Below, piece after piece: positions 1 to 64,000 of a DNA stretch of 64,000 nucleotides; the stretch's first letter is position 1, and each line of letters begins with the position of its first letter. Origin of the DNA: Arenicola marina (taxonomy: Eukaryota > Annelida > Polychaeta > Arenicolidae). Location: contig OZ025255.1 of NCBI GenBank assembly GCA_964019135.1, positions 6,634,001 to 6,698,000 on the forward strand, written 5' to 3'. The notes under the pieces were generated by a model. The model ran no database searches. It was not told where the DNA came from and saw only the letters and a list, made by a program, of their open reading frames with translations. The position numbers and the translations under genes were made by a program.

Positions 1-34
1 ACTCCCGATGCGTCGCGGCCCGTGATTCCGAAGC

Positions 35-780
35 TATGGCAGCATCAGCCCGTCAAAAAGCGTGAATTGCGTCGTGTGCCAAATATTATTACTACATACC
101 GCAAATAATTGATTCGTGTTCTAATTCTATTTCATACACGACGGAATTCATTGAGTCGCGACGCAAATCGAATTACTACATGACGCTAAACATTGGTCAT
201 GTCATAATTCGAATTGCAGCTTCACCCCGTCAATTAATGACATGTAGTAAGTCTATAAGCGTCGCGACCCAATCAATTGCGTCATGTATGAAATAAAATT
301 AGAACACGAACCCCGGAATTAACTACACGTAGCAACTCATTTGAGACATAGCGAAACTCGAATTGCGACATGACCCCTGAATAGAAGCATATGTGTTAAA
401 TATTTAGATACACGATGCAGTTCGAATTATGACATAACGCCTGAATTGAGGCATTGCTGTAAATATTTGGGACGTAACGCAATTCGAATTAAGACATAAC
501 GCCCGACTTGAAGCATATGTCTCAAATATTTAGAGACACGACGCAATTCGAATTATGACATAGCGCCTGAATTGAGGCATTGCTGTAAATAGTTGAGACG
601 TAACGCAATTCGAATTAAGACATAACGCCCGAACTGAAAGATATGTCTTACATATTTAGAGACAGAACGTAATTCGAATTATGACATAGCTCCTGAATTG
701 AGGCATTACTGTAAATATTTGAGACGTGTAGTAAATACGACAGATTGACCTATCACAGGTCACCGCGCAAAACATTCCCA
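35..780 (+). repeat. Left terminal inverted repeat with subterminal repeats
   Basis: The first ~320 bp match the far end of the element in reverse complement (positions ~10760-11077). From about 340 to 740 two ~60-bp units alternate, each built around AATTCGAATT plus a methionine-free AT-rich spacer such as GACATAACGCC and TAAATATTTGAGAC. The palindromic AATTCGAATT core recurs at each unit. Such arrays are commonly transposase-binding sites, but that role is inferred here. Confidence 0.85.
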
Positions 781-799
781 TGTCCAGAATAATAACAAA

Positions 800-3700
800 A
801 TGGCGCATTTAGTGCATCGTGGAGACGAGAATGCGTTTTTCTCCGGCCTGTCGTCGCTATGTTCTGGAGCGGCGGCACTTATGCGGCAAGAAGCACCTGC
901 TCGTCATGCATTGGACACATATTGCCGACTCCGAGGGGCCACAGAGCAGCTGCCAAGGCTGCACGGACGGCTAAACTTGGCACCAGAGGAGTTCTTGGGT
1001 TTGCTGACAGACCTACAGGTAGGCCTACGCTTGATCATGTTTATGACTGAAACGGATTTGAACCTAGCATGCATGGGCGGATCCAGTTTTTTAATACAAA
1101 AATAAGGCCATGTAAGGCGTGGACTCCCCCCCCCCCCCCATTTCAGGGCGGTTTTTAAGGCGTGCCCCCTCTCCCCCGGTCATCTTTACATTTTTTGTTA
1201 GAACCCCCCCTTTTCAAACTCCAAGATCTGCCCCTAACCATGATAAGCTTATATCGTATGCCACTGAAAACTTGCGACAGTGTCGGGGGCAGGGGCGCAC
1301 ATTTTCTGACGACCGGGGAGATGGGCCGCCAATTTATTTCCAATTAGTCAATCACTATCAGGTTATGTGATCTTATATCCAGACATGCACCAGTCAGTCT
1401 GCACTTTGTGACCACATTTTGCATCTGAAAAGTAGCCAGGCCTATCTATACATTCAGTATGAATATCAATTGCTGGTGTAGCATGGCAACAAGCTGTTAC
1501 TGTTGTAAGACAGTTGGCAACGACCCGTCACTTCTTGTTTTGATGCTAGTGATACCATACCATTCTTGCAATCTTGTGTCACAAGATAAAATGCTAGCTT
1601 ACTAAGGTCTGTAACTTTGCAGAATATCTAAAATGGCTAGATCGATCCATTGCACTGTATCATAACAAAATTAAGTAATACTCATCCAAGTTAGTCATAC
1701 AGCAACATTTTCTTTGAGAAACTTGATTTGTTTTGTCTGGAAATTATGTATTTAGATTCTTAGCGACAATGTACACATATATTGTATGCGATAAATAACC
1801 TGACATTTTGTTGAGCCTCTCTTTTAGCCGAATTGGTGCATCCTGTATAGGAAAGTGTGGCTTAATTTCTTGTGTACTATGTCTTCAAAATTTGCACCTT
1901 ACGGACCTTTTAAATGTAAGATAACACATCTACTTCTTATAGAGCTAACATTCCTACAGACAGACCATGCGTCCAAAACGCTTTTCCCAAATATTTTAAG
2001 TCACAATTTAGGTGAAAAATGGCTGTATTAGCAGCTTTAATATGTAATTAAGTATGTAATAACCTGCCTCAACTTTTTACAGACATTCAATCCTCCAGTA
2101 AACAGTCACAGGTACAACATTTACAATTACATGTCCACTCCCACAAAACCAGTGCCAACAATAATACACAAAACAGGAGTAAGCTGGACAGGGTTCTGGT
2201 AGGATATGTATCAGATACATTTCAGTTGATATGCTTAATTCTCAATCATCAGACATTTGGAATGAAGTCCACACACACATCCTATTTAGAATTTTCTAAT
2301 TTTATCAAATACAGCAATAATTAGGTGCCATTGCTATTGAATGCCATATTCAGAATAGTTAGATATGCCAGATATCAATGGATATCTCTTTTCTTTCTTA
2401 CGTTACATGAATATGTAATTCATTATCTGTTTATTTTTATGAAAATATTATATATTAATCTAATGCTAGAATACATTTTCCAGTTTAATGCAATTCTGTA
2501 CACATCTGATAAGCAACTTTAAATTAATGTTATTGTTTGTACTTTATTTGTAGTCTTTACCAGTCTTTTTCTTGCTTGCTAAGGATGGCTCTAATATGAA
2601 CTCAGTGCAGGTTATCATTGATGCTTTTGCAGTTTAATTTGATATCTATTATAGCTGATTTTTTTTCCTCATATTCACATGAACTCAAAACATCATCTGT
2701 AATACATGCAAGTCACATGTGATCATGACAATTCATCCTTCAATTATTCATCCAACTATACTACCTAATAATTAAAATGTTATCAGTGATTTATTGTTAA
2801 AAAAAGTAAAGAAATGCTGCGTTGCAGTTCAACGCTGCCATTAAGATACTTATTGTTGTAGACAATCGGCTGTGTGTGAAGCTTGAAATTGTCGTTATAT
2901 TCCTCATGTTCCAGGCGTTAAATGCAGACGGTCAGTCTGAAGACATTTAATGCAATATAGGGTGCTCTATTATAAATGTTATTTGTCCCAAGGAGCTGAC
3001 ATCCATGGTGGACGCCAATCGCGAACAAGGCCCATCAAACGGCGCCTACGCTGCCCGTCGACAGTTAGACGGAAGGCGAGGGTCGCCGCCATATGAGATA
3101 ACGAAGGACCAGCTAACAATGCTACTGAATACCCACTTCGCTATCACCCATATAGCAAAAATGTTGCAGGTGTCAGTCAGCACCATTGAAAGAAGAATGA
3201 GGTATGTTATGTTTAAAAATTGTTCCCAATCTTTCAGCTAGGACACGTACTTATCGGAACTGTATTGATTTAACAATAATTGTCTCAAAAGCCAACTGCG
3301 TTGCTGTATTTCAACTATGTAAATTTAATTTCAGCTTATGTAAACCCATATGGCCAGGTGCAGAAAAAGTGACATTTTGCTAAAAAATAAATTTTACATA
3401 AACACAAAATGTATTGTTCATTCTGAATTCTGAATGTTACACTTGAAAAATGAACGCATTCGTATATAGTACATATATATTTTTTTCTGAAATTAGATAA
3501 ATAAATTCGGTAAATACAAAAAAATAATTACCTTCCAAATTGCAAATTGTCCATAATGGGAAACAACAATGTTGTCTACCATATCTTCCACACAATATAT
3601 ATTTGCCTGAAGGTAGATATAACATTTTATAATACACGTCCCAACAACAACAGTAAATGTTCCCTTTGCCTAACAGTTGCTCTCAAGTAAAAATATCAAA

Positions 3701-5795
3701 AGAACTGAATAATTGATTTGGCTCTGGGCACAGTAACGAGACCTCTATAACATTTTTGGCTCGTTATACGACCTGCACACAAATTAATCCGTGCGCATTT
3801 CGGGCATCACTCTATTTTACGACTCCCTCCGTTATACGATCTTTTGTATATGCAAAAGGATACACCCTATATGTATGACATGTATAGGAAAGATTAAGAA
3901 GCAATAAAGTGTGCATAGAGGCTACTAACTAATATTATGAAACTGTTTTCTAATAATTTATATACAAGTTGAAGGACCTGTCTTGTCGTAAATCCCATGG
4001 TTAAAAACTTATGTTTTGCTTCAAAAGATTTTCAAAAATTGCATATTTATTTGCTATTCCACAATAAATATTTAGCTATGTAGGCTACTATAGTGTACCT
4101 TATGCAACCAATGACAATTTTGATAATATTTCAGAGTTAAATGCAAGGTAAAGAAATCCATTAACTCTCACGCAAAATACGTATAAAAAGAGCTATTGTC
4201 AACAAGGTTTGTTTGTCATTACTCAGCAGCCAGACATCCGGTTCACCTCGAATTTTCAATGTTACTTCCATGATCATGAACACATGTATTAATATGACAA
4301 ATACCATTAGCATGTATATTATATGCATTTAAGGTACCTGCTTCAATTTTTAGTTTGCTTATTTGCACCTGACCATATATATGTATCGTACACCATATAG
4401 AACTATAGAGTGGTGATCAATATAGACCTGTAGACTCATACGGTGTGCACCACAAGTCAAAGAGAACTTTGTCATTTCTTAGGACATTCAACTTGAAAAA
4501 GGCATCATATTCGAATTTGAGTGAAGACGAGCTAGATGCACTGGTTGCTCCATTGGTGGCCCAAAACAAGTCGCTCGGCTATCGATCCGTATATAGTGCC
4601 TTGCGCAGAATGGGGCATAATCTCAAGTACGAACAAGTCAGAGTCAATGGTGAGAGTGGATCCGGCAGGTGTGGCCTTGCGCTGGGGCCACACTGTCAAG
4701 AGACGAATATATCATGTCTCGGCTCCTAATGCCATGTGGCACATAGACGGAAATCACAAACTGATCAGGTAAAACAGCGGTCTTCGTAAACATAAGGCAT
4801 TTTACACATCTAAGTGATTTGTTTCCTTCTGTGGTTCTTTCTATACATGTATATATGCAAGTAGCACATATTTCACTCTACACTCTATATTACACTCTAA
4901 TACAGAACTATAGTCTACAGCATAATGGGACAAAGCTGATTGTCATTTACATGTTAATTACCGCAAAAAATATTATGTCATTTTTATCCTCTCCTTCAGG
5001 TGGAAACTTGTGATCCACGGTGGGGTTAATGGGTACAGTCGACTGGTGGTATTTCTCCGAGTTTCTGACAACAACAGGGCATCCACAGTGTTCTCATCCT
5101 TTCTCAATGCAACTGTTTCCTACGGTGTACCATCTCGAGTAAGAGCAGATCACGGAGCTGAAAATCTTGACGTTGCGAACTTCATGTTAATTCATTCCGG
5201 AACCGGCAGGGGCAGCATCATAACGGGGAGCAGTACCCATAACTAAAGAGTTGAAAGATTTTTGCGGGACCTGTTCAGTGGGTGCACCCATACCTTTCAC
5301 ACACTTTTTCAATCTCTGGAAGAGCAAGGCTTGCTTGAATTGACTAATGACAGGCACATGTTTGCCCTACATTTTGTATTTCTGCCTATCATTCAGCGCC
5401 AACGCGACCTATTCGCGGAAACATTCAACAGTCATCCCATTCGCACTGAACACTCGCAGACTCCTCACCAGCTCTTCATCGCCGGCTCTTTGGGGAATTT
5501 CGCAACTTGCCACACGGCAACTAATGGTATATTTGCTCCGGCTAATGACACCGACGTTGACACGGCATCTGGCGCAGAGTGGGATGTGTCTGACCCAGCT
5601 GATGCTCGAGTCCCCGGCACCGAAGCCAGTGCCTCGTCAACGGATCATGCACCGACAGTGGCCTGCCCGTTATCCGAGGGGCAGCTTCAGATCCTACGAA
5701 CCAGAATTAATCCCGTGGAAGACTGCGAAGACAACACGAGAAAGGAGGTTTATCTGAAGACTGTGTCAGAGATAGAGGATCTTCTACGATCTTAG
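800..5795 (+). pseudogene. IS3EU transposase (four exons, two lesions)
   Basis: This encodes a DDE transposase of about 520 residues that would cut and join the element ends. Inferred exons: 800-1018 (good start context, donor CAG|GTAGG), 2993-3201 (helix-turn-helix around HIAKMLQVSVSTIERRM), 4426-4768 and 5000-5795. Splice phases agree throughout. The first Asp lies in WHIDGNHKLIRW, split by the third intron. The second is in RADHGAEN, and the Glu is in RVERFLRDLFSGC, so the triad is kept. Two lesions are visible. The frame slips near 4635, where a ~2-base loss would explain the shift from QVR into MVRVDPAGV. A TAA at 5244-5246 stands where relatives have Gln (HNQR). The stop falls between the second Asp and the Glu, so no active enzyme is expected. 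The introns (1974, 1224 and 231 bp) hold nothing else recognised. Confidence 0.8.
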
Positions 5796-5797
5796 TC

Positions 5798-6130
5798 AGG
5801 TGTGCTGTGTTCTAATGAGCGCTAGTCCTAGTGGTTATGCTTTCGTGCGCGCTGTGTTGTAATGAGCGCTGAGGTATACTGTGTCCTAGTGGTTATGCTC
5901 ATGTGTGCTGTGTTGGAATGAGCGCTGAGGTATATTGTGTCCTAGTGGTTATGCTTTCGTGCGCGCTGTGTTCTAATGAGCGCGGAGGTATACTGTGTCC
6001 TAGTGGTTATGCTTATGTGCGCGCTGTGTTCTAATGAGCGCTAAGATATACTGTGTCCTAGTGGTTATGTTCACGTGCGTGCTGTGCTCTAAAGGGCGCT
6101 GAGGTATACTGTGCTTAAATGGTCATTAAG
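5798..6130 (+). repeat. 61-bp tandem array after the transposase
   Basis: There are about five to six copies of a ~61-bp unit containing CTAATGAGCGCTGAGGTATA and TGTGTCCTAGTGGTTATGC. They begin almost at the transposase stop codon. Copies differ by a few substitutions and drift further at the right edge, as expected for a minisatellite that grew by slippage or unequal exchange. Nothing suggests it is coding. Confidence 0.85.
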
Positions 6131-7214
6131 ATGTGTAGGCATGCTGTGCTCTATATGGTCGTTTGTATGGCTCTAAGTATTATCTATTGTAATTGTAGCA
6201 ACTGGAATGTACTGGAACTGGAATCTTTGGCAAAACATGTAGACACCTGTGTGAAAGTCGTGTGCCCTTTATTTATTTATAAATATGAACCATGAGTGAA
6301 AGTATGCCACATGCGAAATAACGCCACAAGAGAGGGACAAGAGGATGGTAAAGTTTTCTGGAAGACTGACATATTTCTTGGATGAAAGAAGTAATGAACT
6401 TCCCGGTATCTTATGAACCAACTGAAGTAATAATTGTTGAGAATTTCACACAAGTATGCACTATATTATCTATAGCGCAACATTTCGTAACTTGTGTGGC
6501 TGGCGAAGTTGAGGCAGACACTTTATACTTTTCAGTTGTTTATTCCAGAAATAAATGATCTGCAGATAAAAATAACAAAACTAGGTGGGATACCGGTAAG
6601 TCTTACAAGCATTACCAAACTCGATGGGAAAGAGAGTATGTTGAGTAAGAAGTACATAAACATACACACAAGGCTCCTTTGTTTAACACGTCTAATGTCT
6701 CCCTTCAAAAATATGATCTAAACGTACTGCCCTACTATAAAATTACACGGGAAAATAGATCTTTGCCGCCTAGTAAACGACACATCAAGTTAGCAGGGCT
6801 GTAAATTCGCTATATCATATCATTCAGTCCATCCTCTACTCTGGATATAATTGAAGGACATCGTTTTATCCCTCAAAATATCAGATGCAAAATCACAACA
6901 TGGTCTGACCGGTTATCCTCAATAATATCAGTATTAAGCACCTTGTAATCACAAGCACACTTAAACTCTAGATACAATGTTTAATCTTTTAACCAAAATG
7001 TTATAGTGAGTTGTAATCGGCTGAAGATTCATCGAATGAAGACAACAGCGTAAAATGAAATTTGTATCGTAAATTGTATCAATGTGTAATCCCAAAATAA
7101 TTTTACGTTGAACTCTTGATCACCCATATACGGTATAACACCCAAAACAAGCTACCCAATATGCTGGCCATCTCACATCCTCAAGACAAACACTACCCGG
7201 TTTGATCTTGTACT
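6131..7214. other. Gene-free interior of the transposon
   Basis: This is AT-rich sequence between the 61-bp array and the hairpin repeat. Short reading frames (for example 6494-6721) have no recognisable motif. I see no gene, array or element end here. Confidence 0.6.
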
Positions 7215-7380
7215 TATAGAGCGATATACGAAGAAAACAAAATCAGTGATACATGAGGCAAGCAGTGTTCACTATAAACACATATACCGCATATCGGTGG
7301 TCAAGAGTTATATGTGTTTATAGTGAACACTGCTTGCCGCATGTATTACTGATTTAGTTTTCTTCGTATATCGCTCTATA
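7215..7380. repeat. Hairpin (foldback/MITE-like) repeat
   Basis: Two ~72-bp arms (7215-7286 and 7310-7380) are near-perfect reverse complements, starting TATAGAGCGATATACGAAGA and ending in the mirror sequence, with a loop of about 23 bp. Only a few mismatches separate the arms, so it is young or kept alike by conversion. It is probably a small foldback element inserted in the IS3EU interior. No clear target duplication was found. Confidence 0.8.
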
Positions 7381-8010
7381 TCGCTTGGTGTTTAATTTTC
7401 GGCGGGTCGCGCTGGGGGGGGTGTCATACTATGGGCTGTAGCTAAAAATATCGCACGTGAACCTATGTTCTGTTTGTTGTTAAAATAAAGTTGGATACTT
7501 TCTCTATAATTTCCTATGGCCCATATAGTCAAACATGGTTACCGATTTTTTTCTAGCATGGGGTTGAAAATTTGGGTTTTTGCATTACTTAACCTGGGGA
7601 TGGTTTCTATTGGTGTGTAACCTAAATTGCCCGATGAAGGCGCTATATGTTATGCGATGTTGTCCGCTGAAGGCTCGATTGAGCCCGAATTGCCCGCTGA
7701 AGGCGCTAGACGTAGCGCGTCGGGACCTATAGCACATCGAAAAGTAGCGTTCTACTGGCCGCACCCGTCATTATATATCCACCGTAAAACGACTGGAAAT
7801 CCCATCAAACCTGTGCACCTGTATATCACGAAGTCGGGGCCAAGCCCCAGAGTTTTGAAACCAGCTGTAAACGTCCCTGCAAATGCGTTATTCATTCACA
7901 CACTTGAACTATGAGGGTATATATTGGATCCATATAGCCGGGGATTAGGCACGAGAGAAAGCCATATGCACCATTGCATATAAAAACTTCAAAATCCCCA
8001 GGCAGTCCAG
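7381..8010. repeat. Decayed repeat block shared with 30.5-33 kb
   Basis: Positions ~7625-7725 carry a degenerate motif (AATTGCCCGCTGAAGGCGCT) that recurs at 30535-30770 and 32936-33135. Positions ~7900-8000 match 31400-31510 in reverse complement, including AAAGCCATATGCACCATTGC. The block is therefore a fragment of a larger dispersed repeat, inserted before or together with the LINE that follows. The family is unknown. Confidence 0.6.
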
Positions 8011-9820
8011 CAATCCATGTAGTCGTGAGCTCCATGTTAAAATTAAAGCGGTCCCGGTTTGGCTTAAAATTTCTTGATCCAGTTACCGATGATGAAATTT
8101 ATAGCATTATGGGATCACTAAAGAACGGTTCGTCTGGCTGGGATTCCATTGGTCCGAAAATTATCAAAAATATCATTCCTCATTTAACGAAACCGTTGCA
8201 TCATGTTATCAATCTATCATTCTCCCAAGGCTACTTCCCCAACGAATTAAAAATTGCAAAAGTAATTCCAGTATTCAAGGCAGGGGATACGAAGATGTTT
8301 ACCAATTATAGACCCGTATCAGTTCTACCTACTATTCCAAAGATATTTGAAAAGGTAATGTATAATAGACTACTGAATTTTATAAATAAACACCATTTGT
8401 TACATGACCACCAGTTCGGCTTCAGACCCAAACATTCAACGACTTTGGCTTTGATACTACTAGTTGATAAAATATCATCTGCCTTAGATAGGGGGGAATC
8501 GGCAATCGGGATTTTCTTAGATTTTTCTAAAGCATTTGATACTGTTAATCACAATATATTACTTTTAAAATTAGAAAGATATGGAGTCAGAGGCATTGCA
8601 TTAGACTGGTTTAAAAGTTATCTTTTTGACAGGGAACAGTATGTTGAATACGATGGGGCTAACTCCGAGAAATTAAACATAAACTGCGGAATTCCGCAAG
8701 GGTCTGTTCTTGGACCACTTTCATTCCTCGTTTACATAAATGACTTAGCATCTCTGAGTAGCAAACTGTTTAGCATACTATTGGCAGACGATTCAAATTT
8801 TTTTATTACGGGGAATGATATTGAAAAAATGATCCAAACGGTAAACTTAGAGTTGGACAAAGTTAAGCATTGGCTCCAGGTTAATAAATTAACGCTTAAC
8901 CTTAGCAAAACCAAATTTATGATCTTTAAATCCCCACGTAAACAAATATCCATTTTATCCAAAGTACAAATTTCGGGTCATGCTATTGAGCAGGTCTCAT
9001 GCATAACATTTTTAGGGGATCAACTCGATAGTAGCCTGCTCTGGAAAGAACACCTACAATACATTAAAGGCAAGATTGCAAGGGGTTTAGGGGTAATTAC
9101 ACGGGCTAGGAAGGTGTTTACCAAAGATATATTGCGTAGCCTTTATTTTTCATTTGTGTATCCATATCTTTCGTACGCTCAAGAAGTTTGGGGGGCGGCC
9201 TACCAGTCCTATTTACATCCATTGTTTATTTTGCAGAAAAGGGCTGTTCGTATAATTACAGGTGTTAACAAGTATTCTCACACGGAAAATCTGTTTAAAG
9301 AAATTAATATTTTACCTTTGACGAAATTGCATGAATATAGTGTTGTTTAATTAATGTTTAAGCAATACCAGGGCATATTACCTGAACCTATCCAATCTTT
9401 ATTTGTTACGAGGTCTAGCATTCACAGTCATAATACTAGAGGAGCCAAGCTACTACATATTCCAAAGGCTAGAACTGATCATTTTCGCAAATCTATAAGA
9501 TATTCGGCTATTACTTTATTTAATAAATGGTATAGTAAAATAGAATTTAACTCCTCCCTTCACTCATTCAAGAGAACAATTATGTCGTCCTTAGTACTAA
9601 ACTAGTCGAAACTTTATATTTATATCCAATATGCGATACCTGTTTTCACACTAATTCCTTGAGGTAAACAGCCTACTACTGTGGCCCTTTCACGCTTTTT
9701 TTTTTTTTTTTTTTTTTTTATCTGTATAGATCTAGTTGTACTTTATGTTAACATATAAGCTTCGGCTTCTGCTATTGTCAATGTACTATATGTTTGCATA
9801 TATAGTCAATCGCTGGTATC
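8010..9820 (+). mobile_element. 5'-truncated LINE (CR1/Jockey group)
   Basis: A non-LTR retrotransposon fragment lies inside the IS3EU element. It holds the reverse-transcriptase part of ORF2, then a 3' region with a T-run at ~9691-9719 and the sequence TAAGCTTCGGCTTCTGC, a style common in CR1/Daphne-like tails. The 5' end is truncated near 8010-8034. The 3' end near 9820 is approximate, because no clean poly(A) or target duplication could be fixed. There is no endonuclease domain. The clade is judged only from RT style. Confidence 0.75.
8034..9605 (+). pseudogene. LINE ORF2 reverse transcriptase, 3' part
   Basis: This makes cDNA from the element RNA at the nicked target. RT blocks run in order: NYRPVSVLPTIPKIFEKVMY near residue 90, FGFRPKHSTTLAL, FLDFSKAFDTVNH with the first catalytic Asp, GIPQGSVLGPLSFLVYINDL, and LADDSNFF with the catalytic ADD pair. 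A thumb/connection region with LGDQLDSSLLW follows. One in-frame stop at 9348-9350 separates the last ~84 residues (MFKQYQGILPEP...), which continue in the same frame. The start shown is simply the first Met in the open frame; the true N-terminus is missing by truncation. It could not mobilise itself. Confidence 0.8.
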
Positions 9821-10189
9821 TCGAAAACATTCAGTCTTATATGGGCAAATCGACTGTAATATTGCAGGTTTCTGCTCCGGGGATTGAGAGAAAAAAAATC
9901 TTGGCGGCACAAATGCATATGCCTAACTACATGTCGTACCACCTCCCCCTGCCCCCCCCCCCCCCACCACCCGCTCCCCTCGGACCCTTCGGACCCTTCG
10001 GTCAGGCTTCTTCATCCTTGACACGTACCACCTAGTAAAGGAGATCTAAGACAATTTGTTTCATGTCAGGTGTTCATATTTCATGCCACAGCTCCTTTAC
10101 TAATACAAATTTAGAGCCCTTTCCAGCCCCTTCGGTGATTAGACCGACACACAATGATCGTGAGTCATGCAATATGATTGGTTGATGCG
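9821..10189. other. Gene-free stretch before right inverted end
   Basis: It contains a C-run near 9950-9967 and a short GGACCCTTCGG duplication. No gene was recognised. The open frame through here is an artefact of simple proline-coding sequence. Confidence 0.5.
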
Positions 10190-11077
10190 CTACGTCTCAA
10201 ATATTTAAGACACACAAAAGGCTTCATTACGGGCGTTATGTCGCAATTCGAATCGCGTTACGTCTCAACTATTTACAGCAATGCCTCAATTCAGGCGTTA
10301 TGTCATAATTCGAATTGCGTCGTGTCTCTAAATATTTAAGACATATGCTTCAATTCGGGTGTTTTGTCTTAATTCGAATTGCGTTACGTCTCAACTATTT
10401 ACAGCAATGCCTCAATTCAGGCGTTATGTCATAATTCGAATTGCGTCGTGTCTCTAAATATTTAAGACATTGGCTTCAATTTGGGCGTTATGTCTCAATT
10501 GGAATTGCGTTACGTCTCAAATATTTACAGCAATGCCTCAATTCAGGCGCTATGTCATAATTCGAATTGCGTCTTGTCTCTAAATATTTGAGACATATGC
10601 TTCAATTCGGGCGTTATGTCTTAATTCGAATTGCGTTACGTCTCAACTATTTACAGTAATGCCTCAATTCAGGCGTTATGTCATAATTCGAATTGCGTCG
10701 TGTATCTAAATATTTAACACATATGCTTCTATTCAGGGGTCATGTCGCAATTCGAGTTTCGCTATGTCTCAAATGAGTTGCTAGGTGTAGTTAATTCCGG
10801 GGGTCGTGTTCTAATTTTATTTCATACATGACGCAATTGATTGGGTCGCGACGCTTATAGACTTACTACATGTCATTAATTGACGGGGTGAAGCTGCAAT
10901 TCGAATTATGACATGACCAATATTTAACGTCATGTAGTAATTCGCTTTGCGTCGCGACTCAAGGAATTGCGTCGTGTATGAAATATAATTAGAACACGAC
11001 TCAATTATTTGAGGTATGTAGTAATAAAATTTGGAACAGACGCAATTCACGCTTTTGGACGGGCTGATGCTGCCATA
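10190..11077 (-). repeat. Right terminal inverted repeat with subterminal repeats
   Basis: This is the mirror of positions 35-780. The same ~60-bp AATTCGAATT-centred units occur from ~10190 to 10740, with more copies than in the left end, followed by the ~320-bp unique terminal part. The copy-number difference shows unequal expansion after or between transpositions. Confidence 0.85.
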
Positions 11078-11165
11078 CGAAGCCCCGCCCTGCAGACGTA
11101 CGGATCACCGCTGGCGGTCCAGGCGTCGCGCAGACATTTGCGGTCACATCTACGACGCCCATTAG

Positions 11166-13979
11166 GGATATAATAAAACAGTTCCGCTGGATGGGGGATC
11201 TCTGTCGCATAAGTCGGCAGATCAGTACGGATTGGCAGCCACAAGGATATTGGTCACCCTGGGCGGCAAGGCGCATAGCCTGGATAACTTTACATCCCTC
11301 AGCGCCCGGGGTGGCTTGATCAATTCCATGAAACGGCAAGGGAACTCCCATTCCAACCTGAAAGTTCACCTCACACCTTTACAACACCTCCTGCGCTTTT
11401 ATCGCAGCTATGCGCCGACCATCCTGACCAAATCCTATTGCACCTAGTCCATCGAGCGTGTTGGGCGTTGGATTTATTCACAACGCAAAACGGCCTCCAC
11501 GTACACCTGCGGCCAGGAGGACAGCTTGGCTCAGGCTGCGATGTACGTCATTGACGTGTTCGCCGCTTTCGATCGTTGGGAGATCCACGACAGCATTGAC
11601 GAGGTCTTTCAGAAGGCCTTGGCGGCGCCAATGCCTGACAAGAAGGACTTCGGCAAAATAAGAAACTATGTGGGTCTATGCCTTTATATGACAAACGGAC
11701 AGCGTGGCGGCCCGGTTATCAATCTCACCGTCAAGGAACTAGATTTAGCGGTAAAGCATGGCGATGCCCTCATTCTGAAGGTGGCGAAACATAAGACGGC
11801 CGCCAGCTACGGCCCAGCCCGACTGCGCGTCGCCGGCATCTACGCCACGCGGCTGAAGGCGTACGCAGCAGTACGCGCCAAGGTCCTGCCGCCAGGGTTG
11901 CAGAGAGAAAAACTCCTTTGCAGTCCTGATGGGTGTCACGTGGCCACCAATTGGCCCTCTATGATTCGACAGAAGGCGTTCGAGGAGGAAGGCTTTGACC
12001 TGCCACTGGATGGAGACGGACGGAAGATTAGCATTACACCAACGCTGATCCGCAAGGCGAGGGCTATACAGGTATGCAAATTATGTTATCCACAAAATGT
12101 ATTGCATTTATTACTACATAGTGCCTTTTCTTGCTAATGCGTAATCTATTATATGGATTTTCGTACAATGTTGATATGCAGATGTTATAGAAATGTCGTT
12201 TCCCCATATGACTGCAAGTCAGAACCCACGGGCGGCGAAATGGCCGACCTCGCCGACTTCATGACCCACGGAAAAAAGACTCAGGAGAGACACTACATGC
12301 CCCTCGCGAAAGACCAGCTCGCCGTACGGGTCGGCCGCATGATTAATGAGCCTTCGGTCAGTTTATATTCCTATGGTGGCGTTTTACCACAAAGTACATT
12401 TGAATACATTAAACAATTACACAATAACAAACACGTAGCGACGATATTTTCAAGTGTCGACTACCTTGTTCATTTTTTCAGACGTGGACTCAGGCCGGGC
12501 CGGCCTATGCACGGTGGAGCGAGAGAAGGCACGATGCGCACACCTGTACGCCCCTTACTGTGAGTGTACCATGTTGTGAGAAAATGACACATGTTTACCA
12601 CTTTGCTTGTTGGACAATTACAACCATCAGGAAACAAAAGTATTTTATTAAGGTATTCCATACTATACAGTCTCAGTATTAATTTTTTCAGTCGTCTGAT
12701 AAACAATACCGAATAACTACCCCGGAGACGTCCCAGGACGCCGAGCCCTCGCCAAGAGAGCCTGCCCTGGCTGAGACGTCAGCGCCCGGAAGCCCGTTAA
12801 CCAAGGTGAGTATACCTTACTGAAGGACACCATGACACGTCTCCTCTTTATTTGGCGACGGTGTCGTGTCGAATGTCCCTCTTGAAGACTCGCCGCATCA
12901 ACTCTTCGTCTTCGCAGGTGCACCCTGCCCTTCTGCCATGGCTCGTGTCCGTCGTGTCTTTTCTTTATTTTGCAGTCCTCCGATGACCAATCCCGAATGA
13001 ATACCCCGGAGACGTCCCAGGACGCCGGGCCCTCGTCGAGAGAGCCTGCCCTTGTCAGCACGCGGAATCCCGTTAACCACGGTGAGCATACCTTATTAAC
13101 GGATACATGGACACATGTTTACTGATTTGCCTGTTCGATACTTCCAACCATCAGGGGATTAAATTATTCTTTCAAATATTTTTTAAATATATCAAATGTC
13201 AGTATTTATGTCTACAGTCGCCTGGTCAGAAGAAGACGGGCCCAGCGACCCAGCCGCCCCGGGACGCCTGTACAGACGCAGAAGAAGATGTCATGCAAGA
13301 TGTAAGTGATGTATATGTTTGTCATTTGGTCATTTTGATTTCAATTGCCAGAAGTGTATGAAGTAATTACCTCATGGACACAGTCTGTTGTAAAATATTC
13401 TACAGTACTTTGCATCAGCAAGCTGAGGTTCGCTCTTTTTTTCAGTCGGAGTCACCCCGAGAACGCTGCGCCAATTGGATCAAAACAGGACGCCAGTTCC
13501 CCCCATCACCCCCCAGAGATGTAAGTTGACAGTGTTTAATTGTAAAAAAAGAAACCATCAATTAGGTCAATTGTCTTTAGTACATTTTCGCGAAAGATGC
13601 TAAACAGTTTATTAAAACTATTATCTGTGACCCCACAGTCATGCAGCTTACGCACATCTTATATGCTTTGTGTCTTCCTTCTTGTTTCCAGGATGTTTCC
13701 GAATATTCGTCTGTGGGGCCGACCACCATCACTGTGTCAGGCGTCTCCAGTATGACGGAGAGAAGCCACGCCCGGCGGGCCGGGTACACCAAGACTGGAG
13801 AAGATCTCCTGCGACGAATCTTCAAGGAGGACATTCGACATGGATCCGTCTCCCCCAGTGTCACTCGCGAGAAACTGTCGCAGCACCCAACTCTAGAATG
13901 AATGCTGAGAATATTCACGATGCAACAGATAGCGGACAAGCTGCGGAGCATCATTCGTCAGAAGCTTGGGAGATACTAG
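11166..13979 (+). pseudogene. Crypton-like tyrosine recombinase gene
   Basis: This is a spliced tyrosine recombinase, an enzyme that cuts and rejoins DNA through a Tyr linkage. Exons inferred: ~11166-12071, 12182-12356, 12482-12559, 12692-12805, 12976-13081, 13218-13301, 13446-13520 and 13692 onward. Catalytic features: Arg in GQRGGPVINLT, Lys in KHKTAASYGPARL, Arg in TPTLIRKARAIQ (Thr where many have His), and His and Tyr in DFMTHGKKTQERHYMP. Upstream is a core-binding-like helical region. The tail holds a conserved-looking FKEDIRHGSVSPSVTREKLS segment. Damage: an in-frame TAG at 11445-11447, a TGA at 13899-13901 before a plausible continuation to 13979, and a phase mismatch at the first intron. 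No RT lies nearby, so Crypton is preferred over DIRS-type elements. Element ends were not found. Confidence 0.65.
12560..13217 (+). repeat. Tandem exon-intron duplication in recombinase gene
   Basis: Exon 12692-12805 and exon 12976-13081 are near copies, sharing the coded string TPETSQDA and REPAL. The intron before the first (CACATGTTTAC, CAACCATCAGG) closely matches the intron after the second. The first copy is 114 bp and keeps phase. The second is 106 bp, eight bases shorter, and would shift the frame if spliced in. This indicates an internal duplication followed by decay of one copy. Confidence 0.75.
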
Positions 13980-15103
13980 TCGCTGCAGGCACGAGGCGGT
14001 CCCGGGGTGTCATGGACTGTCTGTGTGCCTCCTTACACGGTTCAGACGGCATGAGTTTGTCGTTTTCTTTTTGTATATTTCATGTAACCCATGCTGTTTA
14101 TTTCGGTAGTACGTGGTAGCGTTGAAGTGAAACTTGTATTCCGTACGTTTGTCTCGTAAGCTCCGCCCTCGTAACAAGGGATATCATTCTAATAATGGAC
14201 ATAACAATGGTAATATACAATAGCATTTTATAACACCATGTGTATTATTTTGCGTTTGCTTACATTACACGATGATTTCATGTGCATTTCTAACGGTTTT
14301 TAATAATAAGTATTTACTTTTTTCACGGCTATCGGGCCATTTTATTCAATGATTATATGGGTTTTTTTTAAAGGTGTTTTATTATTTATGTTTTTATGTG
14401 GGCCTTGGAAGGCAAATGTTCACCTTGAGTACACAGTGCATCTCCTAGGTATACGTAACAAGGGAAAACTAAGACGGACAGATGCACTGGGTTTTCAGGC
14501 GGCGCAAGATCTCGGCCCCATACAAATACGTCAGTCACGAACAAATTACAGATTGGCATACACGACTTATTTAATTACGAAATATATGAGCATAAAATAT
14601 ATTTACGTGGACAAAAATAGCAATGCGCTATTATATACTGAACAAAGTATTTCATATCAAAGTATATGCACCTAACTTGGGGAAAATAACGTTTGCCCAT
14701 GGTCGCATGAGGGGCAGCGGCTTTAAACGTGTAACGTGACTTAGTGACATATTTGTCCCACTTAACTTGCGTCAATACAACAATTGCAGGACAAATGGAC
14801 TTGGAAGTTTAAAAAATAACGTGCATGGTGTCGGTCTTGGCACCCATAAACAATTCAACGACAAATATAACTACACTCTGACGTACTCGTACGGAGTGGT
14901 GCAGACTTAGCACACCTTTCTGTAATAATTTTGCAAAGTGTGACATTTGCTGCCAGGGTTAGAAACCATGATCGAAATGACTTGTTTGCCTTTTGTCGGC
15001 CGTCATTTCTCAACCAGATATGCTACAATGCTACAATTGTAATACGTTAAACAACAATAAAAAAATTCTCTAAGCCAAATTGCAAGGGTCTAGTTTTATT
15101 TGA
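13980..15103. other. Gene-free stretch
   Basis: AT-rich sequence follows the recombinase gene. The longest frame (14349-14675) has no recognisable motif or codon-like composition. No repeat or element end was identified by eye. Confidence 0.5.
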
Positions 15104-15228
15104 TCTAACAAATATTTGATCTAACAAATATATATTTGATCTAACAAATATTTGATCTAACAAATATTTGATCTAACAATTATTTGATCTAACAAATATT
15201 TGATCTAAGAAATATTTGATCTAACCCT
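15104..15228. repeat. 16-bp tandem array
   Basis: There are roughly eight copies of a 16-bp unit, TTTGATCTAACAAATA, with minor variants. The joined units contain the self-complementary AAATATTT core. Non-coding. Confidence 0.9.
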
Positions 15229-15604
15229 GTGGGTCTAAAGTTAGGTATAATTTGTACATTTCCTTCATTTTCTGGGAAATGACTCATTCAATTTCCTTGA
15301 TACTTCAGAAACTAACGTGTAATAACCGTTGCTTCATAAACAAAGTGCTTTTTTTGCGAAAGAATAAGTCACTTTTTCGTCATCATACGTCGTCATCGGA
15401 CTGCGACTCATTTCCATATTCCTTTGAAGCAAATGTCGCACTTATGATATGTATGATATATATGTTTTTGGGGACAGTGCGGTCAGGGACAGTTTTGTGG
15501 TCACTCTGTTAATTTTGTTAGAAAATAGTTTTTGAGCTAAAGCTTTTAGACCGCCACTAAAAGAAACTACTGCTGATTCTATATATATATATACTTAAAC
15601 CCCC

Positions 15605-15690
15605 TTAAGGCGACCACCGGTCGCCCCATGGATAGATTTTAAAGTAGAGTGGCGTAAGGGCGACCGCTTTACGGTCGCCCTAATGACAGC
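15605..15690. repeat. Two adjacent GC-rich hairpins
   Basis: GGCGACC/GGTCGCC (15609-15625) and GGGCGACCG/CGGTCGCCC (15658-15680, 5-base loop) form two short hairpins of related sequence in an AT-rich setting. They may mark the edge of a small repeat. Function unknown. Confidence 0.6.
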
Positions 15691-15869
15691 GACGTTTCAC
15701 ATAGACAGGAAGAGAGAACTACTGACGGATCTAACATGCGTTCGGACTTGAAATGTTTTTGAATCACCCTGTTCAATGCCATCCTACTGCGACAATAAAC
15801 CTTGACAAAAATCTATGAAACACAAATTGTGTATATGTTGTACTAACCGAATTTTTACCGTTTGAGTCC

Positions 15870-15955
15870 ATATATGTCCATCTAAGTATGATAAATTTGT
15901 AAAATAAGGTGGTCACCTTATTTTACAAATTTATCATACTTAGATGGACATATAT
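15870..15955. repeat. Perfect 86-bp palindrome
   Basis: Two 42-bp arms (15870-15911 and 15914-15955) are exact reverse complements separated by only two bases; the arms begin ATATATGTCCATCTAAGTAT. A palindrome this perfect tends to be unstable, so it is either a very recent foldback or a small hairpin element. Confidence 0.9.
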
Positions 15956-17300
15956 ATGTTGGCTTTTTTTCACTGGACAGACGATTTGGTAGAATATCTT
16001 AAAGTTTGTATTATATAAAAGACATTACCGATAGAAAGGTTACTTTTTAAACATATACGATCGCGCGTGACATCTCGCGCGCGAGATTACCCATAGTGAT
16101 GACGCAGACTTAGCAGACGACATCGATGTCGATCAGATAAGGTGATAAGGTAAGAACACACTTTTTGATAGCAAGAGTGCATCCTTTCTGGTAACCAATA
16201 AGTACTTTTATAACATCGGTAATATCCTAACACCTTGATCAGAGTAAACTCTTTTGCGGGATTGAGTTATTAAGTGCTGAAATGTATAAACAAAAGTTTG
16301 CCGGAACAGATTCAGATGACTTGGCAAAAACTTGAACTCGCCTATTTAAAAAAAACAAGATTTGTTTTAAACTATCAACTTCTGCCCAAAGACAAGTAGA
16401 CACGCATCCGAGCCTTGGTGAGGAAGTTGCTGTTCGATCCCGTTTTGGAGACACACCACTCCAACTTTGGGACGCTGTGACCTTCGTCGGCGAACAATGG
16501 GATGGGTGGGGGGGGGGGTCACCAACCCTACTTTTAACCTACCGTGAAAAACAAACAAAATGTTGTATTTGTACAGTTGGGTAGCGTTTTCAAATGAAAG
16601 TGTTCAACCGAGTAATAGTTTGGCAAAACCTTTTAATGTTGGTATTTTTATTACATAAAATATTGCATATTTGTTGGAGATCTTTGTAGCGATAAGAAAA
16701 GCCAGGTCATCTAGTAACAATGCATTTATCTGAATTGAAGGAAATCGAATGGGAAGGGAAATTTTAGCACAGTTATTTCCCATTTCTTTAGGTATTAAGG
16801 GTTATGTTCAAGTTATGTCACAGGAGGCTCGATATTATTTCAGGGGACAAGCTTTTACTAGGCCGTAAGAAATCGTCGATTTTTTTTTCCTCGAAAGGGT
16901 TAGCCCATTTTTTATTACAAGTTAACGAGGGGGTGAGAATCTAGTTGGGAATTTAGTTTTCTATTTTAGGATGCTTTCATATCACAAATATATAATTTAT
17001 TGTTCAGACATTTGAAATTATATTTATGCGAGTTATGTAGTAATAAGTTTAACATCCACATTGTGATGGAGCGAATATTTTTATCTTTACCTTCTATATT
17101 TTATTGCTGTTCAGTGTTCACTCCGAACCAAGTGCACCAAGAACGAACTTGAACTGTATAGTCTACATTGTTGCATAACTTCCAATTGTTACCATGGTGG
17201 CACGCTTGTCCATTGTCAATACAGAAATGCACATGGGCCTAATTCTTTTTTGCTGGAAGACATCCACAAAACAATCACAAACAATCAAATCAATTTACAG
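15956..17300. other. Upstream flank of the SET-domain gene
   Basis: No gene was recognised. It contains GCGCGCGAGATT near 16075 and a G-run near 16507. The promoter and earlier exons of the SET-domain gene may lie here, but none can be assigned with confidence. Confidence 0.4.
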
Positions 17301-20300
17301 ATGCGACGAAAAAGACGTCAACCGGCAGAGATTGCTCATGATTATATTCTTGCTGAACAGAATCCGCCCTGGATTCAGGAATCCTTTATAAATATCACAA
17401 AAGTTATTGTGATTATTAAGTACATATACACGCATCGTGCTTCATGTCACTCAAGTGACATATATGAAATGTCTTGATTAACGATTATGTACCTGATGTG
17501 CGAATATAGTTTTGGCCTATTTTCAAATGGTGACTGAATGTTCTTTATATAAAGCACATCTACTTATCGCTTCTTTATTGTTCTCTTTATTTAACTGCAA
17601 CTTATTTTCCTGATACACAAACTAGGACGTGGAGTTGTGGCAAGAGAAGAGATAGAAAAAGGAACTTTCATTGCAGAATACAATGGGGAATTAATCAAGT
17701 CTGAAGAGGGTGATCGGAGGGAAACTTCCGAATGTTCCGGATTTAGATTTTTTTTTAGTCACCAAGGAAAGTATCTCTGGTAAGTGTTTTTAGCTTTCTT
17801 CAATATGTATTGTTTAAATTTTATTCTTTTATTCATATTCGAAACCATTTATCCATTATTACTGTGCGTCGTTTATGCAAACAGGTGCACAGTGATAAAG
17901 TAAATTATGTAAAGAGATGAATTTTAAAACTTAACATGTTCTTGCTTAGTTTGGATTCGACAACTGAAAAGACAAACACGCCAAGACTTGGACGCTTGAT
18001 CAATCACGGGGATCGAACGGACGTTAATGCGGTCGTCAAGATTTTGAGTGTGGACTCAAAACCCCACTTGTGTTTCTTTGCAAACTGGTATGAAGCGATG
18101 TTTCTCCAGGATATATAGTCCCTGTTAGATATTTTTGATGAACTGTTTAAGCGTGGTTTTCTTGGTTGAACAGCACAACACTGAGCAAAGGCAATTACTT
18201 TTTTTTCCTAGTTAAAGTTTTTTTTTTTGTATAAACTTTATTTATTTAACGAGGTTACCGATAGCGAATACACATATCAACGGCCACCTCAACATGTAAC
18301 AAAAAAGTGGTTGTGGAGTTGAGGTTAAGTCATTAACAAGTACAGTTGGTCAAACATACAGAAAGTTCAAATTCAATACAGTGACAAAGATTTAGTGGCA
18401 TACAACCCTGAAAATCAAATCGACAGCATAGCTCTTAAATAAACCGACCTGTTCCGGAGATGAAAGTTTGTACTGCTTTAAATAATTTAGTATTATCTTC
18501 AAGATTAACGTTGGAGGAACCGAATAAGAGGAGATTGCAGAGACTAGCGAGTTGATTCTTAGATGCAGCCGTAAGATCCAAGATAAAACCATATTCAACA
18601 ACGAAGGAGATACCATTTAACAGTTCATTGCGAAGGTTGTTATATGTTGGACATTGTAGTAGGTAGTGGATTGAATCTTCAGGTTTTTTAGTACAACCGT
18701 TTTGACAGTATTTGGTGGGGATGAAACCATAGTTGTACCTATGAGCGTTAAGGCCACTAAGGCCAAGACGCAGTCTGCAATGATTGACGGCTGCATAACC
18801 CGTAAACATGTCATACAGTACATTGCGCGAATTGAAAAAACGTTCTTTATATGAAGATTTAAATGACATATATGACCCCGACTGCCTCAGTTCGGGCGGC
18901 AAGTTGTTCCATGCGCGAGTTGTGCTCCACAAGAAAGAGTTCATAACATAACTCTTTTTACAGCTTAGTATGTATAAATCAGTACTTCTGCGGAGCACAT
19001 GATGAGAAATATCTGAGATCTGAGGTGGAACAAGAGACGAGAGGTAACTCGGAGATAAATTGTTAATCATCTTATATAGCAGACAGAGACTAAAATAAGT
19101 ACGTCTGGTAGATAACAGTTCAACACCAGTTTCTGCAATCAGTTTAGCATTAGACGTGCTGGCGTATGCCCTCGTCGCCGTGAGTAATGCCTGGCGCTGC
19201 ACGCCCTCTATTTTTTCGCTTTGATACTTAGTAAGGTTGCCGTGAAAGACAGGGGTGGCGTATTCTAATAGTGGTCTAATATGCGTTTTATAAACGCATA
19301 ACTTGGTTTTCCTATCAACTTGCTTAGGCATACGCTTCAATAGAGCAACAGACTTAGAAGCTCTGCACACCATGTTGTTAACTTGTGTATCCCAGTTCAT
19401 GTTTCTGGTGAGAGTGACACCAAGATGGGTATGACTGTCTACGCGCCGTATTTTGGTTGAACCCAGGTACAAGTCTAGTTCATTAGGTCCATGAAGCTTC
19501 TTACTTAAAGTCATATATACTGTTTTCGTCGGATTAAAAGTTATTCTCCACTGGGAGGCCCAATTTGATAAATGTTTCAAGTCGCGGTTAATTACCTGCG
19601 CGTCGATAGCACTGTCGAGAACAAAGAACAGAGATGTGTCGTCCGCGTACAAGAATACGTCACATTCGATGCCTTCGACTATATCGTTGACAAAAACTAA
19701 AAATAACAGGGGTCCCAATATGGAACCCTGAGGTACACCGGCATTGATCGCTCTGCTCTCGGAGGTAACTCCATCTAAAACTACCCGTTGTCTGCGATGA
19801 TTTAAATAGCTTTCAAGCCAGTGTAGTAAATCTCCCGTTATCCCAAAACTCTGTAGCTTATGCAGAAGCCCATAATGGTATACTCGATCAAACGCTTTAG
19901 ATACATCTAAAAAGACCATGACGGATTCCTTATTTTTTTCAAGGGAACTGTAAATTTTGTGAGTAATATACGTTAGTTGATTTACTGTGGAGTCGTTTCG
20001 TTTAAAACCAGAGTTTCTCCAGGTCAATAAGTTATGTTTGATAAAATAGTCATAGACTTCGTTATATACAATGCGCTCCATGGCTTTCCCAACACACGAC
20101 AATAACGAGATTGGACGGTAGTTGCTCTTAGACTGCTTATCATCTTTCTTGAACACTGGGGTAACATTAGCTTCTTTCCATAACCTCGGGAATGACCTAG
20201 ATGATAAACTGCGATTGTACAGATCAGATAAGGGTTGTGAGATTGCAGCGGCTGATTCCTTTAACATTCTATTACTAATATTATCGGGACCGTTTGCCTT

Positions 20301-20926
20301 ATTTATATTCAGATTGTTTAAGACAGAGTACACTTTGACGGATGTAAAATGTACATCGGAAAGTCTTGCAGAGGTCTTGAATTGCATGGGTGGTAAAGCA
20401 AAACCGCCGTCTACTAGGGGTAACGTAGAGTTCAAGGAAAAAAAATCGTTAAATAGATTAGCCTTACATCGGGGCTCAGCGTACATAACTCCATTATCTA
20501 GTATTGATGGAATACCTGTATTGACTTTGCCGTTATAAAACACTTTACAGAGCCGAAAGAATTCTTTTGATACAGTGGCAGGATCTTGGAGACGCCTAGT
20601 GAGTCTAGCATAATAGTTCTCTTTGGCGCGATCAATCTCTACATGAGCCTCACGCCGACAAGTTACGTATAAACTGTAGCGATGGTCAGATTTGCATTTG
20701 GAAAAGCGCTTATATAACCAAGTTGAAGCTTTGCGGTAGTTACATTGATATATTTCTAATTCGGTCCTTTATTATTGATCAATTTATTTGCGAAGACGTT
20801 TCATAGTAATTCAAAGTCACTGTTATATGAATTTGCAGTAACATTGAACCAGGAAAAGAAATTTTGTACGATTACGGAATTAAATCCGATGCCATGCCGT
20901 GGAAAAAAAGTAAGATTAGAAAATAA
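17301..20926 (+). CDS. KMT5A-like SET-domain methyltransferase (partial gene)
   Basis: A SET domain most like KMT5A (SETD8), which monomethylates histone H4 Lys20 in the nucleus. Exons: 17301-~17396 (RRKRRQPAEIAHDYILAEQ), 17626-17779 (RGVVAREEIEKGTFIAEYNG), 17950-18087 (KTNTPRLGRLINHG, then PHLCFFA) and 20839-20926 (GKEILYDYG to a TAA). Exon junctions 2-3 and 3-4 are canonical GT..AG with matching phases. The first junction is less clear, as no ideal GT donor fits the phase. The GRG, RLINH and LYDYG motifs of the S-adenosylmethionine and substrate sites are kept, but Ser of the usual NHS is Gly. The N-terminal part was not found. No stops interrupt the exons, so it may be a live divergent paralogue. 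The last intron contains an antisense LINE. Confidence 0.75.
18225..20772 (-). mobile_element. Antisense LINE in SET-gene intron
   Basis: A 5'-truncated non-LTR retrotransposon on the minus strand fills the 2.75-kb last intron of the SET-domain gene. Its 3' end abuts a T-run near 18215-18240 (poly(A) on its own strand). Its coding frame runs unbroken to about 20772, where truncation occurs. No clean target duplication was found. Being antisense, it should interfere less with splicing of the host gene. Confidence 0.85.
18435..20772 (-). CDS. LINE ORF2, reverse transcriptase (open, 5'-truncated)
   Basis: There are about 778 residues without a stop. The first ~75 (RREAHVEIDRAKENYYARLT region) precede the first Met at 20543 and belong to the frame. 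RT blocks: NYRPISLLSCVGKAMERIVY, FLDVSKAFDRVYHYGLLHKL, GVPQGSILGPLLFLVFVNDI, and FLYADDTSLFF with an intact YADD. A long C-terminal region ends with a Cys-His cluster (YCQNGCTKKPEDSIHYLLQC) as in CR1/Jockey-group elements. The endonuclease is lost by 5' truncation, so it is immobile alone. The fully open frame suggests a recent insertion. The clade within CR1/Jockey/Nimb is not resolved. Confidence 0.85.
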
Positions 20927-21290
20927 TCCCGCATAGATTTTCTTTTACTATTTCAATGTTCTTGTTATTAATTAGTTTGTGTGCCAAACATTGAAGTATG
21001 CTAATGACTGGTTACTGTAGGTTAGGTTGCAAAAAACAATATAGATGTAGTAACTTGTGGAAAAGAGACAGACATAACTTTTACTGACACTATCATCAAT
21101 TCGTTGATAGTGCTTATCGCCCTGACCAATATAACCGCAACTTAAGATACAAGTTCCGTAATCAAAAGTTCAGTAAATGCATTTGGATCCGGTGGGCTTT
21201 TTCACAAAGTGCGTTTTCGATTAGACACCAGCCTCCTTTTCCTTTTACGCAGCGTACTAATGTAATTATGGCGTCCAAGCTGGTATGCTA
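20927..21290. other. 3' flank of SET-domain gene
   Basis: No gene or repeat was recognised; it presumably includes the 3' untranslated region. No convincing AATAAA signal was pinned down. Confidence 0.4.
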
Positions 21291-21447
21291 AAGTGGGTAA
21301 TTTGAATATGCCTATTCAATAAGAAGGCTATTTCGTCACAGATTGTTCTGAAGACCAAGATAACCCTGGCCTCGCAAGTACCCGAGACCAGATACTGCAT
21401 AAACTGCCCGAAACAGGTTGGGATATTTATAGGATGTTTTTGACAAT

Positions 21448-21687
21448 TGTCGTGTTCGGATTGATGCCACGTGGTGTATGCCGGCTGGCTGGACGGCTAG
21501 AGTCCCCAAAGACAACCAGAACCCTCGATGACCGTGTGGTAGACTGACTTTATTGTGCAGACCCCTCATGTATATATGCATGCAATACGTGGTATCCCTC
21601 TAGGTGATAATTGGTCATAAGTCATACCCCTGGCGATTAACAGGAATTACAGTCATAATGTATCCAAGCATTCAAGCATACATTACA
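21448..21687 (-). repeat. Gypsy LTR (3' LTR by coding strand)
   Basis: It is a 240-bp terminal repeat starting TGTCGTGTTCGG and ending CATTACA on the + strand, and pairs with 25922-26161. The neighbouring purine-rich tract (on the minus strand) marks this as the 3' LTR. Confidence 0.92.
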
Positions 21688-24600
21688 TCCTCTCTTTTTT
21701 TCTTTTTTTCTTTTTTTCCATTTATAACACCAGTCAATATGAATTATGCATAACTAATATTCCCACGTGAGTTGACGAATTGATCCTGAAACCTGTAACC
21801 TGAAACAATTAATGCGATATCAGGAATTACCAAAGAACTGGTCACTGCACTTAAGCACAGGTAATTCCAATAATGATACAAGAACACCATAATCTTTGAG
21901 TATATATTAAAGTTCAGTATTCATATATAGTCTTAGGCTATAGTATATCTCTCAGGTCTGTAGATCTGTCGACCGCTCCTCATCACGGCCACCACTTTCC
22001 GCCCTGACGTTGGTGACACGGACTGTGTAAAGCCAGACAGTGACTCTTTAGAACAATCAGTGATCGGTGAACGCTGACTCTCAACCATTGCTGGCTGCGA
22101 GGACATGTCGATGGTTTCTTGCGACGTAACTGATGTAGCGATGTCGCCGTTGTCGGACGTTTTAACGTCACCGATGTTAGTTGGCTGATCGACGTCAACA
22201 ACCCGTTCTCGTGTCTTTAGCAAGTGCTGACGGTTTCTTCGATAGTGAGTACCATATGGGTTTGACACCACATATGATCGTTTGTCGTGACTTGTTTCCA
22301 TGACCTTGACCGGTTCCCATGAACTTCCTCTTCTCATCCTGACAACTTCACCAGCATTCAGTTCTGGCAAAGTGAAAGTGTTTGTCAAAGTATTTTTCTG
22401 CTCTGACTGCTGACATTTCAAAGCACTGAGATAATCTTGAACAGAAGGAGTTTCAGGTTTAAGCAGCGATGGAATAATCGGTAACTTTGCCCTCAGCCTC
22501 CTTCCCATGAACAACTGAGCCGGGGAATGTCCGTTGATGACAGGAGTGTTCCGCAGTTCGAGGAGTGCGATGTATGGGTCTGAACCGCTGTGCAGGGCCT
22601 TGACTAGCATTTGCTTTACCGTCTGCACAGTTCGCTCGGCTGAGCCATTTGATCTAGGGAATCCAGGACTCGACGTTATGTCTTGAATGTTCCAGGATTT
22701 TACAAAAAGTTTGAACTCCTGACTGGCATATTCAGGACCATTGTCAGACACGATACAATCTGGAATACCATGCCTCGCAAAGATAGATTTCATATGTCGA
22801 ATGACAGTCAGTGATCTACAATTTTCCAGCTTTGCGATTTCAACGAATTTAGAGTAATAATTTACTACAAGCATGTAGGATTCTCCCTTGAAATGGAACG
22901 AATTTGAAGCAATCTTTTCCCAAGGGCGATCTGGCGGATCATGTGACTTTAGAGGTTGTTTCGGATTTTCATTTCTAAATGTACAACACGTGGGACATTT
23001 CAGAATCATATCCTCAATTTGTGAAGACATACCAGGCCAAAATATGACATCACGAGCGCGTTGTTTAGATTTTACTACTCCGAGGTGAGACTCATGAAGC
23101 TTTTGAAGCATTTCCTTTTTTTGATTTGTTGGGATTATCTGTCTTTGTCTTTGTCTTTGACCTTTGAACAGTAGACCGTCAAGACGTTATTTCATATCTG
23201 TAATCCCAATAGAGTCTCAGATTGCCAGATACACACTTTCGTTCATCAGGCCAACCTTTTTGTACAACATGTTTGAGCTCTTGTAGAACTTCATCATTGT
23301 CAGTATCAAGCTTGAGATCAATCAACTTCCCACTGGTAACAGGTAAGTGACTGAGCAAGTGGATTTCTGGAATGTCAATTTTGACTACATCTGCGAGGTA
23401 TGCTCTGCTCAGCAAATCAGCGACATACATTTCTTTCCCGCACTTATATTTAACACTCATTTGATACGGAAGCAATTTGAGGAACATTCTCTGTAGTCTT
23501 AACGGAGCGCGTAACAGCGGCTTTCCAAAGATTGACTCAAGAGGTTTGTGATCTGTTTCTACGCTAAACTCTCTCCCGTAGAGATACTGATGGAATTTTT
23601 GCGCGTATCGTTCTTGCGACTCAGTTAGCGCTTGAGACGCGTACGCGACCGGTTTACCGTCTTGCAATATGGCAGCACCTAGACCTTTACTGCTAGCATC
23701 GACAGTCAACACGACGGGTTTTGTTACATCATAGTATTGGACAACAGGTGCGCTTATGACCAGATCAACAATGTCAGAAAAACTACGCCTGTGGGTTTCA
23801 TCCCAACTCCACATTACATCCTTTCAACAAGTATCGCATTGGATAACTCAACTCTGACAAATTAGGGACGAACTTAGACAGATAGTTTACGAATCCCATG
23901 AAGGTTTTCAGTTCTTCTTTGTTACATGGCTCACTCATTTGGGATATGGCTTTAAATTTTTTTAAAGTCTGGTTTTAATTTATCTGTCAGTGTGTGTCCA
24001 ATGTAATCTAACTGGGACATCGAAATTTGACATTTTGCCTTGTTGTATTTGACGTTTTTCGACCTCGATATCTCTAAGACTTTCCTCAATTTCATGTCAT
24101 GTTCTGCCTGATTTTCTCCCCACACCAATACGTCATCTACGATATTGTCAACACCTTCTATGTGATCAAACAGTTGACCCATTTTCTTCTGGAAAACCTC
24201 ACCGGCTGAGGAAATACCGCATGGGAACCTTTTGAAGGAATATCTACCAAAGGGTGTATTAAAGGTACACAATTTGGAGCTCGACTCGTCCAAGTTTAAT
24301 CATCCAATAGCCTGAGCTGGCATCTAAGGTTGTAAACACTTTCGCATTTGGCATTCGAGACACCACTTCTTCGATAGTACGCATAGGGTGGTGTTCCCGT
24401 TTGATAGCCTTATTCATATGCTTTGGGTCCAAACATAGTCTCACGTCACCATTTTTCTTTTCAACGACAACGAGACTACTCACCCAATTTGTTGGATCAT
24501 TTTGAGGGACAATTATTTCACCTTTAACCATGGGATCTAATTCCGCCTTTACTCTTTCTCTGAGTGCGATTGGAACCTTACGCGGATGATCAACGTCCGG

Positions 24601-25921
24601 GTTAACAGATGGATCTACCTCAATGTGATGCGTGCCTTCAAGACAGCCAATGCCCTTGAACACATCACTGTATTCACTCACTAAATTGTGACTCTACTGA
24701 GTGCAGTCGTTTCACGAGTCCCATTTGCTCACTAGTACTGCTACCTATCACTGCAGGTACAGCTCCATTTACGACTTGAAACACGACGTCATAGACTTGA
24801 GTTTTGTACTCAACTGGTATTGTAACCTCTGCACTCGGTGTGAGTATTTCCAAAATAGCCTCTTAATTTAGACTGAGCGACTCGGGAAATTCCCTTTTCA
24901 CTTTGACTCAACTCATCATAAATACTCTTGGGAATGACATTACAACGAGCACCGGTGTCAATTTCGAAATTCCTGAGTACCCCGCCGAGCTTTAGCTCAA
25001 CAGACCATGAATACTCATCGCTCTGAGCATTTGTGTCTCTCTATAGAGCGCCAATGATGTACTCAGACTCAGAGTTCTCACATTCACTCACACTGTCGTT
25101 TGTTAGGAAGTGCACTCTCTTGTTTCCAGTTCTACACACTTTTGCAAACTGTCCAACTTTCGAACACTTGACACATTTTTTTCCATATGCAGGACACTGA
25201 CCTCTTACATGCATGTTCCCACAATAACCACATGTTTCGCTCGACTGGTTTTGTCTACGTCAACCATCTTTCGGATTTTGATAGTTACGTTTCGTTTCAG
25301 TTTGACTCTTCTGTCTTGTCTGCTTAACAGTGTTATTTCCTTTCACATTATCTGTTAAGTCTTTGATTTGACATTTAGACGTTTCACTTGCTCTACAAAT
25401 GTCAACAGCTTTAACCAAAGTCAAGTCTCTCTCTCTTAACAACCTTTCACGAAGCGCATTTTCAGCGACCCCGCAGACAATTTGATCTTTTATCAACGAC
25501 TCAGTTAATCTGTCAAACTCACATGTTTTAGACTTAGTTCTTAAGTCAGTGACAAACTGGTCAAAAGATTCACCGACGGTCTGCTCACGCGTGAAAAATG
25601 TATGTCTTTCATAGGTTACATTGGTCAAGGGTAGGCAATGTCTTTCAAAATTGTCTAGTAAGTTCTGTAAGACGTACGTTCCTTTCAGCCTCTGCTTCAA
25701 AAGTAAAGTTATGATAGACTTCCAGAGCCTCTTCACCAAGCACGTGTAAGAATAAAGCACATTGAAGTTCTTGCGGCTTACTGTCTCTTTCTGTGGCTTT
25801 TAGATATAATTCAAACGTTTGTCTGAATTTCTTCCAGTTCTCCGCAGTATTACCTTGCTAACTCAGCGGCGGTGGTGGTACCAAAGTTTCCATGCTCAAT
25901 TCCTGCTTACTTCTGACACCA

Positions 25922-26161
25922 TGTCGTGTTCGGATTGATGCCACGTGGTGTAAGCCGGCTCGCTGGACTGCTCGAGTCCCCAAAGACAACCAGAACCCTC
26001 GATGACCGTGTGGTAGACTGACTTTATTGTGCAGACCCCTCATTTATATATGCAGGCAATACGTGGTATCCCTCTATGTGATAATTGGTCACAAGTCATA
26101 CCCCTGGCGATTAACAGGAATTACAGTCATAATGCATCTAAGCATTCAAGCATACATTACA
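25922..26161 (-). repeat. Gypsy LTR (5' LTR by coding strand)
   Basis: A 240-bp partner of the left LTR. Just inside it, on the minus strand, the sequence TGGTGTCAGAAGTAAGC occupies the usual primer-binding-site position for a tRNA primer. I do not assign the tRNA. Confidence 0.92.
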
Positions 26162-26646
26162 ACAATAACATTTACCACTGAGAGAGCTGTTCATATCAGG
26201 CTCGCCCTTATGTAATTAGCTTGTTCTGTGAATGTTTCGTTACCACAGCGGTGTTCATAGAGGCGAAAAATATTTCTCTTGAACTCTTGCATTCCTTTTG
26301 CTAGTTGCCGCAGAGCTGGGTTCTGAATACCAAGATAACCCTTGCCTTGCAAGCACCCGCCACCAGATACTCAATAAACTGCCCGAAACAGGTTGGGGTA
26401 TGTATAGGATGTTTTTGACAATAACATTTAACACTGAGAGAGCTGTTCATATCAGGCTCGCCCTAATGTAACAAGCTTGGTCTGTGAATGTTTCGTTATT
26501 ACAGTGTTCATAGAGGCAAAACATATTTCTCTTGAACTCATGCATTCCGTTTGCTAGTTGCCGCATAAGAGAGTTTTATAATTTAGGCCGAATCTTTGTA
26601 AATAATTTTGAAGTATAGCTTTCTTTGACACCACTTTATCGATTAT

Positions 26647-26799
26647 GACAGATTCAGAGTCCGATTGTATCCCGGGAAGTGCCAGTGAGAGTGAAAGTGA
26701 CAGTGATGCGGAAGCTCAACTCGGTACTACAAAACTTCTCTCATTGCTTGAATGGCAGGCTTTCAATCTAAGTCGGTTGGAACACATGTTTGCATAGAG
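26647..26799 (+). CDS. Possible acidic first exon (unknown)
   Basis: This short frame opens MTDSESDCIPGSASESESDS and ends at a TGA-free stop near 26797, about 50 residues. The Ser-Asp/Glu-rich opening after a Met looks like the start of a nuclear or transposase protein, but no downstream partner exon was identified. It lies between repeats of the 250-bp family. It could be chance; not recognised. Confidence 0.2.
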
Positions 26800-27606
26800 T
26801 GGGTAATTTTAAATATCCATATTCAATAATAAGGCTATTTCGTCACAGATTGTTCTGAAGACCAAGATAACCCAACCGTATCATGGGAGGATCCCATTAA
26901 TTCCCAACTCTGATGTCAGTCTTTCATTTACTGCTCCTATTTGATGGCTTTAAATATACCGGTTCACACAATGAGTGATATGCTTCAAGTTAAGTGCCTT
27001 TCTTTTCAAGGATAAAAGACGTCTTAGAAAACAACCAATGACTATATTACGAGAAGATTTCTTTTAAGCTGCTTCTTTAATTAAATTTATTCAATCAATT
27101 TCAATTCTGCCCTCTATCTTCATAAATTGAAGGCACAACTCGATTTCGGCTGCTCGGAAAGAAGAAGCGAAAGCTGGGTAATTTAAGTAAATGTGTAGTT
27201 ACAATTTAAGCTCTAACGAGTTACAAGTATGCACGTTTAAAATTATATTGCGATCTTATTGTCACAGTAGATCCCACTTGATATATCCCGAACGGCTAAG
27301 TATCAGTATATTTTGCATATGATTCTTAACATGAGAGAAAATTTATATTACAGTCATATTAATATCAAATGATAAATTATAGGAAAGGGTGATGTAGTAC
27401 TACATTGTAACTTTGTGTGTGTTTCTTGTTTGATACAAAAACACGACCATGTGCATTGCTATTTCACAGGAAGAGCCCGTCATCTATTCTTTAGTAATCC
27501 ACGTACATCATTATCACCAGGCGTTATAACGGCCCTGGCCTAAACATAGAAATATGTCACATACATGAAACCTTCATGCTCTACTAGAGGAATATTTTTC
27601 CTTTTG

Positions 27607-28122
27607 CAGATATGTATGGCGACCAAATAACACATGACCCAGGTAATTGTTAGAGGATCAAGAATCAATATGTTTTATTCACTATTATACCATGACAGAT
27701 AATTCATATTACAAATATGTTACATAAGAAACATGAATCTAGGGCTTGAATTTGTAGCAGTGTAGACTAACACTAAAACTTCATTGACTAGAAGAGAAAT
27801 ACGTTTTTTGACAGATATGTCTGGCGACCAGCGCAGAGAACAGAATAATGTTTCACCTGACACAGGTAATTGTCAAGCTATGGAAAAGAAGTTTACATCC
27901 AGTGCATGCACGAAGTTCAGGACTAAGTTTCATTAAAAGACCGTAAGTTGGAATAAGACAGCTTTCCTTGCCGAATGACACAGAGTCATCACGGTTACGT
28001 AAGGAGGATTGATGCATTGGCGTCGTATTATTAATATCACGAAGACCTGACAGCCTGCTAAGCACTCACAAGTGAATGATTTATTTCCAGTTGGCGAGAA
28101 AGATTGTCAAAGTTAGACCACA
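27607..28122 (+). other. Possible series of duplicated mini-exons
   Basis: Three short blocks have splice-like borders: ~27611-27641 (TGGCGACCAAATAACACATG, then CAG|GTAATTG), ~27817-27868 (TGGCGACCAGCGCAGAGAAC, same donor) and ~28092-28121 (after TTTCCAG). The first two share ATATGT.TGGCGACCA and the donor CAG|GTAATTG. They could be small exons of an unrecognised gene or a repeated non-coding unit. Confidence 0.25.
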
Positions 28123-30530
28123 GTAAGTACAGTTGACTGAATTTAAAGTTGGAGAAGAATTTCCTAACTGTTGTACGTTTTGTTTACTATCATACAATTA
28201 GAATCTGAGAAAAAAATGTCCTGTTTGGGAAAGTATAAGATCATGTTTCCGGTTTATGGACGGGAGAGAATTATGGAGGCTATAGTACTGGTCTGTGCCA
28301 GGTCAGTGCCAGGTCAGCTTTCACTGGGTGGAAACGATAGTGCGCATAGCTATCTAACAACATCGTAATCGTAATGAACTGCGAAAGCAGACTGACTGTA
28401 TCTAAGGCCAATCACATGTTTCGTATAATAAATATTCGGTATTCCATCATCTATAGGGGCCGCCCCGATAACTCATGGAGCCCTGACCACCTAAGAGCCT
28501 AACGTGGCTCGGTGGGTGTGTGGTCGCAGAGTAGGCGTTACCCCGGGGACATGGCTCCGCTCTTCCCTTATTTCTCCCATTGACGCGATATGACCAGCGT
28601 CGTCCTGAATATGCAACCAACCCAATCCATCCTTTATACGTTGCACCAGCATAAATACATATGCGACCAGCGCAGTGGTCAGTCACCCAGTGCACAATGC
28701 CGCACAGACCAGTAAAACTCGACCACCCGCGTTGTTTGAAACATATATGTGTGTTTATATCTGCCACCAAGGCTGACAGCGCTATAGAAAGAGACAATGG
28801 GCGATGGTGAGTTGTTTATAATTTCAGCAACTCAAGTTTCATATCAACATTTTGCTCACAAAGAAGCATTGCCAGGTGCCCATTTTTGAGAAACAAAACA
28901 TGATAACAATACCTATGTCTTCCTCCTTAGATGGCCACATCGAAACTTCATGTGCAAGACTTTCAGATACCACAATTATTATTATACATAACACAGATAT
29001 ATAAAACACTATTAACATTTTTCAAGCAAACTGTTTAAACCCTTTGTTCTAGTTGTATTATACTATGCTTCAATTGTGATATCCTTCTTAAATTATGAAG
29101 AACGCCGTCGCTTTACGGTTGTCGACTGAACACCGACTGCAATAATTCATTTGTGCGCCGCGCGAGATTGAAAAACCGAAACGCAAACGTATCGGCGCTA
29201 ACGAATCGGGATGCGTGTCAGTGGCGCGGTGCCAACGTAGTGCAATAAGTCTCTGATATCCATTTGAAACAGTCTGTCAGTCGCTTTGCCCACGGCAGCG
29301 GTGTCTCGAGGGTCAAATTTTAAACATGTACGACAAACACTGTTATCTATCTGCATGCAAAGATAAGTGCGGGAAGGTTCTGGTGACATTGGTATAACAC
29401 TCTTGCTTTTGCACCTCCTCAGATATCTTTGGGGTATGAGATATTTCGATCGGTATTAACTTTGGTCAAGTTTGTCACCTTATTTATCAGAGATCTCTCA
29501 TAAAATATGTGTACATTGGTAAAGTTCATCAATCAGCACTCATACATACACTGATGCCAGATTGAAATTCAATTTCATTAATAATTAATCAAAAGCATCA
29601 TTGTTCAATTCATTTACATATTAGTAAACAAATCGGCTAGTTTACTTCCATGTCAGTTTGATTGCCTATCAATGCGCCATTTGTGATTCCACTCATTCCG
29701 TTTGCAAAGTCATCTGCATAACTACAATGAGGATCGAACAAGGCGTTCATGTCATTTCTACGAAATATTCTGGAATTCATTATTTAGGCAGAAAATAAAT
29801 GGCTGTATAAATATAGTTGATGAATGTTTAATTTCTCCCTCCGGACACTGTGTGTGGAGAGGGCGGAATGGTGGGGGGGGGGGGCTAGTGGATTTTCGAG
29901 GAATACAGAGACTGCTAAAACGGATAGCGATAAATAAATTGGGTTCGCGTTGACCCAAGATTATACAATTCATGATTTCCAAAACATCCCATGCAACTTA
30001 AATATTCACGCATCTCTTAGAATACATATTTGAGACATGTGTTTACTGAATTGTAGTCTAGTGAAATAAAGTTCATAATGTAAAGATTAACAGATAACTC
30101 GTCACTCTCTGAATGACGCCCTGGGCCATGCTGACTTACGGACTCTCATTGCATGCACGGACTGCCAGTGCGACATGGCTTGGATGCCTGATTGATGGAC
30201 CGAGGGAGAGGTATGGCTGGTGGGTTTTTTTTGCAACACGCTCGGGAATGGTGGACAGGCCGATGAACCAAAGAGGTAAATTTCGTGGCAAACACCGTAT
30301 ATATGGACATATACCGGTGGTAAAGAAACCAGCCAACACCATAAACAAGACAGCCGTAGGCTGAGGTACTGACAGAAGTGACTTCATCTTCAGATCACCG
30401 TTCATGCGCCGAAAATATGGTACAGGCGATGACATGCAGAAACACATATACTATAAGCTGATTTTGCCTCATGCTGACTACATGATGCCTTCAGTGGGCA
30501 TATTTGGTTAAACAGCTCCTTGAACGAACA
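28123..30530. other. Gene-free stretch
   Basis: I see no recognisable gene. The minus frame at 28447-28797 (116 codons) lies in GC-richer sequence but shows no domain. A G-run sits at ~29872-29883. Two overlapping opposite frames near 30113-30447 are likewise uninformative. Confidence 0.45.
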
Positions 30531-30534
30531 ACGT

Positions 30535-30770
30535 GGGCTAAATAGCGCTATTAAAGGGGCAAATTGGAATAATTACGGTCTTCAGCGGCCAATTTGGGAT
30601 AAACATGGCCTTCAATGGCCAATTTGGGCTCAATAACGCCGATATCCGAAGGCGTTCTAGCCCACACTGCCCACTGAAAGCCGTATTGGGCTCGCTGAAA
30701 GCGCAATTTGGCCCAAATTGGACCTCTACGATGCGGATGCTGGAATAGCACAATCTAACGGCTGCTGTTC
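30535..30770. repeat. Degenerate ~30-bp repeat array
   Basis: About seven copies of a loose unit around GGCCAATTTGGGATAAACAT and CAATTTGGGCTCAATAACGC. The same motif returns at 32936-33135 and at ~7625-7725, so all three belong to one dispersed family. The two open minus-strand frames here are by-products of the periodicity. Confidence 0.7.
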
Positions 30771-31810
30771 AACGCGGGCTGTTTTCCCAGATAGAGGGCG
30801 CCATTTTGAGTGAATTCGGCCAAATCCCGACTTTCTACGTGTGCTTGGTCCCGCCCTAATGCCTGTTCTCGGACTCGTCATTGCTAAATTACGGAGCCCT
30901 CTAGCGTCAAAACTAAGCGTGCTAGGCTAGAAGCGAATGCGGATTCCTCACCAAAGTCGACGTTTGCCCGTCCTTCGAAACCAGTCCCGACTCTCCAGCG
31001 TCGCTATTAAGCAAACGGCGGCCATCGCAAAGCAGAGGCAGTGCCGGTCGATATCGCCGTTGACTCATAATGGGAGCCTCGGCAAAGGGGGGTGCACCTC
31101 TTGCGAGCGCTCTAGCGGCCAAACTAAGCGTCCTAGAGCAATTCTATCGCCATTTACCATAACCTTACATTGGCCTCTCGCTTCATGCCAAATCTGGCAT
31201 ATATTAACCGAGTGATGGCCCTTTGAACGTCGAAACGCCACAAAAGTCCCATGGGAGAAATGCCGTCGGCCCTGCAACCGGAAGTAAGATAGGAACGTAT
31301 CGCTTTTACTTTGCAGCTATACGAGGAACCACTTTGCCTACAAAATGACGCTACTCCCGTATTTTTATGATTTGTTTCCGATTTTTGACGATTTTTAGTA
31401 AGTACTGAAAGTGGGAGGCTGGTGATTTTGAATTTTTGATATGCAATGGTGCATATGGCTTTCCATAGTACCTAATTACGGCGGAGTAATGCTATATACC
31501 CTCAAGTAGTTCCGTTTTCATTGCCTAATTACCTAATGACGGGTTCGTTTAGAGCGCGGTTTGAAGCATTAACACTTGCTACCACACGTCGAAGTATCGT
31601 CGTAAACATGTTTCGTTGGGGTTTGAGTCGATATAAAGATTGAGGCGGAAGCGTGGGGTGATGCGGTAGACCTTATGGAAGGCCGATATCAGGATATTGT
31701 GGGGAAAACTACATTTTGAAAGCTATACTTTTACGAATATTGTCAACGCCCGAAAATGCGCGACCCGGCCTTTGGACATGAATCACATGCGACGGTCCAA
31801 CGTTAACGCT
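30771..31810. repeat. Decayed dispersed repeat, multiple fragments
   Basis: Segments recur elsewhere in the window. GTAAGATAGGAACGTA with TTTCCGATTTTT (31285-31400) matches 34605-34725. AACTAAGCGT.CTAG occurs near 30912 and 31120. The stretch 31410-31510 matches ~7900-8000 in reverse complement. No protein is coded. This looks like an old non-autonomous DNA element or elements. Confidence 0.55.
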
Positions 31811-31905
31811 GTCTGGCTGGCTCAGTGGCTATAGCGTTGGACTTCGGATCCAAAGGTCGCGCGTTCGATCCCGACTTGGTGCATGCCATTTTTTTTTTTT
31901 TTTCG
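31811..31905 (+). repeat. tRNA-derived (SINE-like) sequence, Arg-like
   Basis: An A box (TGGCTCAGTGG, 31818-31828), an anticodon arm TTGGA-CTTCGGA-TCCAA with a TCG anticodon, and a B box (GCGTTCGATCC) appear at tRNA spacing, followed by a run of about 15 T. The T-stem and acceptor stem do not pair properly, so this is a tRNA-derived repeat or pseudo-tRNA, not a working tRNA-Arg gene. Confidence 0.65.
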
Positions 31906-32270
31906 TTTTACTGAACAAAATTTAAATCAAAACAATGATTCGGCTTCAGGGCGTCATTTTGTTAAGCACTGTGGCTATAGGTTACCATCTTTAACCAAAG
32001 GACAAATCCTGGTGCTATTTGACGAAGGGACAGTCATGTGAAGTACGCGACAACACATTTGTCCCAGCATAAGAGCGAGCACGATGAACGGCTTTAACAT
32101 GGGAATTCCCATAGAGAAATGCCGTCGTAGGCCTTATGCATGTTATGGTATGTATGTATAATATTTGCTTATGATAATAAATATGTAACATTGTATCCCT
32201 CATTGCTTTCATGCACATGGTAAGCATTTGATGGATATTGTAGCCGCCTCACCGTATGGACACTAGTGGA
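31906..32270. other. Gene-free stretch
   Basis: No gene was recognised. The sequence GAATTCCCATAGAGAAATGC near 32101 echoes copies at ~31250 and ~34571, so part of it belongs to the dispersed repeat family. Confidence 0.4.
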
Positions 32271-32274
32271 TCTC

Positions 32275-32425
32275 AAAAGACAAATCTGGATTTGAGGGGT
32301 CAAATCTGGGTCTCAGAAGTCAAATCTGGATATCAGAGGTCAAATCTGGATCTGAGGGGTCAAATTGGGATATCAGGGGTCAATTAGTGCATTCAGTTGA
32401 CAAGTTGGGTCAAATAAAGGTCTCA
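32275..32425. repeat. 20-bp minisatellite
   Basis: Six to seven copies of CAAATCTGGATCTGAGGGGT with drift. It is adjacent to, and shares the AAAT.TGG theme with, the next two arrays. Confidence 0.8.
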
Positions 32426-32629
32426 GCGGGCAAAATAGAGTTTTGGTGAGTAAATTTGGCTAAGTAGGCCATTACACATACAATTTGGCCCAAATAGAGC
32501 TTTTAAGGCATAATTTGAGGTAAATATATAGAGCTTTCGGCGGGCCAAATATAGCCTTCAGAGAGCAATTCAGCATAGTTGGCGGCTTTGGAGAGCAACT
32601 TATGCCCAATAGAGCTTGCTGTTGACAAA

Positions 32630-32935
32630 ATAGAATAGAGCTTTCTGTTGGTAAAATGGAGCTTTCTGTTGGCAAAATGGAGCTTTCTGTTGACAAAATA
32701 GCGCTTTCTGTTGGCAAAATGGAGCTTTCTGGTGCCAAAATGGAGCTTTCTGTTGACAAAATAGCGCTTTCTTGTGGCAAAATGGAGCTTTCTGCTGATA
32801 AAATAGAGCCTTTTTATTGGCAAACCAGCTTTCTGGTGACAAAATCGAGCTTTCTGTTGCCAAAATGGAGCTTTTTGTTGGCAAAATAGGGCTTTCTGGT
32901 GGCAAAATGGAGCTTTTAGTTCAAAAATTAGAGCT
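32630..32935. repeat. 21-bp minisatellite
   Basis: About fourteen copies of GCAAAATGGAGCTTTCTGTTG and variants. Because 21 is divisible by three, every strand and frame lacking a stop in one unit stays open. This accounts for several long but meaningless reading frames on both strands (up to 188 codons). Confidence 0.92.
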
Positions 32936-33135
32936 TTCGGCGGGCAATTTGAGCTAAATATCGGACATAACGGGCAATTTGGGCTAAATAGCGAATATAT
33001 CCGGTCATTTGAGCTGAACAGCGCATATATGGGGGCAATGTTGGATAAACAGCGCCTATACGGGGACAATTCGGGCTAAACAGCGCGCATCACGGGAAAT
33101 GTGAGCCAAATAGCGCATTCATCCGACAACGTGCG
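32936..33135. repeat. ~29-bp repeat array
   Basis: About six copies of a unit like GGGCAATTTGGGCTAAATAG plus CGCATATA. It continues directly from the 21-bp array, and its GCAATTT.AGCT core overlaps that unit in sequence. The two probably derive from one ancestral repeat that changed unit length. Confidence 0.75.
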
Positions 33136-35300
33136 CACCGCAGGCTCTATTTTGAGCAATGTGCAATGAGCACATTGCTCAATATTACAGAATTACAGAT
33201 ATTAACCGATATTAACGGAATTACAGGTAAAACCGTTGTTTGTGCCGGTGACGTGAGGATCGCGTCGTGTAACGCATCTTCCGCTCGCCAATTTAATGCT
33301 ATATTAGAGTTTAAGTGAACATGAAATTTCGTTCTCAAGAGCGATTGCTCGACTCGTTATGAATGGCGCTACGAATTTTTCTTTTTATCTAATAATACGT
33401 CATTTGACGTTCGCGAAAATGCTCAAGATGGCTTCTATTTCTTTAATATACCTACTTATCAACTCGGGTTATGACAGCTATTGCCAAAGTGGCTGAAAAT
33501 GAAGCAAACCCAACATTTCTTGGGAGCACGTTAGCTATGACGTCATTTTTGACGCACACGTTTCGGTACTGCAAAAAAAGTTACGCATCGCAGCAGTTGT
33601 CCCTTGATATAAGGTGCAGTGTCAAATCAACCGGTAGTCGCTACGAGGTATAATAGTTGAGTAATAAAGGTTATAAAATTATGACGTCATGACGTCATGG
33701 TGACGTCATGGCATGACGCACGGCAACGTCCAAATATCTAAACACAGATATTTATGCCCTCAATCCAAAACGTTGATTAGAACCGCGGTAGGTCTGTTAG
33801 TTCTTCAGATATAGCTTCACCTAATTACCGAAAATTGCTATTCTTCACCATTACGGATAAGTGAAAAACGAGCAGACGAAGAAAGGACTCTGTAGATAAG
33901 ATGTAAAAGGTAATAATGCTTTACTGCCAACAGTAATCTGGAGACATATCTTCTCTACCATTATACGCAAAGATCGAAGGCCTACCTAGCTTTTCCGATT
34001 TTTGACGAATTTTCTAAGTTAGAGGGAATTTGTATACTTTATCATTGGGAAAATCTTCGGTTGCCATGGAAACGAAACTGAGACTAACGTTTGCCGTCAG
34101 CCTACCCTGAGTCTCTTATACTCATCCACATCTAGCACTGTGGTAAAGCGAAGTGAAATCGCTCAACCGGAAGTACGTCATATTGAAGTAAGTTTGATTA
34201 TCTCCATAGGGTCCCATGTTAAACGCGTTCGACTATATACCGAAAAGTTACAGGGCTATATCGCCGTGTTTATAGGTAATGGCTCATCCCACTAGTATCC
34301 ATCTACAACTGAAAGCATAGAGCGATGGCTTCAATAGGACGCCCGTGGGATCCCCTGCAAGCGCCAAAAATCCCTATCTTTCACAATGGGGAAATATTTG
34401 ACAATTTCCTGTGACGTCATTTCCGGGTCGAATCACACAGGCAATGGATAACCTCTGCTGGGTACCGTCTTACAGTACGTAATTTTTTTGTGTACTGTTT
34501 GAAAAAAGCGCTTCTGAATTATGCAACAAAATGTGACTGTAATGATAAAGGATTGAAGTTTTTAACATGGAGATTCCCATAGAGAATTTTGCCTGAGCTC
34601 TAGAATCGAAAGTAAGATAGGAACGTACCGTTTTTATGTTACAAGCAAACATAGGACCACATTGGACGCAAGATGAGTCCACTCGCAATTTTTTGTAATT
34701 TTTTTCCGATTTTTGGCGATTTTTTTAATGTACCGGAAGTGACGTCACCATGACGTCATAGCGCGTATCCGCGAAATCTCCGATTTCACAAAACTCATTG
34801 TCATCCATATTTCTATGACGTGTTAGAGGCATAGAGCGATATCTTCAACCGAAATGGGTCAAACTATAGAAAAGCCGTTCAAGGTCATATTTTGCGTTTT
34901 TCGAAAAACATAAAATGACGTTTTCCTCGAAAATGAGTATGACGCGTCAAAAAGTGAACAATGTACGAAAGTTGCGCCGTATCTAGTAGCACGTTATGAA
35001 ACTTATCCGACGTCTCTAGCTCTAATATTAACGGAGATATGCGCGTTTTACGTTATTTTTTCAAAAAATCGCTGTGACCTTGACCTTTGACCTACATACA
35101 CCGTTAACGAACTTAGCCTCACAATTTTTCATATCTATCTCTAGGTGCAATATAACATTCCTACATGTAACCGTGCGCCCTACAATGCGCTGACAAACAA
35201 CAAACAAACAGACAAACTAATTTACAAACCGAACATAGTACTATACTGACAGAAGTTTTCAACTTCTGTCAGTAATAATGCTCGTCAGCGAAGCATATAA
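33136..35300. repeat. Decayed repeats with TGACGTCA clusters
   Basis: No gene was recognised. Positions 33681-33712 hold three overlapping ATGACGTCAT-type palindromes, with further ones at 34741-34760. TGACCTTGACCTTTGACC at ~35074 and AACAAACAAACAGACAAAC at ~35199 are motifs I associate with dispersed invertebrate repeats. The stretch 34605-34725 matches 31285-31400. The TGACGTCA sites match the CREB/ATF consensus, but here they sit in repeat DNA. Confidence 0.5.
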
Positions 35301-36660
35301 GGGACCTTCCATCGGAGTGCTCATTTCGCCCCAGTCACTGCGTCTATCTTACTGGGGTGGCACTATCCTATGCTCCCTACATGTGCAGATAATTAAATTA
35401 ATATAAACTAACCGTTCATGCCTACTTTGCTTGTTCTCTTTTTGTTAATTGTAGTAGTGCACAGAAGAAGAAGCCAATAAAAATACCCACCTTAACGCCT
35501 TTTACAGAATAACCTGACATTTTAGCCATTAGGGCTCCCAGTCCCCTTTTATATCAAAGCCAGAAGAGTTATAAAACTTCTTCACATCATATTAATTATG
35601 TGTCTGGTTTAATATGGGTCTGGGTCAAGTATACGCACTCCGTATATTAAAGAAGAACACCGCTTTTTCAATGTCGCAAGTTTTCAGTAGACCTCAAAAT
35701 TGGTGGTTCCCCGGTAGCAATTTTGTTCACAGAGCCCCCTCCCCCCGGTTGCAAGTTTCAATGGAGCCCCCTTTTTCAAATTCCTGAATCCTCTCTGCAT
35801 GCTTGCTGCGTCCGTCACACCGTCTTGGATACCGGGCCGACAATCAGCCAATCACAACAATGCGCATGAACATATTCAGTTGTGCATTAACTTAACTATG
35901 ACCGCTAGATGGCGACACATGCAACATCGATGATCGCGGTATGTGACACTGGCTCACAGGCGCGCTATGGAACCAGGCTTTCCGCCACCTACAAATATTG
36001 AATTAAACGCTGCGTGTTCTCTTAATAACTCAGATAGAGATATAGGCAACGACCGGATTAATGAAAGGGCTACACACAAACAATTAACATTATTTGGCCA
36101 CAATGTCTGCGGTCAAATACTCTGAATCTTATATTTATTCGGTGGGATACAACAAACGCGTGTTGTCCTAACTCGGGTGTACCACCCCAACTTGGTGTGT
36201 GTCCCATCCCCGAACTTGGCGTATCTGATAGGCTTTAGGTGGGATTGGAATGCGATTGGCGCTTAAGGCGTCACTTAAACTGGCTCACATGGGCTTATTC
36301 GGCTTTCGCCGATGTAATCGGCGAATGTGTAATCGGCCAATGTAGATATTAGGTGGGTTAGGAAAAGGCGTATGTATGACGAGGGCGCTGAAGCGCTTGA
36401 TCAGATGCCATATTTGACAACGTCGCAAGCATTTGAAGCGGCGCTGTTCAAGAAAACGAAGAAGAGTGTCAAACTGCTTCCATTAGTGGTTTATTAACGA
36501 TATATATAAGGCCTTATATATGTATATAATCCTAGCTACTCCCACTCTCTGCCTTCGACTCACTCCGCTAGGGCTTGCCTAGCGCCACCGTGCGGGGAGC
36601 TTGAGCTTCTCCCTCCCCCCAGCAGCCTCTGGATCCTCTCTTTCTGCGAGGTTGCCATCT
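35301..36660. other. Gene-free stretch
   Basis: Mixed sequence without a recognisable gene. Small internal duplications occur, such as TGTAATCGGC (near 36315-36345). Confidence 0.4.
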
Positions 36661-36674
36661 CGGTCCCGACTCCC

Positions 36675-36825
36675 GGACAGCCACTTGGCAGCCACTTGGT
36701 CACAGCCACTTGGTCACAGCCACTTCACTTGGTCACAGCCACTTGGTCACAGCCACTTGGCCACAGCGACTTGGTCACAACCACTTGGTCACAACCACTT
36801 GGTCACAGCCACTTGGTCACAATAT
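36675..36825. repeat. 15-bp minisatellite
   Basis: About nine copies of CAGCCACTTGGTCA plus one base (15-bp period), some truncated. The unit length divisible by three keeps a His-Leu-Val-Thr-Ala-rich frame open; it is not a gene. Confidence 0.9.
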
Positions 36826-37609
36826 AACAACGTTAGTGATAAGTGAAACTATCAAAAATTATATGTGTTAATTACAAGTGGAATGGAAAACATTATCCAG
36901 AGGAAGTCGGTCTGGCATAGTCGCCACTTTATTTGTTGGAATAAGGGAAATAGCAAAAAGAAACTTGCAATTTTTGTGTTGCGAAGGCCGTCAGCTCAAG
37001 TCCTGAAGCGGCCTTGAAATTGTGACCAATCAAGAGTAATAAACACCGGCCCTTTGTCGGTTATGGACACAACATAAAGCACGTACGGAAAACAGCTTCG
37101 AATGGACACCAATTTTGATCTTCCATCGCGGCCATATATATCGCTCTGTTGGCAAATGTCAGTGGTGAGCAGCTGGGGTCGGACTCGCTTGGCTGTCTCC
37201 TCCACCGTTCTCCCGCCTGTGTCCCCGAAACACTATCATCTAGGAGGAAAAAGTTTAACATTAAGCGTGGTGTAAAGCTAGGCCTTGATAAACTCAAGCC
37301 ACTCCGTTCTCTAATATACATTTGTATAGTTCCAAAGTTCGCTTTCCATCGCAGCACTCACTTCTGTGCACTTAAGGTACTGCCTTCTAGAGAAAATTAA
37401 CTAAACCAAATAAAGCTAATGTAAACTGTAAATTACCATACTAAATCCACTCTCTGGACAGTGGTATTTGGTAAGGCACTGGTGAAATCAGTTGTGAGAT
37501 AATAGCAGTGTGTATATACTCGGAGTGTAAAGTTCCATGGTCATAACGCGATGTTTATTGTGTGCAATATGTGTTACCATAGTGATCGAGGAGGATGAAA
37601 GCGGATTGA
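36826..37609. other. Gene-free stretch
   Basis: Overlapping short frames on both strands (36996-37400) show no domain. Nothing else recognised. Confidence 0.4.
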
Positions 37610-37715
37610 CTCGATACCTGCCCCCCCCCGTCCCCCTTACCTTACACATCGGCCCACCTGGCACCCCCCCCCCCCCCCGCGTCGCCCTTACCCTAGACAT
37701 CGGCCCATCTGGCAC
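37610..37715. repeat. C-rich minisatellite, left part
   Basis: Two to three copies of a ~36-bp unit containing GACATCGGCCCATCTGGCAC followed by a C-run. This is the left remnant of the array that resumes at 39793; the hAT elements split it. Confidence 0.75.
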
Positions 37716-37963
37716 CAGGCATGGGGTGATTACATTGTAAATGTAATCGATTACGATTACGATTACTTGGAAATTTCATGATTACGATTACGATTACAGG
37801 AAATATGAAAGTAATCGATTACGATTACATTGAAAGTTATCATGATTACAATCATGATTACTTTCTATGTTTTTAATAAATGAACCCCTAACTGACTAGG
37901 CCTTTAAGTAGCTATTTCATCAAACAGTAAACATTGGATGAGCGGGGCCACACATATGAAGAC

Positions 37964-38035
37964 TGGGCAGCTTGGTCGGGAGAGTGGCGGATTTTTCATC
38001 ATAGGGCTGTGAGTTCAATTCCCGACGGGCACATT
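37964..38035 (+). repeat. tRNA-like sequence inside the hAT element
   Basis: TGGTCGGGAGAGTGG (A-box-like), a CAT-containing loop and GAGTTCAATTCCC (B-box-like) are spaced as in a tRNA. The T-stem pairs poorly, so it is a tRNA-derived repeat, not a gene. It has no visible counterpart in the nested hAT copy, which suggests insertion into the outer copy only. Confidence 0.5.
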
Positions 38036-38474
38036 CTTTGAGGGCATTTACTGATGGTTACAGCCCACGGTAGTCACTATTAGAAGAACAATCTTCGATC
38101 GTAATTAGTTATTGTTAGACTAATCAAAATACCAGCATACAAGTTATTATATTAGACATATTAAATAGTTTAATATAAAAACCACAATGTATCTTTTTGA
38201 TGCAAATCCTCTGCAATTATTCTTATCTTCCTTATAAGGAAGCGTGGTGGGTAACACAACTTCATGTTCTCTACGTTAAATGGCAGGTAGAAAAAGGAAG
38301 CCACAATTAACGCTATAGGACACGGGGATATCCGCGCCATACGTTGCCGCGCCCCACTACTTAGTACAATAACAGAAGCATCTAAACCCATCCCATCGCA
38401 GCTCCCACCCACCCACTCCCAACAATACAGATGGACTATCCCTAGTTATCCAATGCAAACAAGATAATTATGGG

Positions 38475-39406
38475 CAGGCATGGGGTGATTACATTGTAAA
38501 TGTAATCGATTACGATTACGATTACTTGGGAATTTCATGATTACGATTACGATTATGATTACAGGAAATATGAAAGTAATCGATTACGATTATGATTACA
38601 TTCGATGTAATCATGATTACAATCGTGATTAGATGGACTGTGTTTCGACGTAATTGAAATAAAAAACACAACACTGACGGATAATCGCACCTCTATACTT
38701 AAACGTATGCCTTAAACTTATTACCTCTATGTTAAATACCATGGAACTAAAGGAAGCCACACCGTTATATGACACAAGAGAAGCTAGTCCAGTCACCACA
38801 CCATACATCGCTGTGCACCAGTCCTGACCGAATCGAGTTCGTTTTATAACAACACCTCTTCCAATCAATCTATATAGAGAACAATAACACAAGCATCTAC
38901 CACCCTCCCATCACAGCCCCCACCTACCTACCTACCTACCTACCTACCTACCTACCTACCTACCTACCTACCTACCTACCTACCTACCTATCGCAGCCCC
39001 CACCCACCTACCTGCTCCCAACATATAGACCCCTAAGTCGCTCTGGACTATTTCTAGCTATCCAATGCAAACAAGATAATGAGGGGATTTGAATGTGGCA
39101 CCCCCAGCCAGCTTAATTGGTTATGTCTGGTTATTTGTCGGGTGGGGCAGGAAGGGCCAGGGTGGTTTCGAGGAGGGTCGGATCTCTACAGTAAGACTGC
39201 AGTGGCGAGTTTCCGTATATGATACAGGCGACATGGAAAGTATGACGATCAATTGGAGATCAAACAGACTGAGTGAACATAGCAAAGTAATCATCTAAAG
39301 TAATCATGATTACGATTACATTAGCAATGTAATCGATTACGATTACTTGAAAAATGTAATAGATTACAATCGATTACGATTACTGATTATGATTACCCCA
39401 TGTCTG
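38475..39406. mobile_element. Inner hAT-like element, same family
   Basis: A 932-bp copy with CAGGCATGGGG...CCCCATGTCTG ends and exact 8-bp duplications ATTATGGG (38467-38474 and 39407-39414). Its interior matches the outer copy on both sides, for example ATCCAATGCAAACAAGATAA and a GGCTTAATT.GTTAT stretch, so the element jumped into a member of its own family. It includes a (CCTA)n run. No coding capacity. Confidence 0.9.
38923..38992. repeat. (CCTA)n tetranucleotide array
   Basis: About seventeen nearly perfect CCTA units in the inner hAT copy. It is a simple microsatellite and looks recent. Confidence 0.95.
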
Positions 39407-39792
39407 ATTATGGGATTAGATGGTGGTCCACTTTCGGGTATCCAGCCGGCTTAATTTGTTATATCTGGTTACGTCTCGGGGTGGGGCACAAAGGACCGGA
39501 AAGGCAGGGGTGGTTGAGAGGGGGGGGGGTGCATCTCTATATGACTCAAATGGCCAGTTTCCATTTATAATACTGGCGACATAGAAAGTGTGACACGCTC
39601 AGTTGGAAGACGAAACAGTGAACGTATTAAAGTAATCATCAAAAGTAATAATGATTACGATTATATTAGCAATGTAATCGATTACGATTACATTGCTTCT
39701 GAAACCAATGTAATCGATTACGATTACAATTACTTGGAAATGTAATCGATTACAATCGATTACGATTACTGATTATGATTACCCCATGTCTG

Positions 39793-40485
39793 TCTGTCAC
39801 CCCTCCCCCCTCCCCTCGACATCTGCCCACCTGACACCTCTCCCCCTCCCCACTCCAATAGACATCTGCTACCTGGTACCACTCCTTCTCCTCCACCACC
39901 CCCCCTCTCATCGACATCTGCCCACCTGGCACCCCTCCCCTCTCCCATCGAAATCTGCCCACCTGGCACCCCTCCCCCCTCCCATCGACATCTGCCCACT
40001 TGGCACCACTCCCCCTCCCCCCACCCCCTCGACATCTGCCCACCTGACACCCTCCCCCCTCCCCCCTCCCCCCTCCCATCGACATCTGCCAACCTGGCAC
40101 CACTGCCCCTTCCACACCCCCTCGACATCTGCCCACCTGGCACCTCTCCCCCCTCCCCTCAACATCTGCCACCTGGTACCTCTCCCCCTCCTATACCCCA
40201 CCTCATCTTGACATCTGCCCACCTTGCACCCATCCCCCTCCTCCCCCCCCCCCCACTTGACATCTGCCCACCTGGCACAACCCTCCCCCCTCCCCTCGAC
40301 ATCTGCGCACCTCGCACCTCTCCCCCCCGCCTCGACATCTGCCCACCTCGCAGCCCTCCCCCCTCCCCTTGACATCTGCCCACCTGGCACCCCTGCCCCC
40401 TCCCCTTGACATCTGCTCATCCGGCAACCCTCCCCCCTCCCCTCGACATATGCCCACCTGCCACCTCTCCCCTCCCGCTGACCGT
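39793..40485. repeat. C-rich minisatellite, right part
   Basis: About eighteen copies of a 30-40-bp unit, CTCGACATCTGCCCACCTGG followed by CACCCCTCCCCCCTCC. The strand is almost pure pyrimidine between the CATCTGCC cores. Long Pro- or Gly-rich frames on both strands are by-products. It continues the array at 37610-37715 across the hAT insertion. Confidence 0.92.
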
Positions 40486-41729
40486 TTAGATTTATTCATA
40501 AACGTATTCACCGGCCAAGTATTAACGACGCTGATTTGCAGTCCAGCCACGATTACTTGAACAGAACCTCTATTTCGGGGTTTTCAAACTACTTATAGGT
40601 CTGCACGAATGACAAAAACAAATGTAATGGTATGGATATTTACAACGCGACAAAATAATAAAAGTATTAATTCAGTATTAATCAGGTACATCGATTACAT
40701 TTTCATTAAGATAACTTTGCAGTGGACACTTGTTTTGCACACAATTTAAGCATGAATGCATCATTTCCTTAGATATTTCTAGGCGGCAACAATGGCTGTA
40801 TGAGCAGCTTTAATTAAGCATATCAATTACTTCAGCTGATACAGCTATTCCACAGCTGAGCTCGCAATCTCCAATTGGCTACGACGGTTAGGTGACGTCA
40901 CACACGCGGCCCGGGATGAGCCAATACCTGGGCGTCTGGTTCCCGCGCTTTGTTCTGATTGGCTGGTTATCGCACGGGCGTGAGAGGAGTGTTTAGGGCA
41001 GCCGGGACATGAGGAGGGAGGGGGGGGGGCTAGGAGAAGGCGGGCGGGACAGGAGGTTGTGGGGAGGCAGGCGAGGTGGGGTGGGCGGGACAGGAGGTTG
41101 GGGGGAGGCAGGGGGGGGTGGGGAAGCAGGAGTAGACGGGCGAGAACGGGGGTGGGAGGAGGCGGGCGGGACAGGGAGTGGGAGGAGACGGGCGGCAACG
41201 CAGAGTGAAGTTGGAACATCAATTTTTGCTGTGTTTGCAAATAGTATTCTTCTGTACTTTTAAGAAGCCCGAACAGTGACGTTTAATATTGATTGCTTCA
41301 TCGCGGCGGTATCCAACCAACCTTGGTTACCTTGGCAACATCACCAACCTCCATAATGATCAGATACAGAAATAAGCTACCAGCACCGATAATATCCTCA
41401 CAACGCCACTGCCCCCCCCCCCCCCCCCCACCCGCATCAACACAGCGATCCAACGCTATTTCCCGAAAATCCCGAAAGGTGGGTGACTAATCTCCGGGCT
41501 GCATCCCTTATTTCCTAGGAGATCAGTCACCCTGTGAGGTGGGGGGGGGGGTGGGGGGGGGGCATGAAACACGACGAAGCATACTGCATACGTGAAGGGT
41601 TCAGCACCTAAGTTACTCGCCATTCGCCAGAGGTCGCCAGCGGCATTGAGGCCGACTGTGTGGCCGGGTATTCGCGTCACTCTTGGCCCAGCCAGCGGGG
41701 TGTATGCTCAATCAGACATAATGTATATA
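40486..41729. other. Gene-free stretch with G-rich and C-run tracts
   Basis: 41005-41200 is a polypurine, G-run-rich tract (GGGGAGGCAGG, GGGACAGGAGG repeats) with several GGG runs close together, a candidate quadruplex region. C-runs (~17) at ~41411-41428 and G-runs at ~41540-41560 follow. No gene was seen. Confidence 0.6.
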
Positions 41730-42139
41730 CAGTGCGCGCCACTTAATCGCACTTTGCTTAATCGCAACTTCCGCTTAATCGCAACAAATTTCAAATCCAA
41801 ACGCCATTTCCTATACATTCCCATGTTAACAACTTCGGTTAATCGCAACGTCGGTAATAGCAAATTCCGCTTAGTACTCGCAACACGAATTTACCTGAAA
41901 ATGGGCGGCAGTTTCGGATAATTGCAAGCTGACACCTTTCTAGCTTTGTTGTTATCGTCGGATTAACATGGTGCACCAACAAATACAAGCCACATGCAGG
42001 ACCAAACAGAAGATGATCTCAGACCTTTTGATCGATTAAGTCCGCAAATCGATTAAACCCCCAAATCCTCAAACACCGAGCTCCTGTATCTGAATACATT
42101 AATAATAACAACTAAAATGTCAAATGATGATCAGTGTTT

Positions 42140-43702
42140 CTGGACTAAAAATTAATGTTGACAAAACTAATGCTATATGGCTTGGGAAGTTTGAACAAGA
42201 AAAACAGAACATATGTCCAGATTTGCCATTGACTTGGGTAAAGGAGTTTCGGTTGTTAGGAATAAGTTTTCATGTTGACTTAAAGAAGATGGTAATGATA
42301 AATTATGAGTCCAAAATTGCCGAATTTGAAAAGATATTGAATGCATACAGTAAACGAAGGCTTTCGCTCCGTGGTCGGGTCACAGTAGTAAAAACTCTTG
42401 CCTTGCCGAAATTGATACATGTGATGCCTGCTCTACCTATGCCGGAAAAGCGTTATCTAGACAAAATTGACGGTGCCATACGAAATTTTGTTTGGAACAA
42501 GAAAAAACCCAAGCTCTCGTTAAATAGAATGGCCCAGTCAATAGAAGAGGGGGGCGTTAACCTTACGCATACAAAATCCATGTTGCAAGCTTTGAAATTG
42601 ACTTGGATTCAAAAACTTATCCGGCAAGATGGAGCATGGCAAGATTTGTTCTGTGATACTATTTGTGGTGAAAAAGTACATTGTTGGGAATTAGATTTGC
42701 ATTCATTAAGAAATTTTATTAAGGTAGAAAACCCATTTTGGGCCGATGTTTTTAATTCCTGGTACTGCTACCGGCAAGTGAGCAAGGATATTGAGATTAC
42801 CCGTAATGTGTTGGAGTATCCCTTGTGGAATACTTATTTTATGACTAATGAAAATGTTATATGTAGAAAGACCGAATTTATCAAGAAAGGTATAGTTTTT
42901 GCTAATGATGTTATTAACGAACAAGGGGAGTTCATGGGCTGGAATGATTTTTGCATAAAGTTTGATATCCGCATAAATTTTGCGGATTTCTACGGGCTGA
43001 TCCATTCTATTCCCAGAGAATGGAAATATGAAATGTTAAGAGGAGGTATAAAGCTAAAATCAGTTGTTTGTAAATTTACGAATCATATAAAGCAGATGAA
43101 ACGTGTGTGCAACGAAACTTATAAAACATTAGTTAAATCACTGACATACGGGCGGAATAATGAGCGTAAATGGTCAGATATTTTAGGTGTACAAATAGAA
43201 AGGGATACATGGAAAACATTATATAAATTACCGGTGAACGCCACTACGGATGAGAGAACGAGAAGTTTTCAGTTTATGATTTTACACAGAACAACCGTAA
43301 CGAATAAGTTCTTATACATGAGTAAAATAGTTAACTCTGATATGTGTGGCTTTTGCGGTAACGAGTGTGAGACGATAGAACATCTATTTTATTATTGTCA
43401 ACCAGTGAAGTCATTATGGTCAGAATTTATAGCTTTGTTTAGAAATCTCACTGAAGAAGACATTGGCACATTCATTTCGGCTCAGACTGTTATGTTAGGA
43501 GTGACAACCGCGCCGTTTTCTCGCCTGCTTAACCATATAATTATCATTGGAAAAAATATATCTATCAGTGTAAATGGGCTCAGGTTACCCCTGTTCTCTG
43601 TGGCTTGATAAATTGTATTAAATATTATTACGATATAGAACAATTTGGAATAACAGAACGATACCGTAGCGAGACAATATTTCTAAGAAAATGGAAACCG
43701 GT
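42140..43702 (+). pseudogene. LINE ORF2 C-terminal half
   Basis: About 500 residues downstream of the RT catalytic core of an L1/Tx1-type ORF2. SGLKINVDKTNAIWLGK near the start follows the palm. Then come LSLRGRVTVVKTLALPKLIH, IRNFVWNKKKPKLS and a Cys-His cluster CGFCGNECETIEHLFYYC that binds target DNA/RNA in such elements. The frame slips near 43553-43558, in an A-run. The other frame then reads KKYIYQCKWAQV...RKWKPV up to the foldback, and the LINE resumes at 55479 with codons for IPLLA and a stop. RT and endonuclease are absent by truncation. Confidence 0.85.
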
Positions 43703-46700
43703 AGTAGTAGAAGCTGCGTCAGTTGAATGTAACTTTCCTTGGGGCTAACGCTTCTTGGGGGTAACGCTTTTGCGGGCGCGCATGCGCGCCGGTCTCATAT
43801 TGCCATCTGGCGCGTGAAGGTTTGTACTTCACGTGTTCACGCCCCCCCCCCCCACACCTCATCCATTGCCCCCCCCCCCGCAACTTGCTAGGCCCCCTTA
43901 CTACACCCTCCCAGCCATGAGAGTGAACGATATTTCACAATCACGGAGTGACGTCATGGATGTGTCATGGCGGGTTAACTGCAAGGACAGTAGTTCCATA
44001 ATTATCTTATCAAATCAGTCGCCCTTTCTCAGCCCCGATACCCCTTTCTCCCCCACCCTCCTAGTCCGACCGATATCCCTACACCTATAGCTGCCACGGG
44101 AGGAGCGGTTAGAGAAGACAATTAATACTTGACAGCTGGTTGCTTATGTTGTAGAGGTCAACCCATTCACCTTTCCGTCCGACGTATTAATTGCTTGCAG
44201 ATGAAACACGACCTGAGGAGGAGAGCATACAGGCGCTTATTAGTATTAAAATAACAGACTGACTCATCGAACAACTGTCATTACTCTTTTCTCTCCCAAT
44301 AAGAGGGCGCCAACCCCCTGCTCCTCATCCACCGACCAATTGCAGATATTACTGCCCCCCGCCCCTCCCTCCTGAAGCCGATCCCCTCCTACCCTCACCC
44401 AACCATGACGGTGAACGGTATTCACAATCATGTAGTGACCTTAAGATGTGTCATAGGCAGATAACTGCAAGGACAGCAGTTCTATTGTAAAATTAGTCGC
44501 CCTCCCTCAGCCCCTTTTCCCCCTCCCTCCTAGTCCGACCGTTTTTCCTACACCTCTTCCGCATTCACCGCGTTCACCGCGTCCCACCCCTATTTAGCAT
44601 GTCGCCCCTCCGTTACTACCACCTATGAGTGAGGGACGTACTCTAGTCGCCCACCCGCCTCCCCCACGCCCGCACCCCAAGGACACAAATACATTAATTT
44701 GAGAAGCTACCCAGACGAGTGGAGTCACCGAAGCGTGTCGCGACGGAAAGCCAGTACTAGTCACCACTGAGCGTGTTGAGCCTTGTCTCTTTTTGTGGGC
44801 TTGAAGGTGAGGGGAGGCGGATGGATATAATGGGTGTGTGCGAAGTTCACCCCAGCTGGCTGTTCATCGGATTTCGAGATGGGGGTGAGCGGGCGATAAT
44901 GTAAAAACAATATTGAATTCAGTTCCCCATTTTTGATTGAGAACATAAGGTCTGACGTTTATAAGTTCTTCTCTGTGCAGTTGGTATTTTTAAATGTATG
45001 TCTTTAATAGGAAGTGATAGACTCTGTTTACTTATAACTAATAGTTTTGTCGGGCATCACGTACGTTGGATGAGATATGGAGTTAGTCTGAAGATTATGA
45101 TGAAGGGGCGTTTCGAAGAGATTGAGTGTTTAATCAGACTACTTTGAGGGTTTGTCGGAGATTTATGTACCCATCAGTTTATACTCGATCCTCTTTTACA
45201 AAGCACGCGGGCCGTTCTTAGACCACCATAATGCGAATGACGGGGTAACTTAGGTTTTTGCACACAGTGAGGGTGCTGTGTGATCAGTAACTCTCAGTAT
45301 CATTTACTGACGGAACATTTCTACCAAAGACAGCTAAAATGAGTCAGATCCCCACCACTGGTTTGTTCCGCTCCCTACATTGAGTTGGCTAGAGAGAATT
45401 CAGTTTCCATACCTACCTTTCCACTTTGTTGTAATTGGTTAGAAAAACAGATGGTGAGAGACGCTTGGGGGAGGGTTGAGTGGTTATGCACGCATGCTCT
45501 ATTTTTAGTGTTGAGGCGATGAGGAGAGGGTGGTTGATGGAGGGGGTTGGGGCGCGTATGCACTATTTTTAGAAACCACATAAATATTAAGAAATGAGGC
45601 GGGTGTGTGGAGGGGGGGTTCCCCTTTCGGAGTTTAGATGCTTGCATTCTCTATTTTTATAAATGATATCAGGGTAGGGAGGAATGAGGTGTTGCTACCT
45701 CTGTGCGTGGTAGTGCTATGATGGTTAAGGTTTATTGGTAACGTTTGATTTAATATGAAACAGTTATGTGCAACATACGGCAATGATAATAGGATTTTTT
45801 TTTTATGTTTCATTGAATTATGAATTAAATTTTGTGCAGCATTCGCATAACTAGAACAACACAATGGTAAAACTATAGCATTATTATATAAGTTTGTGTA
45901 TTAGATGCTTCACAGGCAATCAAGTTTATGTTCTATGTAGCATTCGGGGCAATACTTAGACAAAAGTGAAACGACTATGAAGTATTATGTAAGTTTTATG
46001 TTTCAAATGGCATAAAGTATAAGTTATGTGCAACATGTATGTAGCTCATTAGAAAATTGTGAAACATATAGGTAACATTTTGCATGTTCAGCCTTTCATA
46101 TAGCATCAAGTTTCTATTTTATGCCACATTCGGGGACTTAATAGACAACCGTCAAAGAATACTTATGTATACTATAAATTTCGGTATTTAATGCAAGGAA
46201 GCTTAGGTTTATGTGGCAATAATAAAGCGAATTGTTTCCAGGATGTTGAAGTTATGTATCAACTTACAATGAGTTTACCAACGATTAAGAGAATAACGCG
46301 TTATAGCTGGCCTTGTTATAACTGTGTGGAGACAAATGTGAAAAGAAATGGTATGATCACAGGAATTAGGTCTGAATAATCAGTGATGTTGTCATCTCAG
46401 AGAGGATGCAGCGGACATACATGCGTTTTCTATGTTTGGACAATACCGTATGTTGAGAGGTGAGGAGTATAGAGTTGGGTGGTTAGAGAATAGGTACTAT
46501 GATAGAGAGAATAGGGGCGTGTGTGCACTATTTCTAGCAATGTCAATGTTAGGATATGAGGCGTGTGGGTGAGGGGATTCACCTTTCGGGAGTGGAGATG
46601 TTTGCATGCTATATTTTTATAAATGATATCAAGTTAGGAAGGAATGAGGTGCTGCTACCTATATGCGTGGTACTGTTATGGTTGAAGATGTTAAGACATA

Positions 46701-49602
46701 CTTATAACGTTTTATTTCATTTGAAAGATTTATGTGTAATATACGGCAATGACTTTAGAAATAAATAAGTTCATGTTTCATTAAATTATGAATTAAATGT
46801 TATGCAGCATTCGCATAAGTAGGATCAGAGAATGGTAAAAATATGTAATTATTAAATAAGTTTGTGTATTAGATGATTCATGTGCAATCAAGTTTATGTT
46901 TTATGTACCATTCAGGTCAATACTTAGACAATTGTGTAACGAATATGTTAGTATTCTGTAAGTTTTATGTTTCATATGTCATAAAGTCTAAGTTATGTGC
47001 AACATTTATGTAGCTCATTAGACAATTGTGAAACATAGGTAGCATTCTACGTTTTGCTATTCATATATCATCAAGCTTATATTTTATGACACATTCGGGT
47101 ACTTCATAGACAACCGTGAAAGTATACATATGTATACTATAAATTTCGGTATTCAATGCAAGGGAGCTCAGCTTTATGTAGTAATAATAATGGAGAATGT
47201 TTCCATGATATTGAAGTGATGCATCATCCTACGGTGAACTATGAAATAAAGTAATAATTGTGTATGTATTGCGAGTGAACTTTAAATTTAAACCATGTTA
47301 CACTAAAATGTTTGGTGGAACATAGACATTTTGCAAAGCAAGTGATGTAATTTGGAGTGGGCAGCAGTTTGCCAACGAACAAGCGAATAACAGGCTATAG
47401 GTGTCACTGTTATCATCTGGGATGAGACAAATATGAAAAACAGTATGTTCAGTGTAGTTAGGTCTGAATGATGAGTGACATGTTTAATGAAACATGTAGT
47501 GTTAGGTTTTTTCGATCGAGCATCGCAAGTGGGTTATGATGTATGTAACAATGATATGTTTAGTAAAATAAATATTTTAATTATGTTGAAGTTATTTATC
47601 AGAATACAGTGAACGAAAGTAATAACTTTTATGCATAGCTATTGTACCGGTAGAGTCTCTAGCAGTAATGTAATGTGTAATGTTTTAAAGATCAAATGAG
47701 AAATACTTAGGCAATAAGATATAATTAACAAATCGAATACGAAAGTATTTTGCAAGTTTTATTTTTCATGTTATCAAGTATAAGTTATGTGTTACATACG
47801 TGCAGCTCATTTGACAATCATGAAACGTATGAATAGCATTCTACATGTTTTAGCTTTTATATGTCATCAAGTTTACGTCACATTCGGGATAGACAACCGT
47901 GAAAGAAAAATTTAAGTTTATGTATTCAGTGTTTCATATGTCATGTTTGCGTATTTATGTAACACTCGTGGAACCCGTAGGCAATGATAAAACGAATACA
48001 TGTGCATTCTGTACATTTCTGGACTCAATACCGGTAAGCTTGGGTTGATGTAGTCATGATGTAAAAGATTGTTTCAATTATGTTAAAGTTATGTATCAGA
48101 GTACAATGAACTATGGAATAACGTAACAACTTTTATGTATGACATTCAAGTATACATTAAATGTAAACCATTCTGCACGTGTGTCACGATTGACGTATGA
48201 TGTGTCTGGAGGAACATAGATCTTTTTGCAAAGCGAGTGGTGTAAATTTGGATTGCACTGAAGTTGCCAATTGTAAGAGAATAACCAGCTGTATAGGTGT
48301 CGTGGTTATAATATATGTTGAGACAAATGCGAAAATAAACGGTATGATCAGTGTACGTAGGACGGAAAAATGAGTAACATGTTTAATGTAACATGTAGTC
48401 TTATGTTTTTTTCGATCGTACATGGCAAGTAAGCTGTGCTTAATGTAACAATGATAGGTTTATTAAAATAAAAATTCCATTAAGTTGGAGTTCTTGATCA
48501 ACCTACAACGAACAACCGAAGAAATGGAAAACTTTTGTGTATGAATATTGTATAGTGGCCGAGAAACTAGGTGGAAATGTAATGCGTAATTTGTTTAAGA
48601 TCTAGTGCGACATAACTTGCGTAGTGCAAGTTGAGAAGCTACACAATAAGTTACATGAAGGAGTTTCTGTTAAATTAAGATATAGTCAGAGTAATTAGGT
48701 ATGAATAGCGAGTGATATGTTTAATGAACTCTGTTATATGATTTTGTTTTCAGTTAGCAAAATATTGGTAAGAATAAGCTCTGCTTCCTTTAGTGATGAC
48801 AGGTTTAGTAAAATAACTGTTTAATTAATTTGAAGCTATATATCAACATACAGCGAACGACGGAAGAATGTAATAATTTTTATGTAAAACTTTTGAAGTG
48901 AACATTAAATGTGAATCATTTTGTACGGGTTTGATGATTGATGTGCGGAATGTTTGGTGCCATATATCTCTTGTGGAGCAAGGGATGCAACGCGGATTTA
49001 CACTATCGTTAACCGATCAAAAACGATTGAGTAAATACTTGTCATAGCTGTCGCTTTTATGAGATGTGTTTAAACAAGTATTGAGAGAAGCATTACTCGT
49101 ATACATTTTGTATCGTTAGAGGACCTAAGTGCATATATAATGTCATTTGTTAAAGAACTAATATGAAATAATATGCGTGACATAAGTTAGGGAATAATAT
49201 AAAAAAATACGTGATGGGAACATTGCTTAATTGTCATATGATCAGAATAGTTAGGTTTCGATAACAAGTGATGTGTGAAATGTAACATGTACTGTGACTT
49301 TGCTTCCGGTAAGTCAAATGTTGCGCAATGTAAGTATAAGCCCCGCTTTATGTTGTGATGATAGGTTTAGTACAATAATTGTTTCAAACATGGTGGAGTT
49401 CTATATCAATATACGTTGAACTACAAAAGAAAGTAATAACTTGTAAGTAAGGCATTTCAAGTGCGCATTAAATGTGCACCGTGTTACACGTCTATTCCCA
49501 AATTGTGCGAATGAGTCTCAGGTTGGTTAACATAGAAGACCAATATGCAGGTGTGCATGACGAGTGATTTGTTTAATACAACATGCACTATGACTTTGTT
49601 TC
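43703..49602 (+). repeat. Left arm of the foldback
   Basis: 5.9 kb. The outer ~1.7 kb is GC-richer, with C-runs and the palindromic GCGCGCATGCGCGC (~43776). The rest is AT-rich and built from nested repeats. A ~980-bp unit repeats at ~45520 and ~46460 (AAATGATATCA.G.TAGG). Shorter units carrying TTATGTGCAACAT, and later units carrying TGTATCAACATACAGTGAACG..., recur every few hundred bases. Short frames such as 46191-46379 are repeated in mirror form in the other arm. Confidence 0.88.
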
Positions 49603-51822
49603 AGTGAATGAACTATTGCGCAAGGTAAGTATAAACCCCGCCTTAGATAGGTTGTACAATAAATGCTTCAATCATGGTGGAATTCTAATACTCAACTACA
49701 GCGAACGACAGAAGAATGTAATAACTTATATATATAATATATTTCAAGTGAATACTAAATGTAAACCATACATTTACACGTATGTCGTGATTGATGTGTA
49801 AAATGCTTCGTTGTGCATAGATCTTTTACAAAGCAAATACTATAAACTGGGTTTGCATTACAATTACACAATCGTAAAGTGTTTAAGTAAATATCACACG
49901 ATATGTGTCGTTAACATAATCTATGTGTTTAGTCACGGGTGAAAAATAAACGACACGCATATAAATATTGAACAGGTGAACATATGAAATGAGTTATTTG
50001 TGAACGAACTAATGGGAAATAACAAATGCAACACAAGTTGATGAATCGAATTATAAATTACGTAGAGGAGTTTTAGTTCAGCTAGCATATGATCCGACCA
50101 GTAAGATGTAAATAACCGGTTCTATTGTTGTAATATAACATGTGGTGTGTCCACGCTAAGAGAAAACTGGTTCATGTAGTGATGATAGATTTATTACAGA
50201 AAATGTTTCACTTAGGTTGATGGTATCTCTTAACCAACATTGAATGACAAACGAACGCAGACAACGTATATGTGATAGATTCTAAGTGAAGTATAAATTG
50301 CGAACCATACCATTACGCTTGGCACGATATACGTGTGAAGTGTTCGGGGGCCCATAGCCCTTTTGCAAAGCAGGGGATGTAAATCGGCTCTGCACTGCAG
50401 TTAGCAAAAACTAAACTGATTAAGTAAGTGACACGCTATAAGTCTCCCTATAATGCGTCATTTGCTAAAGCACTAACGTGAAACAGTACGACTAACACAA
50501 GTTAGTGAATCGAATGATAAGTTACGTCTAGGAGTTTCTGTTTAGATAACGAGCAAATGCTCAGAGAAGGTAAGTGTGAATAATGAGCGATATTGTTAAG
50601 GTAACAAGCAATGTTCTTCTCTTTCGAATATGCAATGTAAGTAAGCTCTGTTTTATCTATTCATGATGACTTTATTAAAAGAAATCTTTGAATAACCACT
50701 GAACTTGTGCTGGATGTATCTACGTCAGTAATCAACAAGGGAATGCGTGGTGCAGATCCGACTTTTATGACACCAATCCTTCTTATGAAGTGACGTTTAG
50801 GATCTTTCGACGTAACGATCTATGGGGTAGGCATAATTCACGCCACGACTCAGTGAGTTTATGTGGAGTCGAGCAATAACCGAATTGTCTCATCATCAAC
50901 TATCTGTCTGGTGCGAGGTCTTTCGTCATCGAATTTGTCACGATGTATATATAAGATGCACATCCCGCAGCTTCCGCGGTATGGCAGTCTCTGTAGTTTA
51001 CCGTTACACCACCAAACAGACATACGCGCGGTCTCTGAAAACGAACGAATCGTGTCATCATCTCATTAGTCTCAATGATGGCGGCCCCTCTTCAAAATCG
51101 GGCCTTCTTTCTAACCGAGTACGTTTACTTTCATTGCACCTTGTGACTGAAGTCTTTATAAACCCGCTGCTTAACAGAGAAATTACAAAGTTCATAACGT
51201 GAAAACATAAAGTGTGAGTGTAAGCATTGACCACAATTTTAAAATATGCCAACGAAACCAACGAGTGAGGGATAATTTAACACTTGGCAATTATTTGTAA
51301 CAAGTTGACTCCTATTGAATGAAGTGATGTGCTTCCCTAACGAAAATATTTATGAAACCCGTTTTAAGTGAAACATTATGTTAAATACTGAACATCGTTT
51401 GATAATGTAAGACTTTCGGAAAAGTACAATAATTTGTCTAAGTGACGAAAAATTGGTTTGAACCATGCATACCATTATTATCTAAAAATGGAGTCAGTCT
51501 GTAGAGGTTTACTGAAGCAGCAGAAGCAGAAATACGACTCTACGAACAACTGTAACTATAAGTATCGTAAAAATAAGTTTGTGCAATCACTTATGTTTCA
51601 TTTGTAAACCATTTATTATTGATGAAGGCAATTTTATGTGACGCGTGATTCCTTGTGCGTAAGTCAGTCACAGTAGTGACGCATTACATGGTTCATATGT
51701 AACGCATGTCACTTATGTACGCGTTATCAACGAATGTTCATTTCAAAGGTTTCTATTGTATAACTTAGGCACGCGTTTCGAGTTCTTTTGCATGCATCAA
51801 GTATATTTATACAAAAGGAGTC
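49603..51822. other. Loop of the foldback
   Basis: A 2.2-kb unpaired centre. Up to ~50750 it continues the arm-type repeats (ACAAATGCAACACAAGTT, GTAAATCGGCTCTGCACTGC). From ~50820 to 51200 the composition is GC-richer with a TATATAAG at ~50949. Two short frames there (50861-51202) show no known domain. Confidence 0.7.
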
Positions 51823-54800
51823 GAAACAAAGTCATAGTGCATGTTGTATTAAACAAATCACTCGTCATGCACACCTGCATATTGGTCTTCTATGTTAACC
51901 AACCTGAGACTCATTCGCACAATTTGGGAATAGACGTGTAACACGGTGCACATTTAATGCGCACTTGAAATGCCTTACTTACAAGTTATTACTTTCTTTT
52001 GTAGTTCAACGTATATTGATATAGAACTCCACCATGTTTGAAACAATTATTGTACTAAACCTATCATCACAACATAAAGCGGGGCTTATACTTACATTGC
52101 GCAACATTTGACTTACTGAAAGCAAAGTCACAGTACATTTCACACATCACTTGTTATCGAAACTTAAATATTCTGATCATATGACAATTAAGCAATGTTC
52201 CCATCACGTATTTTTTTATATTATTCCCTAACTTATGTCACGCATATTATTTCATATTAGTTCTTTAACAAATGACATTATATATGCACTTAGGTCCTCT
52301 AACGATACAAAATGTATACGAGTAATGTTTCTCTCAATACTTGTTTAAACACATCTCATAAAAGCGACAGCTATGACAAGTATTTACTCAATCGTTTTTG
52401 ATCGGTTAACGATAGTGTAAATCCGCGTTGCATCCCTTGCTCCACAAGAGATATGTGGGACCAAACATTCCGCACATCAATCATCAAACCCGTACAAAAT
52501 GATTCACATTTAATGTTCACTTCAAAAGTTTTACATAAAAATTATTACATTCTTCCGTCGTTCGCTGTATGTTGATATATAGCTTCAAATTAATTAAACA
52601 GTTATTTTACTAAACCTGTCATCACTAAAGGAAGCAGAGCTTATTCTTACCAATATTTTGCTAACTGAAAACAAAATCATATAACAGAGTTCATTAAACA
52701 TATCACTCGCTATTCATACCTAATTACTCTATCATAGTACCTATTCTCTAACCACCCAACTCTATACTCCTCACCTCTCAACATACGGTATTGTCCAAAC
52801 ATAGAAAACGCATGTATGTCCGCTGCATCCTCTCTGAGATGACAACATCACTGATCATTCAGACCTAATTCCTGTGATCGTACCATTTCTTTTCACATTT
52901 GTCTCCACACAGTTATAAGAAGGCCAGCTATAACGCGTTATTCTCTTAATCGTTGGTAAACTCATTGTAAGTTGATACATAACTTCAACATCCTGGAAAC
53001 AATTCGCTTTATTATTGCCACATAAACCTAAGCTTCCTTGCATTAAATACCGAAATTTATAGTATACTTAAGTATTCTTTGACGGTTGTCTATTAAGTCC
53101 CCGAATGTGGCATAAAATAGAAACTTGATGCTATATGAAAGGCTGAACATGCAAAATGTTACCGATATGTTGCACAATTTTCTAATAAGCTACATACATG
53201 TTGCACATAACTTATACTTTATGCCATTTGAAACATAAAACTTACATAATACTTCATAGTCGTTTCACTTTTGTCTAAGTATTGCCCCGAATGCTACATA
53301 GAACATAAACTTGATTGCCTGTGAAGCATCTAATACACAAATAATAATGCTATAGTTTTACCATTGTGTTGTTCTAGTTATGCGAATGCTGCACACAATT
53401 TAATTCATAATTCAATGAAACATTAAAAAAAAATCCTATCATCATTGCCGTATGTTGCACATAACTGTTTCATATTAAATCAAACGTTACCAATAAACCT
53501 TAACCATCATAGCACTACCACGCACAGAGGTAGCAACACCTCATTCCTCCCTACCCTGATATCATTTATAAAAATAGAGAATGCAAGCATCTAAACTCCG
53601 AAAGGGGAACCCCCCCTCCACACACCCGCCTCATTTCTTAATATTTATGTGGTTTCTAAAAATAGTGCATACGCGCCCCAACCCCCTCCATCAACCACCC
53701 TCTCCTCATCGCCTCAACACTAAAAATAGAGCATGCGTGCATAACCACTCAACCCTCCCCCAAGCGTCTCTCACCATCTGTTTTTCTAACCAATTACAAC
53801 AAAGTGGAAAGGTAGGCATGGAAACTGAATTCTCTCTAGCCAACTCAATGTAGGGAGCGGAACAAATCAGTGGTGGGGATCTGACTCATTTTAGCTGTCT
53901 TTGGTAGAAATGTTCCGTCAGTAAATGATACTGAGAGTTACTGATCACACAGCACCCTCACTGTGTGCAAAAACTTAAGTTACCCCGTCATTCGCATTAT
54001 GGTGGTCTAAGAACGGCCCGCGTGCTTTGTAAAAGAGGATCGAGTATAAACTGATGGGTACATAAATCTCCGACAAACCCTCAAAGTAGTCTGATTAAAC
54101 ACTCAATCTCTTCGAAACGCCCCTTCATCATAATCTTCAGACTAACTCCATATCTCATCCAACGTACGTGATGCCCGACAAAACTATTAGTTATAAGTAA
54201 ACCGAGTCTATCACTTCCTATTAAAGACATACATTTAAAAATACCAACTGCACAGAGAAGAACTTATAAACGTCAGACCTTATGTTTTCAATCAAAAATG
54301 GGGAACTGAATTCAATATTGTTTTTACACTTCGCACACACCCATTATATCCATCCGCCTCCCCTCACCTTCAAGCCCACAAAAAGAGACAAGGCTCAACA
54401 CGCTCAGTGGTGACTGGTACTGGCTTTCCGTCGCGACACGCTTCGGTGACTCCACTCGTCTGGGTAGCTTCTCAAATTAATGTATTTGTGTCCTTGGGGT
54501 GCGGGCGTGGGGGAGGCGGGTGGGCGACTAGAGTACGTCCCTCACTCATAGGTGGTAGTAACGGAGGGGCGACATGCTAAATAGGGGTGGGACGCGGTGA
54601 ACGCGGTGAATGCGGAAGAGGTGTAGGAAAAACGGTCGGACTAGGAGGGAGGGGGAAAAGGGGCTGAGGGAGGGCGACTAATTTTACAATAGAACTGCTG
54701 TCCTTGCAGTTATCTGCCTATGACACATCTTAAGGTCACTACATGATTGTGAATACCGTTCACCGTCATGGTTGGGTGAGGGTAGGAGGGGATCGGCTTC

Positions 54801-55472
54801 AGGAGGGAGGGGCGGGGGGCAGTAATATCTGCAATTGGTCGGTGGATGAGGAGCAGGGGGTTGGCGCCCTCTTATTGGGAGAGAAAAGAGTAATGACAGT
54901 TGTTCGATGAGTCAGTCTGTTATTTTAATACTAATAAGCGCCTGTATGCTCTCCTCCTCAGGTCGTTTTTCATCTGCAAGCAATTAATACGTCGGACGGA
55001 AAGGTGAATGGGTTGACCTCTACAACATAAGACACCAGCTGTCAAGTATTAATTGTCTTCTCCAACCGCTCCTCCCGTGGCAGCTATAGGTGTAGGGATA
55101 TCGGTCGGACTAGGAGGGTGGGGGAGAAAGGGGTATCGGGGCTGAGAAAGGGCGACTGATTTGATAAGATAATTATGGAACTACTGTCCTTGCAGTTAAC
55201 CCGCCATGACACATCCATGACGTCACTCCGTGATTGTGAAATATCGTTCACTCTCATGGCTGGGAGGGTGTAGTAAGGGGGCCTAGCAAGTTGCGGGGGG
55301 GGGGGGGCAATGGATGAGGTGTGGGGGGGGGGGCGTGAACACGTGAAGTACAAACCTTCACGCGCCAGGTGGCAATATGAGACCGGCGCGCATGCGCGCC
55401 CGCAAAAGCGTTACCCCCAAGAAGCGTTAGCCCCAAGGAAAGTTACATTCAACTGACGCAGCTTCTACTACT
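51823..55472 (-). repeat. Right arm of the foldback
   Basis: 3.65 kb, the reverse complement of the left arm and collinear with it from the terminus inward, lacking some internal blocks. The 90-codon frame at 53581-53853 is identical in translation to its mirror at 45375-45647, showing high arm identity. Confidence 0.88.
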
Positions 55473-55785
55473 ACCGGTCATCCCTCTTCTAGCATGATCC
55501 CTCTCTTGCACAGTTGTATATTCTTAACAATATAACATATATTCTGTCTGCCTGATGTCACAACTTGCTGTACGATTATGGAAATAAAAAAAAATTAAAA
55601 AAAAAAAAAGATCAGTGTTTTATAATGAATGGTTAGTGTGCACTTGTGTCTATGATGCGCATATAACCCCGATACGTGTACATACATGAACATGTAGTGT
55701 GTTCCGACCCGTCAATATCGCCAACTTCGGTTAATTGCAACTTTTTTGCTGACAAATGGAAGTTACAATTAACCGAAGTGCACTG

Positions 55786-56665
55786 TATATATATATATAA
55801 TATATATGATATTATATATACCAGGGGTCTCCTGCTCTCATACCATATGCGGCATAGAGACGTAGGCCTAATACCAATATGGCGGGTCGATCTTGATGCA
55901 ATGTGTTCCTCAGGTCATGACGATTTATATGTTTTATGCCATTTGTATCTGCCATAGAAAGTGATAAGTGTAATTATCTAATTATGACAGAAAAGCTTTG
56001 ATTTTTCCTGCATCTATCAGTACGTTGGTTTGTCTGTATGTGTGTGTAGTGCGTAGGTATCTGTTTTCGAGGGGGTGTATTGTTCTCATGGTTGAGTGCT
56101 TTTCGTTGAGTTCAAGCCAATAAGCAGATATAATCTGAGTCTCAATGTAAAAGCACGTGCGTTTGTCTTCCCCTTTGACGTCACTTTCCTCGCTCCAAGA
56201 ATTGAAATCGGCATGTGCGAAAACAAGTGTAAACAGTATTCCCTTCTACTATTTGGGGCGTTTTGCTCAATAATATAAGCGTGGAAACACAGAAGATTAA
56301 TATGAGTTAAAGTTGTTTTGGCGTGGCACCAACTGTTTAAGACTGATGTCCAAGGCAAACATTAGATTGCTGTAATTATAAGGTCAACGGCAATAAACAT
56401 ATGACAACCAACTATGTAAAGCATATTTAAACGTCACTTTCGCTTTGCTTGAGGATTGTTTTATAGTAGTAAAGTCCGCATTTCAGACCCGCCATACTTG
56501 GGCTATTTTGGAAAGTTAAATCCCCCTCTACTCCACACTCTTAAGATACCGATTAGATTGCTTTCGCATAACCACCATCGACCGCCCGTCCAAGGGGGTG
56601 TGTCCACTACCATATTTGTCTCTGATACCGACAAGCTGAAGCCTGACCGACCCGCCAACCCTTAT
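55786..56665. other. Gene-free stretch
   Basis: It starts with an AT microsatellite (55786-55820). No gene was recognised; short frames on both strands (56086-56358) have no domain. Confidence 0.45.
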
Positions 56666-57180
56666 TGTTAGTAGCTCACGGGCACCGGTCATCTTTACGC
56701 TTCATTGACATGACTGACCATTGGCTGGACTCCGAGAGCCAATGGGGAATGACAAGGACTGGACAAAACCAACGGACAGACTGGACTCAGGGCTTTTTGA
56801 CATACGGAGATTTGAGAGGAAGTAATAAATAACCTAACACGAAACTCGTCGTTTGGTACCTCATGTTCACCGGCCGCAGCCAGCGAGTTCCCCAACTCAA
56901 CATAAGTTAGAATCACGCAAAGATCGGTGTAACAAGTGGTGGAGAATCCGGGTTTTCAACGACGAGTAGCTGTTTAAGAAATGACTGACAATGTCATCCA
57001 GCAGCAACCAGGCCGCCAACAGGCACCTGCCAACGCGGACCAAGACCAACCGGTACCCGCACTTGGAGACCAAGAAGTAGTATATGGTGAGCTTTTTGCT
57101 ACCCCCATGACCCACCCACCCCACCTCCTCCCCCCCCCCCTCCCCGTGTTCTCGTGCTATAGTACGAGTGAATGAAGAAG
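56666..57180 (+). mobile_element. LTR-retrotransposon fossil, 5' fragment
   Basis: A 269-bp LTR-like block (56666-56934) starts TGTTAGTAGC and ends GGTGTAACA, so its ends are TGTTA...TAACA. It is followed directly by TGGTGGAGAATCCGGG (56937-56952), which sits where a tRNA primer-binding site belongs, and by a leader with the start of a gag-like frame at 56981. The rest of the element and its other LTR are absent. Probably Gypsy-type; a dead fragment. Confidence 0.6.
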
Positions 57181-57638
57181 ACATGGGTGGCGGAGGAGGC
57201 AATGAAGGCGTTAACTATGTCATTAATCATTGTTTGAAGTCTTCAATCTGCGATCAAGTACTATTATGAATAGGTAATAGATGAACAAGTCATTTTGCTT
57301 TGATGAAACAGTAAATCATTTAATCGCTATAGATATCGCCATGTAAACTGTATATTCTCGCGTTACAGTACGATTAATCGTCAATGACACGTGTATATAA
57401 TCAATGTAATCAGGCCATGTGAGATCCTATATGCTGTGTAATATGTTTGTTTGTTTGTAAAAACCATAGGATATGTTTCGAGTAAACCATATTAACGCAA
57501 ATACAATCATCCATTTTGCAATTTTTTTATTCCTATATCACTACATGAATACCATTACCCTCTACAACATCTATCGTGGTCAAAAACTTAGTATCACAAA
57601 AATATACACCTTCATATCATATTATTATACATGACAAT
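57181..57638. other. Gene-free stretch
   Basis: AT-rich sequence with nothing recognised, between the LTR fragment and the Polinton-type fossil. Confidence 0.4.
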
Positions 57639-58784
57639 TTAGACAATGGGTAAAGAGGTCTTGCACGCGGTTTGCATAAAACGCGGGGACTGCCGGCGAG
57701 TGATACGCGGAAAGTGAACAGATTGGAAATTATGAATATAGTTGTCATTGCACATGATGTTTGGAGACCAATACTCTCGATATATTCGTGACATGGAGTA
57801 ATTTCGACATTTGAAATATAAGTAAAATAGACAGTATTCTCCGCATACATCTGTGCCAAGTGACTGCCACACCGCTCTCATGGGTTGTTGAATAAAATAT
57901 TCCAAGTGTTTAAGGTTCACATAGGCACGAATTGGTTTTCCTAGTGAGTCAAACATCTCAATTTTCCCCGATGACACTAAACTTTAAATGTCACACGTAC
58001 GTATACTAATCACAAATTATATATATATATATTCATCTACACCAGTGTAACTTTCACCATAATTCAGGATTAGTCATCTATAAATACATCAAATGTAACT
58101 TAGTGGATACATAAACATTTAGGATAGATGTATCTTATCCAAACCTTTCGGGTAACATTCAACACAGTCAAAGTACCCCTCCTGATTTTGGTGAGATGAC
58201 ATACAATCAACCAACTCGGTGAGTTCCGGAACACACTTATCATGGATCGTGTTGAGATGGAACTTAAGTAAATTCCACTGCTTTAAATTGAGAGTAATTC
58301 CTTTTCGGGTCGGCACGGGCGTATCTTGTGTATCCGGCAACCAGTATTTTCGAATATCTAGAAACTGGCCACGGGGCAGGACCTCGGCCATCACCAAACC
58401 TCCGAGATGATATTTCCGTGGATTGGTGGTCTGTTGCAATTCTCGATCTATGGTGTTTGTCAATGTCTGCAACATCTTCCAGCGGGTTGTGATGAGATTG
58501 ACACCCACTTTTGTAGGGTAATCACGGCCGTTGTCTTGACATACCCACTTTCTAATATCAAAGCGTAAAACGTCTTTGAAATACTGAACAGTTAAATAGA
58601 CATTCTCTCCGATGCACTCTTGACAGCGTATATCGTGAGTTTGCTCGGAAGTACACTGCGTATTCTCCCATTTTCTTTTCTTGGCCAGCGGGATGAGTGG
58701 TAGCCGATTGGAGGGAGCGAAGCCCGCTGTTGTCTTGTGGGAAGTCATGTCGTTGTGGTGAAAAGATGGAGACCGCCCGTACAT
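57639..58784 (-). mobile_element. Polinton/adintovirus-type fossil fragment
   Basis: Two minus-strand reading frames mark a virus-like relic. 57639-57977 resembles the C-terminal part of the adenain-like cysteine protease of Polintons: a FDSLG segment, Gln then DVCGEYCLFYLYFKC, and a CNDNYIHNF segment. 58119-58784 (221 codons) has two PC4-like single-strand-DNA-binding domains, around residues 60-115 and 130-185 (VYLTVQYFKDVLRFDIRKW and FLDIRKYWLP...GITLNLKQW), with Cys pairs before and after. The element is incomplete and broken: no polymerase, integrase, ATPase or capsid is visible. The PC4-like frame could instead be a captured host gene. Confidence 0.55.
58119..58784 (-). CDS. Double PC4-like domain protein (in virus-like fossil)
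   Basis: A 221-residue open frame. PC4 (transcription coactivator p15) domains bind single-stranded DNA. Here two are in tandem, each with the DIRK signature and a closing ...W..L....N.ID/ID-like segment. CxxC-type Cys pairs (CTSEQ...CQEC and CVECYPKG) flank them and may bind zinc. The frame is whole as far as it can be seen. It lies next to, and on the same strand as, the protease-like fragment, so it is treated as part of that relic. Its role is unknown; a DNA-replication or transcription helper is a guess from the domain. Confidence 0.55.
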   Translation of the reverse strand: MYGRSPSFHHNDMTSHKTTAGFAPSNRLPLIPLAKKRKWENTQCTSEQTHDIRCQECIGENVYLTVQYFKDVLRFDIRKWVCQDNGRDYPTKVGVNLITTRWKMLQTLTNTIDRELQQTTNPRKYHLGGLVMAEVLPRGQFLDIRKYWLPDTQDTPVPTRKGITLNLKQWNLLKFHLNTIHDKCVPELTELVDCMSSHQNQEGYFDCVECYPKGLDKIHLS

Positions 58785-59700
58785 TATATTGGCAACGCCT
58801 CCCTCCCCCCCCCCCCCCCCTCCGCCTCCTCGTCATCCACCCACTTGGGACGTGTCTGAACATGCTTTGGCGAGGTGTAAAAATAGCATCACGACTGACG
58901 TCATACATCGGCGTGGCTTTGTCATCTGTTTAAAGATAGACAGAGAGGGGCGTGACCAACGGGCTTTGTACGCACGGGTAATCGCTGTAAATGAGCGATC
59001 AATCACTTTTTTAATCCCAACAACTCAAGCCCGCGTTATAATAAGACTGAGTCGCTTCACTACGTTTTATAATAATTGGTTCATGCACTACTGTGTGTGA
59101 ATTGTGTGATTGATGTTAAAGGTCACAGAAAAGGGCCGTGGATGTTTTAAAACTCATCAAAATGCTACCTGTGTTTAAAACTCAAAATGCTACCTTTGTG
59201 AAAGAGCGGTGACTTTAAGGACTTGTCTCCGAGCGACAGATGTTTCGTGGTCTTTGTCTTGATGTGTAGAGTTGCAGCGACAATTATTTATTTTCGGTCG
59301 GTTATTTTTTTAAATGCGCGTTTGAATTCACCGGTGGGAGGGCAGTGAGTCGAGCCGTCCAGCGCGCTGGACGGTGGGGGGCGGGGCTTCGACCGAGACA
59401 AATATCGATTTTTTTTTTCCAAGCCCCTCAACACAGCACCCGCTGGCCGTCACGACCTACTGATTTTCAAAAGTTCGGGCGGGCCAGCGAGCCAGAGTCA
59501 GCGGAGCGTCATGTGGTTTTTGGCGGGGTATTGGCCGACGGTCTGTGTACGCACAAGTTTGGGAGTGTCGCTGTGATATATTGTGAAATATCGGAAGGAA
59601 TAATCACCTTAATTTTAGTTTCGGTTGTAACATTATTCAACTATCGCCGATGTAATAAGGATGCATCTATAAACGTTCGAACAAACAAGTCGTGTAGACA
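58785..59700. other. Repeat-containing flank of the Polinton-type fossil
   Basis: A C-run (~15) lies at 58805-58820. 58980-59088 is directly repeated at 63632-63756 (TGTAAATGAGC, GACTGAGTCGCTTCACT). A perfect 20-bp palindrome CCGTCCAGCGCGCTGGACGG occupies 59355-59374. The 163-codon frame at 59345-59836 has no domain and is judged chance. Confidence 0.6.
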
Positions 59701-62700
59701 AGCGCCCGGTTGGCGTCCTTTTGTCGCGAGGGAGAAGAGTTATGACAGTTGTTTGATGAGTCAGTCTATTATTTCGATAGTAATAAGCGGGCTTTATGCT
59801 CTTCACCTCAGGTATTATTTATCTGCAAGCCATTAGTACGTCGGCCGGAAAGGTCAATGGGTTAACCTCTTTAACAACCACCCGTGGGTATTTCATTATA
59901 CCTTCCCCTCCTAAATAACTAGGCGTGGCAGCTGGTTACTATGTGGTGGCAGTAAAATTCACTGTTGTATATGATACGAGGCGTCATTGTGTACTGATGG
60001 AAACATAAGAAGCTTGTGTTATAGGTCCACCATTCCCCCTGCCCCCCTTTCTCTCCCCCATCTATTCACTGACGATTCTGAACACGTGACTCCCATGCTA
60101 CACCTGCCCTCTTCGTCAACGATGCAGTTTTAAAATCATAATGGAGTGAATGGTGACGTCATTGACATTTAGTCATCTGTTTGTTCAGGACCTATATAAA
60201 ACGGGAGAGATGAGTTAATTGGTTGTTTCTTTATGTTGGCAACCCCTTGACCTCTGTAGCCGACGTTCTGTTTGCTTTTATATGCATCCAAAAGAAGGTA
60301 GGGAGGGTGAAGGATATAACATCAATCGCCTATGTCATTGCTATACACGTTCTTGGGGAGTGTCTGTGGGTTTTTTATTGCATTGGAGTTACCAATGTTA
60401 CGAGCACCCCACATCCGACGGCACGTTTAAACGAGTTTGGGGAAAGAGCGACTGGCTCCCTCCACCTCCATACACCATACACTCACAATATTCCTATTAG
60501 GTTATTTTGCTGTTACTCCGTCAAGTGAAAACTATTATGGTGCATGACCGCTTTTCTAGTTCATTAAAAGAAGCAGTTGCATTTGCTTGTGACATCTGCA
60601 ACCAACGTCGCATTCATATAACTCATACACCGTTAAAGGAATTATTCTGTAAGTTTGAACATTGTTACTCGTTAAGTCAGTGTAAAGTAACATATATGTT
60701 AAAAATGTATTGTATTGAACTTTATTTGTTTTTATTGCACTTTTAAAAGCAGCTAAAGTAAAAACACATACTAACATAAATTTTACCAACAATAACCGTA
60801 TCCATCCATGTCAAGGAACGTAGTCAACAATTAACTTTAGCGTAATTTAAATAACTCACAAATTTCATATGTCACCACGTCACAACTCATTCGTAGGTTT
60901 CAACAAGACTTTAAACCATTTGCAAAAGTGATTATAAAAGTGAATGCATCAACTTTAAAAATGATATTTTACGTATTGTATGTATGAAGTATTCGTTTTC
61001 CGTCACGTGTTTATATATTTTTTAAACTATCAAGTGTTACAGTAACACAATAAGTTATGCATGTATCATATATTTGTGAAACATCCATTTACCTTATTGC
61101 AATACGTCTAGGTTTACACATACACTTACAACTATGCAACTAGTCTTGTAGAATGTCATGTTTCATAAAGTTAACAAGTTATTGAATCAACAGATTGACG
61201 CGTGTTACGCGTGCGTGTATCGCGAATGTGAACTGAATTAAAAGTCGTCATCACGTTAACGAATTAGGAAGTGAGTATTAACACTGCCATGTAATTTTTA
61301 GTGAATAGCATTTGCGGTAAAAGAACTTCGCTATTGAAATAGCGTTAGCAACAGGCAAGTACTAATTCCACACAATCATGACAAGTTCTTAAATTTTATT
61401 TAGTGAACATTGCAATTCCAAAAACAACGATATTTGTGGTGACAACATATCTGCAATGAAGTAAGAGAGAAGTAATTAGACATAAAAAATAGCGAAGCCA
61501 ACGTGATGTATGTGCGAATTTAATGAATTGAATTCACCGGTATAAACAGATACATTCTAAACTACGGTGCGTAGAGAAGTATTGAATAGACTCATGACTG
61601 CCAAGAGTTTATCAAATGAATAACATTTGGAACATAACACAATATATGGATAATATAAACCTAATACTTTTGATTACAATAAAACTCACGCGAGTATTCT
61701 GAGAGAACATGTTGTAAACGGAATAAATCATCAGTTTGTAACCATACAAAGAGATGAATGAAACATATCATTTACTTTATCTCGTAACATACATTCTAAA
61801 CTTAGAAAGAGGATCGTATTAAGTAGTTGTCATAGCAAACACTAACATAAACATAACGAATGAGTTATCTGTCTTTTTTGGTATATCTTGGTGCAATGTA
61901 TAACGTATCTAACTCGTGTTTTCTCTCTGCGTAGAAGGTATGTCAAAACTGGGAGTATGTATCCTCTTTTTTTTTTATACATCAAGAAGTTAAACAGATA
62001 GAATAGAATTCTCATGAGTTGTGATGTCAAGGACAATGAATCAGTATTCAGTTTGGTTTTATTGCACATATCCCAAAACAGTTTTCTTACTCTTACTCAA
62101 CCAGATTATGTAGGAATGTATGGTAATGTAATTTTTAGAACCCTTAACTTCCTACATGAATTGATACTTCTAGTATCTAATTAATCTTACCTTAAGCTAT
62201 CCTGAAAGAAATTTCAGGGTCCACTCGTCTCCTGCGAGAATGTAACAATATGTTTAGTTGATTTATAACATTTAGGTTTTATCTACATGAAACGAATGCT
62301 TATTTTTTTTGTTTTTTAAACTATTAACATTTGTACTGAGTTTAACTCATTTTACTTACCACCCTCTTTCCTCTGGCGCACAGTAAACCGTTATACACTT
62401 ACACCTATGACTAGTTACAAATGGAAGTATTAATAAAGTTAACAAGTTATTGAATCAACAGATTGACGCGTGTTACGCATGTGTATATCGCGAACATGAA
62501 ACGTTTGATCCGCAAGTGCCATCACGTATGATATGTTAACTGGTTGGGTGGACACATGTGAAACCAAAAGGTAGAATTCTGTCAGTTACATGCCGTCATC
62601 GAGTTTGTTACATTCGTGTAATTTGAAAGACAACGCAGAAGAAAGATGTCACTTTTTGTATTCAACATAACATCAAGTTTATACTTAATGTAACATGTGT

Positions 62701-64000
62701 GAAATAAATATCATGTCACATCTATGTACTCAATAGTCAACCGCAAAAGTAAAAAGCTGTAAGTATTGTGTGTGTGTATTCACTGTAACATATGTCTGTG
62801 GATAGTAATCATTTGCATACGATTTTACTTATTGTAGATGACACAACGATGAATAACGTGTTCATGCTAGATATATAAAAACATACACCTCCGTTGAACG
62901 AACGGTGTACGAGAAAATGAATGATTGAATGCGTCAACAGCTACGTGACTGTTTAGTTTAAAGACAAACATACAATGTGATGTGTTTTCAGTTATCGCTC
63001 ACATTACGTACTAGGTCTGTTTTATGTAATGATGATAGATCTAGTTGTAGTAAAATATTAACATTTATGTATAATGTTTGTTGATTTCTGTGAAGTTAAA
63101 CATCAAATGAACAATCCAATAACTCACTATTGATGGTGTTGTAGTAATCTATATGTAGAACCTTGCTAAACAGGTGATGTAAAGTATATTTAACAAACTA
63201 TAGTGATTCAACATATAAAAGGTATTGTAAATTATAATCTGATGAGTGCGAAAAGTATCGTTGGGCGGATCGCACCGTATGGATCTACACAAATTCTGAA
63301 ATCCTGTTTAGTGATATTTATTTAGTGTGTCTGTTGAACCTGGGTGATTTCTCGGTTAAACTGTAAATTCATTCCCCGGCGGCTAACACCCTCTATCGAA
63401 ACGCCTGAAAAGTGTCAGTGGACGGTCGTGGACGGGCGGCAACCGTAAATTTGAGTTGGGATGTAGGCGGCCCCCCGTTAGGCTTCGGTGCCGCCAAGGT
63501 CACCGCATCTCACGCCTACTCCACGCCCCCTATCACGTCCATCGTGAACCACCTGCCCTCTCACCCCCTCCCCTTCCCACATACTCACTATATCTTCACC
63601 CCCCCCCCCTGTCATCTGCCCCGTAGGTGGAGATAATCACTGTAAATGAGCCTGCGACCAATTACTCTATTAAACCCGACAACCCTCAAGCTCGTGTTAT
63701 AATGCGACTGAGTCGCTTCACTGCGTTTTATAATAACTTGTTCGCGGATTCATGCAATACAGTGCAATACAAGCTCGAGCAGCTGTAGAGATGATGACCA
63801 GATGGCTGCAATTATCTTTTAGTTATGGATCAACGTGCGGTGAACTATGAAATAGAGTAATACAGTTGTCTGCATTGCAAATGAACATTTGGCATAAGAT
63901 TTTATTGACCAGAAAGTGCATTGGTTAACCTCTTTAACATAAACAACCTCTCCCGCTAGATTGCCCTGAAAAATGCAGAAGGTTGGTAAAGTCAAAAAAC
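59701..64000. repeat. Gene-free repeats related to foldback arms
   Basis: 59730-59900 matches the right foldback arm at ~54890-55040 (ATGACAGTTGTT.GATGAGTC, GGAAAGGT.AATGGGTT). 61110-61240 and 62390-62510 are direct repeats (TTGAATCAACAGATTGACGC) about 1.27 kb apart. 63830-63890 resembles arm units near 47205 (ACGGTGAACTATGAAATA). No protein is recognised. The layout suggests another, more diverged member of the foldback's repeat family, running off the window edge. Confidence 0.6.

Follow-up and report, generated by a model that had tools for sequence, protein, structure and literature searches.

The window analysed here, a stretch of 64,000 nucleotides of the Arenicola marina genome (GCA_964019135.1, contig OZ025255.1, 6,634,001-6,698,000, forward strand; all coordinates are window positions), carries at 43703-55472 an insertion with two long inverted arms, and raises the question of what kind of element this is and how its arms have stayed alike. 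The left arm (43703-49602, plus strand, paired extent) measures 5.90 kb and the right arm (51823-55472, minus strand) 3.65 kb, the lengths given in the original prediction. The main pairing joins 43697-46515 to 52719-55478 (2,821 columns, 96.9% identity including gaps) and a second one joins 48688-49602 to 51823-52730 (98.5%); aligned without gaps, blocks of the main arms reach 98-99% identity. Arm against arm we counted 32 substitutions, four of them at the loop edge, and the left arm has a surplus of 2,184 bp (46504-48687) that is unpartnered, the right arm being deleted there, besides small indels. For kilobase arms in a multicopy family, chance is excluded by a wide margin.

The element begins with AGTAGTAG and ends with CTACTACT, and ACCGGT flanks it on either side (43697-43702 and 55473-55478). 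It lies inside the 3' tail of a LINE-type repeat; the 3' part of the host ORF (zf-RVT) occupies 42109-43608 on the plus strand, and the tail picks up at 55473 for about 137 bp. As ACCGGT is itself a palindrome, this one copy of the element, taken alone, is compatible with a duplication of 6, 4 or 2 bp or with none. The motif was single at the insertion point in all eight empty LINE copies fetched (40 of 555 candidates scored), and 15 further loci, representing 14 independent insertions, showed perfect 6-bp duplications of 14 distinct 6-mers, read by eye. Together, the unlike 6-mers and the empty sites settle the 6-bp target duplication that had been proposed for this locus, and across the 15 insertions they rule out a 4-bp CCGG duplication of the Ginger1 kind, a 2-bp duplication or none.

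The genome, of 867 Mb, contains multiple copies of the family to which the element belongs. AGTAGTA...TACTACT ends with perfect 6-bp duplications were present at all 16 loci where both ends were found, out of 17 examined; at the remaining one, C13, the left end was absent from the fetched 1 kb. These 16 loci are 15 independent insertions with 15 different 6-mers, and the fetched copies range from 5.9 to 16.7 kb. Family counts are lower bounds, since scoring in the genome searches extended to 40 of 321, 42 of 994, 40 of 500, 40 of 96 and 40 of 555 candidates. A search for copies with the same ends, which the original prediction had suggested, thus found them and disposed of the idea that no other copy exists; with the empty sites, it establishes a real inserted, non-autonomous foldback element. 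An inverted join made by the assembly, or a haplotype artefact, is the reading to which we give least credit. It could draw on gaps of 200 N close to the middle of c9a, c10, c6 and c4 and on copy C17, which enters a GC-rich tandem repeat about 85 bp beyond its centre without a second arm. It is opposed by the duplications at 16 loci with matching empty sites, by the substitutions and indels that separate the arms, and by c4 and c6, where the hairpin tip, in the same orientation, flanks the gap left and right, as two contigs each reading through it.

Copies C17, c4 and c6 revealed what the full-size form looks like: a palindrome of about 16 kb, with two arms of about 8.1 kb, nearly loopless, meeting at an imperfect hairpin tip. 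Its order is 6-bp duplication, AGTAGTA end, arm, tip, mirror arm, TACTACT end and 6-bp duplication. The element studied here lacks two pieces of about 2.2 kb, both from the right arm (axis 2805-4960 and axis 5872 to the tip, relative to the left arm). Compared with C17, its apparent loop (49603-51771, plus strand) corresponds to the apical part of the left arm (axis 5872 to the tip), whose right-arm partner was deleted, and 51772-51827 is a remnant of the tip, CGCGTTTCGAGTTCTTTT/GCATGCATCAAGTATATTTATACAAAAGGAGTCGAAAC, with an apex short of about 15 bp. As judged from these alignments, the unequal arms and the 2.2-kb loop are the result of decay. Arms of 5.9 and 3.65 kb with a loop as the native structure, a form that we also considered, are ruled out by the tip and full arms of C17, c4 and c6; the 16-kb palindrome had been missed.

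All stop-to-stop frames inside the element fall short of 150 aa (the longest has 121 aa), and a Pfam scan of eight frames gave nothing better than E 0.057, so that the claim that it is gene-free held as far as examined. Neither PolB nor an rve/chromo integrase was found in it by ORF listing and Pfam, and Pfam recognised no capsid, protease or ATPase gene either in it or in the related palindrome c3a, for which reason we file it as a Polinton-related non-autonomous variant and not as a Polinton proper. Rfam returned no match on the window at the gathering threshold, and searches of phage records, of viral contigs by pattern and by PolB, and of genome contigs by terminal pattern gave nothing useful. 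What occupies the position of PolB in c3a is, in this element, a G-rich non-coding interior of degenerate tandem repeats (45535-50684, plus strand; offsets of about 0.1-0.97 kb and multiples, 67-81% alike). Outside it, the terminal region (43703-45588, plus strand, starting with AGTAGTAG) is common with c3a at 86% identity over 43718-45588, and about 1.8 kb of it entered the arm tree described below. Within this region, a 170-bp motif (44147-44315, plus strand) is also found in host DNA, at 59708-59876, and upstream of PolB in the canonical Polinton of this genome (L051:927-1096 and 1353-1513).

Polintons/Mavericks have AG..CT ends, commonly (AGT)2//(ACT)2, with 6-bp duplications, and the inverted ends of intact vertebrate Mavericks span 46-1,447 bp (PMC8097293). 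The ends and duplications of our element are, by their sequence, of this type, and its affinity is not unknown. Of the original view that this may be an undescribed class of giant non-autonomous element, the non-autonomous part therefore stands, while the unknown affinity gives way before the Polinton ends, the duplications and the PolB-bearing relatives. The one canonical Polinton locus read in this genome (C19:14.249-14.265 Mb) has AGTAGTATAGAG ends, the duplication GACGTT, an rve and Chromo integrase and PolB, and its termini are unlike those of the palindromes beyond AGTAGTA. The palindromes resemble Polintons in their ends, their 6-bp duplication, their similar overall size and, in the coding relatives, a PolB of the same, putatively protein-primed kind. 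They differ in having arms of up to 8.1 kb, near-perfect symmetry and a conserved hairpin tip; besides PolB, no integrase or other Polinton gene was found in those examined, and the element itself is without a recognisable gene. Among the matches listed from the open-access literature, no palindromic or non-autonomous Polinton was found.

Coding partners, which the original prediction had overlooked, do exist. Relatives that share the terminal 1.9 kb and the tip with our element carry a Polinton-type PolB in both arms, often cut short in one; c3a has a broken polymerase frame, and its left arm holds the first part only. With 42 of 994 candidates scored, we counted at least 41 PolB loci (53 matches merged), and pairing within 30 kb gave 11 distinct convergent inverted pairs, no divergent pair and 18 unpaired loci. 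Compared with the PolB of the canonical C19 Polinton, the PolB pieces from the palindromes show 38-43% identity; a palm piece had 461 relatives, of which 120 were listed, 22 of them with PF03175. An integrase was sought and not found among the c3a frames of at least 140 aa and among the longest frames of each C17b piece, NCBIfam gave nothing above cut-off on three frames, and PDB sequences gave no useful match to one PolB piece. The dN/dS of PolB was 0.18-0.25 in 11 comparisons between main lineages, 0.43 between C260 and C6b, and 0.71-0.79 between opposite arms of C17b/C17c. The PolB of the palindromes is under purifying selection between lineages.

These relatives also bear on the proposal, which we regard as highly improbable, that the element is a foldback from a different superfamily, one whose duplications are of 6 bp or CCGG (IS3EU/GingerRoot, Ginger1 or MULE-type FB). 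FB belongs to the MULE superfamily and Galileo to the P superfamily, with duplications of 7-9 bp (8-9 bp in FB); the literature likewise places Galileo in the P superfamily, and describes in both very long, internally repetitive inverted arms and non-autonomous copies, as seen here. The palindromes differ from them in their 6-bp duplications, AG..CT ends and PolB relatives. An IS3EU-like element with a 6-bp duplication does occur in the same window, and CCGG within ACCGGT, taken alone, fits Ginger1. However, IS3EU/GingerRoot termini are TA..TA, occasionally TG..CA in GingerRoot (PMC10045372), and Ginger1 has TGTNR ends, TIRs of 40-270 bp and a CCGG or CCGT 4-bp duplication (PMC2836005); both have their own transposase. 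Our family has AG..CT ends and 15 unlike 6-bp duplications at 15 insertions, and its coding relatives have PolB; a cut-and-paste transposase was not found in those examined.

In its layout, the coding arm corresponds to a single Polinton end joined to PolB, and this arrangement is mirrored. During protein-primed replication, single strands become exposed that are able to fold back, and defective adenovirus genomes with long ITRs arise by snap-back. Each palindrome could then have arisen separately, through accidental snap-back of a linear Polinton, as a dead end with no self-propagating lineage, but the turning points are not random, which makes this reading very unlikely. The same one-sided imperfect hairpin recurs in coding (C17b, C17c) and non-coding (c9b, c17, c6, c4) copies and is central in both. 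Among the matches listed (40 of 96 candidates scored, counted by eye), the tip lay between the genes in at least 7 of the 11 convergent PolB pairs, and for at least 11 of the 18 unpaired loci it was found 3' of PolB, no more than 4 kb away; it was not found among them for four pairs (C6b, C20b, C3:39.83 and C3:55.3 Mb) or at the one canonical Polinton locus. Symmetric indels common to several elements and the purifying selection on PolB between palindrome lineages also speak against isolated accidents. Next to the tip, the segment 51123-51668 of our element shows 69% identity with the matching region of the PolB-bearing palindromes c3a and C17b. An ORF of 208-211 aa near the tip of coding copies was considered as a gene, but at 96.5% DNA identity between C17b and c3a its differences by codon position (4/7/2) argue otherwise; the region is probably a conserved cis region, or one recently exchanged.

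The arms of one element are nearly always sisters, as in LTR elements. Within a copy, arm identity was 98.5-99.8% (10 of 10), versus a median of 91.2% between copies (290 pairs); left and right arms were sisters in nine of nine elements in the arm tree and in 12 of 13 single insertions in a larger one. The exception was C20b, whose left arm joins C17d (92/73). An ordinary long-TIR transposon, with both arms copied at each move and resident arms homogenised by ectopic gene conversion, would also yield such a pattern, and gene conversion is common in inverted repeats. The pair C17b/C17c, a single insertion copied by segmental duplication, provided a control: over 4,996 columns, 17 sites group left with left and right with right and none by locus, and three shared gaps agree. 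There was thus no arm-to-arm exchange in this, the one resident insertion followed. Of the polarised differences, 15 of 16 fell in the right arm, and five of these form a tract resembling another lineage, indicating that exchange between elements occurs and that the arm clock is not clean. This tract and the non-sister arms of C20b favour some conversion; nevertheless, the 17 sites and three gaps, the private nature of all the large asymmetric deletions compared and the persistence of the tip asymmetry between otherwise alike arms lead us to consider homogenisation of resident arms unlikely. The sister arms and the lack of homogenisation in the segmental duplicate suggest instead that it is probably transposition that restores the symmetry, most likely starting from a hairpin with one arm.

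We therefore read the insertion as a decayed, gene-less member of a giant palindromic family derived from, or closely related to, Polintons/Mavericks, with renewal of both arms from one, an explanation to which, taken whole, we assign a probability of about 0.7. What moves would be a unit with a single arm, about 8 kb long and closed off by the hairpin tip, or else a strand that snaps into such a form. PolB would copy this unit from its open end round the tip into an inverted dimer, restoring both arms from one, and a Polinton integrase would then join both open ends to the target with a stagger of 6 bp; the element studied here would borrow both enzymes, and decay after insertion would proceed by one-sided deletions beside the tip. 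As no integrase was found in the palindromes examined for it (c3a and C17b), integration in trans is inferred from the matching ends only, and the end motif could persist by common descent without a shared integrase.

More tentatively, and at somewhat less than even odds, these elements may form a separate class of one-gene hairpin replicons, the gene being a PolB with an inserted endonuclease-like domain and zinc fingers, and the integrated form an inverted dimer whose hairpin-capped unit measures about 8 kb. They would propagate as palindromes, both arms renewed from one at each move, with the Polinton integrase in trans; the gene-less copies would be satellites of satellites that keep the terminal region, tip and spacer DNA only. 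Parvoviruses and poxvirus concatemer junctions offer known cases of hairpin-ended genomes and rolling hairpin copying. The palindromes may be likened to these and to snap-back genomes in the inverted dimer at an imperfect hairpin, in halves derived from one strand and, for adenovirus, in a protein-primed PolB. They differ in that it is the dimer as such that resides in the chromosome, flanked by a target duplication of the integrase type, and we claim no sequence relation.

A palindromic family of this kind may escape repeat annotation, and its loci confound assembly, as the gaps near the centres of c9a, c10, c6 and c4 illustrate. What is understood of Polinton replication has, to our knowledge, been deduced chiefly from the genes that these elements carry; here a replication intermediate seems to have left its footprint in the chromosome, and how a self-synthesizing transposon is copied becomes a testable question. 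Arms alike at insertion and diverging later would provide an LTR-like clock for a DNA transposon. Furthermore, great instability is to be expected of a 16-kb palindrome, and a family spreading in this form and decaying at its tip would preserve, in nature, a record of how hairpins are processed and repaired.

The insertion at window positions 43703-55472, a gene-free foldback element, has its left arm at 43703-49602 and its right arm at 51823-55472; self-alignment and reading of the sequence confirmed the inverted arms, the ends and the flanking ACCGGT of the original prediction. That it encodes nothing recognisable also held as far as tested: the element has no stop-to-stop frame of 150 aa or more (maximum 121 aa), and a Pfam scan of eight of its frames gave no credible match. 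A strong GC skew runs for several kb through the non-coding degenerate repeats at 45000-54000, with extremes of +0.30 (left arm) and -0.27 (right arm). Since ACCGGT reads the same on both strands, a single copy cannot separate a 6-bp target duplication (TSD) from shorter ones. On the left, the element is flanked by the end of a LINE-type ORF with zf-RVT; on the right, the flank opens with 3'-tail sequence (~137 bp) from a dispersed repeat. This tail was covered at 96-99% identity by 37 of the 39 other scored matches in a genome search (40 of 555 candidates scored), the remaining two covering a different part at 86%. All eight repeat copies fetched as empty sites aligned to the joined flanks (331-339 columns, 325-333 identities) and read ATGGAA-ACCGGT-CATCCC, with a single ACCGGT; therefore, the 6 bp were duplicated by the insertion of our element, as had been proposed.

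The window corresponds to C8:6634001-6698000 of an 867-Mb, 762-contig genome, where the terminal 150 bp matched at least 40 places (40 of 321 candidates scored), many of them inverted pairs with 6-17 kb spacing. Other copies with the same ends and 6-bp duplications, whose absence would have spoken against the original prediction, were found. All 10 elements compared (nine fetched pairs and ours) had AGTAGTA ends and TSDs that were perfect when judged by eye: ACCGGT (ours), AAAGGA, TATATG, CACAAG, ATTGTG, CCTATC, TACATG, ACCGTG, TTCATA and GCTGAG. Their arm-to-arm matches were 0.28-8.1 kb long and 96.9-99.7% identical. AGTAGTA was constant across 16 loci, while the following 20-30 bp fell into several block types (first 40 bp, e.g. 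GAAGCTGCGTCAG, AAGAAGAAGTCAG, GAGAGGGGCCCAAACG, GGAAGGGGCACGATTTG), the type being the same in both arms of each element seen. At G000:C6:33001062-33119243 (whole-genome coordinates), three same-strand terminus pairs, 2.25 kb apart, recur every ~58 kb, apparently by a tandem duplication carrying the element.

Some relatives are coding. Copy c3a shares with our element the terminal 1.9 kb (86%), the tip (a conserved imperfect hairpin at the palindrome centre) and a tip-proximal segment (69%). Long frames lie in its middle, with C2H2 zinc fingers and with the exonuclease and polymerase motifs, recognised by eye, of family B polymerases (PolB). Our element retains the terminal region and a tip remnant, and degenerate repeats occupy the place of PolB. 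When a palm piece of a sister copy was searched against proteins, it gave 461 matches; PF03175 appeared in 22 of the 120 listed, among which two, from Pinctada and Patiria, were named DNA-directed DNA polymerase. An endonuclease-like stretch in this piece matched phrog_13076 (E 1.8e-7). The palindrome PolB at L034:1-1575 (-), a fetched stretch, begins with C2H2 zinc fingers and has this Vsr-type stretch directly before the palm motifs; the PolB of the canonical Polinton also has zinc fingers and aligns with part of the endonuclease-like stretch. Searching the genome with a 1,085-aa PolB part (42 of 994 candidates scored) yielded at least 53 matches, merged to at least 41 loci. Among the matches scored, PolB lay in both arms of at least 11 distinct inverted pairs, convergent and no more than 30 kb apart (12 before removing a shared partner; one pair 24 kb apart), with no divergent pair and 18 unpaired loci. 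AGTAGTA ends and perfect TSDs were present in six of the seven pairs whose ends were fetched (CAGAGC, CCCATC, ATGGGT, CTAGTT and, in two pairs related by segmental duplication, GCTGCG); for the seventh, C13, the left end was not within the stretch fetched. One arm's polymerase is often shortened (c3a, C17b), and no integrase was found in c3a (frames of 140 aa or more) or in the longest frames of the C17b pieces. Outside the family studied, convergent PF03175 matches 2 kb apart at G000:C9:1305222 (+) and 1307847 (-) are possibly a second palindromic PolB lineage.

Regarding the full-size form, copy C17 tracks the left arm of our element at 98.7% up to its end, where it has a nearly loopless palindrome centre, TATACTTGATGCATGCAATGCATCAAGTATA, and ~85 bp further on it enters an unrelated tandem repeat. 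Copies c4 and c6 have both arms complete (about 8.0-8.1 kb each), and their 200-N gaps have the tip on either side in the same orientation, implying that two contigs each read through the tip. On the 8,089-bp arm axis, the right arm of our element lacks 2805-4960 and 5872 to the tip; the left-arm stretch 46504-48687 (2,184 bp) has no counterpart in it. Large one-sided gaps in c2, c3b, c19, c9b and c10 all have different ends, none common to two elements, whereas symmetric changes recur across elements: a difference at 3768-3865 in c2, c10, c3b, c6 and c4, and extra bases 116-132 of c4, present also in c9b; a symmetric deletion at 1258-1837 is private to c9a. The apex flanks are unequal, and identical across C17b, C17c, c9b, c17, c6 and c4, so the tip hairpin retains a one-sided bulge; the c3a tip keeps one of the two flanks. 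The folding energy of the tip hairpin is -44.8 kcal/mol against a shuffle mean of -11.2, which is partly expected of any palindrome. By-eye counts placed the tip between the genes in at least 7 of 11 convergent PolB pairs, and at most 4 kb 3' of PolB at at least 11 of 18 unpaired loci. The 630 bp adjoining the tip are 96.5% identical between C17b and c3a, without a third-position excess; PolB dS is 0.28.

Arm identity was 98.5-99.8% within all 10 elements over ~1.8 kb (in one over 264 columns only), and 77-99% between elements (median 91.2%, 290 comparisons). Left and right arms were sisters in all nine elements with usable arms (c9b_R, too short, was left out), and in 12 of 13 single insertions in a first-700-bp tree that included coding copies and left out c9b and C13; the C20b arms were non-sister (92/73). 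In this the arms behave like LTRs. C17b and C17c, at G000:C17:18136468-18151029 and 18423123-18437698, served as a control, being one coding palindrome duplicated with flanks 99-100% alike. At 17 sites the two left arms share one state and the two right arms another, at no site do the arms pair by locus, and 14 sites differ otherwise; therefore, resident arms were not homogenised in this one testable case. The differences are skewed, with 15 of 16 polarised sites altered in the right arm, and five of the 15 form a tract shared with another lineage, which counts against a clean clock. This 60-bp tract resembles the C6 lineage, exchange between elements being the only explanation offered. Over a 463-aa PolB piece (six sequences), main palindrome lineages compared with one another gave a dN/dS of 0.18-0.25 (11 comparisons), while C260-C6b gave 0.43. 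The value was 0.13 for the duplicate left-arm pair (three changes); for C17b/C17c, opposite arms gave 0.71-0.79 (C17b: nine nonsynonymous, three synonymous). PolB thus seems to matter to the palindromes during spread and, on few changes, seems no longer to matter after insertion.

One canonical Polinton locus was found, at C19:14.249-14.265 Mb, with ends AGTAGTATAGAG, TSD GACGTT and inverted ends of ~1.1 kb (1,216 columns at 87.5%, overrunning ~50 bp into palindromic host flank). Its integrase is rve+Chromo (E 1e-12 and 3e-7), and its adenovirus-protease match is weak, below cut-off. Its PolB is 38-43% identical to that of the palindromes; the locus has no DNA match to them beyond PolB stretches and a 170-bp motif, and it had no tip among the matches listed in a genome-wide search (40 of 96 candidates scored). 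This motif (window 44147-44315 and 59708-59876; L051:927-1096 and 1353-1513, in the Polinton locus) is common to palindromes, the Polinton (upstream of PolB) and host DNA; it is a dispersed repeat or, alternatively, a promoter module that they share. By gene content our element is not a Polinton proper. For intact vertebrate Mavericks, PMC8097293 gives (AGT)2//(ACT)2 as the commonest ends, a 6-bp TSD and inverted repeats 46-1,447 bp long. Among the matches listed in the open-access literature there was no palindromic or non-autonomous Polinton.

The window holds a second large inverted-end element, of IS3EU type, at 35-11077, with ends of 693 bp (94.5% alike), termini TATGGCAGC..GCTGCCATA (TA..TA), a 6-bp TSD, CGAAGC, at 29-34 and 11078-11083, a broken rva_4 (PF24764) integrase frame at 4926-5795 and an RVT-bearing ORF.

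We infer that the mobile form would be a hairpin-capped ~8-kb unit, or a single strand snapping back, and that copying round the tip would yield an inverted dimer, both arms being remade from one, with a Polinton integrase supplied in trans. One-sided deletions beside the tip after insertion would have produced the unequal arms of our element; such deletions near the centre are expected of hairpin cleavage at palindromes. Our element would be mobile only with help. At G000:C14:7626690-7627196 only ~390 bases separate a tip from an AGTAGTA-type terminus; this deletion derivative is very short and is useful to define the minimal cis parts.
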